Made by a program: the position numbers and the translations under genes
Assembly (NCBI RefSeq): GCF_030611305.1
Contig: NZ_JAUWQB010000009.1
Span: 1-63,606, forward strand
From: Desulfobacula sp.
Lineage (GTDB): Bacteria; Desulfobacterota; Desulfobacteria; Desulfobacterales; Desulfobacteraceae
Direction of reading: 5' to 3'
Length of the DNA stretch: 63,606 nucleotides
The notes under the pieces: generated by a model
Seen by the model: only the letters and a program-made list of their open reading frames with translations
The model's database searches: none
Told to the model about the DNA's origin: nothing
Part shown: positions 1 to 63,606 of the stretch, piece after piece
How positions within the stretch are numbered: position 1 is the stretch's first letter
How the letters are laid out: the number at the start of each line of letters is the position of its first letter

Positions 1-1746
1 GAAACATGTCCAGTGCATACAGTTTTTTACCTTTTGGCAGCCGTTCGGCGGCAAACGTGCGGTTTTCTTCCCAGAACTTTTGCCATTTCGGCTACACGAG
101 ATTTTCCTTATTTTCGCAAGGTATGGAAAAAGGTGGTCACAATTCTCATTGCCGCAGCCTTTCTTCCGCTTGTCCTGGTTGGTGGCGGCATGTATTTTTA
201 CATGGCCCGCACAATTAAAAATAAAACAATGGAGGCGCTTCAGACGGAAGCGGTCTCCCATCAAAAAACTATTGATTCCTTTCTGACCGAACGGACCATG
301 GATTTAAAGCTTATTTCGGAAAATAATATCCTTTCAAAGATGATATCTCCGGGAACCATTGAACAGGTTCTGTCGTCACTCCAGAGTCAACTGCCCTGTT
401 TCCAGGATCTTGGTATCATAGGGTCAAACGGTGATCACCTGGCCTATACAGGCCCCCACGATCTTGCCGATAAAAATTACAGGGATGCATTCTGGTTCAA
501 GGCCGTGATGGTCAAGGATATTTATATCAGTGATGTGTTTACCGGCTTCAGGAACGAGCCCCACTTCATCATAGCCGTAAAGCGGAATGAAGGAAAAAAT
601 GTATGGATTTTGAGGGCCACTATCCTGTCAGGCCTGTTCGACAATATTGTCACCCGGGTGGCGGGAAACAGGAAAGGAGATGCCTATCTGATCAACAGCA
701 AGGGCGCCTTCCAGACAAATCCGAGACATGGCGGCAAACTCATGATGAAATCGCAGGTTTCACCCCCCGGCCCTTTCAAGGGAGTACAGGTTGATGATAA
801 AGGGTCCAGTATTATTTTAACCACCTGGCTTGAGACGATTCCCTGGCTCTGCGTTGTGAGCGTTGACAAAAGAGATATTTTTGAAGTATCAAGAAAAGTG
901 AAGATTATCAGCCTTTTTATCGTTCTGCTGGCAGGATTTCTTATGATATTGGCCATCCTGCTCACTACGGACAGCCTGGTGTCCATGCTGGAAGAAAAAA
1001 GAAAGAAAAAGCACCGCCTGGACAGCAGATTGAGAAGAACTGCCTTTCTGGCCTCATCAATGAAATTAGCAAGAGGCGTTTTCAGTGACCTCAACGATAT
1101 CCTGTCCAACATTCACGTTACAGCAACACTGATGAAAGAGCAGACCGGACCGGCAGATTCTGGTGAAACCGATAGCCTGGCAAAACAGATTTTTTCGGAA
1201 TCCATAAGGGGGAAAAATCTTATAGACAGCTTTAGCAGATATATTGCACCAAAAGATCCGGTTATTATGGATGTAAATATTCACATGATTTTAAACCGTA
1301 TGATCGGTTTTTTACAGACATCATTGATTGAGAAAAACATAGATCTTATTACCAGATTTCATGATGGATCATCCTTTGTCAGAAGCGATGTTGCTGTATT
1401 GCGTCAGGTTTTTTTGAACCTTTTATTGAATGCTTCCGCTGTTGTCGGCACAAACGGCTCGATCTGCGTATCCACATTTGCCAAGGAAAATTCAGTGATG
1501 GTTTTGATCGCAGATGACGGGCCGGGCCTGGAAACTGCAGATATGGAACAGATATTTGACCTTCAGCAGTTGAGCAAACGGGGGGATTGGGGATTCGGCC
1601 TGGCCATCAGCCGATTCATTCTGGAAAGAATCGGCGGGAAAATATCTGTTAGAAACGGGGAAAAATACGGGGTGGTATTTGAAGTTCAGGTGCCCGAAGC
1701 GTTTATCGGAACGTTTTTAAATTCAGAACTTATGATTTCGGATTGA
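1..1746 (+). CDS. Membrane sensor histidine-kinase-like protein lacking the phosphoacceptor His (5' end uncertain)
   Basis: The reading frame is open to base 1. The first usable start is a GTG at 13 without a visible ribosome binding site, so the gene may begin upstream; residue numbers here count from that GTG. One membrane segment lies at about 41-63, then a periplasmic dCache-type sensor with the segment [13 protein letters not shown], then a second membrane segment at about 296-320. The dimerisation helix is recognisable, but where its relatives in this window have AHEINN this protein has FSDLND, so Ser358 replaces the phosphorylated His. The ATPase part keeps NLLLNAS, a G1 box DDGPG near 501 and a G2 box GFGLAIS near 527. 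It probably binds ATP but cannot autophosphorylate in the normal way, so it is likely a pseudokinase or signal-transmitting sensor. Its TGA stop overlaps the ATG of the next gene. Confidence 0.85.
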   Translation, partial: ETCPVHTVFYLLAAVRRQTCGFLPRTFAISATRDFPYFRKVWKKVVTILIAAAFLPLVLVGGGMYFYMARTIKNKTMEALQTEAVSHQKTIDSFLTERTMDLKLISENNILSKMISPGTIEQVLSSLQSQLPCFQDLGIIGSNGDHLAYTGPHDLADKNYRDAFWFKAVMVKDIYISDVFTGFRNEPHFIIAVKRNEGKNVWILRATILSGLFDNIVTRVAGNRKGDAYLINSKGAFQTNPRHGGKLMMKSQVSPPGPFKGVQVDDKGSSIILTTWLETIPWLCVVSVDKRDIFEVSRKVKIISLFIVLLAGFLMILAILLTTDSLVSMLEEKRKKKHRLDSRLRRTAFLASSMKLARGVFSDLNDILSNIHVTATLMKEQTGPADSGETDSLAKQIFSESIRGKNLIDSFSRYIAPKDPVIMDVNIHMILNRMIGFLQTSLIEKNIDLITRFHDGSSFVRSDVAVLRQVFLNLLLNASAVVGTNGSICVSTFAKENSVMVLIADDGPGLETADMEQIFDLQQLSKRGDWGFGLAISRFILERIGGKISVRNGEKYGVVFEVQVPEAFIGTFLNSELMISD

Positions 1747-4109
1747 TGATGCTGACCCGGGAAAACATCAGGCAGGCCATAGATGCCATTGCCAAAAGAG
1801 AGCCTGAAATTGCCTATACCCTGCATACCATGCTGGGAAAGGGGAGCATTGATCTTTTGTCTGCATCAGAAACCCTGGATGAGAAAAAGTTGTATTTTAC
1901 TTTTGGCGACAAGAAACCTTTTGTCAACAAGTACCAGTTTTTTGCCGGCGGCACTCCCTGCCTTGAGCAGGTACTGTTGATTCAATATGGAGAACTTGCC
2001 CGGACACGGGATCTGTTTCACCTGGACCCTGTGGCAGCTCCCGGGAAGATGGCTTCAAAAACCGATACCGCTGGCCTGTCCCTGATGCTTAATTATGAGA
2101 TTGATCTGGCCGCAGACCTGTTGAAAAAAAACATCGCTGCCATACTTAAAAAAAATATTCAGGCTGATGAAATTCCTTTGGTCAAGTTGTTGCGTAACCG
2201 GTTGCAAAAAATTCTGGACCTGCGAAATGACAGCACTGATCAGATCGATTTCAAAGATTTTGAGGATGATCCCCGAATACTTTTCCGGGGGGTGGTAGAT
2301 GAGTACACAATGGCCGCCTTCATGAGATTCCCTTTTTCCCGGGACAGTCTTATTCAGGCCGGCCGCCTTAACCTGGAGTTTTTCCATGTCCGTTTTCTGT
2401 TAAACTGCTTGGTTACGGGCACGGACCACATGCTTTTTGCCTGTGTTGCAAAAGGAGAGATACAGGGACTGATTTTTTTGGAAATGATAAGAAAACTTTT
2501 CTACAGAGGTCTTGAAGTAAAATATGTTGCCACCCGGGGCGGAGCAGATTCTCCTCTTGATCCCCGCCCTGTCAAAGGGGCGGGGACCTTTATAATGGCA
2601 GGAGTATGGGGGCTGTGGAAAAGCAATCTCCCCGAGGTAAAAGAGCTCGTTCTTGAATCTGAAATCGAGGCTGAAAAGTTTTATACCGCCATTGGCTTTC
2701 ATTCCAGAGGATTGTGCCGGTATACACTCAAATCTCCAGAAGGGCGCCTTTTGACGACAATAGCAGCAATTGCGGCATCATCTGAAAAAATCCATCCTTC
2801 CATCACAAGTCATTTATGCAAAAGAGTTCCGGACCGGATACGGCTGCTCAAGGGAAAAAAAACCAAAAACGGACAGCACAGGAACGCCCTGGCATTCATA
2901 AAGCTGTCGCTTCATCCTGCAAGTTCCGATCTCCTGGCCAGAACAACGGTGACGCAACTTTTAAAAAACAAAAGCCGTATTCCTGAAGGAGAAGCACTGC
3001 TTACTCTTGCAAAAGCATTTGGGCGCACCCAGACAGAACCGCTGCAGACCACTTCCTTTCTTCCTGTCGCAATTGTCATTGATAAAAGATACAGGAACCA
3101 TCTCAAGGGGGTAGCCCATCTTGAAAATTACAGGCGTATAAAAGCTGTGGAGGATCTATTGACCACCGAATGCCTTGCTGGAAAATGGGTTAAAATTGCC
3201 CCCAGGTTTGCTGACAAGAAAGAATTGATATGGGTGCATACGCCTGAGTATGTTGAAAAAATTGAAACAACTGCTGGAAAAGGCCTTACCTCCCTTGATT
3301 TCGACACCCAGACCACAGAAGAATCCTGGTCAACGGCCAGGCTGGCCGCGGGCGGTGTCTTTTCTCTGCTGGACAGGATAATGTCAGGCAGGTCATCCCG
3401 GGGCTTTGCCTTTGTAAGACCTCCGGGACATCATGCCGGACCTGCAGGCGGCTCAGGATTTTGTATTTTCAACAACATCGCTCTGGGTGCGAAGTATCTT
3501 AAACATCAGTACAAAGTTTCCAAACTGATGATCATCGACATTGATGCCCACCATGGTAACGGTACCCAGGAAATTTTTTATAACACAGATGAAGTGCTTT
3601 TTGTCTCCATTCACGAGTCAAACTCTTTTCCCGGAACAGGACGGGTTGAAGAAACGGGGAGCGGAAAAGGCCAGGGGTTTACCATCAACATCCCTTTGGA
3701 AAAAGGAAGCCGGGCAAGAGACATTGGAAGGGCGCTTTGTTTTCTTGCCGGGCCCATTGCCCAGGAATACAGACCTGAAATAATTCTTGTCTCTTTTGGG
3801 TTTGACCTTTATATCCACGACCGCCTGTCAGGCATGAATGTGACACCAGGCGGGTATGCCCTTATAACAGCACTTCTCCTTGAGGTGGCAGCCCACGCTT
3901 CGGTCGGGAAAATAGCCTTTGTTATGGAAGGAGGATACAGCTTAATGGGTATCCGGGAATGTGGCCTTGCCGTTATGAAAGAAATCTGCAATGTACCGGG
4001 TATAAGCGAAGATAAAATAGACCGGGTCCGTAAAAGCGATTTCAGCCATTTGTCAAACTTAAAGAGGGTTATTGAAGTCCATAAAAAATATTGGGAGGTA
4101 CTTTGGTAG
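1746..4109 (+). CDS. GNAT-like acetyltransferase fused to histone-deacetylase family domain
   Basis: About 787 residues. I start at the ATG at 1746, which shares its A with the TGA stop of the preceding kinase-like gene; a TTG at 1743 is the alternative. The first 200 residues are unrecognised. Residues about 215-345 look like a GNAT N-acetyltransferase: an acetyl-CoA-loop-like stretch RPVKGAG followed by ESEIEAEKFYTAIGF, the usual end of that fold. From about 440 to 785 there is a complete class II-type deacetylase domain with RPPGHH (558-563), the zinc-binding DIDAHH (598-603), a third ligand in SFGFD and the GGYS tyrosine near 730. Family knowledge predicts zinc-dependent hydrolysis of acetyl-lysine or acetyl-polyamine. 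Having a writer-like and an eraser domain in one chain, coupled to a sensor protein, suggests reversible acetylation under signal control. The GNAT assignment is less certain than the deacetylase. Confidence 0.85.
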   Translation: MMLTRENIRQAIDAIAKREPEIAYTLHTMLGKGSIDLLSASETLDEKKLYFTFGDKKPFVNKYQFFAGGTPCLEQVLLIQYGELARTRDLFHLDPVAAPGKMASKTDTAGLSLMLNYEIDLAADLLKKNIAAILKKNIQADEIPLVKLLRNRLQKILDLRNDSTDQIDFKDFEDDPRILFRGVVDEYTMAAFMRFPFSRDSLIQAGRLNLEFFHVRFLLNCLVTGTDHMLFACVAKGEIQGLIFLEMIRKLFYRGLEVKYVATRGGADSPLDPRPVKGAGTFIMAGVWGLWKSNLPEVKELVLESEIEAEKFYTAIGFHSRGLCRYTLKSPEGRLLTTIAAIAASSEKIHPSITSHLCKRVPDRIRLLKGKKTKNGQHRNALAFIKLSLHPASSDLLARTTVTQLLKNKSRIPEGEALLTLAKAFGRTQTEPLQTTSFLPVAIVIDKRYRNHLKGVAHLENYRRIKAVEDLLTTECLAGKWVKIAPRFADKKELIWVHTPEYVEKIETTAGKGLTSLDFDTQTTEESWSTARLAAGGVFSLLDRIMSGRSSRGFAFVRPPGHHAGPAGGSGFCIFNNIALGAKYLKHQYKVSKLMIIDIDAHHGNGTQEIFYNTDEVLFVSIHESNSFPGTGRVEETGSGKGQGFTINIPLEKGSRARDIGRALCFLAGPIAQEYRPEIILVSFGFDLYIHDRLSGMNVTPGGYALITALLLEVAAHASVGKIAFVMEGGYSLMGIRECGLAVMKEICNVPGISEDKIDRVRKSDFSHLSNLKRVIEVHKKYWEVLW

Positions 4110-4120
4110 GCGGGTAAAAT

Positions 4121-4162
4121 TGTCATATGGCAAATTCCACCCCTGTCTCCTGCCAGATGACA
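4121..4162. promoter_or_regulatory. Inverted repeat upstream of sensor kinase, possible activator site
   Basis: Arms TGTCATATGGCA (4121-4132) and TGCCAGATGACA (4151-4162) pair at 11 of 12 positions around an 18-base spacer. The repeat lies about 95 bases before a sigma-54-like element at 4258-4272, a normal distance for an enhancer-binding protein. It could instead be an RNA hairpin after the deacetylase gene, but no T-run follows. Confidence 0.4.
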
Positions 4163-4257
4163 TCCAGGCAAACTTTAATTTTTTCTGGCTTTTGCCACCG
4201 CAAAAGAAATATTTTAATTACAATAGGTTATTCAAATATTGCATGAATGAAACCCTC

Positions 4258-4272
4258 TGGCACACTTGTTGA
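4258..4272 (+). promoter_or_regulatory. Sigma-54-like promoter
   Basis: TGGCAC, five bases, TTGA. The -24 box is perfect; the -12 box has GA instead of the preferred GC. It lies about 60 bases before the kinase start at 4331 and would place transcription start near 4284. Confidence 0.4.
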
Positions 4273-4330
4273 AATACTATATGTGAAAGCAGTTACGTAT
4301 ACAAAAAAAACAGAGCATACAGGAGCTGGC

Positions 4331-6046
4331 ATGGATCAAAACCGTGAAGGCAAGAACAAGAAAGATTATTCCCGTCTCTTTCGCAGGTTTATTTTCCTTA
4401 CAATGGTTTGTTCTCTATTTCCCCTGCTCCTGGCCGGATGGGCGATTAATATACATTATTCAGAATTTGCCAGGGAAAGGATACTCAAAACACTTCAGAC
4501 CCGTGTGGAGTACCACAAAAAAATTATAGAACTTTTTTTAAAGGAAAACAAAACCAGGCTTGACTTCATCGCCCGAACAAATTCAATTGAATTTTTGATA
4601 AAAGAGGGTAATCTCACTCATATTTTAAACAATATCAATCGTGATGACTGGGTTCTTACCGATATTGGGATCATTGATGAAAACGGGGATCATGCAGCTT
4701 ACGTAGGGCCTTACAAGCTTATTGATAAAAATTATTCCAATGCTTTCTGGTTCAAGGAAGTGATGGAAAAAGAAATTTATACCAGTGATATGTTTATGGG
4801 ATTCAGGAAAGAACCCCATTTTATAATGGCAGTTACAAAGAAGGAAAACGGGCGGCGTTGGATATTGAGAGCCACTGTTAACACAGACAGTTTTCGTTCT
4901 CTGGTGGAGAATGTAAGGATCGGCAGGACCGGGGATGTATACATCCTGAACAGCAAGGGGATCTATCAGACAAGTCCTGGTTTCAGCGGAGAGATTCTGA
5001 CCCAGGCCTCAGGATTTAAGGGTGAAATTCATGATGATTTGAAATTCAGGTTTCTTGAAATAGTTGACAGGGATGTGAAGATAAAAAAAATTGTCTGTGA
5101 AACCTGGCTGAAAGATCCAAGGTGGCTCCTGGTGGTGAGGGTTGGCGAAAAAGAGTTTTTTGAAGACATCCGTCATGCCAACAGGGCAACCCTTGTCTCA
5201 CTCCATCTCAGCGCTTTGATCATATTAATTGTCACAGTATTTGTAACCAACCACATGGTTCAGGTTATTAAAAAAAGAGACAGCGAGCTTGAAGAAATGA
5301 ATACTCAGCTCATGCAGGCAGGGAAACTGGCATCCATCGGAGAACTTTCCGCAGGAGTTGCCCATGAGATAAACAATCCCCTTGCCATTATCATGACGGA
5401 ACATCAGCTTCTTTTAGATGCTGAAAAAAGAACCCCCATAACAGACCCGGAATTTGGGGAGCAATTTGCAGGATCATTGAGCCAGATCGGTACACAAGTC
5501 CGTCGGTGCGCCCATATTACAAAAAATCTTATGAAGTTTGCCCGGAGAACCAAATCGGTCATTGAAACGATTAATATAAATGTATTTGTAAGAGAAGTGA
5601 TAGATCTTATGGAAAGGGAAGCCAAATCCGACGGCATAACGTTCAAATCTGTACTGGATGACACCATTCCGCCCATCTTGACAGATCCGTCACAGCTTCA
5701 GCAGGTATTATTGAATATTATCAACAATGCAATAGCGGCTCATGAAAACAAAGGCTATGGCATGATAACCATAGCCACCCGCCTTTCAAATGACAAAACC
5801 GGAATAGTCATTATAGTGGAGGATACGGGAAATGGAATAAAAGATGAAGATATTGAGAAAGTTTTTGACCCGTTTTTCACCACAAAATCTCCGGGACAGG
5901 GCACAGGTCTAGGCCTTTCCATCTGTTACAGCATAGTGAAACAACTTGGCGGCAACATTCACGTTGAAAGTGATGTTGGAAAAGGAACACTCTTCACTCT
6001 GACATTCCCGCTCAAACCGCCCGAGAATTTATTGAAGCATGGATGA
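4331..6046 (+). CDS. dCache sensor histidine kinase
   Basis: 571 residues. I choose the ATG at 4331 because AGGAG lies five bases upstream; an in-frame ATG at 4247 would put the start ahead of the sigma-54-like promoter. There is a membrane segment near residues 20-42, a periplasmic dCache domain with [12 protein letters not shown] and [13 protein letters not shown], and a second membrane segment near 300. The DHp helix carries VAHEINNPL with the phosphorylated His345. The ATPase domain has NIINNA, DTGNG and GTGLGLS, so all catalytic boxes are intact. It closely resembles the kinase-like protein at 1-1746 in the sensor part, but here the kinase is complete. The receiver gene 67 bases downstream is its probable phosphoacceptor. 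The ligand is unknown; in this sensor family it is usually a small organic acid or amino acid. Confidence 0.93.
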
Positions 6047-6113
6047 GACTGATTATATATGGAGGCAACATTAAACATTAACGGTTTTGAATAACATTAT
6101 AGGAGGATAAATT

Positions 6114-6563
6114 ATGATAGGAAGTAAAATTTTACTTGTGGACGATGAAGAAATATTTTGTGATAACATGGCCAAACTGCTTCAAAACAGGCAGTATAAG
6201 GTTACCGCCGTTTACAATGGAGAAAGCGCCATAAGGGCGCTTGAAAAAGAGAATTTTGATGTCGTTGTTCTTGATCTGAAAATGCCTGGAATGAATGGTA
6301 TAACTACCCTGAAGGAGATCAAAAAGCTGGGTCTTTTCACGGAAACGCTTCTCCTTACAGGCCACGGTTCAGTTGACGCTGCCATAGAAGCGATCCGCCT
6401 GGGCGCATACGATTTTCTCACAAAACCCTGTGAAGTTGATGAACTCGTTGAAAAAATCGAGGGGGCATGGAGAAAAAAAGATGAAGCCTGGAAAAAGGAT
6501 TTGGAAAACAAACTCAAGAAAGTTGTAGAGTCGCCTTCAGATGTTTTCAAGCTGTTCGACTGA
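6114..6563 (+). CDS. Single-domain response regulator (REC)
   Basis: 149 residues preceded by AGGAGG. It has the acidic pair VDDEE near the N-terminus, the phosphorylation site VVLDLKMPGMNG, the switch Thr in LLTGHGS and the lysine in FLTKPCE. After the receiver there is only a short charged helical tail and no DNA-binding or enzyme domain. It is the likely partner of the kinase ending at 6046 and acts either by protein contact or as a phosphorelay intermediate. A hairpin follows its stop. Confidence 0.93.
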   Translation: MIGSKILLVDDEEIFCDNMAKLLQNRQYKVTAVYNGESAIRALEKENFDVVVLDLKMPGMNGITTLKEIKKLGLFTETLLLTGHGSVDAAIEAIRLGAYDFLTKPCEVDELVEKIEGAWRKKDEAWKKDLENKLKKVVESPSDVFKLFD

Positions 6564-6589
6564 CCTGTATGGCATGAAATGAGAATTCT

Positions 6590-6636
6590 AAACCGGACCG
6601 CCCCTATGAACCGTGTCAGTCAGGGGCGGCCGGTTT
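6590..6636 (+). terminator. GC-rich hairpin after receiver gene
   Basis: Arms AAACCGGACCGCCCCT (6590-6605) and AGGGGCGGCCGGTTT (6622-6636) form a 15-pair stem with a single bulged A and a 16-base loop. It lies 27 bases after the receiver stop. No T-run follows, so termination may be imperfect or factor-assisted. Confidence 0.55.
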
Positions 6637-6727
6637 GCATCCATTGAGGATCGATCCGAATTCTTCAATGTATGTGGGAGTTACATAGTTGGGTAATTAA
6701 TTTAGTAGAAAAATTTGGAGGGAAGCC

Positions 6728-7573
6728 ATGAAACAATTTCTGATGAATTCTGTCGGTCGGCTGGATATGATATGCTGGATTCTGGTTGTTGTGTTTTTTT
6801 GCAGTTGTTCATTGATGTTCAACGGAAATTTCAATCAGTCGTTTATTGCGGCAGGAGGGGTGGTGCTGGTCATGATTTTGATCGGATTATCCATTGAAGT
6901 CATAATCGAGACCCTGAAGGATGTAAAGGGACTTGGCACCATAACCGGGTTCATTACCAATGGGCCTGAGCTTGTTTGTTTAATCGTCGGCCTGGTAGTG
7001 GGGGATGTGCTTTTTGCTGCCAGCACTCCTCTGGGTTCTAATTTTATGAACCCGATTCTATTGATAGCGGCAGCACTTGTTACTAGAGTATTTTTAAAAA
7101 CACTTCAAACAAATTGGCGGTATAGTTTGACCTGTATCTCGCTTACGGCAGGTCTGGCTGTAAGTTTTTACGCGATTCCAATTCAGTATCATATGTATTG
7201 GGTGGTGACAGCGGTTGTTGTGACCGGAGTGCTGTTTATTAAGCGGCCGCCGGAAGAGGCTGAGGAGTCTATGGAGGAAGAAGTTATCGCTAAATGGAGT
7301 ATTATACCGGCGATTATTGTGTTAATTGCAGCAGGGTATTTTCTTGATCCCGTGGTAAGCTTTGCCTCGGAGCAAAGCCATGCTCCCAAAGGCGTGATCG
7401 GATTTTTTGTTCTGGCCACTCTTTCAAGTTGGCCGGAGTTTAAATGTTGTCTGGCACTTTTGAATCGCAAAAAATACCTGGCAGCTATATTGAATATTAC
7501 CGTGAGTAATATCACAAATATCTGGCTGGCTGTTGCAGGGGTCGCAACTTATTTTTTTATGACGGCCTTCTGA
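6728..7573 (+). CDS. Divergent sodium/calcium-exchanger-like membrane protein
   Basis: 281 residues with GGAGG upstream of the ATG. It is very hydrophobic, with about ten membrane segments. Two related stretches resemble the alpha repeats of the cation/Ca exchanger (CaCA) superfamily: TNGPELVCLIVGL followed by STPLGSNFMNPILLI in the first half, and SSWPEFKCCLALLNRKK followed by ITVSNITNIWLAV in the second. Classical members have G(T/N)S-x-PE and GSN-x-x-N motifs; here PE and GSNFMN are kept in repeat one, while repeat two has WPE and SNITNIW. This points to a cation exchanger with altered ion sites. An acidic loop, EEAEESMEEE, separates the halves. The next gene follows after 10 bases. Confidence 0.65.
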   Translation: MKQFLMNSVGRLDMICWILVVVFFCSCSLMFNGNFNQSFIAAGGVVLVMILIGLSIEVIIETLKDVKGLGTITGFITNGPELVCLIVGLVVGDVLFAASTPLGSNFMNPILLIAAALVTRVFLKTLQTNWRYSLTCISLTAGLAVSFYAIPIQYHMYWVVTAVVVTGVLFIKRPPEEAEESMEEEVIAKWSIIPAIIVLIAAGYFLDPVVSFASEQSHAPKGVIGFFVLATLSSWPEFKCCLALLNRKKYLAAILNITVSNITNIWLAVAGVATYFFMTAF

Positions 7574-7583
7574 ATTTGAACTC

Positions 7584-8000
7584 GTGACCAAGAGATGCAA
7601 GCAGGTTTTTTTGAAAATATTAGAAGAATTAAAAATAAAAGTAAAAAATCTTAAAAAAGAAATTACGGCAATTTATTATGCATATCAACATCCGAAAACT
7701 ACTGTATTACCCAAAATCATTATTTTGTTTACTTTGGGATATGCTTTAAGTCCAATTGATCTCATTCCGGATTTTATTCCGGTTTTAGGCTATTTGGATG
7801 ACCTTTTAATTCTTCCTGTATTAATAGCGCTTTCAATTAAATTAATTCCACATGAAATTATGGAAGAATCAAGAAAAAAAGCGGAGAATCAACCGTTACA
7901 ACTAAAAAAAAATTGGGTTTTTGCTATAGTATTTATAATAATATGGATAGCGCTGTTTATGTTTTTGATCCATAGTTTTATCTCTATCTTCTTAAAATAA
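7584..8000 (+). CDS. DUF1232 (YkvA-type) small membrane protein
   Basis: 138 residues if the GTG at 7584 is used; there is no clear ribosome binding site, so translation may be coupled to the exchanger gene ending 10 bases earlier. The stretch from about residue 45, with LGYALSPIDLIPDFIPVLG followed by DDLLILP, is the hallmark of DUF1232. A second membrane segment lies at about 112-133, after a lysine-rich linker. The function of the family is unknown. This gene is more AT-rich than its neighbours. It ends two bases before the convergent otsA stop. Confidence 0.8.
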   Translation: MTKRCKQVFLKILEELKIKVKNLKKEITAIYYAYQHPKTTVLPKIIILFTLGYALSPIDLIPDFIPVLGYLDDLLILPVLIALSIKLIPHEIMEESRKKAENQPLQLKKNWVFAIVFIIIWIALFMFLIHSFISIFLK

Positions 8001-8002
8001 AA

Positions 8003-9520
8003 TCACATTCCTAAGTTTGCGGTCGGTTTATCGGGAAAATATTCATCCACCCGGGGAAAACTGGATAAATCCTTTTCAATGGCAGCATTTAAAAAAGAGT
8101 TCAACCACCAGAAAATATCTTTATTTTTAATGTTCTCCCGCAGATTGCGCATTCGCTGGTTTCTTTCTTCCAGAGGCATATTAAATGCCCTGTATATTGC
8201 CCTGGCAGTGCCTTCAATGTCATATGGATTAACTAAAATTGCATCTTGATAAAACTGCTGAGCAGCACCGGCAAATTCGCTGAGTATCAGTACCCCTTTT
8301 TCATCAATATTGCAGGCACAATATTCCTTGGCAACAAGATTCATACCATCCTTTAACGGAGTAATAAAAGCAATATCGCATGCCCGGTACAATGAAATAA
8401 GTTCATTTCTGTCAAGATTTCGAAACATATACTGGACAGGGAGCCAGTCATTTGTACTGAATATGCCGTTAATCTCTCCCACAAGTTGTTCTATCTTAAG
8501 TTTCAGATCAGCATAGGCTGTTATTTCCCTGCGGCTTGGGACCACAAGTTGAATGAAATGTACCTTTTTGTGGAACCTTGGAAAATGTGTTAAAAACCAT
8601 TTAAAGGCTTTCAACTTTTCAGGTATGCCTTTGGTATAATCCAGACGATCAACACCCAGTAATATTTTAGTATCAGGGGAATTGTTTCGTATTTTCTTTG
8701 ATCTTTTATAGACTTTTTTGTCCCAGGAATGGAGAGAAAATTCATTGTAATCAATGCTGATGGGAAAAACCCCTGTACGGATGACTCTGCCGTTGAATCT
8801 TATTTCACTTACTGTCTCATCAAACGCTTTTTTTGCATCTATTTGCGCATCCTGGATTATTTTTTTGATACATCCAATAAAATTACGTTTACTTAAAATG
8901 GTGTGGAACCCTATGATGTCATATTCCAGCATGGCGGAAAGGAGTTCAAATCGCCATGGACATCGTATAAAGGTATCAATGGGCGGAAATGGGATATGCA
9001 AAAAAAATCCGATGGGTGTCCTTTTGCTGAATTTACGCAATTGGGCTCCCACAAGTATTAATTGATAATCATGCACCCAGATAAAATCGGGGTCATCTGT
9101 ATTCTGGTACACGGTTAATGCAAATTTTTTATTAACCTCCTGGTAACTTATCCAGTATTCAGGCAAAAAGATGCATTTATCTGTAAAACCATGGAAAAGA
9201 GGCCATAAAATTGAATTGGAAAAACCTTCATAATAATTTTTTAACTCATCTGAGCTAAGCATAACTGATTTAACACTATATCCGGAAACTGCTGATTGTA
9301 TGGCCGGAAACCTGTTGTCATCAATACCTGCCTCGTGCACATAACCAGGCCAGCCTATCCAGATTCCGTTTCGATTCTTCAGTATCGGTGCCATTGCTGT
9401 TATCAGGCCTCCAGCCCCTTTTTCAACCTCTATCTTACCATTTTCAGCCTTTTTTAAAATAATCGGCAACCTGTTGGATACAATGATAATATGACTTTTT
9501 TTTGTATTTTTTTTATCCAT
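8003..9520 (-). CDS. otsA: Trehalose-6-phosphate synthase
   Basis: 505 residues, the usual size for family GT20. It transfers glucose from a nucleotide sugar, normally UDP-glucose, to glucose-6-phosphate, giving trehalose-6-phosphate in the cytoplasm. Family signatures are GGLITAMAPIL near the start, WVHDYQLILVGAQLRK, GFFLHIPFPP, VDRLDYTKGIPEK and KDGMNLVAKEY with LSEFAGAA near the C-terminus. It is the second gene of an operon, 41 bases after the HAD-GH65 fusion. No separate OtsB phosphatase gene is present in the window, which makes the HAD part of the upstream fusion the obvious candidate for the next step. A role as compatible solute or storage sugar is inferred. Confidence 0.95.
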   Translation of the reverse strand: MDKKNTKKSHIIIVSNRLPIILKKAENGKIEVEKGAGGLITAMAPILKNRNGIWIGWPGYVHEAGIDDNRFPAIQSAVSGYSVKSVMLSSDELKNYYEGFSNSILWPLFHGFTDKCIFLPEYWISYQEVNKKFALTVYQNTDDPDFIWVHDYQLILVGAQLRKFSKRTPIGFFLHIPFPPIDTFIRCPWRFELLSAMLEYDIIGFHTILSKRNFIGCIKKIIQDAQIDAKKAFDETVSEIRFNGRVIRTGVFPISIDYNEFSLHSWDKKVYKRSKKIRNNSPDTKILLGVDRLDYTKGIPEKLKAFKWFLTHFPRFHKKVHFIQLVVPSRREITAYADLKLKIEQLVGEINGIFSTNDWLPVQYMFRNLDRNELISLYRACDIAFITPLKDGMNLVAKEYCACNIDEKGVLILSEFAGAAQQFYQDAILVNPYDIEGTARAIYRAFNMPLEERNQRMRNLRENIKNKDIFWWLNSFLNAAIEKDLSSFPRVDEYFPDKPTANLGM

Positions 9521-9561
9521 TTTTTTACCCTTACCTTTTTCCAGGCTTCCAAAAAGATAGT

Positions 9562-12500
9562 TTAAATATCCACATATGCTATCTTGCCCGGATAGAGTCT
9601 GATTATTTCATCTTTGATCATAATCATGACGGGTTTTGCCCTGCTGGTCAGGCTTTTAACCTTAACGTCTGTTTGAGTGATTTCCAGATCAAGCCAGTGG
9701 TTCCTGTATCGAACATGAAAACAGATGCGGTTTATGGGTTTCGGGAGTAAAGGATTTAAAATCAGTATATCACTGCGTATTTCCAGACCGGCATAGCCCC
9801 GTTGAAGAATATCAATACACCCTGACATGGCAGCCAGATGAATACCTTCCCGGGTGCTTCCGGTTCGGTCATCAACCATATCAGTCTCAAGTGCCCGGCT
9901 GAAAAAGTCCCAGGAACGTTCTCTTGCCTGCCGTGCTTCAATCCAGGCATGAATGACCAGTGCCAGGGAGGACCCGTTTGTAGTTCTGTTTAAATAATAG
10001 TTGATATTTTTTAGGATCAACCCCTTGTCAAAAGTATAATTAAGACGCTTGAACATCTTTCTTAACGTTTCAGCACTGAAAAGATATAAAAGCATTAAGA
10101 CATCTGCCTGTTTGCAGAGTTTATAGTTATTGGTGCTGTCCCCTTCCTTTTCAAGAATCCTGTCAAGGCGCCGAATATTTCCATATTTTTTTTTATAACC
10201 GTCCCAGTCAAATTCCTTTAAATTTTCATATCCTTCAAATTGACTGAGTATTCCACCTTCATGGAATACGAGTCTCATCCTTCGACTTATTTTTTTCCAT
10301 TTTTCAAGTTCTCTATCTTTCACCTCAAGCTTTTTTCTTAAATGTTCCCAGTCCTGTTCGGAAATAACATGTTGCAGGTTAAGCGCCTGATCCATAACAA
10401 ACATTACCATTAAATTCGTATAGGCATTGTTGTTCAGACCTGGTTTCTCTGCTCCGGGATAAGCGTCATGATATTCATCAGGCCCCATTACACCCATGAT
10501 TTCGTATCGGTCAAATTCAGGTTTATAGGTTGCCATGCTTGCCCAGAACCGTGCGATTTCTATGATGATTTCACCACCGTAAAAGGATAAGAATTCGATG
10601 TCATGGGTAATTTGAAAATACTGCCAGATATTGTAAACAATGGCATTATTGATATGGTGCTGCAGATAGGTGTGATCCGGAAGCCAGCGGCCCGATCTTG
10701 GGTTGAGATGCATCTGCTGGGTCTCCTCTCTGCCGCTGCTTCCGCTCTGCCATGGATACATTGCACCTTTGCAGCCTGCCTTCCTGGCTGCGCGCCGGGC
10801 TTCTTCAAGTCGTCGGTAACGGTACATGAGCAGGGTTCTTATAATTTGAGGAGCCCGGTAATTAAAAAATGGGAAAATAATCATTTCATCCCAGAATATA
10901 TGTCCTCTGTAGCCTTCGCCATGCCAGCCACGGGCCGGCATACCCACGTCAATGTCCAGGGAATGTACGGAAGAGCTTTGTAATAAATGAAAAATATACA
11001 ATCTGATAATTTTTTGTGTATATTGCTCAATATCACTATTGTCCAGTTCAAGAGTGACATCGAATTTGCGCCATAAAAGTTCCCAGGCTGTAACATGGGA
11101 TTTTAATAAACTATCAAAACTTTCAACATCATTTGCAATAGTATTTTCCACTTCTAACAGGCATTCAGAAATACCTGTATCCCGGGATGTATAGATACAG
11201 ATCAGTTTTTCCACTGTAAGATCATCTCTCTTCTTCACATCTACAATAGAATGTCTGGCAACATATCCACTGGGTTTGTCAGCTGGAACAGATTTAATAA
11301 CAGCCAGATTCCTTTGAAGGAAGATGTTGGTTCTTGCACCCATTGCAATATCAATACATGACTGATTGGTGCGCATTTTTAACACCATACTTTTTTTGTC
11401 AATGTGACGGGAATCAACCAGATCAAAATGTTGCTTGCTCAAATCCCGATAGCGCTTAACCCCCTGGTTTGTCACCCTGCCATCCAGAGCAGAACAGATC
11501 TCTATTTTACCTTCCCAGTTCAAGGGCGTAATAATAGTTTTAAGCGCAGCCCTGTGCACCTGATCTCCATGAACAAATGAGTGTTGACAAATGCGCGTCT
11601 CTCGATTTTTTTTATCCCGAAAGCATATGGTGCGGTTCAGTACCCCTTTTTTTATAATCAGGGATTGTCTATAAAAAAGAACTTTTACATTTTTTAGCTG
11701 AAACCATTCCTCTCCAGGGATACGGAAATTGAGACAGAGCCAGTTGGGAAGATTAACCAGATCTTCATTCTCAACGATTCTACCGGCGATTTCAGTCTTA
11801 AGCCGGTTATACCCTCCGGCAAGATAGGTCCCCGGATAATGCACATCATCAGCCGTTGCTTCAGGGGCCGCACCTCTGGTAACGAAATATCCGTTTCCCA
11901 AGGCGCACATTGCTTCCCGCCGTCCTTCATCTTCAGGGTCAAACCCTAAATATATTTGATCCCAGCCGGCCTCTTTTCCCATGCCTGCTTCAATTTCAGA
12001 AAGATCGTTAACTACCAGGTGGGCTCCTTTCTGCTTAAGCTGTTTTGCCTGATTTTTCCGGTTAACACCGATAACCACTCCAAAATCACCTTTTTTCCCG
12101 GCTTCCACACCGGATAAGGCATCCTCCACCACCACACATCTATTCACATCAGCATCCAGCCTTTTGGCTGCTTCCAGAAAAATGTCCGGTTCAGGTTTGC
12201 CGGCAAGACCAAGACTCTCAGATATAACCCCATCGACTCTGCTATCAAATAAAGCTTCAATATCTGCAGCCTTAAGGACTTGAAGACAGTTTTTGCTTGA
12301 ACTGACAATGGCTGTCTTAAATCCATTTTTTCTTAACTGCTTAATAAGATCTATACTGGAGTCATAAACTTTTACCCCCTTTTTTTTCAATAAATCAGAA
12401 AAAAAATGGTTTTTCCTATTGCCCAGCCCGCAGATGGTTTCCTGATCAGGAGCATCATTGACAAAACCATGGGGAATATCAATACTGCGGGAGGCCAGAA

Positions 12501-12729
12501 AAGATTCAACCCCTTTGTATCGGGGTTTTCCATCCACATACCTTATATAATCATCCCTAAGGTCAAAGGGTACATAATTGTCGGCGCCGCTCTTTTTTTT
12601 CAAGTATTCGTCAAAAAGCTTTTTCCATGCAGTTGCATGGATATCTGCTGTTCTGGTAACCACACCGTCCAGATCAAACAGGACAGCATCATACAGTTCA
12701 GGATTAATTACTTGTTTTCTGGTTGCCAT
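9562..12729 (-). CDS. HAD (beta-phosphoglucomutase family) - GH65 disaccharide phosphorylase fusion
   Basis: 1055 residues from the ATG at 12729. An ATG 18 bases upstream is in frame, but its second and third codons form a perfect AGGAGG nine bases before 12729, so that sequence is the ribosome binding site. Residues about 10-250 are a HAD domain of the beta-phosphoglucomutase type: FDLDGVV with Asp19 and Asp21, SSSKN, GKPEPD and EDALSGVEAGK. The rest is GH65, with FWDEMIIFPF and MGPDEYHDAYPG, the latter containing the presumed acid Glu, and TREGIHLAAMSG. GH65 enzymes phosphorolyse trehalose, kojibiose or maltose to beta-glucose-1-phosphate. A similar HAD-GH65 fusion is annotated as OtsB1 in mycobacteria. 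Likely roles are trehalose-6-phosphate dephosphorylation, trehalose phosphorolysis and beta-G1P isomerisation; which of these are active cannot be read from sequence. Confidence 0.9.
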   Translation of the reverse strand: MATRKQVINPELYDAVLFDLDGVVTRTADIHATAWKKLFDEYLKKKSGADNYVPFDLRDDYIRYVDGKPRYKGVESFLASRSIDIPHGFVNDAPDQETICGLGNRKNHFFSDLLKKKGVKVYDSSIDLIKQLRKNGFKTAIVSSSKNCLQVLKAADIEALFDSRVDGVISESLGLAGKPEPDIFLEAAKRLDADVNRCVVVEDALSGVEAGKKGDFGVVIGVNRKNQAKQLKQKGAHLVVNDLSEIEAGMGKEAGWDQIYLGFDPEDEGRREAMCALGNGYFVTRGAAPEATADDVHYPGTYLAGGYNRLKTEIAGRIVENEDLVNLPNWLCLNFRIPGEEWFQLKNVKVLFYRQSLIIKKGVLNRTICFRDKKNRETRICQHSFVHGDQVHRAALKTIITPLNWEGKIEICSALDGRVTNQGVKRYRDLSKQHFDLVDSRHIDKKSMVLKMRTNQSCIDIAMGARTNIFLQRNLAVIKSVPADKPSGYVARHSIVDVKKRDDLTVEKLICIYTSRDTGISECLLEVENTIANDVESFDSLLKSHVTAWELLWRKFDVTLELDNSDIEQYTQKIIRLYIFHLLQSSSVHSLDIDVGMPARGWHGEGYRGHIFWDEMIIFPFFNYRAPQIIRTLLMYRYRRLEEARRAARKAGCKGAMYPWQSGSSGREETQQMHLNPRSGRWLPDHTYLQHHINNAIVYNIWQYFQITHDIEFLSFYGGEIIIEIARFWASMATYKPEFDRYEIMGVMGPDEYHDAYPGAEKPGLNNNAYTNLMVMFVMDQALNLQHVISEQDWEHLRKKLEVKDRELEKWKKISRRMRLVFHEGGILSQFEGYENLKEFDWDGYKKKYGNIRRLDRILEKEGDSTNNYKLCKQADVLMLLYLFSAETLRKMFKRLNYTFDKGLILKNINYYLNRTTNGSSLALVIHAWIEARQARERSWDFFSRALETDMVDDRTGSTREGIHLAAMSGCIDILQRGYAGLEIRSDILILNPLLPKPINRICFHVRYRNHWLDLEITQTDVKVKSLTSRAKPVMIMIKDEIIRLYPGKIAYVDI

Positions 12730-13199
12730 AAAAAAGATCCTCCTCATAATTTTTATTTATGCTACGGCACCATCCAGATGGTCATTTCTTTTGCACCGTG
12801 AATAAGTTTCCAGGGGAGGGGTACGACCGATATCAAAACTGCTAACATTAGATTTTTTCTGCCGAAGATAATAGTATTACAATAGAATCATATCATAATC
12901 TGGTCCAGTAAAGAACCTGAATATTTAAAATGCAACTATCATACCATTACAGCATAAAAGCATTGGCATTTGGGAAACCGAATGCCGAAACTTCAAAAGA
13001 ACTAATGTTTCCCATAAGAATAGTGTCTTGATACGTCCTATGAAAGATTAAAGGATTTCCATCAAAAATAATTATGATGTCAGATTTTTTTACAAGATGC
13101 AAAAAAATTGATCGCATATTTTTTTTGTTTGAGCTTAAATAATCCGGGATATGGCAGGGAATTCCTCTATGCGTGTCTTTTAAATTAAATGCCTGCACA

Positions 13200-13214
13200 T
13201 GGCATGAATCTTGA
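13200..13214 (+). promoter_or_regulatory. Weak sigma-54-like element
   Basis: TGGCAT, five bases, TTGA: a good -24 box and an imperfect -12 box. It precedes the micro-ORF at 13274 and lies about 105 bases after the sequence GTCAGATTTTTTTACAA, which resembles the right arm of the palindrome at 21812-21828. Confidence 0.3.
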
Positions 13215-13273
13215 ATTTAAATTATTGAAACGATGATCAGCTATAGTGGTGCTGATACAAACAGGAGAATGAT

Positions 13274-13309
13274 ATGAGTACAGTCAAGTTATCTAGAATA
13301 TTTAAATAG
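13274..13309 (+). CDS. Possible 11-residue micro-ORF
   Basis: MSTVKLSRIFK followed by TAG, with AGGAG six bases before the ATG. The strong ribosome binding site and its position behind a sigma-54-like element are the only support. It could be a leader peptide or the remains of a truncated gene. Confidence 0.22.
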   Translation: MSTVKLSRIFK

Positions 13310-13348
13310 ATTTATCTGCCGGTAATTTTTAATAAAGGAGTCCTTTCT

Positions 13349-13573
13349 ATGAATCATACAGCAGGCCAAACAAGAAACAAAGGCCCCTCCATGCTTCCTG
13401 CCTTGCATCTAAACGGGTTGGCTGGATTTGTGCCAAGCATCGGCATTAAAAATAAAAATTTTAACTGCTGTCTGTCCATTCACCAGAAGGCTTTTCCAAT
13501 TGTTTATTTTCATACAAAACCTGAAGGACTTTTAAAAACCTTATCAAACTTCAGATCATATGAAGAAATATGA
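13349..13573 (+). CDS. Possible small hypothetical protein
   Basis: 74 residues with AAAGGAG eight bases before the ATG. There is no recognisable domain, signal peptide or repeat, and composition is not clearly coding. Its last 64 bases lie antisense to the end of the ArsA-type gene, which counts against it. It is kept only because of the good ribosome binding site and the nearby micro-ORF. Confidence 0.18.
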   Translation: MNHTAGQTRNKGPSMLPALHLNGLAGFVPSIGIKNKNFNCCLSIHQKAFPIVYFHTKPEGLLKTLSNFRSYEEI

Positions 13574-14439
13574 TGTTTTAATGCAGACATCCCGATTAAG
13601 GAAGAAGATGAGTAAGGAATGTGCTGGATGGGAATGGATGAAAATTCATTTTCAATATTTTTTTCTTTTGGCCCCTCCTGCATCCGGTCATTGCAGATCA
13701 GTCCCTTTACCTCAATATTCAAGGAATTAAGCTGGTCAAGGATACGTCTGGTTTCAGCCACAGACAGCACATCCTGGTTGAATACAGCAAAGAAATTGGA
13801 TTTTTGAGGGTCTTCAAAAATACCCTTAAGTGCCTGATAGTCAGATTTGATTTCCCGGATCCTGGACAATACCTTATCCCGTTCAAATTCTTTCCCTGCA
13901 AATTTTATTCTGGAAATAATTTCCTTTCGCTTATAAATTTCCATCCGCAGTTTTTCAAGCTGATCAATCCATGTCAATGACAGGGCAGGCAAATTAAAAA
14001 ATCTTAATGACAGGGCTGTTGGCGGCATGTCAATGATCAGATAATCATATCCCTTATACCTGGTTTGAAGATTCATGAAAGCTGTAACCAAAGCATATTC
14101 CTCCATGCCCGGAGAAAATTTTAAAATATCAAAATAATTGTCCAGATTAAAGGCTGTCAGATATGCATAGCTGTTTTTAACATTTTGGGCAGTTTTTTTT
14201 AAATACTGCTTGATTTCTTTATCCCGGTCAATTTGAAGGACTTCAAGGCAAGGCCCCAGCGTGCACGCTTTATCGGAAAAATCCGTCTCAAAAATATCCG
14301 ACTGGTTGTGGGCATCATCAAAAGATGCCAGGAGCACTTTTTTACCTTTTTCCATAAGAACCAGTGACAAAAGTGCAGATGCCGTGGATTTTCCGGTTCC
14401 GCCCTTGCCTAGAAAAAATAATGTTTGAAGTTCAGTCAT
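13510..14439 (-). CDS. ArsA/GET3-type P-loop ATPase
   Basis: 309 residues, a single ATPase unit. The deviant Walker A motif GKGGTGKST sits at residues 11-19, the switch-like DDAHNQ follows near 42, and IIDMPPTALSLRFF matches the switch II region (DxxPTGxxLR) of the ArsA/Get3 family with D and P kept. No CxxC zinc-binding pair and no arsenite cysteine triad is visible, and there is no arsB, arsC or arsR nearby, so arsenite export is unlikely. It is the last gene of a four-gene run starting with cstA, five bases after the 103-residue gene. Relatives of this family load membrane proteins or act as partner-switching ATPases. A role in assembling or regulating the neighbouring membrane proteins is inference. 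Confidence 0.82.
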   Translation of the reverse strand: MTELQTLFFLGKGGTGKSTASALLSLVLMEKGKKVLLASFDDAHNQSDIFETDFSDKACTLGPCLEVLQIDRDKEIKQYLKKTAQNVKNSYAYLTAFNLDNYFDILKFSPGMEEYALVTAFMNLQTRYKGYDYLIIDMPPTALSLRFFNLPALSLTWIDQLEKLRMEIYKRKEIISRIKFAGKEFERDKVLSRIREIKSDYQALKGIFEDPQKSNFFAVFNQDVLSVAETRRILDQLNSLNIEVKGLICNDRMQEGPKEKNIENEFSSIPIQHIPYSSSSLIGMSALKHHISSYDLKFDKVFKSPSGFV

Positions 14440-14444
14440 GATTT

Positions 14445-14756
14445 TTATCCTATATCAAATACGGAAAACAGTCTGGATAATGGTTCATTGGCTGTGTCCA
14501 CCCTTTCAAGAAGTAAAATCAAATCCTTTTCCATCAAAGGGAGAAGATCCATACAGATCTGTACTGGTGGAGACGGCATTCCAATGAATGTTCCCTGTAC
14601 CAGAAGGGCAAAAATATACTCCAGTTCTTCTTGCTCCGCCTCAATAGCCCCAACAGCCTTATATCTTGCCACTTCGTCAGCCACCTGCCAGATGCCTGAA
14701 AGGCGGTTTTTCACTCTTCCGATTATATCGAGGATATATGTTCCTGGTCTGATCAT
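14445..14756 (-). CDS. Small helical protein of the cstA operon, function unknown
   Basis: 103 residues, not recognised. It is predicted soluble and mostly helical, with an acidic middle (AEQEELEYIFALL) and a leucine-rich C-terminal half. Its ATG overlaps the stop of the preceding membrane-protein gene as ATGA, and the ArsA-type ATPase follows after five bases, so the three are translationally linked. It may be an adaptor between the ATPase and the membrane partner; this is a guess from position only. Confidence 0.7.
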   Translation of the reverse strand: MIRPGTYILDIIGRVKNRLSGIWQVADEVARYKAVGAIEAEQEELEYIFALLVQGTFIGMPSPPVQICMDLLPLMEKDLILLLERVDTANEPLSRLFSVFDIG

Positions 14757-15184
14757 TTTACCCGGAATATTTTCCGGTCAAAATCAATTCGCTTTTGGGA
14801 CGGAAAATAATAATAGACTGCATACAGAGCCATCAATACGATGGCGGCTGCAAAAAACCTGGGGAAATCACATAAAACAGCTACAAAAGCAAAATACGGC
14901 GTAACCTGTGATATCCATAAAATTTTTCTTTGAAAAGATAAAAATTCTTTAGCCGTAACCTGGCTTTGCTTACGCATGGAATGGGCAAAAAGAGTTCGAA
15001 AAAAAAGGGGGCCGGCAATGGCAGTAATGGCGGATAAAATAAACAGAAGAGAATGCAGAACAGAAGGAATAACAAATAGTCCGGGCTTGATAAAATTCAA
15101 TTCTCTTGCCAGGCCAAAAGCCAGAAAAAGGCACACTGCCGGTATAATTATTATAATAAATTGTCTCTTAAGTATCGGTTGCAT
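14753..15184 (-). CDS. Four-helix membrane protein of the cstA operon
   Basis: 143 residues with about four hydrophobic segments: near 8-25, 36-60, 88-107 and 110-128. The end is basic (KRIDFDRKIFRVK). I recognise no family motif. The ATG has no strong ribosome binding site. A hairpin (15197-15231) separates it from cstA, which suggests separate dosing of cstA and the three downstream genes. A role as accessory subunit or regulator of CstA is possible but not shown. Confidence 0.72.
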   Translation of the reverse strand: MQPILKRQFIIIIIPAVCLFLAFGLARELNFIKPGLFVIPSVLHSLLFILSAITAIAGPLFFRTLFAHSMRKQSQVTAKEFLSFQRKILWISQVTPYFAFVAVLCDFPRFFAAAIVLMALYAVYYYFPSQKRIDFDRKIFRVK

Positions 15185-15196
15185 TTCAAATCATCA

Positions 15197-15231
15197 TATG
15201 ATCCGGAAGAAATTATTTCTCCCGGATCATA
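15197..15231 (-). terminator. Strong intercistronic hairpin between cstA and downstream genes
   Basis: Arms at 15197-15213 and 15215-15231 pair at 16 of 17 positions with the centre GATCCGG..CCGGATC. It starts 10 bases after the cstA stop on the minus strand. No T-run follows, so it may be a partial terminator, a processing site or an mRNA-stabilising stem. Confidence 0.5.
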
Positions 15232-15241
15232 CTATTTATTA

Positions 15242-16957
15242 TCAGGATTCAGATTTCATGCTCATAAATTTCATGAGTCCTTCAACAGTGATCCAGATAG
15301 CCAGGAGAAGTATCAATCCATTCACTACCTGGAGCAGTGTATTGTCGGCAGTGCCGAACTTGGTCTGATTCAGCACAAGTGCCCATATAGTCATAACCAT
15401 CATAAATACGGCTGGGATACCTGATATCAACCATTTCGTACCGCCTTTGGTTTTCAGGTAAACCGTAATAATAATCAAAACAAGACCTGCAAGGGTCTGG
15501 TTGACCGCACCGAACAAGGGCCAGAGTTTTAGTGCACCTTTTCCACCGGCGCCTGTTGCAAAGGCAAGTGCCAGTGCAGTTGCCACAGCTATAAAAGTAG
15601 CCACATATTTACCGGTAAGAAAATTCATCTTTAAGCTGCCGAAAAGCTCAGAAACAATGTAGCGCTGGATACGGGTGGCTGTATCCAGAGTGGTTCCGGC
15701 AAAAGATGCCACAAATACCCCCATGATAACCACAGCCACGCTGTTGGGCAACCCGGTGGAGGCAATCATATTGGCAGACCCGTTCACAAAAGCCGCTATT
15801 TTAGAGCCAAGGCCGGCTGCTGCGGCCCAGGAAGAATAATGGGTTGTCCAGGCAGCTACTCCCACTAGGGTTTCCCCTGATTTGGTTACATAGCCCATAC
15901 CGATTCCGGCAGAGACGGCAATGATAACCAGTGTGGCAAGAGCACCCTCCATTAGCATGGAGCCATATCCGACAAATAGAGAATCGGTTTCATCCCTGAC
16001 CTGTTTGGAAGATGTGCCTGAAGATACCAGGGAATGAAATCCTGAAATGGCACCGCAGGCAATAGTGATAAACAGGAAGGGCCACATGGGCGGTGCCTTT
16101 GCAGGTGCTGTCTGAATTGCCGGCGCAACGATGTGAAGATTCCCGCCAAAAGCGGAAAGAAACACACCCACGATCAACAGAAGCATGATAATTAATAGCT
16201 GGTGGGAGTTGATAAAATCACGGGGCTGGAGCAATGTGGTCACCGGAAGCGTAGAAGCAATAAATGCGTAGGCCAAGAGAATAATCGTCCATACACCCGT
16301 AGGTGGAATCCCGGCAATAGCCGGCATTTTAATGGGAAGGTAAACACCGATGCCCACCGTGACATACATTAGAATCACGGCAATAATGGACCAGGCCAGG
16401 ATACTTTTCCCCTGTTTATAAATGGCATGTCCCAGATAAAGGGCAATGAAAACCTCACACCAGACCGGGAGTACCGATGACGGATACATGGCAAATACCA
16501 CGGCAATAACCAGACCGAAGATGGCAATCACAATCCAGAGTTCTAAAAATACAACTAAAAAAAAGAAAAACCGGGTGCGGGCGTTGACGTATTTTGAAGT
16601 ATAATCAGCAACGGATTTCCCCTGGTTTCTCATGGAGATAATCAATGCCCCAAAATCATGAACCGCTCCCATGAAAATACTACCGAAAAACACCCAGATC
16701 AATGCCGGTACCCACCCCCAGATAATGGCGATGGCGGGTCCTACAATGGGTCCGGTTCCGGCAATGGATGTAAAATGATGCCCAAAAATTACTTCCTTTT
16801 TTGTGGGAACATAATCCATACCATCTTCCAGTTCAATGGAAGGAACCGCCGGCCCTTGAGATAACTTGAAAATTTTCTGACCGATGAATTTTCCATATAA
16901 GTTATACATCAGGATATAACCTATAAACGCAACAACCATGATTACTAGTGCACTCAT
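15242..16957 (-). CDS. cstA: Carbon starvation protein CstA, peptide/pyruvate transporter family
   Basis: 571 residues with about 16 membrane segments. Family signatures include HHFTSIAGTGPIVGPAIA in the N-terminal third, GAVHDFGALIISMRNQGKS and FHSLVSSGTSSKQ. AAGGAG lies eight bases before the ATG. CstA proteins import peptides, or pyruvate in the related BtsT, when carbon is scarce. At 571 residues it is shorter than the roughly 700-residue E. coli CstA and fits the compact version common in anaerobes. An inverted repeat at 17007-17038 sits in the leader region. Three further genes, including an ArsA-type ATPase, follow in the same direction. Confidence 0.93.
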   Translation of the reverse strand: MSALVIMVVAFIGYILMYNLYGKFIGQKIFKLSQGPAVPSIELEDGMDYVPTKKEVIFGHHFTSIAGTGPIVGPAIAIIWGWVPALIWVFFGSIFMGAVHDFGALIISMRNQGKSVADYTSKYVNARTRFFFFLVVFLELWIVIAIFGLVIAVVFAMYPSSVLPVWCEVFIALYLGHAIYKQGKSILAWSIIAVILMYVTVGIGVYLPIKMPAIAGIPPTGVWTIILLAYAFIASTLPVTTLLQPRDFINSHQLLIIMLLLIVGVFLSAFGGNLHIVAPAIQTAPAKAPPMWPFLFITIACGAISGFHSLVSSGTSSKQVRDETDSLFVGYGSMLMEGALATLVIIAVSAGIGMGYVTKSGETLVGVAAWTTHYSSWAAAAGLGSKIAAFVNGSANMIASTGLPNSVAVVIMGVFVASFAGTTLDTATRIQRYIVSELFGSLKMNFLTGKYVATFIAVATALALAFATGAGGKGALKLWPLFGAVNQTLAGLVLIIITVYLKTKGGTKWLISGIPAVFMMVMTIWALVLNQTKFGTADNTLLQVVNGLILLLAIWITVEGLMKFMSMKSES

Positions 16958-17006
16958 TTGATAGTCTCCTTATATTTATAAAAAACTAAAGATTAATATA
17001 AATCAT

Positions 17007-17038
17007 GGCAAAAGCATTTAATGGTGCGTGCTTTTGTC
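17007..17038 (-). promoter_or_regulatory. Inverted repeat in cstA leader
   Basis: Arms GGCAAAAGCA (17007-17016) and TGCTTTTGTC (17029-17038) match at 9 of 10 positions around 12 bases, 50-80 bases upstream of the cstA ATG. It could be an operator or a leader hairpin. Confidence 0.3.
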
Positions 17039-17177
17039 AGCTTGAATCCTTTGCTGTTATTATTCTTAATTTTATACACGGTAAAAAAATAAATGCCAAC
17101 AAATATTCTCATGTTCAGAAATTTTCTAAGTGATTGTACCCGCAATATCCTGAGTTAAAGAGTTTTTTTGTATTTTT

Positions 17178-17246
17178 GCCGGGGCCGTTGTAGTTATTGT
17201 TCCGGATCTCGGTGGAACGGCGCCTGATGCTACAACGGCGCCCGGC
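17178..17246 (-). terminator. Large nested hairpin at the end of the hydrogenase operon
   Basis: Outer arms GCCGGGGCCGTTGTAG (17178-17193) and CTACAACGGCGCCCGGC (17230-17246) pair with one bulged base. Inside, GTTCC and GGAAC form a second stem. It begins 19 bases after the hydA stop on the minus strand and blocks read-through towards cstA. The minus strand has an A-rich rather than T-rich tail, so it is not a textbook terminator. Confidence 0.45.
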
Positions 17247-17264
17247 TCTATTTAAGTTCCAATG

Positions 17265-18542
17265 CTAATGCACTGAACAGGAAACACACGGATCATAGGA
17301 TCGAACCAGCATGGAGCATAAAAGTTCTAGTTTTTTGTCAGTCATTTCCTTTGTCATGGCAGATTTTTTGACAAGACTTTTTATGTCATGGTGGATATTT
17401 GCATTATTTTGTGTGGTGGGTACTACGCAATTGGCCATCTCTATTCGCCCGGTTTTGTCATATTTATAGTGATGAAACAAAATTCCGCGTGGGGCTTCCA
17501 CCGCACCGACACCCTCACCGGCTTTTGGTGTCACTTTCGTCATGGTTTCACTCGGGTCGGATTCAACCAGTTCGTCAATCAAGCGGATTGCTTCATGGAC
17601 CACATGAAAGCACTCAACAAGCTGGGCCACATTGTTCATAAACGGATTATGGCAGACAGGCTTTAAGCCAAGCGATTCGGCAACTTCGGCTGCTTTTGGA
17701 TGGATGAGTTGAGAGTTATTGTTAAATCGGGCAAGTGCGCCGACAGCATATGATTCCCGGGACAGTTTAGACCACTTGGATGTGTTGTTTTTGTCCACAT
17801 ATTCATTGGTCATGGGCCGATAGTCCTGTTCTTTATGCTCGACACCGTCGCTGGATATCAATGATCCGCCGATAAAGGGGTATCCTTTTTCCCCTTTGAG
17901 GGATACAAATTCCGTCTCTCTGATAAAATCGGGGAGTGTAAATGTGGAAAACAGGTCCGCTACTATTTGTAAATCATCAAGGGATCGTTTTAGTTCATCT
18001 TGTAAACCGAGCAGGTGGTTTTTTTGCGGCATCATCGTCACGCCGCCCACCTGGAAGGTAACGGGGTGTGTTGTTCTTCCTGCAATAGTATCGCACAACC
18101 GGTTAGCCAGGCCTTTAAGCCGGATGGCGATGGCAATCACTTCAGGCTTTTTTTCAATCAAAGGGATCACGCTGGGTTCGTTGAAAAAATCCGGTGCAGC
18201 CAGGAACAATACATGCAGTATATGGCTCTGGAATGTTTCACCATGTTTTGCCAGAAGCCGTAATTTAGCGGCTGTTTCCGGAATAGCCACCTTAAAGGCG
18301 TTCTCAGTGGCCCGGACACTGCACAGGCAGTGACTGATGGAGCAGATGCCGCATATTCGGGCAGCAAGAAGACCCGCTGTCGTATAATGTTTATTTTTTA
18401 ACATGACTTCAAAAAAACGGGGTGTCTCAACGACATCCCATCTAGCTTCTTTGATTTCCCCGTTTTCCACATGAATTTTAATATTTCCATGACCCTCAAT
18501 ACGGGCAAGGTGTTTGACGTCTACATTCAGATTTATTTTCAT
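17265..18542 (-). CDS. hydA: [NiFe]-hydrogenase large (alpha) subunit, sulfhydrogenase type
   Basis: 425 residues, carrying the nickel-iron site. The N-terminal motif RICGICSISH supplies Cys64 and Cys67; the C-terminal motif DPCVSCSVH supplies Cys419 and Cys422. The protein ends at this histidine (TAG follows immediately), so the peptide tail that is normally cut off by a maturation protease is absent. Length and partners match group 3 (cytoplasmic, NAD(P)-linked or sulfur-reducing) hydrogenases. Its ATG overlaps the end of the small subunit gene by four bases. The complex would reversibly couple H2 to NAD(P)H or polysulfide. No hyp or protease gene is nearby. Confidence 0.93.
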   Translation of the reverse strand: MKINLNVDVKHLARIEGHGNIKIHVENGEIKEARWDVVETPRFFEVMLKNKHYTTAGLLAARICGICSISHCLCSVRATENAFKVAIPETAAKLRLLAKHGETFQSHILHVLFLAAPDFFNEPSVIPLIEKKPEVIAIAIRLKGLANRLCDTIAGRTTHPVTFQVGGVTMMPQKNHLLGLQDELKRSLDDLQIVADLFSTFTLPDFIRETEFVSLKGEKGYPFIGGSLISSDGVEHKEQDYRPMTNEYVDKNNTSKWSKLSRESYAVGALARFNNNSQLIHPKAAEVAESLGLKPVCHNPFMNNVAQLVECFHVVHEAIRLIDELVESDPSETMTKVTPKAGEGVGAVEAPRGILFHHYKYDKTGRIEMANCVVPTTQNNANIHHDIKSLVKKSAMTKEMTDKKLELLCSMLVRSYDPCVSCSVH

Positions 18543-19297
18543 GATATAATAACCTCCTGAAATGCACCGAAAAAGTTCAGCTTTTCTCTGAGTTCAATAT
18601 CAGCGAACCCTTTTTCTTTAACAATGGCAAAAAATGAGTCATAATTGGGTTCAACAGCAGGTCCCCGGCATCCCCAGCATCCCTGCCCTCCGGCAGGGCA
18701 GGGGGCATTGCAGCCGGCTCTGGTAATCGGTCCCAGACACATTTGCCCTTTTTCAAACAGGCAGGTTGTGAAGCGCTGTTTGCATTCAACGCAAACCGGG
18801 TAAACAGGGGGTTGAAAGGGACTGTCCCATACCACATGACATATGAGGGATTCCACCTCGGCCTTTGATACCGGGCATCCGGGAATTTCAATATCCACCG
18901 GTACAATATCCTTTACCGGCCGGACATTTATAGTCTCCTTCGGGTCATTGCCGTATACTTCTTTATTCGCAGATTTTAAATCAAATTCATTTTTTAACCG
19001 GTTCACTCCTCCAAAGCATGCGCAACTGCCCAGCGCAACCAGCACTTTTGCATTTTTACGAATTTTTTCAAGCCGCTTTACTTCATCATTTCGAGAAACC
19101 GCGCCTTCAATTAAGGCAATGTCATAATTGTCGGAACTTGAAGATGACGCTTCGCGGAAAGACACGATTTCGACCGCGTTCAGAAAATCAGCCAGGGTCT
19201 CTTCTTTGTTCAGCAATTGAAGTTCGCATCCCTCACAGGAAGTGAAATCAAAAACTGCAATCTTTGGTTTTTGGGGTTCAATGCCCAGATATTTCAT
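18539..19297 (-). CDS. hydD: [NiFe]-hydrogenase small (delta) subunit, sulfhydrogenase type
   Basis: 252 residues, holding the iron-sulfur relay next to the nickel site. The proximal cluster ligands are in CEGCELQLL, GSCACFGG and PGCPVSKAEVE. A cysteine-rich C-terminal part (CVECKQRFTTC, CLGP, CNAPCP, CWGCRGP) provides for further clusters as in other group 3 enzymes. There is no twin-arginine signal, so the enzyme is cytoplasmic. It lies 15 bases after hydG and overlaps hydA by four bases, so expression is tightly coupled. Confidence 0.93.
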   Translation of the reverse strand: MKYLGIEPQKPKIAVFDFTSCEGCELQLLNKEETLADFLNAVEIVSFREASSSSSDNYDIALIEGAVSRNDEVKRLEKIRKNAKVLVALGSCACFGGVNRLKNEFDLKSANKEVYGNDPKETINVRPVKDIVPVDIEIPGCPVSKAEVESLICHVVWDSPFQPPVYPVCVECKQRFTTCLFEKGQMCLGPITRAGCNAPCPAGGQGCWGCRGPAVEPNYDSFFAIVKEKGFADIELREKLNFFGAFQEVIIS

Positions 19298-19312
19298 GGC
19301 AGTATCCTTTCA

Positions 19313-20221
19313 TCAAATGGCTTCCTTTAAATTCATGACCGTCCAGAAATCGAAAACCGGACCGTCTAAACAGGTATAAGTGGAACCGATATTGCACCGG
19401 CAGCAGTTTCCGATGCCGCAGTGCATCCTGCGTTCAAGGGATACAAACATCCGCTGCATGGGAATTCCCATCTCGCTTAAGCGTTTACATACGAATTTAA
19501 ACATGATGGGCGGTCCGCAAACGATGGCATAGGTTTTGTCCGCCGGCATTTTGATATCATCTAAAAGCTTGGTGATTAAACCCACGGGGCCGATCCATGA
19601 TTTGTCAGGCTGTTCCACAATTACCTCAAGATTGATATCGTCAATACGGTGCCATTCTTCGTATTGGTAATCAAAAAGAAGCTGTGAAGGTTCTTTTGCT
19701 CCATACAGGATATGGACTTCTTCAAAGTCGGCCCGGTTTTCAATCACAAAACTGATCGGCGCTCGCAAAGGTGCCAGTCCCAATCCGCCGGCAATGAGAA
19801 GAATGTTATTCCCCTTCATTCGTTCCATTGGGAAATAGGTGCCGAAGGGGCCTCGAAGACCTACAATGGCACCGCGCTTTGCTTTGTGGAGCGCCTGCGT
19901 CACTTTCCCGGCTTTTCGGATACACAGCTCAATGGTGCTTCTAATAGATGGAGAACTTGAAAATGAGATAGGTATTTCACCGTAACCGGGCAATTCAAGC
20001 ATTACAAATTGTCCGGGAAGAAAAACAAATCGTTCCCAGTCTTTATCATTTACCATTCTTATCTGGAACAGTTTTTCCATATCAGTGAGGCGGATCACAT
20101 TGGTTATTTCAGCTTTAAAGCATCTGTCTACTTCCTTCAGCCGGCTGCGCCGGTTGAAATCAAGCGGTTCAACCATATCTGTTTCGTGCCTGACGTCATA
20201 CGGGTGCATAATATTTTTCAT
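19313..20221 (-). CDS. hydG: Sulfhydrogenase gamma subunit, FAD/NAD(P)-binding reductase
   Basis: 302 residues of the ferredoxin-NADP reductase type. The flavin-binding motif lies in SFSSSP near 97. NAD(P) binding is suggested by [14 protein letters not shown] and by [10 protein letters not shown]. The C-terminal [12 protein letters not shown] and the following TCLDGPVF carry the four cysteines of a [2Fe-2S] cluster, as in PyrK-like and sulfhydrogenase gamma proteins. It passes electrons between NAD(P)H and the beta subunit. Its ATG overlaps the hydB stop by four bases. This HydG is unrelated to the radical-SAM maturase of the same name. Confidence 0.9.
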
Positions 20222-21255
20222 CGTTTTTGCTCCCTTTGTAAATCAGAAATAACATCGGTCGGATTGATGCCGGCTAGGCATGCCCGTCCGCAACGATTAC
20301 AACCCACACACAGTGGCTGACCAAATGATTCCACAAAGCCGCGGTGCTGATGATAATAGCGGTATTTGAGGCGTGTGGCAGGCTCGGGTCTGAAATTATG
20401 CCCTCCGGCAACTTGCGCAAAGTCGTTCAGATTGCATGAATAAAGTTGTTTGATTTTATCGCTTTTATTAAAGTCCATGGATATATGTTCGGTAACGCCG
20501 TAACAATAACAGGTAGGGCAAACCATGGCGCAGGTGCCGCAGCTCAAACATTTGTCCCCCCATTTTCCCCAAACGTCGGATTCAAATTCAATATCGAGCA
20601 GGTTGGGAAGATTTTCAACGCGCACGGTTTTTTCAACCCCGTCGTCAAATTTGTTTCTCGCTTGAAGATAAAGTTCGTTATCATTTTTGGTAATATCCCT
20701 GGTTTTAATTTTTTGAAGGGCATTAAACGCCCGGTCCGACCCGATTTTCACGAAATATCGATCCCCGATATCGGTTAAAAACAAATCAAACCCATGGGTT
20801 ACCGTGTTTGAACCGACCGAAGAACAAAATCCTCGATCACAGGGTTGTTTACAATCAATTCCCACGACAAATGTATTTTGACGTCTTGTAATATAATAGG
20901 GGTTTGGGAATAAAGTTTTTTCAAAAACTTTATCAAGCTTAACCAACCCGTTTATATCACATGGATGTAACCCGATGATAAGCCTGGGGTTGCTGCTGTA
21001 GTTGATTTCCTGCGTCCAGTCATTGTCTTCAAAACTAAAAGAAGAAAGAGTCTCTTTATACGGAAGGAAATATGTCTTGGCTGAATATTCGGTTGTTTCG
21101 TAATCAAGGTCTATTTCGTCAAAAGAGGAAAAGGGCAGGAATTGATAAATCGGCTTGCCGTTGTTATTAGTTCCTACTTTTTTAGGCCCGATGCATTGAA
21201 AATCCGGAAAATAGAAGTCGAAAAAATCTTGTTTTTTTATTGTTTTAAAAAGCAT
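20218..21255 (-). CDS. hydB: Sulfhydrogenase beta subunit, ferredoxin-like electron-transfer protein
   Basis: 345 residues, with GGAAGGA nine bases before the ATG. Two [4Fe-4S] motifs sit in the C-terminal third: [16 protein letters not shown] and [17 protein letters not shown]. The N-terminal 200 residues form the domain typical of this subunit, with further cysteines in [10 protein letters not shown]. It bridges the flavin subunit and the catalytic heterodimer. It is the first gene of the hydBGDA operon, about 155 bases downstream of the transcription start expected from the sigma-54 promoter at 21422-21436. A 12-residue leader frame lies between them. Confidence 0.92.
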
Positions 21256-21335
21256 TTTTAAAAATCCTTCCTGAATTCATGTTAATGTTTTAGACAGTGA
21301 TAAAATTGAGAAAGAAATAATTTTCACAATGGCTT

Positions 21336-21374
21336 TTAGATTATTTCAATACATACTTTATTTATGGTATTCAT
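21336..21374 (-). CDS. Putative 12-residue leader peptide upstream of hydB
   Basis: MNTINKVCIEII then TAA, with AAAGGAG five bases before the ATG. It sits inside the predicted 5' leader of the hydrogenase operon, between the sigma-54 promoter and hydB. Isoleucine-rich with one cysteine; a regulatory leader is possible, but chance cannot be excluded. Confidence 0.3.
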   Translation of the reverse strand: MNTINKVCIEII

Positions 21375-21421
21375 GGGAGCTCCTTTTAATTTAGGTTTCT
21401 TTATCTACCAAAAATGACAAA

Positions 21422-21436
21422 GCAAAAGATATGCCA
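21422..21436 (-). promoter_or_regulatory. Sigma-54 promoter of the hydBGDA operon
   Basis: On the minus strand: TGGCAT, five bases, TTGCT. Both the GG of the -24 box and the GC of the -12 box are present at the correct distance, making this the best sigma-54 match in the window. Transcription would start near 21410. The palindrome at 21780-21828 lies about 350-400 bases upstream, still within enhancer range. Confidence 0.6.
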
Positions 21437-21507
21437 AAGAAGATAATAAGTTTAAGGATTCATAACTATTTGAAATAAAAGAATTTTCAACCAAATGAAG
21501 AGAGTGA

Positions 21508-21690
21508 TGCAGACGCATCGGCTTTGATGAGCGTCAGGTTTTTTTACGGCATGTAAAAAAAGAACGATTTTTGAAAATATTCGAAGAATGGAACCAGATT
21601 ATCTTTGACAATCCTGTTCGTGGTGCCAATATCTCGGGTCGAAAATTTCCCACACAGTTATTTTGGGAAATGGCGCGAACATACGTCTGA
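21508..21690 (+). pseudogene. Orphan 60-codon reading frame without start codon, possible gene remnant
   Basis: Open from the stop at 21505 to TGA at 21690. It encodes a protein-like sequence with motifs such as RQVFLRHVKKERFLKIFEEW and DNPVRGANISGRKFP and a normal mix of charged and aromatic residues. There is no ATG, GTG or ribosome binding site near its beginning. It looks like the 3' end of a decayed gene; I do not recognise the family. Confidence 0.35.
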
Positions 21691-21779
21691 ATATGGTATT
21701 ATTCTTTTGCTGTTGCGGTTTTGTGACTTAGAATACCCATAGACGGATTTGTTTACTATTGGTCGACTTGTTTTACGAA

Positions 21780-21828
21780 GTGTAAAAATAGCTGACACGT
21801 ATATTGGTATCGTCAGATATTTTTACAC
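21780..21828. promoter_or_regulatory. Long palindrome, candidate enhancer site for a NtrC-family regulator
   Basis: Arms GTGTAAAAATAGCTGAC (21780-21796) and GTCAGATATTTTTACAC (21812-21828) match at 16 of 17 positions around 15 bases. The palindrome lies about 70-115 bases before the sigma-54-like element at 21896, ideal for an upstream activator site, and could also serve the divergent hydrogenase promoter. A near copy of the right arm occurs at 13079-13095. Confidence 0.55.
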
Positions 21829-21895
21829 AGCACTTTTTCTTGTCTTTTTAATAAGTTATCGTTTGTATAGTTCCGCTTTTTTGCCTGGCATGTAT

Positions 21896-21910
21896 CTTGT
21901 ATCTTTATTT
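21896..21910 (+). promoter_or_regulatory. Sigma-54-like promoter of the nine-gene signalling operon
   Basis: TGGCAT, five bases, TTGT: the -24 box is good, and the -12 box has GT for GC. Transcription would start near 21922, 37 bases before the kinase ATG. Confidence 0.48.
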
Positions 21911-21958
21911 AGGTTATAGTAGAGTGATGAGTGGGAAAGTGTAAAAAGGAAAAACATA

Positions 21959-23704
21959 ATGGAACAATCCTTAACAGATAGGAAAGCATTTTACCAGATA
22001 TTGACAAGAAAAATCATGGTTTTGATACTGGTTGTTTCTTTTTCTCCCATGATATTGACTACGGGTATTCTTGTTTATCGATTTAACCTGACCTATACAG
22101 AAAAAATACAGGCTCACATTTCAGAACTAGTCCAAAAACACACTCAGAATATTGATACCTTTTTGTCGGAAAAACTAGGAAATATCCGGTATCTGGCCCG
22201 GCAGTTTGACAGTAAACAACAATCACCAAAGATATTCCTGCAAAAGAACCTGGGATTATTAAAAAAAGAATATGGAGATGTGTTTACGGATTTAGGACTG
22301 GTCAATGGAAACGGTATCCAGTTTGCGTATGAAGGCCCGTTCAAATTTGAAAATGCGGATTACTCAGACGCTGAATGGTTTATAAAAGCAAGTGATAAAC
22401 CTTTTTATATCAGTGATGTGTTTGCCGGTTTAAGGGGGCATCCTCATTTTATTATTGCGGTCAAGATCACATCGAATGGTTCTGATTATATTTTACGGTC
22501 GACCATCAATTTCGGGGCTTTTAATTCCCTGGTGGAAAATATTCATATCGGGAAAACAGGCATCGCCTTTCTTATTAATAGTAAAGGCAAATTGCAAACC
22601 CAAACGAACGTGGGACTCAAACAGTCGATTATCGCATCAATGATGGATAGTGATTGTTATAAAAATAATGAAACGATTTTTGCAAAAAAACAGGATGCCT
22701 TGGGAAATAAATATTTATGTGTGACCTCAAGGCTTAAAAATATTGACTGGTTAATGGTGTTTCGTCAGGATTTAAACGATGCCTTCCGTGATTTATGGAA
22801 AACACAGCTTCTCGCCCTGGCCATATTTATTTTCGGATGCATTGCCATCCTTTCGGTCGCGTTCACTCTTCCCCGAAATATTGTGAAGCTTATTTCCAGT
22901 GCAGACAAAAAGAGTGAAGTCATGAATAAACAGGTTGTTGAAAGCGGAAAACTGGCCACGATTGGTGAGCTTGCCGCAGGCATTGCCCATGAAATAAACA
23001 ATCCGGTTGCCATAATGGTTGAAGAGGCTGGCTGGATTGAGGATCTTTTTGAAGAAGAGGATTTAACGGGATCTGAAAATTTTGATGAATTCAAGCGTGC
23101 GCTAAGTCAGATCAACACTCAGGGGAAACGGTGCAAAGAGATTACCCATAAATTGCTTAGTTTTGCCAGGAAAACGGATTCCACAGTCAATGACGTCCAG
23201 ATCAATGATGCCGTCAAGGAAATTGTTTCCCTGACGGCTCAAATGGCCAGGTATAACAATGTAATTATTGAAACAAATCTGAATGAAGGGATTCCTTATA
23301 TAAGAATAGCTCCTTCTGAACTCCAGCAGGTCATCCTTAATTTAATCAATAATGCCATTGATGCCATGGAAAAAAGTGGGGGAACAATTAAAATTGAAAC
23401 CAAAATCAGCCAGATTGAAAAGAATCATCTGGTGATTTCCATGGAAGACAATGGGCCCGGTATTCCTAAAAATAATCTCGACAGAATATTTGATCCATTT
23501 TTTACAACAAAGGCAGTCGGGAAAGGTACGGGTCTCGGGCTTTCAATATGCTACGGCATTATTCAGAAAATGGGAGGGAAAATAGATGTCCACAGCCAGA
23601 TTGGTAGTGGGACTAAATTTCGTATATGGATACCGTTTCAGGAAGAAATAATTGAAGTTACAGATAATGACAGTGAGTCAGAAATTCAAGGAGAAAAAAC
23701 ATGA
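21959..23704 (+). CDS. dCache sensor histidine kinase
   Basis: 581 residues, with AAGGA upstream of the ATG. It has a membrane segment at about 18-42, a dCache sensor with [12 protein letters not shown] and [15 protein letters not shown], and a second segment near 280-303. The DHp helix has IAHEINNPV with His344, and the ATPase domain has NLINNA, DNGPG and GTGLGLS. The sensor belongs to the same lineage as those at 1-1746, 4331-6046 and 50915-52675. It overlaps the next receiver by ATGA. It heads a co-directional run ending in a NtrC-type regulator at 31380, with a DASS carboxylate-type carrier in the middle, so sensing of the carrier's substrate is a reasonable inference. Confidence 0.93.
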
Positions 23705-24132
23705 ACAGGATTAAATTATTACTCGTGGATGATGAAAAACCGTTTCTGGATACCATTACCAAACGTCTGGAAAAAAGAGGGATGAAAATCCAGGCGGCAT
23801 ACAGTGGCAAAGATGCTCTGGTCGAGCTTGAAAACAATAAAGCCATTGAGGTCGTTATCCTTGATGTAAAAATGCCGCAAATGGATGGTGTTCAGACATT
23901 GATTGAAATTAAAAACAGGTTCCCCCTTGTAGAAGTGATCATGCTGACCGGTCATGCAACTGTTGAAACAGCGATTGACGGGATGAAACTAGGCGCATTT
24001 GATTATCTGATGAAACCCTGTGACATTGATATGCTGGTGGCCAAGGTCAAGGATGCCATGGAAAAGAAAAGAAAACATGATGAAAAAATTATGGAAGCCC
24101 GGATGAAGGAAATTTCAGGCCGGATGGTCTAA
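23701..24132 (+). CDS. Single-domain response regulator (REC)
   Basis: 143 residues with VDDEK, phosphorylation site VVILDVKMPQMDG, switch Thr in MLTGHAT and lysine in YLMKPCD. A short basic helix follows and there is no output domain. The start overlaps the stop of the kinase gene, so kinase and receiver are made together and are probably a pair. Confidence 0.92.
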   Translation: MNRIKLLLVDDEKPFLDTITKRLEKRGMKIQAAYSGKDALVELENNKAIEVVILDVKMPQMDGVQTLIEIKNRFPLVEVIMLTGHATVETAIDGMKLGAFDYLMKPCDIDMLVAKVKDAMEKKRKHDEKIMEARMKEISGRMV

Positions 24133-24150
24133 GGAAAAGAGGGGGATGTT

Positions 24151-24570
24151 ATGATTGGTAATCGTAAAGAGGAAAAAATCATAAGTGTCCTGCTTGTTGA
24201 TGATGAAAAAGGATATATCAATGTTCTGGCAAACAGACTGTCCAAAAGATCCATAAATGCCACAAAAGCGTATTCCGGCGGTGAAGCGATACAGATCTTA
24301 CGTAAAAATGATTTTGATGTAGTGGTTTTGGATTTGAAAATGGAAGATATGGATGGCGTTGAAGTGTTAAAGATAATGAAAAAAATGGCACCTGAAGTGC
24401 CCGTGATTTTTTTGACAGGACATGGTTCACAGGAAGCCGCCAGGGAAGGCATTTCATTTGGTGCATTTGATTACCTGACCAAACCTTGTGAGCTTTCTGA
24501 ATTAATTGAAAAAATTAAAGAGGCTTACCAGTGTCAATTAGAGGAATCAAAAGGATCTCATATAGAGTGA
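24151..24570 (+). CDS. Single-domain response regulator (REC), second in series
   Basis: 139 residues, 18 bases after the previous receiver, with GAGGGGG upstream. The acidic site is VDDEK, the phosphorylated Asp lies in VVLDLKMEDMDG (the usual Pro-Gly after the Met is replaced by Glu-Asp), and the switch and lysine are FLTGHGS and YLTKPCE. No output domain. Two different free receivers after one kinase suggest a branch or a relay rather than a simple pair. Confidence 0.92.
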   Translation: MIGNRKEEKIISVLLVDDEKGYINVLANRLSKRSINATKAYSGGEAIQILRKNDFDVVVLDLKMEDMDGVEVLKIMKKMAPEVPVIFLTGHGSQEAAREGISFGAFDYLTKPCELSELIEKIKEAYQCQLEESKGSHIE

Positions 24571-24623
24571 TAAATGGATTTTACAACGGTTGTTGAACAA
24601 TAGCTGACGGTTAAGGAGAAAAT

Positions 24624-26204
24624 ATGTTTTATAAGACAAATGGATTTAAACTCTGTGTTGCTTTTTTAGTGGGTGTTATCGTCTTCCTGCTGCCAAGACC
24701 GGAAGGAACGCAATTCAAAGTTACAGGTGATGAAGGCAGAATACTCATGCAGAATGTGAATGAACATTTTGTTGTTGTTCCAGAAGGAAAAATAAAAACA
24801 GAATCATATATTTTAAAGGCAAAGAACCCTGGGTCACTTGAGGCCACTGTAAAATTTTTAGATCAAAAAGCAAAAGATTTAAATTTAGACAAGGCCCGAG
24901 TAGATTATGTTGACGGGCTTTCGCCAAAGGCAAAACGCTTCCTGGCAATTCTTGCAGTTCTTGTGATATTATTTGTAATCGAGCCTATCCCCCTGGAAAT
25001 AACCGCAGTCTGCATCGGGGTCTTCCTGGTTATCATGCAGGTCACCGACGTAAAAAGTGCCTGGGCCCCATATATGCATCCGGTGGTCATTTTTATCATG
25101 TGCTGCCTTATTTTTGCCATTTCCCTTGACAAGGCCGGCATAACCAAACGGCTGGGATATTATATAATCAAAAAAGCCGGGAACAGTATTACCCGATTTA
25201 CCTTTATCATTGCCATAGGCCTCGGGCTTTCATCATCTTTTATGCATGATGCCGCCGCCTGTGCCATAGGGATTGTTACCATGCTGCCCCTGATGCGGGC
25301 GGCCGGTATTGAACCCCACACCAATACGGCCAAGTTCATGATGCTGTCCTTACCCTTTGCCTGCTCAAGCGGCGGCATGGGAAGCCTTATCGGAGGGGGA
25401 CGCTGTATGGTATCAGCTGCTTTTTTAAAAGAATTTACCGGAATTGAGATTACCTTTTTTGAGTGGATATTATATGCCATGCCGGCAGCCATCATTACAA
25501 CCCCGATTGCTGTATTTATTGTATACATGGTTTACAGACCGAACCCAAAATACAAGTTACCGGAGTTTGATGAAGATTTGGGGCCCATGACAACACTTGA
25601 GAAAAAAACACTGGCCATTATTGGCCTTTCCTTTGCCTTATGGCTGACCAAGGGGCTCCATGGCATTGATTATTCAGTTACCGGTATGCTGGGGGTGGCT
25701 GCCCTAGTGTTGTTTAAAGTGTTGAAATGGAGAGACATCAATGACAACCTGGAGTGGGGGACTGCCCTGTTTATATTTGGCGGCGGGATTTCACTGGGGC
25801 TTGCCATGGGATATTCAGGAGCAGCGGATTATTTTGCCAATTTGTTCTTTCCTTTGATCCAGGGAAAAGGCTGGCTGGTTCTTTTTATCGGTGTGGGTGT
25901 TTTCGGGGCTTTAGTGACCAATGCCATGGCCAATGTTGCCGCGGCCGCCTTGATTCTTCCCATTGTTATCCCCATGGCACAGCTTGAAGGGGTTAATCCG
26001 GTGGTATTGGCGCTTTGCATGGGAATGGCCACATCATTTGCCATGCTGCTGGTTATCGGTTGCCCTCCCAATGCCATTGCATACAGTTACCGGTATTTTA
26101 AAGCATCTGACCTGACAAAGGTCGGTCTGGTTGCCACGCCGATTTTACTGACAGTATTAGTTGTTGTTGCAGCTGTGTGGTGGAGAATACTGGGTTTAGT
26201 TTAG
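24624..26204 (+). CDS. DASS/SLC13-type anion transporter with extracytoplasmic insert
   Basis: 526 residues, about eleven membrane segments. After the first segment (8-24) there is a soluble insert of about 75 residues before the membrane core resumes near 104. The two re-entrant sites where sodium-coupled DASS carriers have SNT motifs read SSFMHDAAA and TNAMANVAAAA, so the signature is altered. Family members import succinate, malate, citrate or sulfate. AAGGAG precedes the ATG. It sits between receivers in a signalling operon and has a paralogous counterpart at 32053-33525, each next to a CBS-domain gene. Substrate unknown. Confidence 0.88.
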   Translation: MFYKTNGFKLCVAFLVGVIVFLLPRPEGTQFKVTGDEGRILMQNVNEHFVVVPEGKIKTESYILKAKNPGSLEATVKFLDQKAKDLNLDKARVDYVDGLSPKAKRFLAILAVLVILFVIEPIPLEITAVCIGVFLVIMQVTDVKSAWAPYMHPVVIFIMCCLIFAISLDKAGITKRLGYYIIKKAGNSITRFTFIIAIGLGLSSSFMHDAAACAIGIVTMLPLMRAAGIEPHTNTAKFMMLSLPFACSSGGMGSLIGGGRCMVSAAFLKEFTGIEITFFEWILYAMPAAIITTPIAVFIVYMVYRPNPKYKLPEFDEDLGPMTTLEKKTLAIIGLSFALWLTKGLHGIDYSVTGMLGVAALVLFKVLKWRDINDNLEWGTALFIFGGGISLGLAMGYSGAADYFANLFFPLIQGKGWLVLFIGVGVFGALVTNAMANVAAAALILPIVIPMAQLEGVNPVVLALCMGMATSFAMLLVIGCPPNAIAYSYRYFKASDLTKVGLVATPILLTVLVVVAAVWWRILGLV

Positions 26205-26217
26205 GGGGAATAGTTGC

Positions 26218-27369
26218 ATGAACAAACTCTATGATAACAAGCTCCGCCTTCTTATTGTGGATGATGAAGAAGGATTCAGAAGGACAATCGCTAAAAGGCT
26301 TGCCAAAAGAGGGTTGAAACCCGTGCAGGCCTCTGGGGGGGAAGAGTGCCTGGGTATTCTTAAAAAAACCCCCATGGATGTGGTGGTTCTGGATGTTAAA
26401 ATGCCCGGGATCAGCGGAATTGATACGCTGAGGCTCATCAAGCAGGAGTTTGCAAAAACTCAGGTAATCCTTTTAACCGGCAATGTTGCAGTCTCGGATG
26501 GGATTGAAGGAATCAAATCCGGTGCATTTGATTATTTGACAAAACCTGTGGAAATTGATCATCTGGTGAATAAAATAAAACAGGCGTTTGAAATGATCCG
26601 ACTGGAAGAAGAAAAACAAAAAGAACTTGAATACCGGGCAAAGCTGGAAAAAAAAATGATTGATACGGAACGACTTGTATCTCTTGGCACGATGTCCACC
26701 GGCATTGCCCATGAAATCAATAATCCTCTGGCTATCATCAATGAATCTGCCGGATTTATGAAACAGGTTATCAGTACACTGGAAATGTCTATGTTCTCCC
26801 AGAAAGATGCATTATTGATGGGAATAGAAAAAATTGAAAAAGGCATTAAAAGAGCTCGCAAGATAACCCATCAGCTTTTGGACCATGTAAAAAAACCGGA
26901 ATCGCAATTTTCCGAGGTTAATCTGAAAGCATTGCTGTATGAAACACTGGGTCTGTTAAAAAAAGAACTGAAAGATAAAAACACAACGATTAATTGGAAA
27001 ATCGATAAGAAAAAGAATGTTGTTTGGAGTGATCCCTATCAGATTCGGCAGGTTTTGATGAACCTTCTGAGCAATGCTGTTCATGCGTTGCAAAAAAATG
27101 GTTCCATTACGTTGTCCATCTGTGAAGTTAATGAGGATATCATTCTTGAAATTAAAGATAATGGGATCGGGATACCCAAAGAAAATTTGAGCAAAATTTT
27201 TGATCCTTTTTTTACCACCAAGTCCTTTCATGAAGGGACCGGCCTGGGGCTGTTTGTGGTCCATAAAATTCTTTCCAATCTTAACGGTAAAATTGATGTC
27301 GCAAGTACGGTGGGCAAAGGGACTTGCTTTCAGGTGAGGCTGCCGAAATACGATAAATCAAACGGATAA
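26218..27369 (+). CDS. Soluble REC-histidine kinase hybrid
   Basis: 383 residues with no membrane segment. Residues 10-125 form a receiver with phosphorylation site VVLDVKMPGISG (Asp59), LLTGNVA and YLTKPVE. A charged coiled coil leads to a DHp helix with IAHEINNPL (His165) and an ATPase domain with NLLSNA, DNGIG and GTGLGL. Receiver-first hybrid kinases are usually switched on or off by an upstream kinase, so this protein can join two signalling steps. It follows the transporter gene by 13 bases. Confidence 0.92.
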   Translation: MNKLYDNKLRLLIVDDEEGFRRTIAKRLAKRGLKPVQASGGEECLGILKKTPMDVVVLDVKMPGISGIDTLRLIKQEFAKTQVILLTGNVAVSDGIEGIKSGAFDYLTKPVEIDHLVNKIKQAFEMIRLEEEKQKELEYRAKLEKKMIDTERLVSLGTMSTGIAHEINNPLAIINESAGFMKQVISTLEMSMFSQKDALLMGIEKIEKGIKRARKITHQLLDHVKKPESQFSEVNLKALLYETLGLLKKELKDKNTTINWKIDKKKNVVWSDPYQIRQVLMNLLSNAVHALQKNGSITLSICEVNEDIILEIKDNGIGIPKENLSKIFDPFFTTKSFHEGTGLGLFVVHKILSNLNGKIDVASTVGKGTCFQVRLPKYDKSNG

Positions 27370-27413
27370 TGACAAACTTCGATAATATATGAAAAAGAAA
27401 GGAGAAAACTCCC

Positions 27414-27854
27414 ATGATTAAAATACCCGCTAAAGTCTTGATAGTGGATGATGAAAAAGATTTTGTTGAAATGTTTTCCCTCCGGCTGGAAGGACAGGGT
27501 GAAAAAGTATCCACGGCCTACAGTGGTAAGGATGCATTAAAGGTGCTGGAAACGACAATCATTGATGTGGTCATCCTGGATATCAGGATGCCGGGCATGG
27601 ATGGAATTGACACCTTAAAACAGATAAAAAAGCTTTATCCCATTGTTGAAGTCATTTTGTTGACCGGACATGGATCAACGGAAACCGCAGTGGAAGGTAT
27701 GAAACTGGGGGCGTTTGATTACCTGATGAAGCCGGCTGATTTTAAAGATATAAAAGTCAAACTGGAAAATGCCAGGAAACGAAAAGATGAACAGGAAGAA
27801 CGAATCCGCCAGGCTGAAGCCAGGTTTCTTTTAAGAAGAAGCGGAGATGTATAA
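27414..27854 (+). CDS. Single-domain response regulator (REC)
   Basis: 146 residues with AAAGGAG upstream. It shows VDDEK, phosphorylation site VVILDIRMPGMDG, LLTGHGS and YLMKPAD, then a basic helix rich in Arg and Gln. No output domain. It is the probable acceptor for the REC-kinase hybrid ending 44 bases upstream. Confidence 0.92.
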   Translation: MIKIPAKVLIVDDEKDFVEMFSLRLEGQGEKVSTAYSGKDALKVLETTIIDVVILDIRMPGMDGIDTLKQIKKLYPIVEVILLTGHGSTETAVEGMKLGAFDYLMKPADFKDIKVKLENARKRKDEQEERIRQAEARFLLRRSGDV

Positions 27855-27888
27855 AACTCAATATGGTTTAATGCAGGGAGGATATTAA

Positions 27889-28467
27889 ATGAAATCTATT
27901 CTGGTAAAAGATTTAATGGTTTCGCTTTCAGAGTATGCCACTGTTCATGAGGGGGCCACATTATCAGATGCACTGGATGCGCTTGAAAAGGCCCAGGAAC
28001 AATTTGATAAAAGCAAATACCGGCACCGGGCGATTCTTGTGTGTGATAAGAAAACCAACAAGGTTATCGGTAAACTCAGTCAGCTGGATGTGATACGGTC
28101 TTTGGAGCCCAAGTACGAACAGTTTACGGAAGAGAAGGCTTTTCCCCAGATAGGCATGTCCCATTTTGGATTCAGCCCGCAATTTATGAAAGGTATTTTG
28201 GAACAATATGAATTATGGTATGAGCCGGTAAAAGATATATGCGGGAAGGCAGGCAAACAAAAAGTAACAGAGCTCATGCACACCCTGACGCCAGGGGAAT
28301 ATGTCAAAGAAGATGCAAATTTGGGAGTGGCCATCCACCAGCTTATTATGGGGCACCATCAATCTCTTTTGGTAACAAAAGGTGAAGATATTGTCGGAAT
28401 TTTACGATTAACAGATGTTTTCAAAAAAATTTGCATTGATGGAAGAAAAATGCACCAAACCCAATAG
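27889..28467 (+). CDS. CBS-domain pair protein
   Basis: 192 residues, soluble. Two CBS motifs flank a middle segment of about 50 residues: the first begins at VKDLMVSLSEYATVHEG, the second at VTELMHTLTPGEYVKED and runs to VGILRLTDVFKKI. The middle segment (LEPKYEQF, then GFSPQFMKGILEQYELWYE) is shared with the paralogue at 31463-32029 and looks specific to this type. CBS pairs bind adenine nucleotides or similar ligands and control transporters and enzymes. Both copies lie in transporter-signalling clusters, so control of the DASS carrier is a fair inference. Confidence 0.9.
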   Translation: MKSILVKDLMVSLSEYATVHEGATLSDALDALEKAQEQFDKSKYRHRAILVCDKKTNKVIGKLSQLDVIRSLEPKYEQFTEEKAFPQIGMSHFGFSPQFMKGILEQYELWYEPVKDICGKAGKQKVTELMHTLTPGEYVKEDANLGVAIHQLIMGHHQSLLVTKGEDIVGILRLTDVFKKICIDGRKMHQTQ

Positions 28468-28475
28468 GTTACGGG

Positions 28476-29954
28476 ATGACGGAGAAATTTACATTTCAAT
28501 TGAGTCTTAAAAACAGGGTATACCTGCTCAATGCTGTTCTTTTGTGCATAACTGTCATTGGGGCGGTACTTATGGTCTGGTATACATATAAGACGGAAAA
28601 AATTTTCAAAAACATTATTGATAAAAATATTATGATTTATCAATCTGCTGAGGCCCTTGGCACATCCCTTGTCAACCAGAAAGGATTTGTATCGTATTAT
28701 CTGCTGGACCACGATCCTGCCTGGATTGATCGGCTGAATAAGTATCAGATACTTTTCAAAGAAAATCTTGTAACAGTGAAATCCCTTGTGGAAGAACCAT
28801 GGGAAAAAGATGCCGTTGCCCAGGTTGAATCCAAATATAAATATTATGTTACGGCCAGAGATAAAGTCATTGATCTATATAAATCAAGTGAATATGATAA
28901 AGGATCAGCCCTTCATAAGGATGTAAGACAAGATTTTTTTAAAATTCTGGAATTGTGCGAACAATTTAAATCGTTTCATAAAAACAAGATTGCGGATGCA
29001 ATCAAAACAAGCCGGAGGGAATCCAATCATCTCAGATATGTTGCCCTTATGGCAATTGTTACAGTTGTTGTACTAAGTCTTTTGATTAATTATATTTTTG
29101 CCCGTCATATATTGGGGCCAATTCGAAAGCTGGCAGCAGAGGCAGGCAGGCTGGGAAACTCAAAATCCTCGGGAAATGAGGTTGCCGCGTTAAAACAAAG
29201 TGTTCATGGTTTGATCGAAAATGCAGAACAGACTCATCAGGAATTGAAGCGAAGCCGGGAAACCCTGATGCAATCTGAAAAAATGGCGTTGCTGGGCAAA
29301 CTGGCTGCCGGAACATCGCATAGTATCCGCAATCCATTAACTTCTGTAAAGATGAGACTCTTTTCATTGAACCGTTCATGTAATTTTACAAAGTACCAAC
29401 AAGAAGACTTCAACGTTATCTCCGGTGAAATAAAGCAGATTAATAAAATTGTTGAAAATTTTCTGGAATTTGCCCGTCCGCCCAAGCTGAAGATAAAAAA
29501 GATGAGCCCGTCAATTGTTGTGGACAGCGCCCTTTATCTTCTGGAGCAGCGATTAAAATCGTATCATGTGACCACAAGGTTAATCCGGCACAGTCCTCTT
29601 AGCGATACATTCATAGACCCGGAACAGCTCAAAGAGGTGATTATTAATATCATTATCAATGCCTGTGAAGCAATGGATAAGACCGGTTTGATCATTATCC
29701 ATGAAGAAGAAAGTCATGTGGAGCCGTTAAAAAAAGTAGATGTTATCAGGATAATAGATGATGGTGCAGGAATTCCTCAAGAAATCAGAGAACAGATATT
29801 TAATCCTTTTTTTACCACCAAAGATGAAGGGACAGGCCTTGGGTTGAGTATAGCGTTTAATATTATAAATGAACATGGGGGGTGGCTGGATGTGTCCAGC
29901 GAGGAAGGCGAGGGGTCATCCTTTGTTATTACGCTTCCCATAAAGGATTCATAA
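28476..29954 (+). CDS. Membrane sensor histidine kinase, NtrB/ZraS-like catalytic core
   Basis: 492 residues. Membrane segments at about 13-37 and 188-210 enclose a helical periplasmic domain resembling the four-helix-bundle sensors of chemoreceptors. A linker is followed by TSHSIRNPL with the phosphorylated His282, then NIIINA, DDGAG and GTGLGLS. The SHSIRNPL type of DHp helix is typical of kinases that serve NtrC-family regulators, and such a regulator starts two bases after the stop. The sensor differs from the dCache kinases nearby, so this pair probably reads another signal. Confidence 0.92.
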   Translation: MTEKFTFQLSLKNRVYLLNAVLLCITVIGAVLMVWYTYKTEKIFKNIIDKNIMIYQSAEALGTSLVNQKGFVSYYLLDHDPAWIDRLNKYQILFKENLVTVKSLVEEPWEKDAVAQVESKYKYYVTARDKVIDLYKSSEYDKGSALHKDVRQDFFKILELCEQFKSFHKNKIADAIKTSRRESNHLRYVALMAIVTVVVLSLLINYIFARHILGPIRKLAAEAGRLGNSKSSGNEVAALKQSVHGLIENAEQTHQELKRSRETLMQSEKMALLGKLAAGTSHSIRNPLTSVKMRLFSLNRSCNFTKYQQEDFNVISGEIKQINKIVENFLEFARPPKLKIKKMSPSIVVDSALYLLEQRLKSYHVTTRLIRHSPLSDTFIDPEQLKEVIINIIINACEAMDKTGLIIIHEEESHVEPLKKVDVIRIIDDGAGIPQEIREQIFNPFFTTKDEGTGLGLSIAFNIINEHGGWLDVSSEEGEGSSFVITLPIKDS

Positions 29955-29955
29955 C

Positions 29956-31380
29956 ATGGATACCGTTTTAGTAATTGATGATGATGACCAATTAAGAAAA
30001 AGTTTTTGCAAGCTTTTAAAAGAGGAAGACTATGCGATTATCAGTGCTGCTTCCGGTGAAGCCGGCATTGAAATTGTTAAACAGAATGTTTTGGATCTGG
30101 TTATTCTGGATTTGCGATTGCCCGGAATAAACGGGATGGAAACATTCAAACGAATCAAGAAAATCGATTCAAAACTGCCGGTCATTATTATAACCGCTTA
30201 TGGTACAACCCAAATTGCCATAGAAGCTACCAAAATGGGGGCCTATGATTATGTCCTCAAACCATTTGATGTGCCGGATATGCTTAATTTAATCGAACAG
30301 GCAATAGAGGCGGGATATTTTATGAGATCGCCGGTTGAAGTGGATGCTGCTCCTGATAAAGAGTCCGGAGATGTGATTATCGGTCAAAGTAAACTCATGC
30401 AGGATGTATACAAATCAATAGGCCGGGTCTCTCAAACCGATGCAACCGTTTTAATACTGGGAGAATCAGGGACTGGAAAAGAATTAGTAGCAAGGGCAGT
30501 CTATCAGCATGGTATTCGTTCGGATAAGGCCTTTTTAATCATTAATTGTGTTGCCATACCTGAAAATCTTCTTGAGAGTGAATTGTTCGGTTATGAAAAA
30601 GGTGCATTTACCGGAGCTTCCCAGCGACATATCGGGAAAATTGAGCAGGCAAACGGCGGTACAGTGTTCTTGGACGAAATCGGGGATATGCCGTTAAATA
30701 TACAGGGCAAAATTTTAAGGTTGTTACAGGAAAAGAAGATTGAAAGGCTGGGAGGTGAAGAAATCATTCCTGTCGATGTTCGAATTATTGCTGCGACAAA
30801 TAAAAAACTGGAACAGGCTATCAAGAATAAAAAATTCCGGGAAGATTTATATTTCCGTTTAAAAGTGGTTGCCATAGAACTTCCTCCATTGAGGGACAGG
30901 CGAGAAGATATCAATAGTCTGATTTCATATTATATGGCTAAATTTTCCAATGAATTAAAGGTTGATAATCCGGGTATTCAAAAAGAAGCTTTAACGCGGT
31001 TAAATCGTTATGACTGGCCCGGAAATATAAGGGAGCTGTCAAATTTGATTCAGAAAGTCCTTATCTTTAACAGAGGGGCGCCAATTTCCATAACAGATCT
31101 GGAACAGGTAATAAATAAAAAAGAAAAAACTAAATTCACTGAAGAGATCAAATTAAATGATATCAAGGAGTGGGTCCGGCAATTATTATCCAAGCCATCT
31201 GAAAATTACCGTTTTGATGATTTTATAGACATGGTTTCAACTATTGTTATCGCCGAAGCTCTGAAAATAACGAACGGAAACCGTTCCCAGGCTGCGAAAC
31301 TCTTAAGCGTCTCAAGACCGACACTTCATGCCAAAATTGACAAATATCATATTAAGCTTAAAACCGAAATATCAGATTAG
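29956..31380 (+). CDS. NtrC-family sigma-54-dependent response regulator
   Basis: 474 residues with three domains. The receiver (1-120) has LVILDLRLPGING and VLKPFD. The AAA+ domain (about 135-370) has Walker A GESGTGKE, the sigma-54 contact loop GAFTGA at 216-221, Walker B TVFLDEIGD and the arginine-finger region FRLKVVAIELPPLRDRRED. The C-terminal Fis-type helix-turn-helix has NRSQAAKLLSVSRPTLHAKI. It is fully equipped to activate sigma-54 promoters, and several such promoters occur in this window. It ends 35 bases before a strong bidirectional terminator. Autoregulation of the operon starting at 21959 is plausible. Confidence 0.95.
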   Translation: MDTVLVIDDDDQLRKSFCKLLKEEDYAIISAASGEAGIEIVKQNVLDLVILDLRLPGINGMETFKRIKKIDSKLPVIIITAYGTTQIAIEATKMGAYDYVLKPFDVPDMLNLIEQAIEAGYFMRSPVEVDAAPDKESGDVIIGQSKLMQDVYKSIGRVSQTDATVLILGESGTGKELVARAVYQHGIRSDKAFLIINCVAIPENLLESELFGYEKGAFTGASQRHIGKIEQANGGTVFLDEIGDMPLNIQGKILRLLQEKKIERLGGEEIIPVDVRIIAATNKKLEQAIKNKKFREDLYFRLKVVAIELPPLRDRREDINSLISYYMAKFSNELKVDNPGIQKEALTRLNRYDWPGNIRELSNLIQKVLIFNRGAPISITDLEQVINKKEKTKFTEEIKLNDIKEWVRQLLSKPSENYRFDDFIDMVSTIVIAEALKITNGNRSQAAKLLSVSRPTLHAKIDKYHIKLKTEISD

Positions 31381-31415
31381 CAGGGGAGTTGGTAATTTGC
31401 AGTTCGAATAAATTA

Positions 31416-31456
31416 GCCGCCGGGATTGGCAATTTTATATTGCAAATCCCGGCGGC
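31416..31456. terminator. Bidirectional terminator between convergent clusters
   Basis: Arms GCCGCCGGGATTGGCAA (31416-31432) and TTGCAAATCCCGGCGGC (31440-31456) pair at 16 of 17 positions around a seven-base AT loop. It lies between the NtrC-type gene (plus) and the CBS gene (minus). Confidence 0.8.
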
Positions 31457-31462
31457 AGTTGA

Positions 31463-32029
31463 TTATTCTTTTACCATCAGGTCACAAATGAGCATGAAAA
31501 TATCTGTAAGTCTTAATATGCCAATCACCTTATTCTGTTTGTTCAATACTATCAAAGACTGGTGGTGGCCCAGGATAAACTGGTGAATTGCCTCTGGAAT
31601 AGAGAGATCTTCGTTAACATATTCGCCTTCCTGGGGAGAATACATTATGTCTTTTACTTTTCTGTTTTTTGCCTTTTTGACAAGAGACTCGCAGCTTTCA
31701 TCCCAGAGATTGTAGTTTTCCACCAGAGAATGTAGGAAATCATCACTCAACCCGAATCTGGACAATCCCATTTTGGAAAGGTGGTCGGAGCTTCCAAACT
31801 GACTGTATTTTGGCTCAAGTGCACGTAAAATATCAAGGGAAGATACTTTTCCGGAAATGTCACCATCTTTATCAAAAACAAGAACCGCCCGGTGTTTGTA
31901 TTTAGACTGATCCGCTGTCTGATGGGAAGCAAGAAGTGTCCTGACAGCTGTTTCAAGAGTATCTTCTTCATTTACGGTAGCATACTCCAGCAAAGGAACC
32001 ATTATCTCTTTGACTTTTATTAATTCCAT
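31463..32029 (-). CDS. CBS-domain pair protein, paralogue of 27889-28467
   Basis: 188 residues from the ATG at 32029, which aligns with the start of the paralogue and has GGGAAG upstream. The longer frame to 32086 would run into the transporter gene. CBS motifs begin at VKEIMVPLLEYATVNEE and VKDIMYSPQEGEYVNED, separated by LEPKYSQF and GLSDDFLHSLVENYNLWDE, matching the middle segment of the other copy. It probably senses an adenine nucleotide and acts on the transporter encoded 24 bases upstream. It ends at the shared terminator. Confidence 0.88.
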   Translation of the reverse strand: MELIKVKEIMVPLLEYATVNEEDTLETAVRTLLASHQTADQSKYKHRAVLVFDKDGDISGKVSSLDILRALEPKYSQFGSSDHLSKMGLSRFGLSDDFLHSLVENYNLWDESCESLVKKAKNRKVKDIMYSPQEGEYVNEDLSIPEAIHQFILGHHQSLIVLNKQNKVIGILRLTDIFMLICDLMVKE

Positions 32030-32052
32030 TTTATTTTCTTCCCTTATTGATG

Positions 32053-33525
32053 TTATAGCATAATCTTCATACCCATGAGAGGCCAAATAACGTAAACGGC
32101 AATACCAGTTATTATCATCAACATAATGCTGGCCGGGATACCATAGCCAAAAAACTCACCGGTGGTGAATTGTTTTGAATCATAGGCTATCGCATTAGGC
32201 GCCGCACCAACCAAAAGCAAGAAGGGCATGCCCGCCACGACAAGGGCTGAGAATGTGATTACATCAGGTCCTACACCGAGATAAGGTCCTATAACCAATG
32301 CAACAGGCAGGACGATGGCAATGGCTGCAACATTCATAATAAAATTGGTCAACATCATAACAAGAAATGACATACTCATTACAAAGACAAACCAGTTGGA
32401 ATCTTTGAACATGCTCAGCCAGTTGATGGCAATCCATTCTGCAGCTCCTGTTTCCCAAAGGCAGAAACCAATACTCATGGCACCGCCAAACAATAAGATA
32501 ATGTTCCATGGAATAGATTCAAGGTCTTTAATGTCCAGAATTCTAATTACAAAAAATAGAACAGTAGATGTCAGGATAATGGCTGACTTGTCAATGGGTT
32601 TTAATATTGCAACATAAGGCCTGATAGACATCAGGAAAATACATACGAAAATGATTGAAGCGGCAATAATTTCATTTTTAGTAATGGATCCCATGGCTTT
32701 GCTGAGTTTTTTTGCTTTCTCCCTTAAGCCCGGAATAGTTCTTTGCTCGGGTTTGAAAAAGATCATAAAAAATCCCCATAATGCAAAGGTCATGAGCCAT
32801 CCAATGGGGAACATGTAAAAGGCCAATTGGAAAAAAGTGATATCCGTGCCCACAAGTTCTTTATAAAAACCCAATGCTACTGCGCCCCGGGCTGCACCCA
32901 GCAGGGTAACGATACTTCCGGCCCCTGCAACATAGGCCATTCCAATGAACAGCCCCTTACCGAATCGGGTGGGTGTCTCAAAGTCATCACTATAGAGTCC
33001 ATAGACGGTGATGAGAAGTGGAAACATGGTTGCGGCAACTGCTGTATGGGCCATGATATGGGTCAAGGCAGCAGTGACCACAAAACAGCCAAGGTATATC
33101 ATGCTGGTTTTTTCACCCACAATGACAAGCATCTTGTAGGCAAGCCGCCGTGTCAGGCCTGTTTTGGTGAATACGATTCCAATCACAAGGGATGCAAAGA
33201 TAAAGACTACCGAAGGATCAAACATCTGTTGGAAGGCGGTTTTGGCAGGCCGGATCAGAAAGACTGCCTGCAAAATTCCCATAAAGAGGCTGGTAACACC
33301 AATGGGAACTACTTCAAAGACCCACCATGTACCCCCTAAAAGAAATACAGCCAGGGCACCTTTTGCCTGCTGGCTCAACACAAAGTGTTTGCCGGCAGGA
33401 TCAATTGCATCCGGCCAGGGTGGGGAAAAGTTGACAACAATAAATAGTATTACACCTATGAGTAAAAATAGGATGCGTTTCCAATCGAATTTTGAGCCGG
33501 TTAAGGCTGCTGTATCAGTGCTCAT
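32053..33525 (-). CDS. DASS/SLC13-type anion transporter
   Basis: 490 residues with about eleven membrane segments, lacking the long extracytoplasmic insert of the copy at 24624. The positions of the two SNT sodium sites read THIMAHTAVAA and TNFIMNVAAIA, again altered. The ending GAAPNAIAYDSKQF is typical of the family. It is separated from the upstream receiver gene by a hairpin (33705-33752) and about 180 bases, so it probably has its own promoter, and it forms a unit with the CBS gene. Likely substrate: a di- or tricarboxylate or sulfate-like anion. Confidence 0.88.
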   Translation of the reverse strand: MSTDTAALTGSKFDWKRILFLLIGVILFIVVNFSPPWPDAIDPAGKHFVLSQQAKGALAVFLLGGTWWVFEVVPIGVTSLFMGILQAVFLIRPAKTAFQQMFDPSVVFIFASLVIGIVFTKTGLTRRLAYKMLVIVGEKTSMIYLGCFVVTAALTHIMAHTAVAATMFPLLITVYGLYSDDFETPTRFGKGLFIGMAYVAGAGSIVTLLGAARGAVALGFYKELVGTDITFFQLAFYMFPIGWLMTFALWGFFMIFFKPEQRTIPGLREKAKKLSKAMGSITKNEIIAASIIFVCIFLMSIRPYVAILKPIDKSAIILTSTVLFFVIRILDIKDLESIPWNIILLFGGAMSIGFCLWETGAAEWIAINWLSMFKDSNWFVFVMSMSFLVMMLTNFIMNVAAIAIVLPVALVIGPYLGVGPDVITFSALVVAGMPFLLLVGAAPNAIAYDSKQFTTGEFFGYGIPASIMLMIITGIAVYVIWPLMGMKIML

Positions 33526-33704
33526 GTTAATAATAATCTCCTAATAGTTTATATATTTTTTCATAGGGTTATATCGACCCTTTAATTTTTAATTTTGTTT
33601 TAAATAAGATAAGAAATTACTTTTTGTCAAGGAAAGTATAGAAAAAACAATGATTAGTGATGTGTCAGATATTAATAAGCGGGCAGGTGATACTTCAAAA
33701 GCCA

Positions 33705-33752
33705 CGTCATTATCCCATTTGAATCCAGAGTTAAATAAATGGGATAATGACG
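33705..33752 (-). terminator. Perfect 16-pair hairpin after the receiver gene
   Basis: CGTCATTATCCCATTT (33705-33720) and AAATGGGATAATGACG (33737-33752) are exact complements around 16 bases. On the minus strand it starts 10 bases after the receiver stop and is followed by a TTTT-containing stretch. Confidence 0.6.
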
Positions 33753-33762
33753 GTGATGAGGC

Positions 33763-34191
33763 TCAGCCACCATGCCGCTGGAGAATATCTTTGATTTTTT
33801 CCTCCATTTGTTTTTCAACAATGAGCATTTTTTCAGTTTTTGCATTTTTAATTTTTTCTGACAGGGCTTCAAGATCTGCCGGTTTTTCAAGAAAATCCGT
33901 GGCACCGATTTTCATGGCTTCAACTGTTTTTTCAACAGTGGCATAACCGGTGAGCAGAATGATTTGCAGCTCGGGCTTTAGATTTTTAATCGCTTTCAAT
34001 GCTTCCATACCATCCATTCCCGGCATTTGAAAATCCATAACAATGGCATCAAAAGACTCTTTTTTTAAAATAGACAGTGCTTTGTCAGCTGAGTCTGTAG
34101 TGGTGACCACCATACCGCGGGCTGTCATCCTCTCGGACATGATCTCCAGAAATTCTTTTTCATCATCCACGAGTAATACTTTTTCCGACAT
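33763..34191 (-). CDS. Single-domain response regulator (REC)
   Basis: 142 residues with AAGGAG seven bases before the ATG. VDDEK, phosphorylation site IVMDFQMPGMDG, LLTGYAT and FLEKPAD are all intact, with a short basic and acidic tail and no output domain. It is the last member of REC-kinase-DHp-only-REC and so the natural terminal receiver of a relay. Confidence 0.92.
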   Translation of the reverse strand: MSEKVLLVDDEKEFLEIMSERMTARGMVVTTTDSADKALSILKKESFDAIVMDFQMPGMDGMEALKAIKNLKPELQIILLTGYATVEKTVEAMKIGATDFLEKPADLEALSEKIKNAKTEKMLIVEKQMEEKIKDILQRHGG

Positions 34192-34227
34192 TATCTTTCT
34201 CCTTATACCGTTGGTGCTTTAGCCAAA

Positions 34228-34902
34228 TCAATTTGGCGTAACTGGGTTCCGTTTTAACAACAAAAGGCCAAAACCGTTATTATCTTTATTCTTTTTAATG
34301 GATATATCTAAGTGTTTCATTAGGGCTCTATCTTCTTTTGATCCAAACAGGTCATCCATTAGATCGTTTTGGACTGCATCCATTGAAAACCAGATTGAGG
34401 GCGTGTCAGCATCAGTTCCGAATGAAATCACCATCTGTTTTTTTTCTTTAGCTGCAAGACAGGCTGTTTCAATGGCTTTCCAGATCATATTTTCCAGATA
34501 AAAAATGTTTGTTTCAACCATTATGCGTGATAATGGGGAGGTTACCTTGATGACAACCCCCTGCATTGCAATGAGCCTGGATGCCAAATCCAGAACAAAA
34601 CTGACTGTTTCTTCAAGATTTGCAATTTGGGTTTTCCTATCAACACCGTGGGAAAATCGGTTTAATTTGCGTACCACTATATCGGCTCGGTTCACCTGTC
34701 TTGTCACCCTTTGTGAGATGTCGTTGACCCGGGCAAGGGAGAGGGGTGGTTTCTTTTCAGCCATCATGGACAGGTCTTCTAAAAGTCCTGCACTTTCATT
34801 GATAATGGCCAGGCAGTTTTTAATTTCATGGGTGGCAGAGGCAGACATTTTGCCAAAAAATCGCATTCCGCTTTTGCTGAGGCCCTCTTTATCATCTACC
34901 AT
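34228..34902 (-). CDS. Soluble DHp-only histidine phosphotransferase-like protein (Spo0B-like)
   Basis: 224 residues with no membrane segment. It begins directly with a DHp helix containing THEIKNCLAI and the phosphorylatable His25. The C-terminal half has the length of an ATPase domain, but the N-box reads ENMIWKAIETA (the magnesium-binding Asn is Lys) and neither a DxGxG G1 box nor a GxGLGL G2 box is present. So it should accept and pass phosphate rather than use ATP, like Spo0B, or act as a phosphatase, since HExKN is compatible with that. It overlaps the upstream kinase by 11 bases. A close architectural twin is at 49779-50495, with its His also at residue 25. Confidence 0.82.
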   Translation of the reverse strand: MVDDKEGLSKSGMRFFGKMSASATHEIKNCLAIINESAGLLEDLSMMAEKKPPLSLARVNDISQRVTRQVNRADIVVRKLNRFSHGVDRKTQIANLEETVSFVLDLASRLIAMQGVVIKVTSPLSRIMVETNIFYLENMIWKAIETACLAAKEKKQMVISFGTDADTPSIWFSMDAVQNDLMDDLFGSKEDRALMKHLDISIKKNKDNNGFGLLLLKRNPVTPN

Positions 34903-36286
34903 TATCAGTACCTGCTGTTATGGGTATTGTCAGGGTAAAACGGGTGCCTTTACCCAGGCTACTTTTTACCATGATATCTCCGCCGATTTCCTTAATCAGT
35001 CCGTAAGTAATAGACAGACCAAGACCCGTACCCCAATGATCGTCTTTAGACGAATAGAAAGGCTCAAAGATCTTATCAATATCTTCAATAGAAATGCCGC
35101 TTCCATTATCGGAAACGGTTATTGTCAATTTATCCTTTTCCTTGAGTTTGATAGAGATAGTGAGCTGCCCACCATCTTCCATTGCAGCAAAGGCATTTTC
35201 AATCAGGTTTAAAAAAATTTGCTGCAGACTGCCTTTATCGCATTCAAAATCTGGAATGACGTCCTGGTTGTCCACAGAGATAGTGATGCTTTGGCGTTCG
35301 GCATCCTTTTTAAGAAAGGCCAGCACCTGTCCGACGACTTCCCCTATATCCACCGGCTCTATGCTGGGCTCCATATGGCGGGCAAAATCCAGCAGCCGCC
35401 GGGTGATGCCCCCGCACCGCGTAACCGCATCAAGAACATCGTTGGCAAGGGGAATCAGCCGATCATCCGAAGAAAAATCTTCTCTCAGTGTAAACAGGTC
35501 CAGAATCAACCCTGTTTTCTGATTGATAATGGCCAGAGGGTTATTGATCTCATGGGCAACACCCGAAGCCAGGCGGCCTATGGATGCAAGTTTTTTTGCA
35601 TATTCGGCATGGCGAAGGGCTTCAGTCCTTTTGCGATCTGTTGAATGGATGCGCCCCACAAGATAGGTTGCCGTACCCATTATGGACAATAAAATCAAAA
35701 CAATGCTGACAGCCAGATACCAGACCAGTTTGAGCCTGGGTTTGAGCCACAGGTCGGTGAGCCACTTTTTGCTCTTGACCAGCACGAATATTAAAGAGGT
35801 GTCCGGTATCCTGGCATACCCTGCAATAACTGGTTTTCCTTTTGGGGTCACATCTTCTTCGATTCCGGAATTCTCGTTGAACAGGTTAACGTTAAAAATA
35901 TCAGAAGTGCCCGGCCTGCCGTAATAAAAGGAGGGGGTCAGCAAAGCACCATCTTCATTGACAACAAATATGTCATTGTCCTCTCCGGCATCAGAGTGGA
36001 CGATATAATCAAGGGCTGATTTTTTTAGATCTTTGGAAAAAGAGATGGAAGCGGCAGCAGAGCTCAGGATTTTTGACATGCTGCTTTCTACCTCATCTTC
36101 GATGATCCGGCGTGTGAGGCTAAAGTCCACAAGGGTCATGACAAAAAGGGGCAAAAGGGCCATAAAGGAGGTAAACAGCACAAGCAGCTTCCACTTCCGC
36201 CGGAAATTAAAAGTAGTGTGCGAATGGCTGCCTGCAATATCCCGGTGGTCCCAGAATGCGGGTTTAAGTTTTTTCAATCGTTTCAT
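34892..36286 (-). CDS. Membrane sensor histidine kinase
   Basis: 464 residues from the ATG at 36286; a GTG nine bases upstream is the alternative. Membrane segments near 35-58 and 196-218 enclose a single Cache-like sensor with NDIFVVNEDGALLTPS. The DHp helix has VAHEINNPL (His245), and the ATPase domain has NLIENA, DNGSG and GTGLGLS. It is complete and should be the phosphate source for the receivers at both ends of this operon, directly or through the DHp-only protein whose gene overlaps its 3' end. Confidence 0.92.
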   Translation of the reverse strand: MKRLKKLKPAFWDHRDIAGSHSHTTFNFRRKWKLLVLFTSFMALLPLFVMTLVDFSLTRRIIEDEVESSMSKILSSAAASISFSKDLKKSALDYIVHSDAGEDNDIFVVNEDGALLTPSFYYGRPGTSDIFNVNLFNENSGIEEDVTPKGKPVIAGYARIPDTSLIFVLVKSKKWLTDLWLKPRLKLVWYLAVSIVLILLSIMGTATYLVGRIHSTDRKRTEALRHAEYAKKLASIGRLASGVAHEINNPLAIINQKTGLILDLFTLREDFSSDDRLIPLANDVLDAVTRCGGITRRLLDFARHMEPSIEPVDIGEVVGQVLAFLKKDAERQSITISVDNQDVIPDFECDKGSLQQIFLNLIENAFAAMEDGGQLTISIKLKEKDKLTITVSDNGSGISIEDIDKIFEPFYSSKDDHWGTGLGLSITYGLIKEIGGDIMVKSSLGKGTRFTLTIPITAGTDNGR

Positions 36287-36328
36287 GAATTTCACTTACG
36301 CATTTAAAAATGTGTTTCACACCGTTGT

Positions 36329-36757
36329 TTATTTACCGGTTTTAATTTTCTCATGTGCTTTTTTCAGGGTCTCACTTAATATGTTGATATTTACCGGTTT
36401 TTGCATATATGCAAAGGCACCCATATCCATGCACTTTTTCCTGTCCTGTCCTGATCCATGACCGGTCAGTACAATCACTTCGATCTCAGACCGGCTCTGT
36501 TTCACTTCTTTTAGGATTTCCATTCCGTCAATCCCGGGCATTTTTAGATCAATGATCATCACTTCCGGGGCATCATTACGAACCAGATCCAGTGCTGATT
36601 TTCCGTCGTATACAATTGCAGTCCCCATATCCCGTATTTGCAAACGTTCTGACAAAGTCAGCACAAATTCTTTTTCATCGTCCACCAAAAGGACTTTAGA
36701 AGGCATCTCTACAGAACTTTTTTTAGAGACATCTAACTTCTGATATACCTGTTTCAT
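36329..36757 (-). CDS. Single-domain response regulator (REC), first gene of relay operon
   Basis: 142 residues with an N-terminal extension of about 17 residues before the receiver. Motifs are VDDEK, MIIDLKMPGIDG, VLTGHGS and YMQKPVN, with a lysine-rich end. A second ATG at 36706 would remove the extension but lacks a better ribosome binding site. The gene order, with this receiver before the kinase, repeats at 52669-53049. Confidence 0.9.
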   Translation of the reverse strand: MKQVYQKLDVSKKSSVEMPSKVLLVDDEKEFVLTLSERLQIRDMGTAIVYDGKSALDLVRNDAPEVMIIDLKMPGIDGMEILKEVKQSRSEIEVIVLTGHGSGQDRKKCMDMGAFAYMQKPVNINILSETLKKAHEKIKTGK

Positions 36758-36846
36758 TTCTTGAGAAACCTTATGGCTGCTGTAAGTATTGCATTTGGCA
36801 TTGACATATGTTACCTAAAAATAAAAGCTAATAGCAACCAACCGAA

Positions 36847-38139
36847 ATGATCGGTCGGATTTTGTCAAATTATTTAAATTCGCTAAAAAAGTCAATGTCA
36901 AACATGAAAAACAAGATACCCGAAAAAGCGAGACTGCTGGAAAAACTTCGTAAAAATGGATTTAAGGTTCCGGATTTTATTTATGTACCGGCAGATCAAT
37001 TCAACAATAATAATTTTACACAACTGGATTCATTTTTAGATAAACATCGTGAAAGTTATAAAGTCATTGCAAGAAGCGCCCATCCTCTGGAATCTGAGTA
37101 TACCGGCGGTACCTTTGATTCTCTTGATACCTATGCAGATATTGGCGGAATAAAATATGCGCGGAATCGAATGATAAAAATAGCTGAGACGTCGAAATGG
37201 CTATCCATCCGCCGGCAGCAGATGTTCAACCATGCACCCCAAATCGATATAAATGAAATGGGTGTCATTGTCATGCCTTTTGTCAATGGTTCCAGCGTCA
37301 TGGCAAAAATGATAGTTAACCACTGGGAATTTGGTTACTGCAGGAACCGTTCACACAAGGTCCAAAACGAACCCCACATCACCAATGTTCCTCATGATCA
37401 CAGGCTGTTAAAACTATCAGAAGATATCCAAAAGGTCCTGGGGTTTAGATGCGAGATCGAGTATATTATTGCAACTGATGGAGAAATCTATGTTGTGCAG
37501 GCCAAGGATATTTCAAATATTGAGACGCTGGAGGAAAAAGAGAGCCAGCATTCCATTAAGCTTGATGGCATCAGGCGCATAAGAAAGCGCAGAAATTACA
37601 GGGAAAGGCCGGTTTATGTAATGGATAACAAGGCCTTTTATATTAACGTCATCAGCCAGTGCGAGGATTTTGTTCCAAAAAACAAAGAATTAAAGCCAGA
37701 TATCAATGGGATTATATCCAGCATAAAGGCATATGAAAAGGAACTTGAATCTTTTGCTTTAAGGCACCAGCGATTTGCTGTTCTGGGGTTTTCCATACAG
37801 GATTCCTCCGAGCTCTACCAGATTGCCAACCATTATCTTGAAGATTTGCCTGATCTTCAGAAAGTCCTGTCAAAAGCCCTTCACACCAATCTTTACAAAA
37901 TTGATATTTTTCTGGCAGAAGCAGATACATTGATTGCAAAGGATAAATTCAGGATCAACCTGTGCAGCCATGACGCCTATGGTATTGATACCGTACGAAA
38001 TCCTCTCTGGTCAGCCTACTGGCATGTCGACCGGCACGATAAGGTGGTCAAGGAATTTATACATCTTGGTTTTAAGACCGGTGATACCATTGGAATTGAT
38101 ATTGATGCTGAAGACCGGCCCATCATTTCCCGGCACTAG
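36847..38139 (+). CDS. Orphan PEP-synthase/PPDK-type ATP-binding domain protein
   Basis: 430 residues; the start is uncertain (ATGs at 36847, 36895 and 36904, none with a good ribosome binding site). Residues about 20-240 resemble the N-terminal ATP-grasp part of pyruvate phosphate dikinase and PEP synthase: VIARSAHPLESEYTGGTFDS and, near 215-235, CEIEYIIATDGEIYVVQAK. The phosphohistidine domain and the PEP/pyruvate barrel are absent, and the last 190 residues are unrecognised. It cannot make PEP alone. It could be an ATP-dependent phosphotransferase acting on another protein or a small molecule. It stands alone between the relay operon and the Ehr operon. Confidence 0.72.
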   Translation: MIGRILSNYLNSLKKSMSNMKNKIPEKARLLEKLRKNGFKVPDFIYVPADQFNNNNFTQLDSFLDKHRESYKVIARSAHPLESEYTGGTFDSLDTYADIGGIKYARNRMIKIAETSKWLSIRRQQMFNHAPQIDINEMGVIVMPFVNGSSVMAKMIVNHWEFGYCRNRSHKVQNEPHITNVPHDHRLLKLSEDIQKVLGFRCEIEYIIATDGEIYVVQAKDISNIETLEEKESQHSIKLDGIRRIRKRRNYRERPVYVMDNKAFYINVISQCEDFVPKNKELKPDINGIISSIKAYEKELESFALRHQRFAVLGFSIQDSSELYQIANHYLEDLPDLQKVLSKALHTNLYKIDIFLAEADTLIAKDKFRINLCSHDAYGIDTVRNPLWSAYWHVDRHDKVVKEFIHLGFKTGDTIGIDIDAEDRPIISRH

Positions 38140-38232
38140 GAATATTTTCTTGACAAAAAATCGGTTCTGCTTTAGTAAAAACACACTTTTATCTGTAAAA
38201 AAATATGAAAATAAACAAAGACTGGGGAATTT

Positions 38233-40191
38233 ATGAGTCAATTTTTTATATCGATACTGATCATTTTATCTGGAGGCTTTTTATCCCTTGTTTTAGCACG
38301 GCAAGTTAAATTGATGAAGATAATTACGGTTTTTTTATTAAGCACTGGTTGTTTTTTGGGCTTAATGGATGCTGTGATAAAAATCATGCAGCCAAGCAGT
38401 GCCGGTGCGTCCTTTAAATATTTGAATGTTTTTTCACTGACATTTCAAATTGATGGACTTTCTGCTTTTTTTCTTGTGGTTATTTTTGCAGTTTCTCTCC
38501 TTTCCGCTATTTACAGTTTTCATTACATGGATCATGAGGGAAAAGCTATGAGAACAGCGGTTAACTATTTTTTCTTCAGTATTCTAATTGCCTCTATGGC
38601 ACTGGTAGTAACTGCCGCCAATATGATAACATTCATGTTGTCCTGGGAAATCATGTCCCTGTCATCTTTTTTCCTGGTTATTTACAAGCATAACTCTGCT
38701 GAAAGTCGAAGAGCCGGGTATCTTTATTTTGTTTTTTCCCATGTTGGCGCCATGTTTATATTCGCAGCCTTTGGAATTGTTTACGGCTATACTGGCAGCT
38801 TTGGATTTGAAAATATGAATGCTCTTTCCGAAACCGCAAAAATTCTGGTATTTATTTTTTCCTTTATTGGTTTTGGATCAAAAGCAGGAGTATTCCCCTT
38901 TCATGTCTGGTTACCCCATGCCCATCCTGCCGCCCCAAGTCATATTTCCGCCGTCATGTCCGGAGTTATGATTAAAACCGGTATTTACGGTATTGTAAGG
39001 ATTTATTCCCTTTTGGATTTTCATACCCCTCTTTTTGGAAATATTGTTCTTGTTGCCGGAGTGGTTTCAGGTATTCTGGGGATTGTCTATGCCCTGGGCC
39101 AACAAGATCTTAAACGATTACTGGCCTATTCCAGTGTTGAAAACATTGGCATTATTTTAATCGGGCTGGGTATTGGAATGATTGGTGTTTCATCCCAAAA
39201 TCCTTTGATGGCGGTTCTTGGATTTACAGGCGGATTTCTTCACGTTCTTAATCATTCCATTTTCAAGTCCCTTTTGTTTATGGGTGCAGGAATGGTTCTT
39301 CATAAAACAGGAAAGCGTTCCATTGATGCTCTGGGTGGATTGCTGAAAAATATGAAAATTACCGGAACAGCATTTATTATTGGTTCCCTGGCCATTTCCG
39401 GTCTTCCGCCCTTTAACGGATTTGTAGGGGAATTTTTTATATATATCGGTGGATTTAAAGGTGTTGCCCTTGATAAATCTGCTTTTGTCATGAGTATCTT
39501 AGCAATTGTCAGCCTTGCAGTTATCGGCGGCCTGGCACTGGCCTGCTTTACAAAGGTAATTGGTATTGCCTTTCAAGGTGAACCAAGGACTAAAGCTGCT
39601 GTTAATGTTGATGAAAAAGGCCCGGCCATGCTGATATCCATGTCGATTCTTGCCGGCGCCTGTATTTTTATCGGTATATTCCCAAGGATTTTTATTTATA
39701 TGTCAATCAAAGCTGTTTCCGCTTTGAACCTGGGATACGCCCGTGTTCCCCTTGAGCCATTTGAACAGATGGCAGGAAATATTACGCTTGCAGCAACTAT
39801 TTTCCTTATCACCGTATTAGTGGTGTTCGCAATCCGATGGTTTTTTTACAGGGGCAAAACTATTACAAGTTCAGGGACATGGGGATGTGGTTTTACTCAG
39901 CCAACGGTTAAAATGCAGTATACGGGGTCTTCATACGCATCGTTTCTTCTTGATTTTTTCAGACCTGCTGCACCCTTGGACGAAGATCATCCAAAAGTCA
40001 CAGGACGATTCCCTTTAAATACATATTACAAAAGTTGTGTGAATGATATTGCAGAACTTAACATGAAAGGGGTTATCGTTAATCCGGTGTTGTTTTTATT
40101 TGATAAACTTAGATGGATTCAACATGGTGATATCCATCTTTATATCGGGTATATTTTACTGGCTATAATATTGTTGTTGTTTTTTATATAA
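38233..40191 (+). CDS. Ehr/Hyf-type complex: HyfB/NuoL-like proton-translocating subunit
   Basis: 652 residues with about sixteen membrane segments. Typical antiporter-like motifs are SWEIMSLSSFFLVIY, FPFHVWLPHAHPAAPSHISA and RLLAYSSVENIGII, containing the Glu and Lys of the proton path. The C-terminal extension (RPAAPLDEDHPKVTGRFPLN) matches HyfB rather than NuoL. It is the first gene of a six-gene operon with proton-pumping, quinone-module-like and hydrogenase-like subunits. A weak TTGACA element at 38150 may be its promoter. Confidence 0.92.
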   Translation: MSQFFISILIILSGGFLSLVLARQVKLMKIITVFLLSTGCFLGLMDAVIKIMQPSSAGASFKYLNVFSLTFQIDGLSAFFLVVIFAVSLLSAIYSFHYMDHEGKAMRTAVNYFFFSILIASMALVVTAANMITFMLSWEIMSLSSFFLVIYKHNSAESRRAGYLYFVFSHVGAMFIFAAFGIVYGYTGSFGFENMNALSETAKILVFIFSFIGFGSKAGVFPFHVWLPHAHPAAPSHISAVMSGVMIKTGIYGIVRIYSLLDFHTPLFGNIVLVAGVVSGILGIVYALGQQDLKRLLAYSSVENIGIILIGLGIGMIGVSSQNPLMAVLGFTGGFLHVLNHSIFKSLLFMGAGMVLHKTGKRSIDALGGLLKNMKITGTAFIIGSLAISGLPPFNGFVGEFFIYIGGFKGVALDKSAFVMSILAIVSLAVIGGLALACFTKVIGIAFQGEPRTKAAVNVDEKGPAMLISMSILAGACIFIGIFPRIFIYMSIKAVSALNLGYARVPLEPFEQMAGNITLAATIFLITVLVVFAIRWFFYRGKTITSSGTWGCGFTQPTVKMQYTGSSYASFLLDFFRPAAPLDEDHPKVTGRFPLNTYYKSCVNDIAELNMKGVIVNPVLFLFDKLRWIQHGDIHLYIGYILLAIILLLFFI

Positions 40192-40213
40192 AATAAATAA
40201 ATGGGAAAACTTC

Positions 40214-41134
40214 ATGATTGAATCCATTATTCTCTGGTGTCTTGCAATTTTAACGGCGCCTTTTTTTGCAGCGGTCATCATTAAGGTAAAGGCATTTTTC
40301 GGAGGGAGAACGGGATCACCCCTGCTGATTAATTATTACACTCTGATCAAGCTTTTTAAAAAGGGATCTGTTTATAGTACCAGCACTACTGCTGTTTTTA
40401 AACTTGGACCCATTATTTCATTTGCTTGTGCAATCACTGTGCTCATGTTTTTGCCCATTGCCGGACACAACTCGATTTTTTCATTTAACGGGGATGTTAT
40501 TTTTATTTTATATCTAATGGGACTTGGCCGTTTCTTTACGATTGCTGCGGCCATGGATACAGCATCTCCCTTTGAAGGCATGGGGGCTGCAAGAGAAGCT
40601 TATTTTCCGATTATCTGTGAAGCTGCCATGTTCATGATTTTAATTTTCTTTTACCGGTTGACCGGGCAATTACAGCTATCGGCTTATTTTTCAGGAGACA
40701 ATACCATTGCACTGTGGAATTTGGGCGGTGCCCCTTTATTATTTATAGTGATTTCCTTTTTTATTATTCTTTTGACGGAAAATTCAAGGGTTCCTGTTGA
40801 TGATCCTGCCACACATCTGGAACTTACCATGATCCATGAAGTAATGGTTTTAGATCACAGCGGACCCGATTTCGGATTGATCGAGTTGGGTTCTTTTTGT
40901 AAATTATTTTTTTACTCAGCACTAGTTTCAAGGCTGATTTTACCGTTTGATTTTAAGATTTCGGCAATTGGTTTTTTAATTTTTATTATAGGGCTTATCA
41001 TTGTATATGTGGCCATCGGTGTTACGGAATCGGTCATTGCCCGGTACAGAATGGATAAAGTTCCGCAATTTGTCCTGACATCTTTTGCCCTGGCCTTTTT
41101 TGCAACCATTATCACTTTGGAGTTTATCAAATGA
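40214..41134 (+). CDS. Ehr/Hyf-type complex: HyfC/NuoH-like membrane subunit
   Basis: 306 residues with eight membrane segments. TENSRVPVDDPATHLELTMIHE is the conserved acidic loop of the HycD/HyfC/NuoH family, which links the soluble arm to the proton pump. An arginine-rich cytoplasmic loop (GGRTG) follows the first segment, as in HyfC. It lies 22 bases after the preceding gene and overlaps the next by ATGA. Confidence 0.92.
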   Translation: MIESIILWCLAILTAPFFAAVIIKVKAFFGGRTGSPLLINYYTLIKLFKKGSVYSTSTTAVFKLGPIISFACAITVLMFLPIAGHNSIFSFNGDVIFILYLMGLGRFFTIAAAMDTASPFEGMGAAREAYFPIICEAAMFMILIFFYRLTGQLQLSAYFSGDNTIALWNLGGAPLLFIVISFFIILLTENSRVPVDDPATHLELTMIHEVMVLDHSGPDFGLIELGSFCKLFFYSALVSRLILPFDFKISAIGFLIFIIGLIIVYVAIGVTESVIARYRMDKVPQFVLTSFALAFFATIITLEFIK

Positions 41135-41775
41135 TACTACATCCGGTTGATACTATTTTGTCACTTGTACTGCTTTCTGTTTTATTCTCCTTTGGCACAA
41201 GCAGGCTTCCCGGACTGATAAAGGTAATTGCTTTCCAGGGAATTGTAGTGTCCATGGTTCCTTTCTTTATTGGTCACGATATGAATGCCGGTGGAATAGT
41301 CTTCACCTTTGCAACTTTAATAATCAGGGGTATTATTATTCCAATGAGCATTTATGTGGCCATAAAAAAAGTGGCCATCAAAAGAGAGGTGGAACCCATT
41401 ATCGGGTTTCATGCCTCCATGCTGTGCGGTCTTGGATTAATCGTTGCAGCCACATATACCAGTCGCCAGTTGAATATTCCATCCATCAGTGACTATACGC
41501 TTTTATTTCCGACAGCTATAGCGCTTCTGGTTGCAGGAATGTTTCTGTTAATGGCCAGGCGAAATGCCATTGCCATGGTATTGGGTTACATCATGATGGA
41601 AAATGGAATTTATCTTGTAGGAACAACAATTTCAGTTCGTGCCCGCCATATTGTTGAATTCGGGATTTTGCTGGATGTGCTTGCCGGCGTTATGATAATG
41701 GCCATTATACTTCAAAATATCAAACGAACCTTTGATGATGTTGATACGGCAAACTTAAGAACTTTAAAGGAATAG
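41131..41775 (+). CDS. Ehr/Hyf-type complex: HyfE/NuoK-like membrane subunit
   Basis: 214 residues, about seven membrane segments. The C-terminal half resembles NuoK, with NAIAMVLGYIMMENGIYLVG carrying the conserved Glu. The longer N-terminus is typical of HyfE. Translationally coupled to the NuoH-like gene by a four-base overlap. Confidence 0.9.
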   Translation: MILHPVDTILSLVLLSVLFSFGTSRLPGLIKVIAFQGIVVSMVPFFIGHDMNAGGIVFTFATLIIRGIIIPMSIYVAIKKVAIKREVEPIIGFHASMLCGLGLIVAATYTSRQLNIPSISDYTLLFPTAIALLVAGMFLLMARRNAIAMVLGYIMMENGIYLVGTTISVRARHIVEFGILLDVLAGVMIMAIILQNIKRTFDDVDTANLRTLKE

Positions 41776-41785
41776 GTGTTATTTC

Positions 41786-43216
41786 ATGGTAGAAATTGTT
41801 TTTCTGACGCCTTTTATAACAGGCATTATTGCTTTTTTTCTTCCAAAAGCGATTAGTCGCAAGCTTTTAGTGGCTACTGGTGCGATTCATCTTTTTCTTT
41901 CACTTTTTCTATGGAAAAACAGACCAGAAGCAATTTTTAATAACTATTTTGCTGTGACACCCGAAGGCTTGTTATCGTTATTGGTTATTTCATTATTATT
42001 TTTTCTTATTTCCATCTATACGGTTGCCTACCTGAAAGAGAGTGAAATTCAAAAAGAAAATATTTTTACAGGATCCATGATTCTGTTTTTATCAACCATG
42101 ACAATGGTGACCTTATCCGATCATATCATGGTAATGTGGATCGCCATTGAAGCAACAACCCTTGCCAGTGCTCCGCTGATCTACACCCATAGATCCTCAG
42201 CATCCCTTGAAGCCACCTGGAAATATGTGCTCATATGTTCTGTCGGTATAGCCATGGCACTTTTAGGGTCAGTCTTTATTACACTTGCCATGGACATTGG
42301 CAATGTCGATGCCCCCTTATCTTTTTCAGCACTGACCCAGGTTGCCAAAACACTGGATCCCATGTGGCTGAAAGCAGGATTTGTCTTCATACTGGTTGGA
42401 TATGGCACAAAAATGGGCCTTGCGCCCATGCACACCTGGCTTCCAGACGCACACAGCGAAGCGCCCAGCCCTGCTTCTGCACTATTATCCGGGGTGCTTT
42501 TAAATTGTGCGTATCTGGGTATCTTTAAGACCAATAAAATCATGCATGCAGCAGGACTGAATGATTTTTCAGGCACGATTCTGATTGTTTTCGGCTTGAT
42601 GTCCATTCTGGCAGCAGCAACATTTATTCTTAAGCAGAACGAATATAAAAGAATGCTCGCCTATTCCAGTATCGAGAACATGGGAATCATCGCCGTTGGA
42701 ACAGGTATCGGCGGTATCGCTGCATATGGCGCTATGATCTGTATGATTCACCATAGCCTGATCAAATCCTCTCTGTTTTTGTCATCGGGAAATATTTTAT
42801 TGGGGTATGGTGACAGATTCATTAAAAACACAGGTGATATGGTAAGGCGTATGCCCAAAACATTTGTGGCTTTTTTTGGCGGTTTTGTCGGTATCTCAGG
42901 ATTTCCTCCCTTTGGCATTTTTATCGGTGAAATGTTTATTATTGTCGGTGCGTTCAGAACCGGCCACTATATAACAGCCGGTATTTTTATTTTAAGCCTT
43001 TGTGTCATTTTTGCCGGATTTGCCAACCAGGTCATGAAAATTTCCTTTGATGATTCAGATTCAAATAAAACAATCGGCTTAAAAGAAAAGGCCAGCCTTG
43101 TCTGGCCTCAATATATATTGCTGTTAACATCCCTGATATTATGCTTCTATATGCCGGACACATTATATCAAACTATAATTGATGCAGTGACTGCCATTGG
43201 CGGAGGACTTAAATGA
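41786..43216 (+). CDS. Ehr/Hyf-type complex: HyfF/NuoN-like proton-translocating subunit
   Basis: 476 residues with fourteen or so membrane segments. Motifs are MWIAIEATTLASAPLIYTH, MHTWLPDAHSEAPSPASAL and KRMLAYSSIENMGIIAVG. It is the second antiporter-like pump of the complex. A conserved 44-residue C-terminal stretch includes another membrane segment. It overlaps the next gene by ATGA. Confidence 0.92.
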   Translation: MVEIVFLTPFITGIIAFFLPKAISRKLLVATGAIHLFLSLFLWKNRPEAIFNNYFAVTPEGLLSLLVISLLFFLISIYTVAYLKESEIQKENIFTGSMILFLSTMTMVTLSDHIMVMWIAIEATTLASAPLIYTHRSSASLEATWKYVLICSVGIAMALLGSVFITLAMDIGNVDAPLSFSALTQVAKTLDPMWLKAGFVFILVGYGTKMGLAPMHTWLPDAHSEAPSPASALLSGVLLNCAYLGIFKTNKIMHAAGLNDFSGTILIVFGLMSILAAATFILKQNEYKRMLAYSSIENMGIIAVGTGIGGIAAYGAMICMIHHSLIKSSLFLSSGNILLGYGDRFIKNTGDMVRRMPKTFVAFFGGFVGISGFPPFGIFIGEMFIIVGAFRTGHYITAGIFILSLCVIFAGFANQVMKISFDDSDSNKTIGLKEKASLVWPQYILLLTSLILCFYMPDTLYQTIIDAVTAIGGGLK

Positions 43217-44724
43217 CTAACGCTTTTTTAGAAATATCAAATGGTGAGAAACTATCAAGAGAACAGATTCCTCATCTTTCATTTAATGATTTCCAGGAAA
43301 ACGCACTGGATATTATAAAAAATGGCGGAAAGGTTGTTCAGTATTTTGGCTATCAGGATGATTTATCCATGAAATTTCTGGCTGTTTTGAGAACGGACAA
43401 GCTTTTTGTAGCAGGCTGTGATGCACCGGATTCTTATCCAAGTTTCAGTAAAATATGTGAGCCCTTTCATATGTTTGAAAGAGAAATTGCCGAACAATTC
43501 GGTATCCGGCCCGAGGGACATCCCTGGCTGAAAATGGTCAGGTACCATCCCAGTTACAGAGAGGATATGCCGGATGTTTTTGGGAACGACTACAATAAAG
43601 ATATCCCGGGAAATTATGATTATTACCAGGTTGACGGCGATGAAATCCATGAAGTGGCGGTTGGGCCGGTTCATGCCGGTGTTATAGAACCCGGCCATTT
43701 CAGGTTTAACTGCATTGGTGAACGCGTACTTCATCTGGAAATTCAGCTGGGATATCAGCACAGGGGAGTAGAAAATCTTTTCTTAAACGCTGAAGCAAAA
43801 AGATTACCCATTCTTGCTGAAAATATTGCAGGGGATACCACCATCGGCCACAGTCTGTGTATGGCACAGGCGGTTGAGTCACTCACATCAACTACACCTG
43901 ATAAGGGTGCTCAAATTATTCGAACCATAGCACTGGAACTGGAACGGCTTGCCAATCATATTGGTGATCTTGGAGCGTTAAGCGGTGATGTGGCTTTTTT
44001 ACCACCGGCCAATTATTTTGGCCGTATCCGGGGTGATTTTTTAAATTTGTCTCTTCTGCTATGCGGAAACAGATTTGGAAAAGGATTGGTACGGCCCGGA
44101 GGTGTCCGTTTTTCACTGGCCGATGATATTCGAAAAACCCTTGATGAACGGATCAAGGAACTAAAACCCCAGGTGGAACATGTTCTTGATCTTCTTTTTT
44201 CTGCCTCAACTGTTCGGGCTCGTTTTGAAGACTGCGGTATCGTCAGCAATTATGATGCACAGCAATTAGGCCTGGTAGGGCCGGCCGGCCGAGCCAGCGG
44301 CATTCCCTATGATGTTAGAAGAAGTTTTCCCACAGAACATTATGGCCAGATAGATATTCCTGAAAACAAAAAGCCTTCAGGTGATGTGTATGCCCGGGCA
44401 AGAGTAAGATATGATGAAGTCTTACAATCACTAAATATTATTCAATCTTTGATTGACACACCTGTTGAAACACATTGTGTGGATGATATTAACTATGATC
44501 TGGCTTTTTTTTCTTTTGTGGTAACTGTAAATGAGGCGTGGCGGGGAGAAGTATCCCACGCAATTTTAACAGATAAAGATGGGAAAATACTTCGATACAA
44601 AGTTAAGGATCCTTCATTCCATAACTGGAATGGTCTTGCCATGTCATTACGGGATACAGGGATATCAGATTTTCCTTTGAATAATAAAAGTTTTAATCTT
44701 TCTTATTGTGGATTTGATCTTTGA
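43213..44724 (+). CDS. Ehr complex: NuoC-NuoD-like large subunit lacking nickel ligands
   Basis: 503 residues fusing a NuoC/HycE-N domain (residues 1-120) to a hydrogenase-large-subunit/NuoD domain. Where hydrogenases have the first CGxCxxxH motif, this protein has AGDTTIGHS in the stretch from about 200 to 215. At the C-terminus, where DPCxxC is expected, it has NLSYCG. All four nickel-binding cysteine positions are therefore replaced, so it cannot be a [NiFe]-hydrogenase. This is the defining feature of the Ehr (energy-converting hydrogenase-related) complexes. The true electron partner is unknown; ferredoxin on one side is likely, given the next gene. Confidence 0.92.
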   Translation: MTNAFLEISNGEKLSREQIPHLSFNDFQENALDIIKNGGKVVQYFGYQDDLSMKFLAVLRTDKLFVAGCDAPDSYPSFSKICEPFHMFEREIAEQFGIRPEGHPWLKMVRYHPSYREDMPDVFGNDYNKDIPGNYDYYQVDGDEIHEVAVGPVHAGVIEPGHFRFNCIGERVLHLEIQLGYQHRGVENLFLNAEAKRLPILAENIAGDTTIGHSLCMAQAVESLTSTTPDKGAQIIRTIALELERLANHIGDLGALSGDVAFLPPANYFGRIRGDFLNLSLLLCGNRFGKGLVRPGGVRFSLADDIRKTLDERIKELKPQVEHVLDLLFSASTVRARFEDCGIVSNYDAQQLGLVGPAGRASGIPYDVRRSFPTEHYGQIDIPENKKPSGDVYARARVRYDEVLQSLNIIQSLIDTPVETHCVDDINYDLAFFSFVVTVNEAWRGEVSHAILTDKDGKILRYKVKDPSFHNWNGLAMSLRDTGISDFPLNNKSFNLSYCGFDL

Positions 44725-44762
44725 TAATAAAAAATTTATAAAAATGATAAAGAGAGTCTTAA

Positions 44763-45506
44763 ATGCTCAATACACTTAAAAATAGATTTGAACAGGGTCA
44801 TCGAACATGCAACTACCCCAATGAAAAACCAGCTGTATTTGCACGTTATCGTGGAAAACCAATCATAAAAAAAGATGTTTCATCTGATATCGTAGAAGCT
44901 TGTGCAAAGGCCTGCCCGCAAGATGCCATTGATATCGGTCAAAAGAAAATTGATATGGGGCGGTGTGTCTTCTGTGGGACATGTGAACGGATTTTCAAAG
45001 GGGCCTTTATTACTTTTACAGATGATTTTGAAATTTCTACTTCTAAAAAAGAACACCTATTGACGGATGGAGATCTTCCAGCTCTTGCCGAACACTCAAA
45101 ACAGCACTTTAAAAAACTGTTTGGCCGGTCTTTACAGCTCAGGCAGGTATCAGCAGGGGGCTGTAACGCCTGCGAAGCCGATTTAAATGTATTGGCAACT
45201 CCTTTCTTTGATCTTGCCCGGTTTGGTATCAACTTTGTTGCATCCCCCCGTCATGCCGATGGCATGGTCGTGACAGGACCTGTATCCAGAAATATGAAAG
45301 CGGCATTATTGACAACACATGAAGCAATTGCTGAACCAAAAGTTGTCATTGCTGTGGGAAGCTGCACCATAACCGGTGGGCCTTTTTCAGGAAGTCCTGA
45401 AATAACTGAAGGGCTGGACACTATTTTGCCTGTGGATCTGTTTATACCCGGTTGCCCTCCGCATCCTCTGACTAACCTTCATGCATTGTTGACATTTTTT
45501 AAATAA
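44763..45506 (+). CDS. Ehr complex: ferredoxin-NuoB/HyfI fusion subunit
   Basis: 247 residues. The N-terminal 90 residues are ferredoxin-like with CAKACPQDA and CVFCGTC: enough cysteines for one [4Fe-4S] cluster, while the second site is degenerate (only two cysteines in the first motif, none after RIF). The rest is a NuoB/HyfI small subunit with GGCNACEADLNVL, GSCTITGGPF and PGCPPHPL, which bind the terminal cluster. Fusing both parts shortens the electron path from ferredoxin to the altered active site. It is the last gene of the operon. Confidence 0.92.
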   Translation: MLNTLKNRFEQGHRTCNYPNEKPAVFARYRGKPIIKKDVSSDIVEACAKACPQDAIDIGQKKIDMGRCVFCGTCERIFKGAFITFTDDFEISTSKKEHLLTDGDLPALAEHSKQHFKKLFGRSLQLRQVSAGGCNACEADLNVLATPFFDLARFGINFVASPRHADGMVVTGPVSRNMKAALLTTHEAIAEPKVVIAVGSCTITGGPFSGSPEITEGLDTILPVDLFIPGCPPHPLTNLHALLTFFK

Positions 45507-45808
45507 AACTCGACTGAAAATCGCCAATTTCCCTTTAAGTTTGTTGGGCTCAAATTTTTGAGGTTGTTATTCATGCCAGTTTGTTTTATAACAGGCCTAA
45601 AAAAGTTTATGAATTAAGCAGCTTATAACGGTTGACAACGTGTACACATGAAAATATTATAACTATCTGGAACAAAACTTGACCAGTCTGACCTGATCTT
45701 TTCCGGATTTCTCCGGAAGGCTTGATCCAAATTGTACCTGATGTGCTTATACCAAAGAATAGCAAAACGGATATTTTGCTTTCATCGTTATTATTAAAGG
45801 AAGAATAA
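45507..45808 (+). other. Intergenic region between Ehr operon and HTH-PTS gene
   Basis: 302 bases. It contains the sigma-70-type promoter at 45632-45660. I see no reading frame with coding character, no strong hairpin and no clear terminator for the Ehr operon. Confidence 0.5.
45632..45660 (+). promoter_or_regulatory. Sigma-70-type promoter for the HTH-PTS/ClC/Usp operon
   Basis: A perfect TTGACA, 17 bases, then TATTAT. Transcription would start near 45667, leaving a leader of about 140 bases. The spacer contains the small palindrome GTGTACAC. Confidence 0.65.
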
Positions 45809-46483
45809 ATGGAACTTTCAGTTTTTGATTTGTCAAAACATCTGGGCGTTGCCCCGAATACTATTGAACGCTGGCTACGGCAGGGGAAACTGCCGGTTTC
45901 CCCAAAAGGCGCCAATTATCGGTTTCAAACAAGTGAACTGGAAAAATGGGCATCCAAGCATAATATTAACCTGAAACTTTCGAATAAAGGCATACCTGAA
46001 AAAGAAAGAGAGTCTGTTACCCCTTTATCCGTTGCAGTCAAAAACGGCGGGGTCTATTCTGATATTCAGGCAAATGATGTGAACGGTGTTTTGAAAGCCT
46101 GCCTTGAAAAAATTTCTGATATATCAGATGATTTCAAGGCAGATCTTTTTGATCGTTTGGTTGAAAGGGAAAAGGCACTTTCAACCGGTATTGGAAATGG
46201 AATTGCCATTCCTCATCCCAGGGAGCAATTGAGCTATTTAACCAGCCCTATGGTTTCTGTTTGTTTTTTAGAGCATCCGGTGGACTATAAGGCATTGGAC
46301 AATCAGCCCGTGTCAACCCTGTTTTTTTTATTGAGCCCAACACTTAAAATGCATTTGCATTTATTGTCTGTTTTGTCATTTTGTTTAAGAGACCATCAGT
46401 TTACAAATTTTCTAAAAGCAAGGCCCGATTCGGTTGCGCTGGTTGAAAAAATTGAAACACTTCAGAAAGCAAACTCGATATAG
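45809..46483 (+). CDS. HTH (MerR/excisionase-like) fused to PTS EIIA (PtsN-like) domain
   Basis: 224 residues. The N-terminal 55 residues are a winged-helix excisionase-type motif with LSKHLGVAPNTIERWLRQG. Residues about 75-220 are an EIIA domain of the fructose/nitrogen type; the phosphorylated His is in GIAIPHPREQ. It is therefore a DNA- or partner-binding domain controlled by PTS phosphorylation, similar in idea to PtsN, which regulates potassium handling and stress. No other PTS component occurs in the window. AAGGA precedes the ATG, and the ClC channel gene follows after 26 bases. Confidence 0.9.
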   Translation: MELSVFDLSKHLGVAPNTIERWLRQGKLPVSPKGANYRFQTSELEKWASKHNINLKLSNKGIPEKERESVTPLSVAVKNGGVYSDIQANDVNGVLKACLEKISDISDDFKADLFDRLVEREKALSTGIGNGIAIPHPREQLSYLTSPMVSVCFLEHPVDYKALDNQPVSTLFFLLSPTLKMHLHLLSVLSFCLRDHQFTNFLKARPDSVALVEKIETLQKANSI

Positions 46484-46509
46484 CGAACGCAATGGAGCAG
46501 CCACGTTAA

Positions 46510-48237
46510 ATGCCTACAATAAGAAACTGGTATAAAACTATATACCATAAACTGTTTCACCTGGATGACAGGCTGCTGTTGATTATTGCAGGCTCCATTG
46601 CCGGAATCTGTAGTGGTCTTGCCGCGGTGGCATTGCGGCTATCCCTTGAATCTGTTCTTGAATGGCTTCATGGGTTTCGCCACTATGGGTGGGCTTTTAT
46701 AATCCCTGCTATTGGTGCGTTGCTGTCTTCTCTCTATCTTGAAAAAATAGCCAGAGAAGGGGCAGGGCATGGTGTGCCGGAAGTGATATATTCTGTTTCA
46801 AGATATGGGGGTCTATTACGGTTTCGATCCAGTTATTCAAGATTGATTTCAAGTTTTCTCACCATTGGAAGCGGGGGGTCAGCAGGCCCGGAAGCACCTG
46901 TGGTCATGAGCGGATCAGCCATTGGTTCCAGTTTAGCCAAATTTCTTGGTTTAAACGATCGACAGCGAATTACACTGGTGGGATGCGGCACAGCTGGTGC
47001 TATAGCTTCTATTTTTAATGCCCCCATTGCAGGACTTGTTTTTTCAATTGAGGTTATTCTGGGAGAATGGAAATTTGTAAATATCATTCCCATTGCCATT
47101 GCTGCCGTGGCAGGGGCACAAGTCAGTCAGGCCATTATCCCGGAGCAGGTTATTTTTAACCACCAGCCGTTTCTGGTAGGGGCTTCGGATATTTTGCCAA
47201 GCCTTTGTCTTGCAGTGGTTACAGCCATGATTTCGGTATTATTTACAAAGGTTTTAAGGCAGACAGGGAAAATTGCCAAGAAATCTTCTTTCCCATTATG
47301 GGTCCGTGCAGTCGTCGGAGGGTGTACCGTAGGGATAATCGGGATATTTATGCCGGTTGTGCTGGGAGAGGGATACCATTTTATTCAGTCAATGATTTCC
47401 GGAACCTTTTCAATGAGTGTTTTTTTTATTTTTGTAGCTGTCTTTGCTAAAATTTTTGCCACAGCCATGACACTGGGCTGGGGGGGCTCAGGGGGAATCT
47501 TTGCACCCTGCCTGCTTATCGGAAGCCTTACCGGAATCGTGTTTCATAAAGCGCTGTTTAGTTTATTCCCGACTATCGGTTGTGCCAGTGAAGGAGCATA
47601 TGCGCTGCTTGGAATGACAGGGCTTATCAGCGGGGTCATGCAGGCTCCTTTAACCGGAATTTTTCTAATAGTTGAAATTACCGGTGGCTATGAGACCATA
47701 TTACCCTTAATCGTTGTATCATCCATATCCTCCACCATGAGTCACTATATTGAACCGGCTTCCTTTTATTTTAAAGAGCTGATAGAGCGGGGACAGTTTT
47801 TAAGGCCCGGTACCGATGCAAGAATCCTGTCTGATTTAAATATCCGTGAACTTATTGAGACAGAATTTATCAAGGTTTCTGAAAATATGGTGTTCAGAAA
47901 ATTTATTGAGATCATAAAAACGTCAGGCCAGAATTTTTATCCTGTGATTGAAGACGGAACGGGTGAGTATAAAGGTGTGATTCAAATCAGCGCTATCCGA
48001 AAATATGCCCTGGATCCCGGAATGTATGACATGATTTTTTTAAATCAGATCATGGATACCGGAATGATGACAGCTTCTTTGGAAAATGATTTACAGGAAG
48101 TGCTGGATATGATGGATATCAATAATATGGACAGCATATCAGTGGTGGAAAATGACCGGTTTATTGGTATGATATTAAAAACAAGAATACTGGATTTGTA
48201 TAGAAGGGAACTGATTATGCAAACCAGTGTCCACTAA
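46510..48237 (+). CDS. ClC-family chloride channel/antiporter with C-terminal CBS pair
   Basis: 575 residues. The membrane part covers about 1-425 with GSGGSAGPEAPVV (the gating Glu is kept, while the usual Arg and Gly neighbours are Pro and Ala) and GWGGSGGIFAPCLLIG for anion selectivity. Residues about 445-570 form two CBS motifs, as in eukaryotic and some bacterial ClC proteins, allowing nucleotide control. The ribosome binding site is distant (GGAG 12 bases upstream). Genetic linkage with an EIIA regulator and a Usp suggests ion balance under energy stress. Confidence 0.92.
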   Translation: MPTIRNWYKTIYHKLFHLDDRLLLIIAGSIAGICSGLAAVALRLSLESVLEWLHGFRHYGWAFIIPAIGALLSSLYLEKIAREGAGHGVPEVIYSVSRYGGLLRFRSSYSRLISSFLTIGSGGSAGPEAPVVMSGSAIGSSLAKFLGLNDRQRITLVGCGTAGAIASIFNAPIAGLVFSIEVILGEWKFVNIIPIAIAAVAGAQVSQAIIPEQVIFNHQPFLVGASDILPSLCLAVVTAMISVLFTKVLRQTGKIAKKSSFPLWVRAVVGGCTVGIIGIFMPVVLGEGYHFIQSMISGTFSMSVFFIFVAVFAKIFATAMTLGWGGSGGIFAPCLLIGSLTGIVFHKALFSLFPTIGCASEGAYALLGMTGLISGVMQAPLTGIFLIVEITGGYETILPLIVVSSISSTMSHYIEPASFYFKELIERGQFLRPGTDARILSDLNIRELIETEFIKVSENMVFRKFIEIIKTSGQNFYPVIEDGTGEYKGVIQISAIRKYALDPGMYDMIFLNQIMDTGMMTASLENDLQEVLDMMDINNMDSISVVENDRFIGMILKTRILDLYRRELIMQTSVH

Positions 48238-48257
48238 ACAGATAAAGGAGAAAAAAA

Positions 48258-49088
48258 GTGAACTACAAATTGCTTCATATCTTCAGGAATACCCCCTTTG
48301 GCAGGGAAACATTTCTTCAGTCATTGTATTTTTGTAAAACAATCAATGCATTTCCTGTTGCTTATATTCCAAAGAGTGATAAATTTTTAATGTATTTTCC
48401 CAATGATGCCGTTCAGGTTGATCTGGATCATTCTTATTTGAAGGCGCCCGGTACAGCCAAAAGCCATGCTGAGGATTTATTTAATGAAATGGACATCAAA
48501 CCCATGTTCTATGAACCAAAAAATTTTACTGCATCTTCTTTGCCGGATATTCCCACAAATTTTGATTATTTGTGCTGTCCAAGGTCTGTCAGCGACCTGT
48601 CTTCAAAAATCGGTCTGGGCCATATCGGGCCGAAGGTCAGAAGAATTATCAAACATGCTACATTCCCGATTTTAATTACAAGCCCGGTATTTAAACCATG
48701 GAAAAGTATTTCTGTTTTTTTTGGCGGCTCTAAAAATGCATTGAATGCACTGAAATTAGGAGTAAAAATTGCCATGTCTTCAGGGTTTTCTCTGGATATC
48801 TACACGCTGCTGGAAAAACAGGATGAAGCATATTATAGAGACTTGATAAAACACGAAGGCCTTACTGAGCCTGTCAGCCAATTATCCAAACAATGGCATT
48901 TTTATAAACAATCGGATTTTGATACCATGTTATATGATGTGCCCCATAACTCATTAATTGTTTTGGGAGCTTATGGACATGGAATCATAAAGGATTTCCT
49001 GCTTGGCAGTAAAATGGAAAAGGTCCAGTCAACTGTGACAAATAATCTTTTAATTACAGGTCCTTATTGTTCAATACCTTTACAATAG
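48258..49088 (+). CDS. Universal stress protein-like, two-lobed
   Basis: 276 residues from a GTG at 48258 with AAGGAG seven bases upstream. The C-terminal half, from SISVFFGGSKNALNALKLG to LIVLGAYGHGIIKDFLLGS, is a Usp domain with the GxxGHG-like ATP-binding loop and the final NNLLITGP. The N-terminal half has a similar pattern but is less conserved, so the protein mimics a Usp dimer. It follows the ClC gene by 20 bases and ends the operon. Confidence 0.82.
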   Translation: MNYKLLHIFRNTPFGRETFLQSLYFCKTINAFPVAYIPKSDKFLMYFPNDAVQVDLDHSYLKAPGTAKSHAEDLFNEMDIKPMFYEPKNFTASSLPDIPTNFDYLCCPRSVSDLSSKIGLGHIGPKVRRIIKHATFPILITSPVFKPWKSISVFFGGSKNALNALKLGVKIAMSSGFSLDIYTLLEKQDEAYYRDLIKHEGLTEPVSQLSKQWHFYKQSDFDTMLYDVPHNSLIVLGAYGHGIIKDFLLGSKMEKVQSTVTNNLLITGPYCSIPLQ

Positions 49089-49235
49089 TGTGTGCAGGAT
49101 AAAAATTACAGATAATATCAACACATTTTTTTTATGTTATCTTGTAGCATTGAGCTGATGGCTGATAATTGATAATCTTCAAGATTTTTTTCTGTCTTGA
49201 ATCAGCTTTTTTACAGGTCAATCCATTCAAGTATT

Positions 49236-49730
49236 TTATTTTTCGGCTTCATCCATTTGGGCCAGTTCCTTTAGTATTCCCAAAGGTGACTGACCAAGTG
49301 CTAATGCCTCAATTTTCTTGATCCTTAACTGATCATGTTCAAATTTCTTTTTCAGTCGCCTTTCATAGGCTTCTTTTATAGCATCAACAAGTTTGTCAAA
49401 CTTACAGGGCTTTTCAAGGATTTTGAAAGCCCCTAATTTTGTACAGTCTACAGCAGATTCGACGGTTGCATGGCCTGACAGAATAAGGACTTCCAGATAT
49501 TTGTGGTTCTTTTTAAGAATTTCAAGTACCTGAGCTCCATCGATCCCAGGCATCTGCAAGTCAATAACAGCAACATCAAACCGTCCTTTTCTTGCTGCCT
49601 CAATGGCATCAACACCATTTGTGGCCGATGTAATTTCGAAAAATTTTAATTTCAGTCGTTTTGTTATTGTTTCTAAGAATTTCACTTCATCATCTACCAT
49701 AAGAAGATGGATCTTGTTATAGTTGGCCAT
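49236..49730 (-). CDS. Single-domain response regulator (REC), last gene of relay operon
   Basis: 164 residues with AAGGAGG upstream. Motifs are VDDEV, phosphorylation site AVIDLQMPGIDG, ILSGHAT and ILEKPCK. A longer helical tail of about 45 residues follows, but no DNA-binding domain. In gene order it corresponds to the receiver at 33763-34191 of the other relay operon. Confidence 0.91.
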   Translation of the reverse strand: MANYNKIHLLMVDDEVKFLETITKRLKLKFFEITSATNGVDAIEAARKGRFDVAVIDLQMPGIDGAQVLEILKKNHKYLEVLILSGHATVESAVDCTKLGAFKILEKPCKFDKLVDAIKEAYERRLKKKFEHDQLRIKKIEALALGQSPLGILKELAQMDEAEK

Positions 49731-49778
49731 GATGCCCTCCTTTTTTTGTTTTAATAGTCTTAATGGTTTTTATTGGTA

Positions 49779-50495
49779 TCAATCTTGTTTATCGTTTCCA
49801 GTGTATGAGTCGTTTTGTAGTTCTTTTGCCAGTACAATGATTTTATTGCTGACATAGGGAATCCAAATATCGAGTTCATGGGGGGATTCATTTATGTTAA
49901 GTTCCACACCAAGAACATCTACAGTTTTTTGAATTTTTTGTGTTGGAAAACCTTTTAAAGTCAGTTGAGCCGGGCTTGAAAAAATAAGGTGTGCGCCATC
50001 ATTGTTTTTAGAATCAATCCGAATGTGAATGTCTCCATCTGGACCAACTGATTCGTATGTGAATATTAGAATCTGATATATCAGGTTTTGCAGAAGAAAC
50101 GGGCATGTCAAAATAGATTTAGTCTCCTGATCGCTATTGTTGATTTGAACCTTGCTTGCAAAACTTAAAAATCCTGACAAATTTATTGTAAGTTCCAGGG
50201 TTTCGAAAAGATTAATTTCTTTGATTGGGATATCCACACTATGGGCAAATCTGTTCATTTGTTTTATGGTTGTAAATCCGCGTTGAATATCTTCGGCAAT
50301 ACTTGCACTACAGTTTTCAAACATTGACAGTTTAAGATCTTTGCCTTGTTTTGCCAGATCAGTTAAATCATTTAACAAGCCGGATGTTTCAGAGATAATG
50401 GCCAGAATGTTTTTTAATTCATGGGAAATACTTGCATTGACTTTCCCAAAAAATTTAAGCCCCTCGATATTTATAAAATTAATTGTGTCATTCAT
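49779..50495 (-). CDS. Soluble DHp-only histidine phosphotransferase-like protein (Spo0B-like)
   Basis: 238 residues, no membrane segment. It starts with KFFGKVNASISHELKNILAI, with His25 in the same place as in the twin at 34228-34902. The part that should bind ATP reads QNLIYQILIFT at the N-box (Asn to Gln) and has no DxGxG or GTGLGL motif, so ATP binding is not expected. It is bracketed by receiver genes on both sides (50559 and 49236), which is what a phosphate shuttle between two receivers would need. A phosphatase function is the main alternative. Confidence 0.82.
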   Translation of the reverse strand: MNDTINFINIEGLKFFGKVNASISHELKNILAIISETSGLLNDLTDLAKQGKDLKLSMFENCSASIAEDIQRGFTTIKQMNRFAHSVDIPIKEINLFETLELTINLSGFLSFASKVQINNSDQETKSILTCPFLLQNLIYQILIFTYESVGPDGDIHIRIDSKNNDGAHLIFSSPAQLTLKGFPTQKIQKTVDVLGVELNINESPHELDIWIPYVSNKIIVLAKELQNDSYTGNDKQD

Positions 50496-50558
50496 TTTTC
50501 TCTCCAGTTCGCTATGATGTTGATTGTCCCAAAATTTATTCTCTGAAAGTTCTATACT

Positions 50559-50918
50559 TCACAACCCGAGTTTGCCGATCTCGTTCATTCTTTTAATCAG
50601 AATTTCAATATCCAAAGGTTTTGATAAATAAAAATCCTTTTGAATAAGATCTTCATCGGATTTGCTCACTGTTCCGTGCCCGGTCACAAAGATATATTTT
50701 AAGCCGGGGTCCAGAATGCTTAGTTTTTTCTTTAACTGAATACCACTAATACCAGGCATTTTGATATCCAATACAGCAACGTCATAAGCTTTATTGCTAA
50801 CTTTTTTAATGGCATCCTCTCCGCTAAAAACAGCATCTGCTTGAATCCCTCTTAATGCCAGTCTTTTTGCCAGCATGTTGATAAATTTCTTTTCATCATC
50901 AACGAGAATGACTTTCAT
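50559..50918 (-). CDS. Single-domain response regulator (REC)
   Basis: 119 residues from the ATG at 50918, which has AAGGGG upstream and overlaps the kinase stop as ATGA; a frame opening further upstream is inside the kinase gene. Motifs: VDDEK, AVLDIKMPGISG, FVTGHGT and YLSKPLD. It is almost pure receiver domain, like Spo0F, and sits between the kinase and the DHp-only gene. It has no counterpart at this position in the 33763-36757 operon. Confidence 0.91.
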   Translation of the reverse strand: MKVILVDDEKKFINMLAKRLALRGIQADAVFSGEDAIKKVSNKAYDVAVLDIKMPGISGIQLKKKLSILDPGLKYIFVTGHGTVSKSDEDLIQKDFYLSKPLDIEILIKRMNEIGKLGL

Positions 50919-52675
50919 ACTAATTCCCCTTCTTTGATTTTGACGGGCAGGGTAATTGTAAAACAAGTCCCGACACCTTCAGTGCTTTGAACCGATATAT
51001 TCCCACCCAGTTTTTTTACCAGTCCGTAAGTGATGGAAAGCCCGAGTCCGGTTCCCATCTGATCTTGTTTTGTGCTGAAAAATGGCTCATGAATTTTTGC
51101 TAATCTATCTTCAGGGATTCCACATCCGGTATCTTGTATGACAATCTCAATGGTTTTGGTGTCGATTTGAGAACCAATAATATCCAGGCAGCACCCTTCA
51201 TCAACAGCCTGGAAAGCATTGTTGATAAGGTTAACAAGAATTTGTTGGAGTTTGCCGCTGTCCGTTTCCATATCGGGAATCGTATCAGGTATTGAGACTG
51301 TCACGTTGATCCCCCTGTATTCAGCCTCTTTTTTATGAAAACTCAGTACATCGGACACCAATTTTTGTAGATTTATTTTTTTAATTTTAATATCAAATTG
51401 TCTTACAAAACCAAGAAGCTGCTGTGTGATAGTTCCACACCGGTCAACCGCCTCAAGAATGGAATCGATATTTTCAATTATTTCAGCATCACTTCGGGGT
51501 TCATCTTTGAAGCTGTAGAGGTCTTTTACATAACCCGCTGTTTGATTGATAACGGCCAGGGGGTTGTTAATCTCATGGGCAACACCGGCAGCAAGCTGGC
51601 CAATAGAAGCAAGCTGTTGATTCTGTTCCATCTGCAACATGGTTTCGGCTTTTGCTTTGTCTATCAAATAGAGTCTGTTTGTCATAAATGTCGATGCAAA
51701 AGTAATGACAAGAACAATGAGAACCACACTGATACCTACCGTCCAATTAAAATTTCGACGCAATTTAAGCCAGACATGCATCAAACCGGCTTTTTTTTTC
51801 TGTACCACAAGGATGAAAGGGGTATCCACCATGTCTGTTGATATAAACGAATGCCCTAAAATGACCGGGACCTCCTGATAAGTTGCCATGCTCACTTCTG
51901 TAGTTCTTGAATAGTTAAAAATTTTTAAATCTGTTTGGGTAAAGATATTTCCATAATTAGTCGAGGGTGTTTGTAAACTACCTTTATGGTTGACAAGAAA
52001 GATATCGGTATGCTCACCGGTTTTATATGAGGTAAGGGTTTCCATCAAACGCTCTGTATCCAGTGTGGCCCTCAATATAAAAAATGATTTATCGGGTTTG
52101 ATGGATTTGACAGCAATGATAATATGGGGCACATCTCTGTATCCGGTAAATACTTCGCTGATAAAATATTTCTTTTTAAGACTTTGTAAAAACCATGGCT
52201 GACATTTATAATTTTTCCCTTTGATATTAAATGGGCCGGCATAAGCAACCTGAGCACCATCCTCATCAAAAACGCTTAAATCAGAGAAGCCGCCAAATCC
52301 AAGCTTCAAATTTTTTAAAATTTCAGCAAGCATATCATTCTCTGTTAATTGTTCATATCCCATTTCATTGACTGTAAATATCAGAGCATCCAATCGTTCT
52401 TTCATGAAAAAGGTGGTGGATCTTTTTGCATTGGAGGTTAAACGTTCGGTACGAAGGTTCAATTCAGAATCTACAGATTTTTGAATCAGCTGATAGTGTA
52501 TGAGTGTCACGATGCACAACGGAGATAAAGCGGTCACAACTAAGATAAAGATGCTCATGGTCCATAGGTGCCAATAATCCGTAAAGGTGTAAAAAGACTT
52601 CAAATGAACATCCTGTTTGTGTTTTTGAAATTCAGGCCAAATGCTTTTCATGGACGTCAGCATTTTTTTTAACAT
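50915..52675 (-). CDS. dCache sensor histidine kinase
   Basis: 586 residues, with GGAG upstream; the ATG lies inside the end of the preceding receiver gene (overlap ATGTTAA). Membrane segments are near 35-60 and 303-327, around a dCache sensor with YAGPFNIKGKNYKCQPWF and FTGYRDVPHIIIAVK. DHp: VAHEINNPL with His367. ATPase: NLINNA, DTGCG and GTGLGLS. It is the fourth member of the window's sensor lineage and the kinase of the REC-kinase-REC-DHp-REC operon. Confidence 0.93.
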   Translation of the reverse strand: MLKKMLTSMKSIWPEFQKHKQDVHLKSFYTFTDYWHLWTMSIFILVVTALSPLCIVTLIHYQLIQKSVDSELNLRTERLTSNAKRSTTFFMKERLDALIFTVNEMGYEQLTENDMLAEILKNLKLGFGGFSDLSVFDEDGAQVAYAGPFNIKGKNYKCQPWFLQSLKKKYFISEVFTGYRDVPHIIIAVKSIKPDKSFFILRATLDTERLMETLTSYKTGEHTDIFLVNHKGSLQTPSTNYGNIFTQTDLKIFNYSRTTEVSMATYQEVPVILGHSFISTDMVDTPFILVVQKKKAGLMHVWLKLRRNFNWTVGISVVLIVLVITFASTFMTNRLYLIDKAKAETMLQMEQNQQLASIGQLAAGVAHEINNPLAVINQTAGYVKDLYSFKDEPRSDAEIIENIDSILEAVDRCGTITQQLLGFVRQFDIKIKKINLQKLVSDVLSFHKKEAEYRGINVTVSIPDTIPDMETDSGKLQQILVNLINNAFQAVDEGCCLDIIGSQIDTKTIEIVIQDTGCGIPEDRLAKIHEPFFSTKQDQMGTGLGLSITYGLVKKLGGNISVQSTEGVGTCFTITLPVKIKEGELV

Positions 52676-53049
52676 TCGGGTGTCTCCCTGATGTGTTCCA
52701 GAATGGTCATGAGTTTATCAATATCCAGCGGTTTGTGCATAAACTTATAAGCGCCGAGCCGCTCACATTTTTGTTGATCCCGTTCGGTTCCGTGTCCGGT
52801 CAGGATAATAACAGGGATGGCCGGATTGATTTCTTTAATCCTGGTCAATACTTCTGTACCGTACATATCCGGTAATTGAAGGTCAAGCAGAATAAGCGTA
52901 ACAGAATCGACATGTTTTTTAATCCATTGAAGTGCTGTCCTGCCGTCATAGCAGACCTCTGAATGGTACCCACGCAGTTCAGTTCGTTTGGCTAACATGT
53001 CCGCAAACTTTTTTTCATCATCTACAATTAATACATTTCCATGTTCCAT
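52669..53049 (-). CDS. Single-domain response regulator (REC), first gene of relay operon
   Basis: 126 residues; the ribosome binding site is weak. VDDEK, ILLDLQLPDMYG, ILTGHGT and FMHKPLD are present, with no output domain. Like the receiver at 36329-36757 it precedes its kinase gene and has a RDQQKC / QDRKKC-type helix in common with it, suggesting the two operons arose from one ancestor. Confidence 0.9.
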   Translation of the reverse strand: MEHGNVLIVDDEKKFADMLAKRTELRGYHSEVCYDGRTALQWIKKHVDSVTLILLDLQLPDMYGTEVLTRIKEINPAIPVIILTGHGTERDQQKCERLGAYKFMHKPLDIDKLMTILEHIRETPEC

Positions 53050-53065
53050 AATGAAATTTTTTTAG

Positions 53066-53094
53066 TTGACTGTTTAAAAATAATACTTTATAGA
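53066..53094 (+). promoter_or_regulatory. Sigma-70-type promoter for the TauE operon
   Basis: TTGACT, 17 bases, TATAGA. Transcription would start near 53101 and run through the opposing promoter at 53098-53126. Confidence 0.48.
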
Positions 53095-53097
53095 TGC

Positions 53098-53126
53098 AAT
53101 ATAACACACTTGGTTTCATTTGTAAA
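53098..53126 (-). promoter_or_regulatory. Sigma-70-type promoter for the relay operon 53049-49236
   Basis: On the minus strand: TTTACA, 17 bases, TATATT, both boxes matching at five of six positions. Transcription would start near 53091 and run through the plus-strand promoter, so the two promoters face each other. Confidence 0.52.
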
Positions 53127-53150
53127 CAGTAAATTTAGGAGAATGATTAA

Positions 53151-54128
53151 ATGGTAAACATTTTGATAAATTCCACAAACCGACTGCTCGTTTCTGTAAC
53201 AATCCTTGTGCTAAGTTGTCCGGTTGGTGCTTATGCGGCAGAACAGGTCGTATTGGGCGGTGGAGATAAACCTTGGTGGTATTGGCCGCTCATCTTATTT
53301 ATTTTTTGCTTTGGCCTTGGCATATTGGCTGTGATGGCCGGTGTTGGAGGAGGCGTTCTTTATGTTCCGCTTGTCAGTGGTTTTTTCCCATTTCACATTG
53401 ATTTTGTCAGGGGCGTCGGTTTAATGGTTGCCCTTGCAGGAGCTCTGGCCGCAGGTCCTGGACTGCTTCGTCGAAATCTGGCAAATCTTCGCCTTGCTCT
53501 GCCTGTAGCATTGATTGCATCAACATTTTCCATCATCGGTGCCATGCTGGGTTTATATTTGTCCGCACTGAATCCGGATATTATTCAGGTTTGCCTTGGG
53601 GCGACTATCGTGGGCATTGCCGCATTGCTTATTTTTTCAAAAAATTCTGAAAAACCAATTGTAACCAACCAGGATGCGATTAGTCACGCATTGGGATTAG
53701 GCGGTGTCTATTGGGATGAGGGCGCCAGGGAAAATGTTGAATGGAAAACCCACCGGACAGTGTTGGGTTTTTTCATGTTCATCCTGATTGGGCTTGTGGC
53801 AGGAATGTTTGGACTGGGTGCAGGATGGGCTAATGTTCCAGTACTCAACCTTATGATGGGCGCACCATTGAAAATTTCAGTAGCTACAAGCAAATTTTTG
53901 CTGTCCATTACTGACACATCTGCAGCCTGGATATATATGAACCGGGGATGTGTTATCCCCCTGATCGGGGTCCCGTCCATTGTCGGCTTAATGCTCGGGT
54001 CTTTGTTAGGCGTAAGGCTGCTTGCCATAGCCAAGCCCAAGATGATTCGTTATTTTGTTATTGTTGTCCTGTTGTTTGCAGGGCTTAAAGCCATGGATAA
54101 AGGCCTGGGCCTGGGACTATTGGGATGA
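53151..54128 (+). CDS. TauE/SafE-family (TSUP) anion permease
   Basis: 325 residues with AGGAG upstream. It has a leader-like first hydrophobic segment ending in AYAA, then about eight membrane segments in two halves. The family repeats appear as AVMAGVGGGVLYVPLVSGFF and GLVAGMFGLGAGWANVPVLN. Relatives export sulfite, sulfoacetate or organosulfur compounds, or import such anions. It is divergent from the relay operon, 101 bases away, with overlapping promoters, and heads an operon with a small membrane protein and two regulators. A sulfur-compound substrate is family-based, not shown. Confidence 0.88.
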   Translation: MVNILINSTNRLLVSVTILVLSCPVGAYAAEQVVLGGGDKPWWYWPLILFIFCFGLGILAVMAGVGGGVLYVPLVSGFFPFHIDFVRGVGLMVALAGALAAGPGLLRRNLANLRLALPVALIASTFSIIGAMLGLYLSALNPDIIQVCLGATIVGIAALLIFSKNSEKPIVTNQDAISHALGLGGVYWDEGARENVEWKTHRTVLGFFMFILIGLVAGMFGLGAGWANVPVLNLMMGAPLKISVATSKFLLSITDTSAAWIYMNRGCVIPLIGVPSIVGLMLGSLLGVRLLAIAKPKMIRYFVIVVLLFAGLKAMDKGLGLGLLG

Positions 54129-54177
54129 CCAATTTATCAATATACATGAATTTAAATTTTAGGAGTAAAATAATAAT

Positions 54178-54606
54178 ATGACTGCACAAGCTAATTTGGC
54201 ATCAAGGCCTTCAAAAGAACAGGTTATTTATGCTAATATACTGGTAATAGGCGTATGGATCGGTCTTGCGTTATTGTTTGTAACGTATTTTATTTATCTT
54301 TCAGGACTCATGCCTTCCCATGTGGATATGACTTTGATTACGCAAAACTGGGATAAAGGGGTGAACGAATATCTGGAGATTACCCATTCGCCTCATGGAT
54401 GGGGATGGCTGGCATTACTTGGGAACGGTGATTTTTTAAATTACATTGGGTTGGTATTTCTTGCCTTGCTGACCATTGTTTGCTATCTGGTGCTAATAAA
54501 AGGGTATGTTACAAAAAAAGACTGGATTTATGCCGCAATTGCCTTCCTTGAGGTTGCGGTTTTATCCATTGCAGCCTCTGGGCTTTTGGGAAGTGGAGGC
54601 CATTAG
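54178..54606 (+). CDS. Small membrane protein, probable TauE partner
   Basis: 142 residues with three membrane segments near 20-44, 85-108 and 113-136 and an extracytoplasmic loop containing HSPHGWGWLALLGNGDF. TauE permeases are often followed by DUF1634-type proteins with this topology; I judge membership likely but not certain. It lies 49 bases after the permease gene, with AGGAG 12 bases before the ATG. Confidence 0.75.
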   Translation: MTAQANLASRPSKEQVIYANILVIGVWIGLALLFVTYFIYLSGLMPSHVDMTLITQNWDKGVNEYLEITHSPHGWGWLALLGNGDFLNYIGLVFLALLTIVCYLVLIKGYVTKKDWIYAAIAFLEVAVLSIAASGLLGSGGH

Positions 54607-54673
54607 TATCCATGACGTTATTTAGCGAACACTTATGCGTATACCTTATACAGGACAATTTAAAAGGTGACTT

Positions 54674-55474
54674 ATGAAAAAAGACAAATTAACGATATTG
54701 CTGGTAGATGACAATGAAAAATTTCTTAACTCCATGGCCCAAAGGGCTAAACTGAGAGAATACAATGTTTTAACAGCGACCAATGGAGAACAGGCATTGG
54801 AGATGGCATCAAAGCAAACCATTCATATCGCAGTGGTTGACCAGCAGATGCCTGGAATGGAAGGACTGGTAGTCATTACCAAACTGAAAGCAATTGCACC
54901 GGATATTAAAACGCTGCTGTTGACAGGTCATGGGGATGAAAAACTAAAAGAGGCAACCCAGGCCCTTAACTCTACATATTTTGATAAAGAGGATATTTCC
55001 GGTTTCTGGGATTTCTTGGCCAATCTTTCTTTGGGAGAAATTAATATTTTGCTGGTGGATGATAACCCTAAGTTTCTTAAAATTTTGGCTGACAGGATAA
55101 AATTAAAAGGCCATGAGCCTTTGACGGCACTGAACGGGAAAGAAGCCCTGGAAATTATGGAAAGCAACCGGATACATCTTGCTATTGTCGATCAGCAAAT
55201 GCCGGATATAGACGGTCTGGTCCTGATTACACAATTGAAAAAGATTGACCCGGCCATAAAGACAATGCTATTGACGGGCCATGGGGATGAGAAACTAAAA
55301 GAGGCAACCCAAGCGCTTAACTCTTCCTATTTTGAAAAAGAGGATATGGGAAGCTTTTGGGGGTTTTTCCGAAAAATTCTTAAAAGTTTAGAAACAACCA
55401 TGGCGGCTGCCGGAATGGCTGAAGGTGGCGATCACGAAGATGCTTTAAAAATAAAAGGTTCCAAAAAAGATTAA
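54674..55474 (+). CDS. Tandem receiver protein (REC-REC)
   Basis: 266 residues: two receivers of about 115 residues each, then a short charged tail. Each has VDDN, a phosphorylation site in VVDQQMPG or IVDQQMPD, and LLTGHGDEKLKEATQALNS followed by YF(D/E)KED. The lysine is kept, but the proline that normally follows it is replaced by Glu in both. The second half of each domain is nearly identical at the DNA level too, pointing to recent duplication or gene conversion. No output domain. The next gene starts immediately after the stop with no gap. Confidence 0.9.
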   Translation: MKKDKLTILLVDDNEKFLNSMAQRAKLREYNVLTATNGEQALEMASKQTIHIAVVDQQMPGMEGLVVITKLKAIAPDIKTLLLTGHGDEKLKEATQALNSTYFDKEDISGFWDFLANLSLGEINILLVDDNPKFLKILADRIKLKGHEPLTALNGKEALEIMESNRIHLAIVDQQMPDIDGLVLITQLKKIDPAIKTMLLTGHGDEKLKEATQALNSSYFEKEDMGSFWGFFRKILKSLETTMAAAGMAEGGDHEDALKIKGSKKD

Positions 55475-56953
55475 ATGATCAATCCCGCAAAAAAAATTCT
55501 GCTTGTAGATGATGAAGAAAGGCTATTGAATTCAATGGCACAACGCTTGGTGTTGATGGGATTTGAGGTTATGAAAGCTTCATCAGGTACAAAAGCTGTT
55601 GAAATAGCTAAGAAAACGCAGATTGATCTGGCAATTGTTGATTTAAAAATGCCTGATATGGATGGGTTAAAAACGATTACCCGGCTAAAAGAGATCATCC
55701 CGGACCTGGAAACAGTCCTTCTGACTGGTTACGGAAGTGAAAAAACTAAACAGAAAACCCAAAATCTTGGTTCCGGGTATTTTGAAAAAGATTCAATGGG
55801 AGATCTCTGGGATTTGATTAAAAAATTTAATACTCAGGGAGATGTGGTTGTCATTAAACCGTCGTCTTCGACATCTTCTTATCAACACAAAAATGACTAT
55901 TTAAAAAAACATTTTAATCCCAGCCAGATTGAAGCTATGAGTGACCCTTTTGAAAAAAGAACTGATCAGAAAATCCCAAAAGGTCATATTGATTCCATTG
56001 GCAGAAGTTTTGGAGATCTACCAAAAATTATCGGGGAAACCCCGGAGATGCAGCGATTGCGGAAAGATATTGAACGGTTGTCCGATCTTGACTGTTCAAT
56101 AATCATCCGGGGAGAAACAGGTACCGGTAAAGAATTAGCTTCCAGGGCCATCCATAAGCTGAGCTATCGAAAAGACCAACGATTCCTGGCATTCAACTGC
56201 GGTTGTTTCAGCAATGATTTTCATTTTAATGAACTCTTGGGTTCCTTAGAGGAATCTGCATCCCATTTCGGCTCTAAAAAAAAAGGAACGGAGGGAAAGG
56301 GTTTCGTCGGAACGATCCTGTTGGATTATTTTGAAACTATACCCAGTAAAACACAACAAGAAATGACGAAAATAATTGATAAGAAGGCTATGACTCGTTT
56401 GACTGATACGGCTGATGTGTCAATGGATATTCGTTTTATTGTTGCTACTCATCAAGATCTTAAGAAAAAAGTTGAACAAGGAAAATTTAATGAGGATTTA
56501 TATCACAAACTAAATGCTATTGAGATGGCAGTGCCTTCTTTGCGGGAACGCAGGGATGATATTTTCCCGCTATGCAGTTATTTTTTGAGTAAATTAAATA
56601 TCGAATTTGAAAAGAATATCGAATTTTTTTCAGATGAAGTGTTTTCCATATTTTTGTCCTATCCTTTTCCTGGTAATGTTCGTGAGTTGAAACACATCAT
56701 CGAAAGAGCCGTGATACTGGCAGACAGCAAAACCATAGAACTTGTACATCTTCCTGAACGGCTCAGAAAAAAAGTATCCACTTTCCGTTCAATTGAAAGC
56801 AAACCGCTTTTTACCCTTAAGGAAATGGAACAAAACCATATCATCAAAGCAATCAAATTCACCAAGGGCAACAAGTCAAAAACTGCCGAGCTTTTAGGTA
56901 TAAGCCGTGCAGCTCTATGGAGAAAACTCAAGCATATCAACGCTGAAAGATAA
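55475..56953 (+). CDS. NtrC-like regulator with degenerate AAA+ domain
   Basis: 492 residues: receiver (AIVDLKMPDMDG; YFEKDS with Asp in place of the usual Pro), AAA+ and Fis-type helix-turn-helix. Walker A GETGTGKE is intact at 213-220. The Walker B segment reads TILLDYFE, so Tyr285 replaces the catalytic Glu, and the place of GAFTGA (about 253-270) has EESASHFGSKK. The helix-turn-helix NKSKTAELLGISRAALWRKL is well conserved. It should bind DNA and perhaps ATP but not remodel sigma-54, similar in principle to TyrR- or HupR-type members. Its receiver most resembles those of the tandem receiver gene just before it. Confidence 0.92.
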   Translation: MINPAKKILLVDDEERLLNSMAQRLVLMGFEVMKASSGTKAVEIAKKTQIDLAIVDLKMPDMDGLKTITRLKEIIPDLETVLLTGYGSEKTKQKTQNLGSGYFEKDSMGDLWDLIKKFNTQGDVVVIKPSSSTSSYQHKNDYLKKHFNPSQIEAMSDPFEKRTDQKIPKGHIDSIGRSFGDLPKIIGETPEMQRLRKDIERLSDLDCSIIIRGETGTGKELASRAIHKLSYRKDQRFLAFNCGCFSNDFHFNELLGSLEESASHFGSKKKGTEGKGFVGTILLDYFETIPSKTQQEMTKIIDKKAMTRLTDTADVSMDIRFIVATHQDLKKKVEQGKFNEDLYHKLNAIEMAVPSLRERRDDIFPLCSYFLSKLNIEFEKNIEFFSDEVFSIFLSYPFPGNVRELKHIIERAVILADSKTIELVHLPERLRKKVSTFRSIESKPLFTLKEMEQNHIIKAIKFTKGNKSKTAELLGISRAALWRKLKHINAER

Positions 56954-57061
56954 TCACTGAGGAAGAATAATAGATTCCGTACAAGTGAACTGAAAAGGTG
57001 AGTGGTCAAGTATAATATTAGACTGAATTTTTCAGATAAATGAACTGGGCTAAAATATATA

Positions 57062-59017
57062 TTACAACAATTTTAAGTTCCAGTTCCAGAGGCCGGGCCG
57101 GTTCTTTATTTTTATACCACGGGGTATAGTTTCATGGATATTGACAAAGAGTGAAAACCCGGCTTTTGTAAGCGCTTCTTTTTTAGAGGTTAAATCCAGA
57201 TACCAATTGGGGAAAACAAAATAATTACTGTTTTGTTTTGTTATCCAGGCTGTTTCACCCATAGGGCTTGTAAATGCCTGGTTTGTTTTAAGGTCTTTTG
57301 AAATGATTCTTGAGATACCTAGTGGCCAGTTGCCGTAAATGACAACCCCAAGTGGCAGCTCACAAGTCTCAGGCAGAGAACAAAATGTTTCCTGGTCAAG
57401 CTCCGGGCTGACAATGGCACCGGAGAATCCATATAGTTTTAATAGATTTACCGTCATGCTGTTGGTAATATTGCAAAAGGGCCCTGCCCAGATATTTAAT
57501 TGCTTTGGATTTTTAAAAAGAGAGATCTGCCAGACTGCATTTAAGACAAAGTTTTTTGCTCCTTTTTTTATGGCTTTGGCAATATATTCAGAGCATATTC
57601 TTTCTTCACCCGGAAACAAAAGAGGATCCAGCCACAACCAGTTCCTGGCTGAAGGGGGCATAGAATATCCCTGGGTTGAAATCCACACACCCGTCTGGGT
57701 ATTCGCATGACTTTGTCGAACTTTTCCTCTCGAAATAGTAATTTCCTGTATCTTGCTTTTTGATTTGACAACTTTTTTTTGAGGAGTCTTATTATATTTT
57801 TTTTCAGCAGGTCGAATCGTTGTTTTTTCCAAACCGGCAAGTTCAGCATCAAGGCTTTTAATAACATTTGCAAGCTCTGATCCTCTCCGGTCTATGATAT
57901 AAACCGGCGTCCCTTTTTTAATTTTAAATTTAGACTTTTTGTTTAAATAAAACTTTCCTTTTTTGGGGACAGCCCGGGTGACTTTTTGAATGCCATGGAA
58001 TAGATCATCCTCATACCCGATTCTTAGAAGATCCGAAGGGAAGAGCTCTTCTCTTGTAATAAAATATGGGGATGCAGGGTTTTGTATCCTTCCTGCAAAA
58101 AGTCCTGAGCCTGTTTCCGACAAGTGATCCAAAGGATTCATCATCCTCTGGGATAAAAGATTATAATGGGTAAATTCTCTTCCCATGGCATAATCAAGGT
58201 ATAAAAGAGCTTCCTTTTTCTTTTTGGGGTCATCGCGTAATAACTTATATGCTTTAACCGTGTAATAAACATAATGGGGGCTTTTTTTTCGGCCTTCAAT
58301 CTTCCAGGTCGTTATTTGAGGAATTGTCTTTAATACTTTTACAAGTACATCAGCAGAAAAATCCATACATGAAAAATGTCTTTTTTTGTGACCTTTCTGA
58401 TCATACATTCTCCTGCAGGGCTGAACACATCTGCCCCGAAGAGAGCTTTTCCCGCCAAACCATGAACTCCAATAGCATCGTCCTGAAATACTATAGCACA
58501 GTGCCCCGTGGATAAATACTTCAAGTTCAATATCTTCGGGAGTGTTTCGGGCCATTTTTTTTATCTCATCAATGGTAAATTCTCTGGGTAGAACAACCCT
58601 TTTGAATCCCAATCGTTTTGAAGTTTTTAATCCGGAAGGGAATGTGCAGTTACCAAGAGTGGAAAGGTGAAATTCTTTTTTAAAACCTGCTTTTTTAGCC
58701 AGGTTCAGCATGGCAAGATCCTGAACAATCAGGGCATCAAAATCAACAAATCTACAGAGTTTGCCAAGAATCTTAAAGACTTTTTCCTGTTCAGATTCTT
58801 TGATAATAGAATTAAATGCAATATAGACTTGGATATTTTTGGATTTGGCAAGTTTTGTTAAACCTGCCAGCTCTTCGATACTGAAATTTTGGGCCTCCAT
58901 GCGTGCGGAAAATATTTTCAGACCGCAATAGATTGCATCGGCGCCGGCGGCAATGGCCGCAAGAAAACAATTTTTATCACCTGCAGGTGCAAGGATTCTG
59001 GGATTATTTATAGTCAT
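57062..59017 (-). CDS. Peptidase U32 family protein
   Basis: 651 residues from the ATG at 59017, which has AAAGG just upstream; a TTG at 59032 is the only longer start. The N-terminal 330 residues are the U32 barrel: ILAPAGDKNCFLAAIAAGAD, VFIHGALCYSISGRCY and RGRCVQPCRRMY, with the four cysteines expected for an iron-sulfur cluster as in RlhA, TrhP and UbiU/V. The C-terminal half has extra domains of unknown role. Modern evidence links the family to RNA or quinone hydroxylation rather than proteolysis; the function in this anaerobe is open. Confidence 0.88.
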   Translation of the reverse strand: MTINNPRILAPAGDKNCFLAAIAAGADAIYCGLKIFSARMEAQNFSIEELAGLTKLAKSKNIQVYIAFNSIIKESEQEKVFKILGKLCRFVDFDALIVQDLAMLNLAKKAGFKKEFHLSTLGNCTFPSGLKTSKRLGFKRVVLPREFTIDEIKKMARNTPEDIELEVFIHGALCYSISGRCYWSSWFGGKSSLRGRCVQPCRRMYDQKGHKKRHFSCMDFSADVLVKVLKTIPQITTWKIEGRKKSPHYVYYTVKAYKLLRDDPKKKKEALLYLDYAMGREFTHYNLLSQRMMNPLDHLSETGSGLFAGRIQNPASPYFITREELFPSDLLRIGYEDDLFHGIQKVTRAVPKKGKFYLNKKSKFKIKKGTPVYIIDRRGSELANVIKSLDAELAGLEKTTIRPAEKKYNKTPQKKVVKSKSKIQEITISRGKVRQSHANTQTGVWISTQGYSMPPSARNWLWLDPLLFPGEERICSEYIAKAIKKGAKNFVLNAVWQISLFKNPKQLNIWAGPFCNITNSMTVNLLKLYGFSGAIVSPELDQETFCSLPETCELPLGVVIYGNWPLGISRIISKDLKTNQAFTSPMGETAWITKQNSNYFVFPNWYLDLTSKKEALTKAGFSLFVNIHETIPRGIKIKNRPGLWNWNLKLL

Positions 59018-59051
59018 TAAGCCTTTGTCCAATTTAATTTAAATAGAGAGT

Positions 59052-59080
59052 AGTATGGCAATTTTAGTAAAATTTGTCAA
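59052..59080 (-). promoter_or_regulatory. Sigma-70-type promoter for the U32 gene
   Basis: Minus strand TTGACA, 17 bases, CATACT. It would start transcription near 59045, a leader of about 28 bases. Confidence 0.45.
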
Positions 59081-59279
59081 AATAATGAGAATGCAAATCA
59101 AGATAGGTCCAGTCGCTAAAATAAGTATTATAAAATACAACTGAAGTTTCAGTTATAATATTTGGAAACCTTATATGTTCTTGTCTCTTATATATTTTTA
59201 TGGTATGGATTTTTTGTCCATTTAATTTTTGTTATGATTATTTAGAGGCGGCTTTTTTATATATAAGAGGAGTATAACT

Positions 59280-60692
59280 ATGAAACAGATGAAGCAACTT
59301 ATTGATCGAATTATCAGTCGGGTCAATGTTAATTTAAGCGAGTTTGATTTTGATACTGAGAGTTTCGTAACAAATTCCATTGATTATGAAAAGCTTTTGA
59401 AATTTTATGCATTTTATGGGATCACATCTCGTCATCCCCTTTATTTTCATTTTAAAAACTCAAATGTTGCGGGCAGCTATTTTCTTGGAAAATGTTATGT
59501 GGGGCGATCTGCCATATATAAAAGCGATGTTAGAGGTGATGAATTAAAAAGAAAGGGTGACAATATCCGTTGTGCAAAGAACATTCCCCTTGTTGAAGAT
59601 GAAATGATCACAATCAGAGATAGCCTTCTTTATAAAACGCTTGTTCACAGTAACTCTCACAATCTTGAAAGTCCTGAACAGTTTGGTATTCATAATACAA
59701 TCTCGGCTCATTACGTCAATATTCACGGGACAACCCTTGAGGGCTGTTTTTTAGGCCCTTTCGCGACCGTGGATCTTATGAATCTTCATTCCTGCATCGT
59801 GGGTGAATTTTCATATGTTCAGGCAGGTGAGCTTTTCCATAGAAAAATTGATCCTGGAACCGTGTGGGTACGAAGTCCTAATTTTGAATTTAAATATAAG
59901 TTTAAAAAAGATATTCTGGATAATTTTGTCGGGGTAAATTCTTCATACCAGCCCCGTGGCATTATCTATGATTTTGTTAAAGAACGGGAGCAGGATTATG
60001 AAAAACTATTTGATGTAATGAATCTTGAACCGATTAAAGCCCCGGATAGTTCTGCTGTCAACAGATATGCTGTGGTTCAGGGTAAAATAAACATCGGTGA
60101 AAATGTTCTTGTAGCTCAACGGGCTTTTTTGGATAATGCTGTAATGGGAGATGGGTCAAATGCTCAGGAAAACACTTATATTATTCATTCAAAGCTTGCA
60201 GAAAAGTGTATAACGGCTCATGGTGGGAAAATAATTCATGCAGATATTGGTCTTGAAACCTTTGTCGGGTTCAATGCATTTTTAAATGGAAAACCCGATG
60301 CACGAATTGAAATTGGCGAAGGATGTATTGTGATGCCACACACCATCATAGATTCTGATAGCCCTATCAAAATACCGGCTGAACACCTGATCTGGGGATT
60401 TATCGGTTCTGAAGAGGATATAAAAAATCATACGATTGCACTGGATGATCTTGCTGAAGTACGAGATACCCTGAGAATAGGAAAAATGGTTTTCACTGGT
60501 AAGGGCTCTGTTTTTATTGATGCTTTTCGGAGAAGAATTAATCAGATTTTATTAACAAATGGTGCTCTGTTTCACAAAGGCGAAGAACGGGGTCATGCTC
60601 AGGATGATCAAAACATATCCTTTAATATTATTCAGCCATATAGAACAGGAGAGCGTAATGGGTTGTACCCCTCTATCAGAATTACGCCATAG
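59280..60692 (+). CDS. Left-handed beta-helix (hexapeptide-repeat) protein
   Basis: 470 residues, with AGGAG before the ATG. Hexapeptide-type repeats occur around 150-200 (NIHGTTLEGCFLGPFATVD) and 260-370 (KINIGENVLVAQRAFLDNAV, EIGEGCIVMPHTIIDS). Such folds are found in acyltransferases, nucleotidyltransferases and carbonic anhydrases. The His residues near 325 and 354 could be catalytic or metal-binding. I cannot assign a substrate. The molybdopterin oxidoreductase gene follows after 50 bases, so the two may be co-transcribed. Confidence 0.75.
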   Translation: MKQMKQLIDRIISRVNVNLSEFDFDTESFVTNSIDYEKLLKFYAFYGITSRHPLYFHFKNSNVAGSYFLGKCYVGRSAIYKSDVRGDELKRKGDNIRCAKNIPLVEDEMITIRDSLLYKTLVHSNSHNLESPEQFGIHNTISAHYVNIHGTTLEGCFLGPFATVDLMNLHSCIVGEFSYVQAGELFHRKIDPGTVWVRSPNFEFKYKFKKDILDNFVGVNSSYQPRGIIYDFVKEREQDYEKLFDVMNLEPIKAPDSSAVNRYAVVQGKINIGENVLVAQRAFLDNAVMGDGSNAQENTYIIHSKLAEKCITAHGGKIIHADIGLETFVGFNAFLNGKPDARIEIGEGCIVMPHTIIDSDSPIKIPAEHLIWGFIGSEEDIKNHTIALDDLAEVRDTLRIGKMVFTGKGSVFIDAFRRRINQILLTNGALFHKGEERGHAQDDQNISFNIIQPYRTGERNGLYPSIRITP

Positions 60693-60742
60693 ATTGTTCT
60701 TGTTAAAAAGTAGGGTTAAGTTTTCTTAAAAAAAGTAATCCA

Positions 60743-62722
60743 ATGAAAAAACAAGTAAGCATTTCTTGTCCAATGGACTGTTGTGATCTTTGCAGATTTG
60801 TTGTCACAGTTGAAGAAGGACAAATTACAAAGCTTGAAGGAGACCCTCATCATCCTGTTACAAAGGGATTTACCTGTAAGAAAGGTAAAGATCTTGTTCA
60901 AAGGATGTTACATCCGGACAGGATAAGACATCCTCTGATTAAAAAGAACGATCAGTTTTTCAAAGCCTCTTATGAAGAAGTCCTTGATATAATTGCTGAT
61001 AAACTTACGTCTATTAAAGAGAATTTTGGAACAAAGGCTATTCTAAATTACACCAGTGATGGATACGGTGGCAGTAAAAACAGGATTCAGAGTATATTTT
61101 TCAATTGTTTTGGAGGGGTGACACAGCCCCAGGGAAGCCTTTGCTGGGGGGCCGGGATTGCAGCACAGCAATATGATTTTGGCAGTTCCAAAGGGCATTT
61201 TCCGGATGATGTTTTAAATGCCGATACCATTCTTGTGTGGGGCAGAAATCCTAAATACACCAGTATCCATTTGTATACATTGCTTAAACAGGCACGGAAA
61301 AAGGGCAGCCGCATTATTGTTATTGATCCTGTAAAAACAGCAACCGCCAAAGCATTTGATGACTATATCCGGATCAGGCCTTCAACAGATGGTGCCCTTG
61401 CTCTTGCCATGGCCAACACGATCATTGAAAATAGTCTTTATGATAAAAGCTTTGTTGAAAAATATGTTCTGGGGTTTAACCGGTTTAAAGCATATGCATC
61501 CGGATTTACCCTTAAAAGAGCAGAGCAGATTACCCGAATCAGTGCCAAAACCATCGAGGCCATGGCATTGCAATATGCTAGATCAAAAACAGCATCCATC
61601 TATATCGGGTTCGGCATGCAGCGTTACCACAATGGCGGAAACAATATCAGATGTATTGATGCTTTGGCAGCCGTTACAGGTAAAATAGGGAAAAAAGGCT
61701 GCGGTGTTAACTATGCAGCAAGATCCATCAGCCCTTACCTCTATGATTTGGACAGGAAAAGCGGGATTCATGCAAAGAATAAACGGCTTTTTACGGTGGG
61801 GAAGTTGGGACAGTTTTTAGAGACCGCAAATGATCCGCCTGTCAAGGCCATTTTTGTTGCATATGGAAATCCGCTGACACAGAGTCCTGATCTTGAAAAA
61901 ACAGTCAAAAATTTTTCCCGGGTTGAGTTTAAGGTTGTGTTTGACCATTTCATGACAGATACTGCTAAACAGGCCGATATTGTTCTTCCGGCGGCTTTTG
62001 TGTTTGAACAGGATGATCTTTTTGCGACGTCTATGTATTCTCCTGTGTTAAACTATTCACAAAAGGCGGTTGATCCGCCTGAAGGGCTTATGCCTGAGTT
62101 TGAATTTTATCTGAAACTGGCAAAAAAAGTCGGGTTGGAAAATCTTGGATTCAAGGATTCCGAAGCGTATTTGAGAAAGAGTGCGCAACCCTTTCTGGAC
62201 AAGCTTGGAAAAAGGTTTGCCCAATTGCCCGGTGCATATTTAAGAATAGAAACAGATAAAATTGCCTGGGAAAATAAAGTTTTTAAAACGCCTTCGGGGA
62301 AAATCGAACTTTATAGTGAACAAGCATTACAGGATGGGCTTTCACCGCTTCCAAGCTTTATAGAACCCAGTGGTGGAAACGATCAGTTCCCATTAAGGCT
62401 TTTGACCTGCCACACGATTGATTCCATGCATTCTCAAGGGTTTGTATTCAATGATGAAGTGCCAAACGTGTACTTAAACCGGAAAACAGCAGAGAAATTT
62501 GCCGTTGAAAAGGAATCTTATGTGTTTGTAAAAGGAGAGAAAGCAAAAATAAAGGTAAGGTTATGCATTGATAAAGCTATTTGTGACAGCACCGCTTTTA
62601 TTTACCAGGGCTTTTGGCATAAAAGCGGTGCTGTAAATTATCTGACAAAATCCGTGATTTCAGATATGGGTAAGCAGGCTGCCTATTACGACAGCTTCTG
62701 CACAATTGAAAAAATCGACTGA
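60743..62722 (+). CDS. Molybdopterin (DMSO-reductase family) oxidoreductase, [4Fe-4S]-containing
   Basis: 659 residues without a Tat signal, so cytoplasmic. The N-terminus has CPMDCCDLC and a later Cys in FTCKKGKDL, forming the [4Fe-4S] site. QGSLCWGAG near 131-139 places Cys135 where the metal ligand is often found. LVWGRNPKYTSIH and VIDPVKTATAKAFDDYIRI are cofactor-binding motifs, and the C-terminal domain begins near 550 with LLTCHTIDSMHSQGF. No electron-transfer or membrane subunit is next to it. It could be a reductase, dehydrogenase or hydratase; the substrate cannot be inferred. Confidence 0.9.
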   Translation: MKKQVSISCPMDCCDLCRFVVTVEEGQITKLEGDPHHPVTKGFTCKKGKDLVQRMLHPDRIRHPLIKKNDQFFKASYEEVLDIIADKLTSIKENFGTKAILNYTSDGYGGSKNRIQSIFFNCFGGVTQPQGSLCWGAGIAAQQYDFGSSKGHFPDDVLNADTILVWGRNPKYTSIHLYTLLKQARKKGSRIIVIDPVKTATAKAFDDYIRIRPSTDGALALAMANTIIENSLYDKSFVEKYVLGFNRFKAYASGFTLKRAEQITRISAKTIEAMALQYARSKTASIYIGFGMQRYHNGGNNIRCIDALAAVTGKIGKKGCGVNYAARSISPYLYDLDRKSGIHAKNKRLFTVGKLGQFLETANDPPVKAIFVAYGNPLTQSPDLEKTVKNFSRVEFKVVFDHFMTDTAKQADIVLPAAFVFEQDDLFATSMYSPVLNYSQKAVDPPEGLMPEFEFYLKLAKKVGLENLGFKDSEAYLRKSAQPFLDKLGKRFAQLPGAYLRIETDKIAWENKVFKTPSGKIELYSEQALQDGLSPLPSFIEPSGGNDQFPLRLLTCHTIDSMHSQGFVFNDEVPNVYLNRKTAEKFAVEKESYVFVKGEKAKIKVRLCIDKAICDSTAFIYQGFWHKSGAVNYLTKSVISDMGKQAAYYDSFCTIEKID

Positions 62723-62723
62723 T

Positions 62724-63173
62724 TTATTCAACCCTGTGCCAGGTCTGGGTTCTGTAGAAAAAGAGGATATAACCTCTGACCATAAGCTTGCCGTCTTCAA
62801 TCCATAATGTACAAGTGTAGATTTTCCCTTCTTTAGGATCCAGTATGGAGCCGTGGCTGTATTTATCTTTTTTCTTAACAAGATCTTTAATGATGATCAT
62901 TCCTTTTGTCAGCTGGTCTTTGCGGGGATCATCATCCGGGCATTTATCGCAAACAGGATCAGGATCTTCCCCGGGTTTTCGAAACAGCTCTTTTATCTGG
63001 CCGAAATATTTCCCATCCTTTTCATAAATTTGTACAATGGATTTGGGGTCACCGGTTTTGTCATCAATGGTTTTCCACTTCCCGACAATGGAAGCGTCCT
63101 GGGCAAAGCTTGAGGCAATAAAACAAAAGTAAAAAAGAACCGATAAAGCAGTAAGTTTAACCATGTTTTTCAT
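62724..63173 (-). CDS. DUF2147 secreted protein
   Basis: 149 residues with GGAG before the ATG. The first 24 residues form a signal peptide ending in SSFA-QD. The mature part has the DUF2147 pattern: IVGKWKTIDDKTGDPKSIV at the start, CDKCPDDDPRKDQ with a cysteine pair and RGYILFFYRTQTWHRV at the end. A lipocalin-like beta barrel in the periplasm is expected. It converges with the oxidoreductase gene, with one base between the stops. Confidence 0.88.
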   Translation of the reverse strand: MKNMVKLTALSVLFYFCFIASSFAQDASIVGKWKTIDDKTGDPKSIVQIYEKDGKYFGQIKELFRKPGEDPDPVCDKCPDDDPRKDQLTKGMIIIKDLVKKKDKYSHGSILDPKEGKIYTCTLWIEDGKLMVRGYILFFYRTQTWHRVE

Positions 63174-63221
63174 AATTCGTCTCCAAATTAGTTAGTATTG
63201 AAAAGATAAACACCGTTATTG

Positions 63222-63250
63222 TTCTTAGCCTCCTGTTTTTTTTGTGTCAA
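63222..63250 (-). promoter_or_regulatory. Possible promoter of the DUF2147 gene
   Basis: Minus strand TTGACA, 17 bases, TAAGAA: a perfect -35 with a weak -10, giving a leader of about 40 bases. The remaining bases up to 63393 show nothing else. Confidence 0.32.
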
Positions 63251-63393
63251 GAAAAAAGCGTTATAATATTGAAATATTCAACTTTGACGAGAAGGTTTTG
63301 CTGTTTTTCCAAATGAATCGTCAGGAGCAAAGTATCATTTTGTAGCTTTAGTGTAATGCAAAAGAATGCTTTTGCTATTCTACAATTTTTATT

Positions 63394-63606
63394 TTAATCC
63401 AGCACTTCACGTATCTTCTGGGCAAGATCTTTCATCACAATTGGCTTCAATATAAAACCCTTAATGCCCAGAGAGGCCGCTTTTTCCTCAGACATGGTTT
63501 CACTGAAGCCGGAGCAAAGCAATATGGGGATATCAGGACGTATTTTGATCAGTTCAGCCGATAGTTTATCTCCGGGCATGTTCGGCATTGCCAAATCAGT
63601 GATGAC
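63394..63606 (-). CDS. Receiver domain, C-terminal part (gene cut by window edge)
   Basis: The frame is open from base 63606, giving 70 residues up to the stop. VITDLAMPNMPG holds the phosphorylated Asp, LLCSGFSE the switch Ser and FILKPIV the lysine. The ending KIREVLD suggests the C-terminus of a hybrid sensor kinase, where such receivers usually sit, but the upstream part is outside the window. Confidence 0.85.
   Translation of the reverse strand, partial: VITDLAMPNMPGDKLSAELIKIRPDIPILLCSGFSETMSEEKAASLGIKGFILKPIVMKDLAQKIREVLD

Follow-up and report, generated by a model that had tools for sequence, protein, structure and literature searches.

DHO, a 224-residue protein encoded in a four-gene operon of Desulfobacula sp., is probably a histidine phosphotransferase of HisKA-kinase descent that would relay phosphate from a kinase to a receiver (REC), from there to its own His25 and on to another receiver; from sequence comparison and structure models we put the probability of this reading at about 0.68. 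A Spo0B-like role is the best-supported mechanism because of the invariant histidine, the erased ATP site, the lasting partnership with a kinase and at least two receivers, the docking face shared by these receivers, and a REC-DHO fusion. A sequence-only reading of the window (the whole analyzed stretch of 63,606 nucleotides) had proposed such a relay. The proposal was partly supported: a match to the Spo0B family was not found, the E/D-x-x-N motif proved to be kept, and the description as a "complete relay" was too strong.

The operon (36757-33763, minus strand) has the gene order REC, kinase, DHO, REC, and the four open reading frames previously assigned to it were confirmed; Pfam finds REC in both receivers, and HisKA and HATPase_c in the kinase (Table 1). 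RECa of this operon retains the active-site D/D/D/T/K. The kinase gene starts with GTG and shares 11 bp with the gene that follows, and its product contains membrane segments as judged by eye. RECc, which is 142 aa long in 88 of 138 relatives, has a partly conserved C-terminal tail.

Table 1. Features of the two modules and of their neighborhood in the window.
Feature	Position	Strand	Remarks
RECa, stand-alone receiver opening the first operon	36329..36757	-	PF00072, E 2.9e-26
Partner histidine kinase	34892..36295	-	HisKA with HEINNP box and intact HATPase_c (Pfam)
DHO, 224 aa, candidate histidine phosphotransferase	34228..34902	-	Kinase-derived; His25; shrunken CA-type domain (predicted) without ATP-site motifs
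RECc, stand-alone receiver	33763..34191	-	PF00072, E 3.2e-31; active site
DASS-type symporter (PF00939)	32053..33525	-	Pfam; RECc upstream on same strand; recurrent module neighbor
CBS-pair protein	31463..32086	-	Pfam; DASS gene upstream
Second module, RECa-type receiver	52669..53049	-	Docking face present
Second module, HisKA-HATPase_c kinase	50915..52675	-	Sub-threshold dCache match
Second module, RECb receiver	50559..50966	-	Gene overlaps kinase gene; docking face present
Second DHO, 238 aa	49779..50495	-	SHELKNILAII; 34% identity to first DHO over 133 aa
Second module, RECc-type receiver	49236..49730	-	Docking face present
Tandem-receiver protein	54674..55474	+	Receiver 1 with module docking face; receiver 2 by eye from translation
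Sigma-54 activator, REC-AAA+-HTH_8	55475..56953	+	Pfam; receiver with module docking face

Phospho-acceptor helix and ATP site of DHO

Some of the relatives of DHO were collected with a scan pattern that did not include the histidine. The 149 loci include some organisms twice; final counts were made on 121 distinct sequences, per-column counts cover all 148 DHO and 140 kinases, and neighbor counts keep the duplicates. Before counting, low scorers, frames shorter than 150 or longer than 320 aa and frames that matched the kinase-domain or REC profiles were left out, the items concerned being two weak frames in L121, the fusion in L131 and a fragment of 136 aa in L143. Earlier alignments took in 78 and 54 of the DHO known at that stage.

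The phospho-acceptor histidine, which in the first DHO lies in THEIKNCLAII of the DHp helix as had been proposed, is present in 121 of 121 distinct DHO, which form 117 clusters at 90% identity, and in 10 of 10 further DHO sequences, the L131 fusion among them. Likewise, the reported loss of the Asn and the glycine boxes of the ATP domain was borne out: in a 288-row alignment the first DHO has T146 in the column of the ATP-site Asn, M174 in that of the G1 Asp and a gap in place of the G2 segment. The N-box Asn is found in 139/140 partner kinases versus 12/148 DHO, the G1 Asp is present in 140/140 kinases while DHO have no dominant residue at this column, and all 148 aligned DHO have a gap where the G2 segment would be. 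A smaller, 8-row alignment set GFGLLL of the first DHO against the G2 box; the 288-row placement is preferred because the AlphaFold model makes this stretch the last strand (210-215). DHO thus has the phospho-acceptor histidine of a HisKA-type helix and lacks the N/G1/G2 ATP domain of a HisKA kinase.

The helix itself also differs. Pro at H+5 is found in 140/141 partner kinases, where the motif used to locate the kinase box requires it, versus 0/148 DHO, and those 140 kinases have Asn at H+3, where DHO have Lys (140) or Gln (8). Lysine at this position is found in ordinary kinases too, such as NtrB. In Ypd1, a true phosphotransferase, the H+3 lysine K67 contacts the receiver (PMC6341664). The conservation of H+3, H+4 and H+11 is partly built in by the scan pattern in loci L070-L149, and it holds in 49 of 49 distinct DHO that were not selected by this pattern. 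Among ten further, more divergent DHO, L240 has Arg at H+3, L242 has Gln at H+11, and three others (L241, L243, L245) deviate at H+14 and H+18.

DHO are mostly about 215-270 aa long, and the first one is homologous to its partner kinase (27% identity over 144 columns). Its Pfam HisKA match lies below threshold (E 0.0094) and is accompanied by two weak unrelated matches. In a Pfam tally of 78 DHO members at E<=0.1, which matched 21 families in all, HisKA was found for 73, some below cut-off, and HATPase families for none, in a set pre-filtered against a kinase-domain profile made for this analysis. AlphaFold monomer models of both DHO in the window (mean pLDDT 92.9 and 91.1) matched kinase DHp-CA cores over nearly the full length in a structural search. 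The C-terminal half, although strongly divergent, is modeled with high confidence as a shrunken kinase-type CA domain; the earlier term "DHp-only" is therefore inexact. The ATP-site Asn and the G1 box are eroded, yet the predicted monomer retains a DHp/CA fold.

Shared docking face of the module receivers

All three receiver classes retain the acidic pair, Asp, Thr and Lys in at least 91% of rows, and the positions expected to form the contact between DHO and each REC are nearly invariant. The docking face, defined as [FLY] at D2+4 plus Arg at D2+11, was found in 272/272 readable module receivers (RECa 95/95 readable of 97, RECb 66/66, RECc 111/111), under a rule that was set after viewing these receivers and relaxed to [FLY], Phe being present in just 26/66 RECb. 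The rule was then tried on 40 and finally on 79 RECs from outside the window, where 1 of 77 readable sequences carried the face. Within the window it is carried by 12 receivers, including seven outside both modules (one by eye). The module receivers descend from a common ancestor, and the kinase alone could be what the face is for.

DHO might instead serve solely as a phosphatase of receivers or as a sink for phosphate, docking REC~P and turning the module off through E-x-x-N or through His25 followed by hydrolysis. We consider this unlikely, even though an acidic residue at H+1 and Asn at H+4, a motif (E/D-x-x-N) that in HisKA kinases is associated with phosphatase activity toward receivers, are present in 148/148 DHO and the kinase-core fold is still there. 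A pure phosphatase does not strictly need the histidine, yet it is strictly kept in DHO, and the partner kinase already carries a motif of the same type. LovK, which is described as transferring the phosphate of MrrA to LovR and subsequently acting as LovR~P phosphatase (PMC5964349), speaks for such a role; shuttling, however, better fits a set of two or three receiver classes that share one docking face.

Spread of the module and its neighborhood

The DHO gene and its gene order, for which a search in related genomes had been suggested, recur in 121 distinct relatives from many families, including many sulfate-reducing bacteria, so that the module goes far beyond chance. Among the 87 loci with enough flank, a kinase is present at 85 and at least two RECs at 84; a kinase, at least two receivers and a non-kinase histidine protein, the gene set of a phosphorelay, are thus found together. 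Nine more divergent loci have the order HK-REC-DHO followed by REC in 9/9 cases. Module genes often overlap or abut, RECb and DHO are fused in one relative (L131), and in many relatives a receiver matching RECa is fused behind a Cytidylate_kin2 domain (CK-REC). In the phylogenetic tree a branch with SH-aLRT 99 separates DHO from the partner kinases, with one change of label. The reading frames are intact in nearly all loci, a few having one in-frame stop at their end. As DHO are intact in nearly all loci and form one clade apart from kinases, an origin as truncated or frameshifted kinases was rejected.

DHO could also act as a partner subunit of the kinase, tuning its output through mixed DHp dimers or through phosphorylation by the kinase CA domain, with no relay between receivers. 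The homology of the two proteins, the frequent overlap or abutment of their genes and a seven-locus group found in both halves of the tree would fit this idea, which we nevertheless hold to be quite improbable: a receiver gene separates kinase and DHO in 56 of the 87 loci with enough flank, and the fusion partner of DHO is a REC, not a kinase. That DHO is a functionless remnant of a decaying kinase, as the divergence of its C-terminal half might suggest, is hardly credible: the frames are open at nearly all loci, the fold is predicted with confidence, and distinct sequences of many families keep both the invariant histidine and the helix around it.

The single operon of the sequence-only reading is real, but a second, divergent copy of the module in the window had been missed. 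This paralogous copy consists of five genes at 53049-49236 on the minus strand in the order REC-kinase-REC-DHO-REC. The claim that there is no DNA-binding output holds for the first operon, which itself encodes no DNA-binding regulator, but is too strong with regard to the surroundings: a sigma-54 activator adjoins the second module and is, judging from its receiver, a candidate for its DNA-binding output. Similar neighbors occur in some relatives; loci L058 and L059 have a related regulator next to the module on the same strand. Relatives of the DASS-type symporter were found at 30/83 and those of the CBS-pair protein at 19/83 module instances, counted in loci of 9 kb or more with duplicates kept. 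An output confined to the first operon was set aside in favor of these neighbor genes (DASS/CBS, sigma-54 activator). The transporters in the window comprise two of DASS type and one of TSUP type.

Known phosphotransferases and a proposed route

None of the 78 DHO members in the Pfam tally matched, at E<=0.1, the Spo0B models (SPOB_a / SPOB_ab), the ChpT model (HPTransfase), the Hpt model PF01627 or a family of HisKA_2/HWE type, the type of the PhyT/PhyK group. Membership in the Spo0B, ChpT or Hpt families was rejected for lack of a sequence match. Spo0B and ChpT were also absent among the 50 structural matches listed for either DHO model. No free-standing Hpt was found among the three Hpt matches of the genome (frames of at least 729 aa), and the contig of the window has none. 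No description of the DHO family was found in the literature searched.

Kinase-derived phosphotransferases have been described in Spo0B, ChpT, PhyT and PhyK (PMC6136694, PMC3433190, PMC5898713, PMC5964349). In the sporulation phosphorelay of Bacillus and Clostridia, Spo0B, which has a DHp histidine and a degenerate C-terminal domain, links a stand-alone receiver to a regulator (PMC6136694, PMC3433190). DHO resembles it in origin and in both of these features, but belongs to another phylum and gene context, with its own kinase and receivers encoded alongside. ChpT of Caulobacter is described as a four-helix bundle with an atypical Bergerat domain in which the ATP lid is replaced and no bound ATP was seen (PMC3433190). 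Both DHO monomer models are predicted to have a comparable DHp hairpin and a CA-type domain with an altered ATP lid, whereas the partners of ChpT are CckA and the regulator CtrA and those of DHO are free receivers from one operon. In the alphaproteobacterial stress response (PhyT/SdrG, PhyK/LovK/MrrA), a kinase-derived protein takes over the phosphate of a single-domain receiver and delivers it to another regulator (PMC5898713, PMC5964349). In contrast to the short, HisKA-type DHO, PhyT sits in the membrane and carries an HRxxN motif (PMC5898713).

We infer a route in which the dimerization of DHO, phosphotransfer and its direction, the donor and acceptor roles of the receivers, and the output would be as follows. 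Loss of the ATP site would have turned a HisKA kinase into DHO within the Desulfobacterota. The adjacent membrane kinase would autophosphorylate and phosphorylate a stand-alone receiver (RECb if present, otherwise RECa), from which His25 of DHO would take the phosphate via a DHp dimer. DHO would then hand it to a second module receiver, which may be RECc, the CK-fused RECa or the nearby sigma-54 regulator. RECc would probably act by protein contact, a plausible target being the neighboring DASS-type transporter or its CBS partner. DHO thus probably passes phosphate between the receivers of a kinase module, which perhaps controls the uptake of sulfate or another anion. More tentatively, and in our view doubtfully, the window as a whole might be a relay island, in which two DHO with one conserved docking face redistribute phosphate among several kinases and 12 receivers and so set sulfate/anion transporters in a many-to-many fashion, for the most part through contacts between proteins and less through binding of DNA.

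Clusters of DASS/SulP sulfate transporters with two-component systems, Cache kinases, response regulators and CBS proteins have been reported in Desulfobacteraceae (PMC11887813). There the regulators are termed "WalR type" and drawn acting on promoters, and the words "phosphorelay" and "receiver" are absent from the main text. The DHO modules share this kind of neighborhood (DASS, kinases, response regulators, CBS), but have mostly stand-alone receivers and a phosphotransferase candidate. On the best reading, DHO is an independently evolved phosphotransferase that works like Spo0B, ChpT and PhyT, and at some loci its module has DASS-type transporters, putatively for sulfate, as neighbors. If so, it would represent one more origin of such proteins from kinases, in sulfate reducers, and would revise the model of kinases signaling directly to promoter-binding regulators (PMC11887813). 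The widely inherited module, with kinase, receivers and phosphotransferase in one operon, would offer a clean natural system for studying the conversion of a kinase into a phosphotransferase, and would open the control of anion uptake, putatively that of sulfate, by marine sulfate reducers to direct tests.

The putative relay module and its distribution

Four open reading frames, for a receiver (REC), a kinase (HK), a 224-aa kinase-derived protein and a second REC, were found exactly where the sequence-only reading had placed them, and the identities of both RECs and the kinase were supported by Pfam. In Pfam, the 224-aa protein, a candidate histidine phosphotransferase with phospho-acceptor His25 (DHO), matched HisKA below threshold and HATPase not at all; its NCBIfam matches to parts of kinase models were weak and far under the cut-offs (E 7.8e-6 to 0.007). 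The window carries a second module copy, whose DHO is 34% identical to the first over 133 residues. Nine places in the 3.57-Mb genome match the first DHO at E<=0.01; besides the two DHO themselves, these are seven places in open frames of at least 378 aa.

Features of the window
Feature	Position	Strand	Remarks
Kinase-like protein	13-1746	+	Ser aligned with phospho-acceptor His
788-aa protein	1743-4109	+	acetyltransferase-like part fused to histone-deacetylase-like part (by eye)
REC	6114-6563		docking face absent
Third cluster, without DHO	21959-28467	+	dCache kinase, receivers, REC-kinase, second DASS-like and CBS-like genes (last two by eye)
REC	29956-31380		docking face absent
First module	33763-36757	-	REC, kinase, DHO, REC
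First DHO	34228-34902	-	224 aa
430-aa protein	36847-38139	+	divergent from first module; no Pfam match at E<=0.001
EIIA/ClC/Usp-like trio	45809-49088	+	HTH_17-PTS EIIA_2 fusion (Pfam), ClC-like channel and Usp-like gene (both by eye; no Pfam match for the latter)
Second module	49236-53049	-	REC, kinase, REC, DHO, REC
Second DHO	49779-50495	-	238 aa
Sigma-54 regulator	55475-56953		candidate output

In the window's own family, 79/86 genomes have DHO matches at E<=1e-10, and 78/86 have one in a frame of at most 387 aa (listing judged by reading). In the phylum sample, 118/394 genomes match at E<=1e-20, many matches being kinases, and in at least 75/394 a matching frame is no longer than 360 aa (hand count). 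A motif scan of genome contigs with [KQ]NxLAI[IM][NSK]E[NTS], whose residues are invariant in scan-derived loci because the pattern demands them, gave 242 loci; the best 80, which were used, have titles naming Desulfobacterota lineages or just Deltaproteobacteria/Proteobacteria. The final set comprised 148 DHO from 149 loci (121 distinct).

The proposed gene order recurs in relatives. Among 87 distinct DHO loci with enough flank, a kinase was present at 85, a REC of the class that opens the window's modules (RECa) at 81, between kinase and DHO (RECb) at 56 and after DHO (RECc) at 82, with two or more RECs at 84. The kinase is missing from locus L039 and for one DHO of L059, and RECc for five DHO (L058, L059, L064, L096, L114). 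Counted before duplicate removal, the commonest complete order is CK-REC HK REC DHO REC (n = 31; CK-REC, RECa fused to Cytidylate_kin2), followed by CK-REC HK DHO REC (n = 17), the window's first module type REC HK DHO REC (n = 15), its second type REC HK REC DHO REC (n = 11) and HK REC DHO CK-REC REC (n = 7); 32 more short loci read HK DHO REC. All nine further loci picked from the phylum search read HK-REC-DHO, then REC. In 'Candidatus Desulfobia pelagia' (L131), RECb and DHO form a single 344-aa protein, whose REC match passes the Pfam cut-off and whose HisKA match narrowly misses it.

The CK-REC proteins at L031:8742-9956, L049:6719-7954 and L059:10235-11455 (404-411 aa) combine Cytidylate_kin2 (PF13189) with a C-terminal RECa; their middle part is BON-like by eye and has no Pfam match. 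The window RECa genes do not have this N-terminal part.

Active site, fold and origin of DHO

All 148 DHO keep His, an acidic residue at H+1 (H+n, residue n after the His), Asn H+4, Glu H+11, Gly H+14 and Asp H+18, and H85 and D88 end the second helix in 69/70. Ten further sequences (L131, L240-L248) all have His, acidic H+1 and Asn H+4, and none has Pro at H+5; exceptions are Arg H+3 in L240, Gln H+11 in L242 and deviating H+14 and H+18 in L241, L243 and L245. Partner kinases match H[ED][IVL]xNP in 140/141 cases, and the kinase counts for Pro and Asn H+4 are set by this motif. H+3 is Asn in 140/140 motif-matching kinases and Lys (140) or Gln (8) in DHO; Pro at H+5 occurs in 0/148 DHO.

The reported loss of the ATP site was borne out for all three boxes. 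The N-box Asn is present in 139/140 partner kinases compared with 12/148 DHO, the G1 Asp in 140/140 kinases, with no dominant residue in DHO, and the G2 segment is a gap in 148/148 DHO. A small alignment instead paired GFGLLL of the first DHO with G2; the AlphaFold model puts it in the last strand.

AlphaFold models of the two window DHO (mean pLDDT 92.9 and 91.1) predict a long two-helix DHp hairpin, but the proteins would not be DHp-only, as an alpha/beta domain of seven strands follows, with one or two short helices at the kinase-lid position. Each of the 50 Foldseek matches listed per DHO is, or contains, a kinase DHp-CA core; they include HK853, RetS, DivL and KinB and cover nearly the whole length, and Spo0B and ChpT are absent among them. 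TM-scores by query length range between 0.38 and 0.61, which probably reflects a different placement of the two domains relative to each other. Against the PDB, a profile of 78 DHO members matched kinase cores (best 3a0r, E 2.3e-9) up to about position 178 of 220. According to passages of PMC3433190, ChpT shows a change of this kind: its Bergerat fold is atypical, the lid is replaced, and the crystals held no nucleotide.

A tree built from 53 DHO rows and 57 kinase rows places every DHO on one side of a branch (SH-aLRT 99), with 1 label change versus a mean of about 37 in shuffles. One group of seven loci reappears in the two halves, a pattern that joint inheritance of kinase and DHO would produce.

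The kinase-like protein at the window start is the mirror image of DHO: its H-box reads ARGVFSDLNDIL and HisKA is not matched at E<=0.01, but HATPase_c is, and boxes resembling N, G1 and G2 are present; dCache is matched below threshold.

Receivers and their docking face

RECa, RECb and RECc retain the acidic pair, Asp, Thr and Lys in at least 91% of rows, and their first helix has the majority pattern DE-x-[EDK]-[FLY]-x-x-x-[LM]-[SA]-E-R. The docking face, [FLY] at D2+4 with Arg at D2+11, is present in all readable distinct RECa (95/95; two unreadable), RECb (66/66) and RECc (111/111), and in 1/77 readable RECs from outside the window (79 taken). This single receiver is L207 (G000:C96:850-1350). 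Twelve window RECs bear the face, five in the two modules and seven elsewhere within 23701-56953 (one by eye). All four RECs of the DHO-free third cluster bear it.

We take D2+4 and D2+11 to be RR468 L14 and N21, and DHO Glu36 (H+11) to be HK853 A271. These positions are named as rewired in titles of the listed Foldseek structures, and a docking pair of Glu36 with the receiver Arg is therefore plausible. The remaining receiver faces are class-specific: RECa has LTGHGSxxD and the window's RECc has LTGYAT. This would be expected of receivers with a common donor but different targets.

Genomic context and proposed phosphotransfer

Neighbours were counted for the 83 module instances whose locus spans 9 kb or more, duplicates included. 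The downstream DASS-type transporter (PF00939) has relatives at 30 of them, the first CBS protein at 19, the 430-aa protein at 18, the EIIA, ClC and Usp-like genes at 9, 9 and 8, and the TauE-type (TSUP) protein at 5. Roughly one third of the instances have none of the tested window genes nearby. The EIIA/ClC/Usp-like trio comes after the module in several relatives too. Passages of PMC5840216 place putative sulfate transporters of sulfate reducers in the DASS and TSUP families and state that TSUP function is not predictable from sequence. The sulfate-uptake section and passages of PMC11887813 describe clusters in which DASS transporters accompany two-component systems and CBS proteins, propose that sulfate-sensing Cache kinases act through regulators on promoters, and mention neither a degenerate kinase nor a relay.

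The module gene set fits the Spo0F-Spo0B-like relay originally suggested. The main rival explanation is that DHO is a phosphatase. Kinase-derived phosphotransferases fed by single-domain receivers have experimental precedents in PhyT-SdrG, PhyK/LovK-MrrA and Spo0B (passages of PMC5898713, PMC5964349 and PMC6136694, respectively), and DHO probably works like Spo0B, ChpT or PhyT, although its sequence matched none of these families. Phosphate would then pass from the kinase to a free receiver, to His25 of DHO and on to a second receiver; candidate outputs are the RECc encoded next to the transporter, CK-REC and the sigma-54 regulator.
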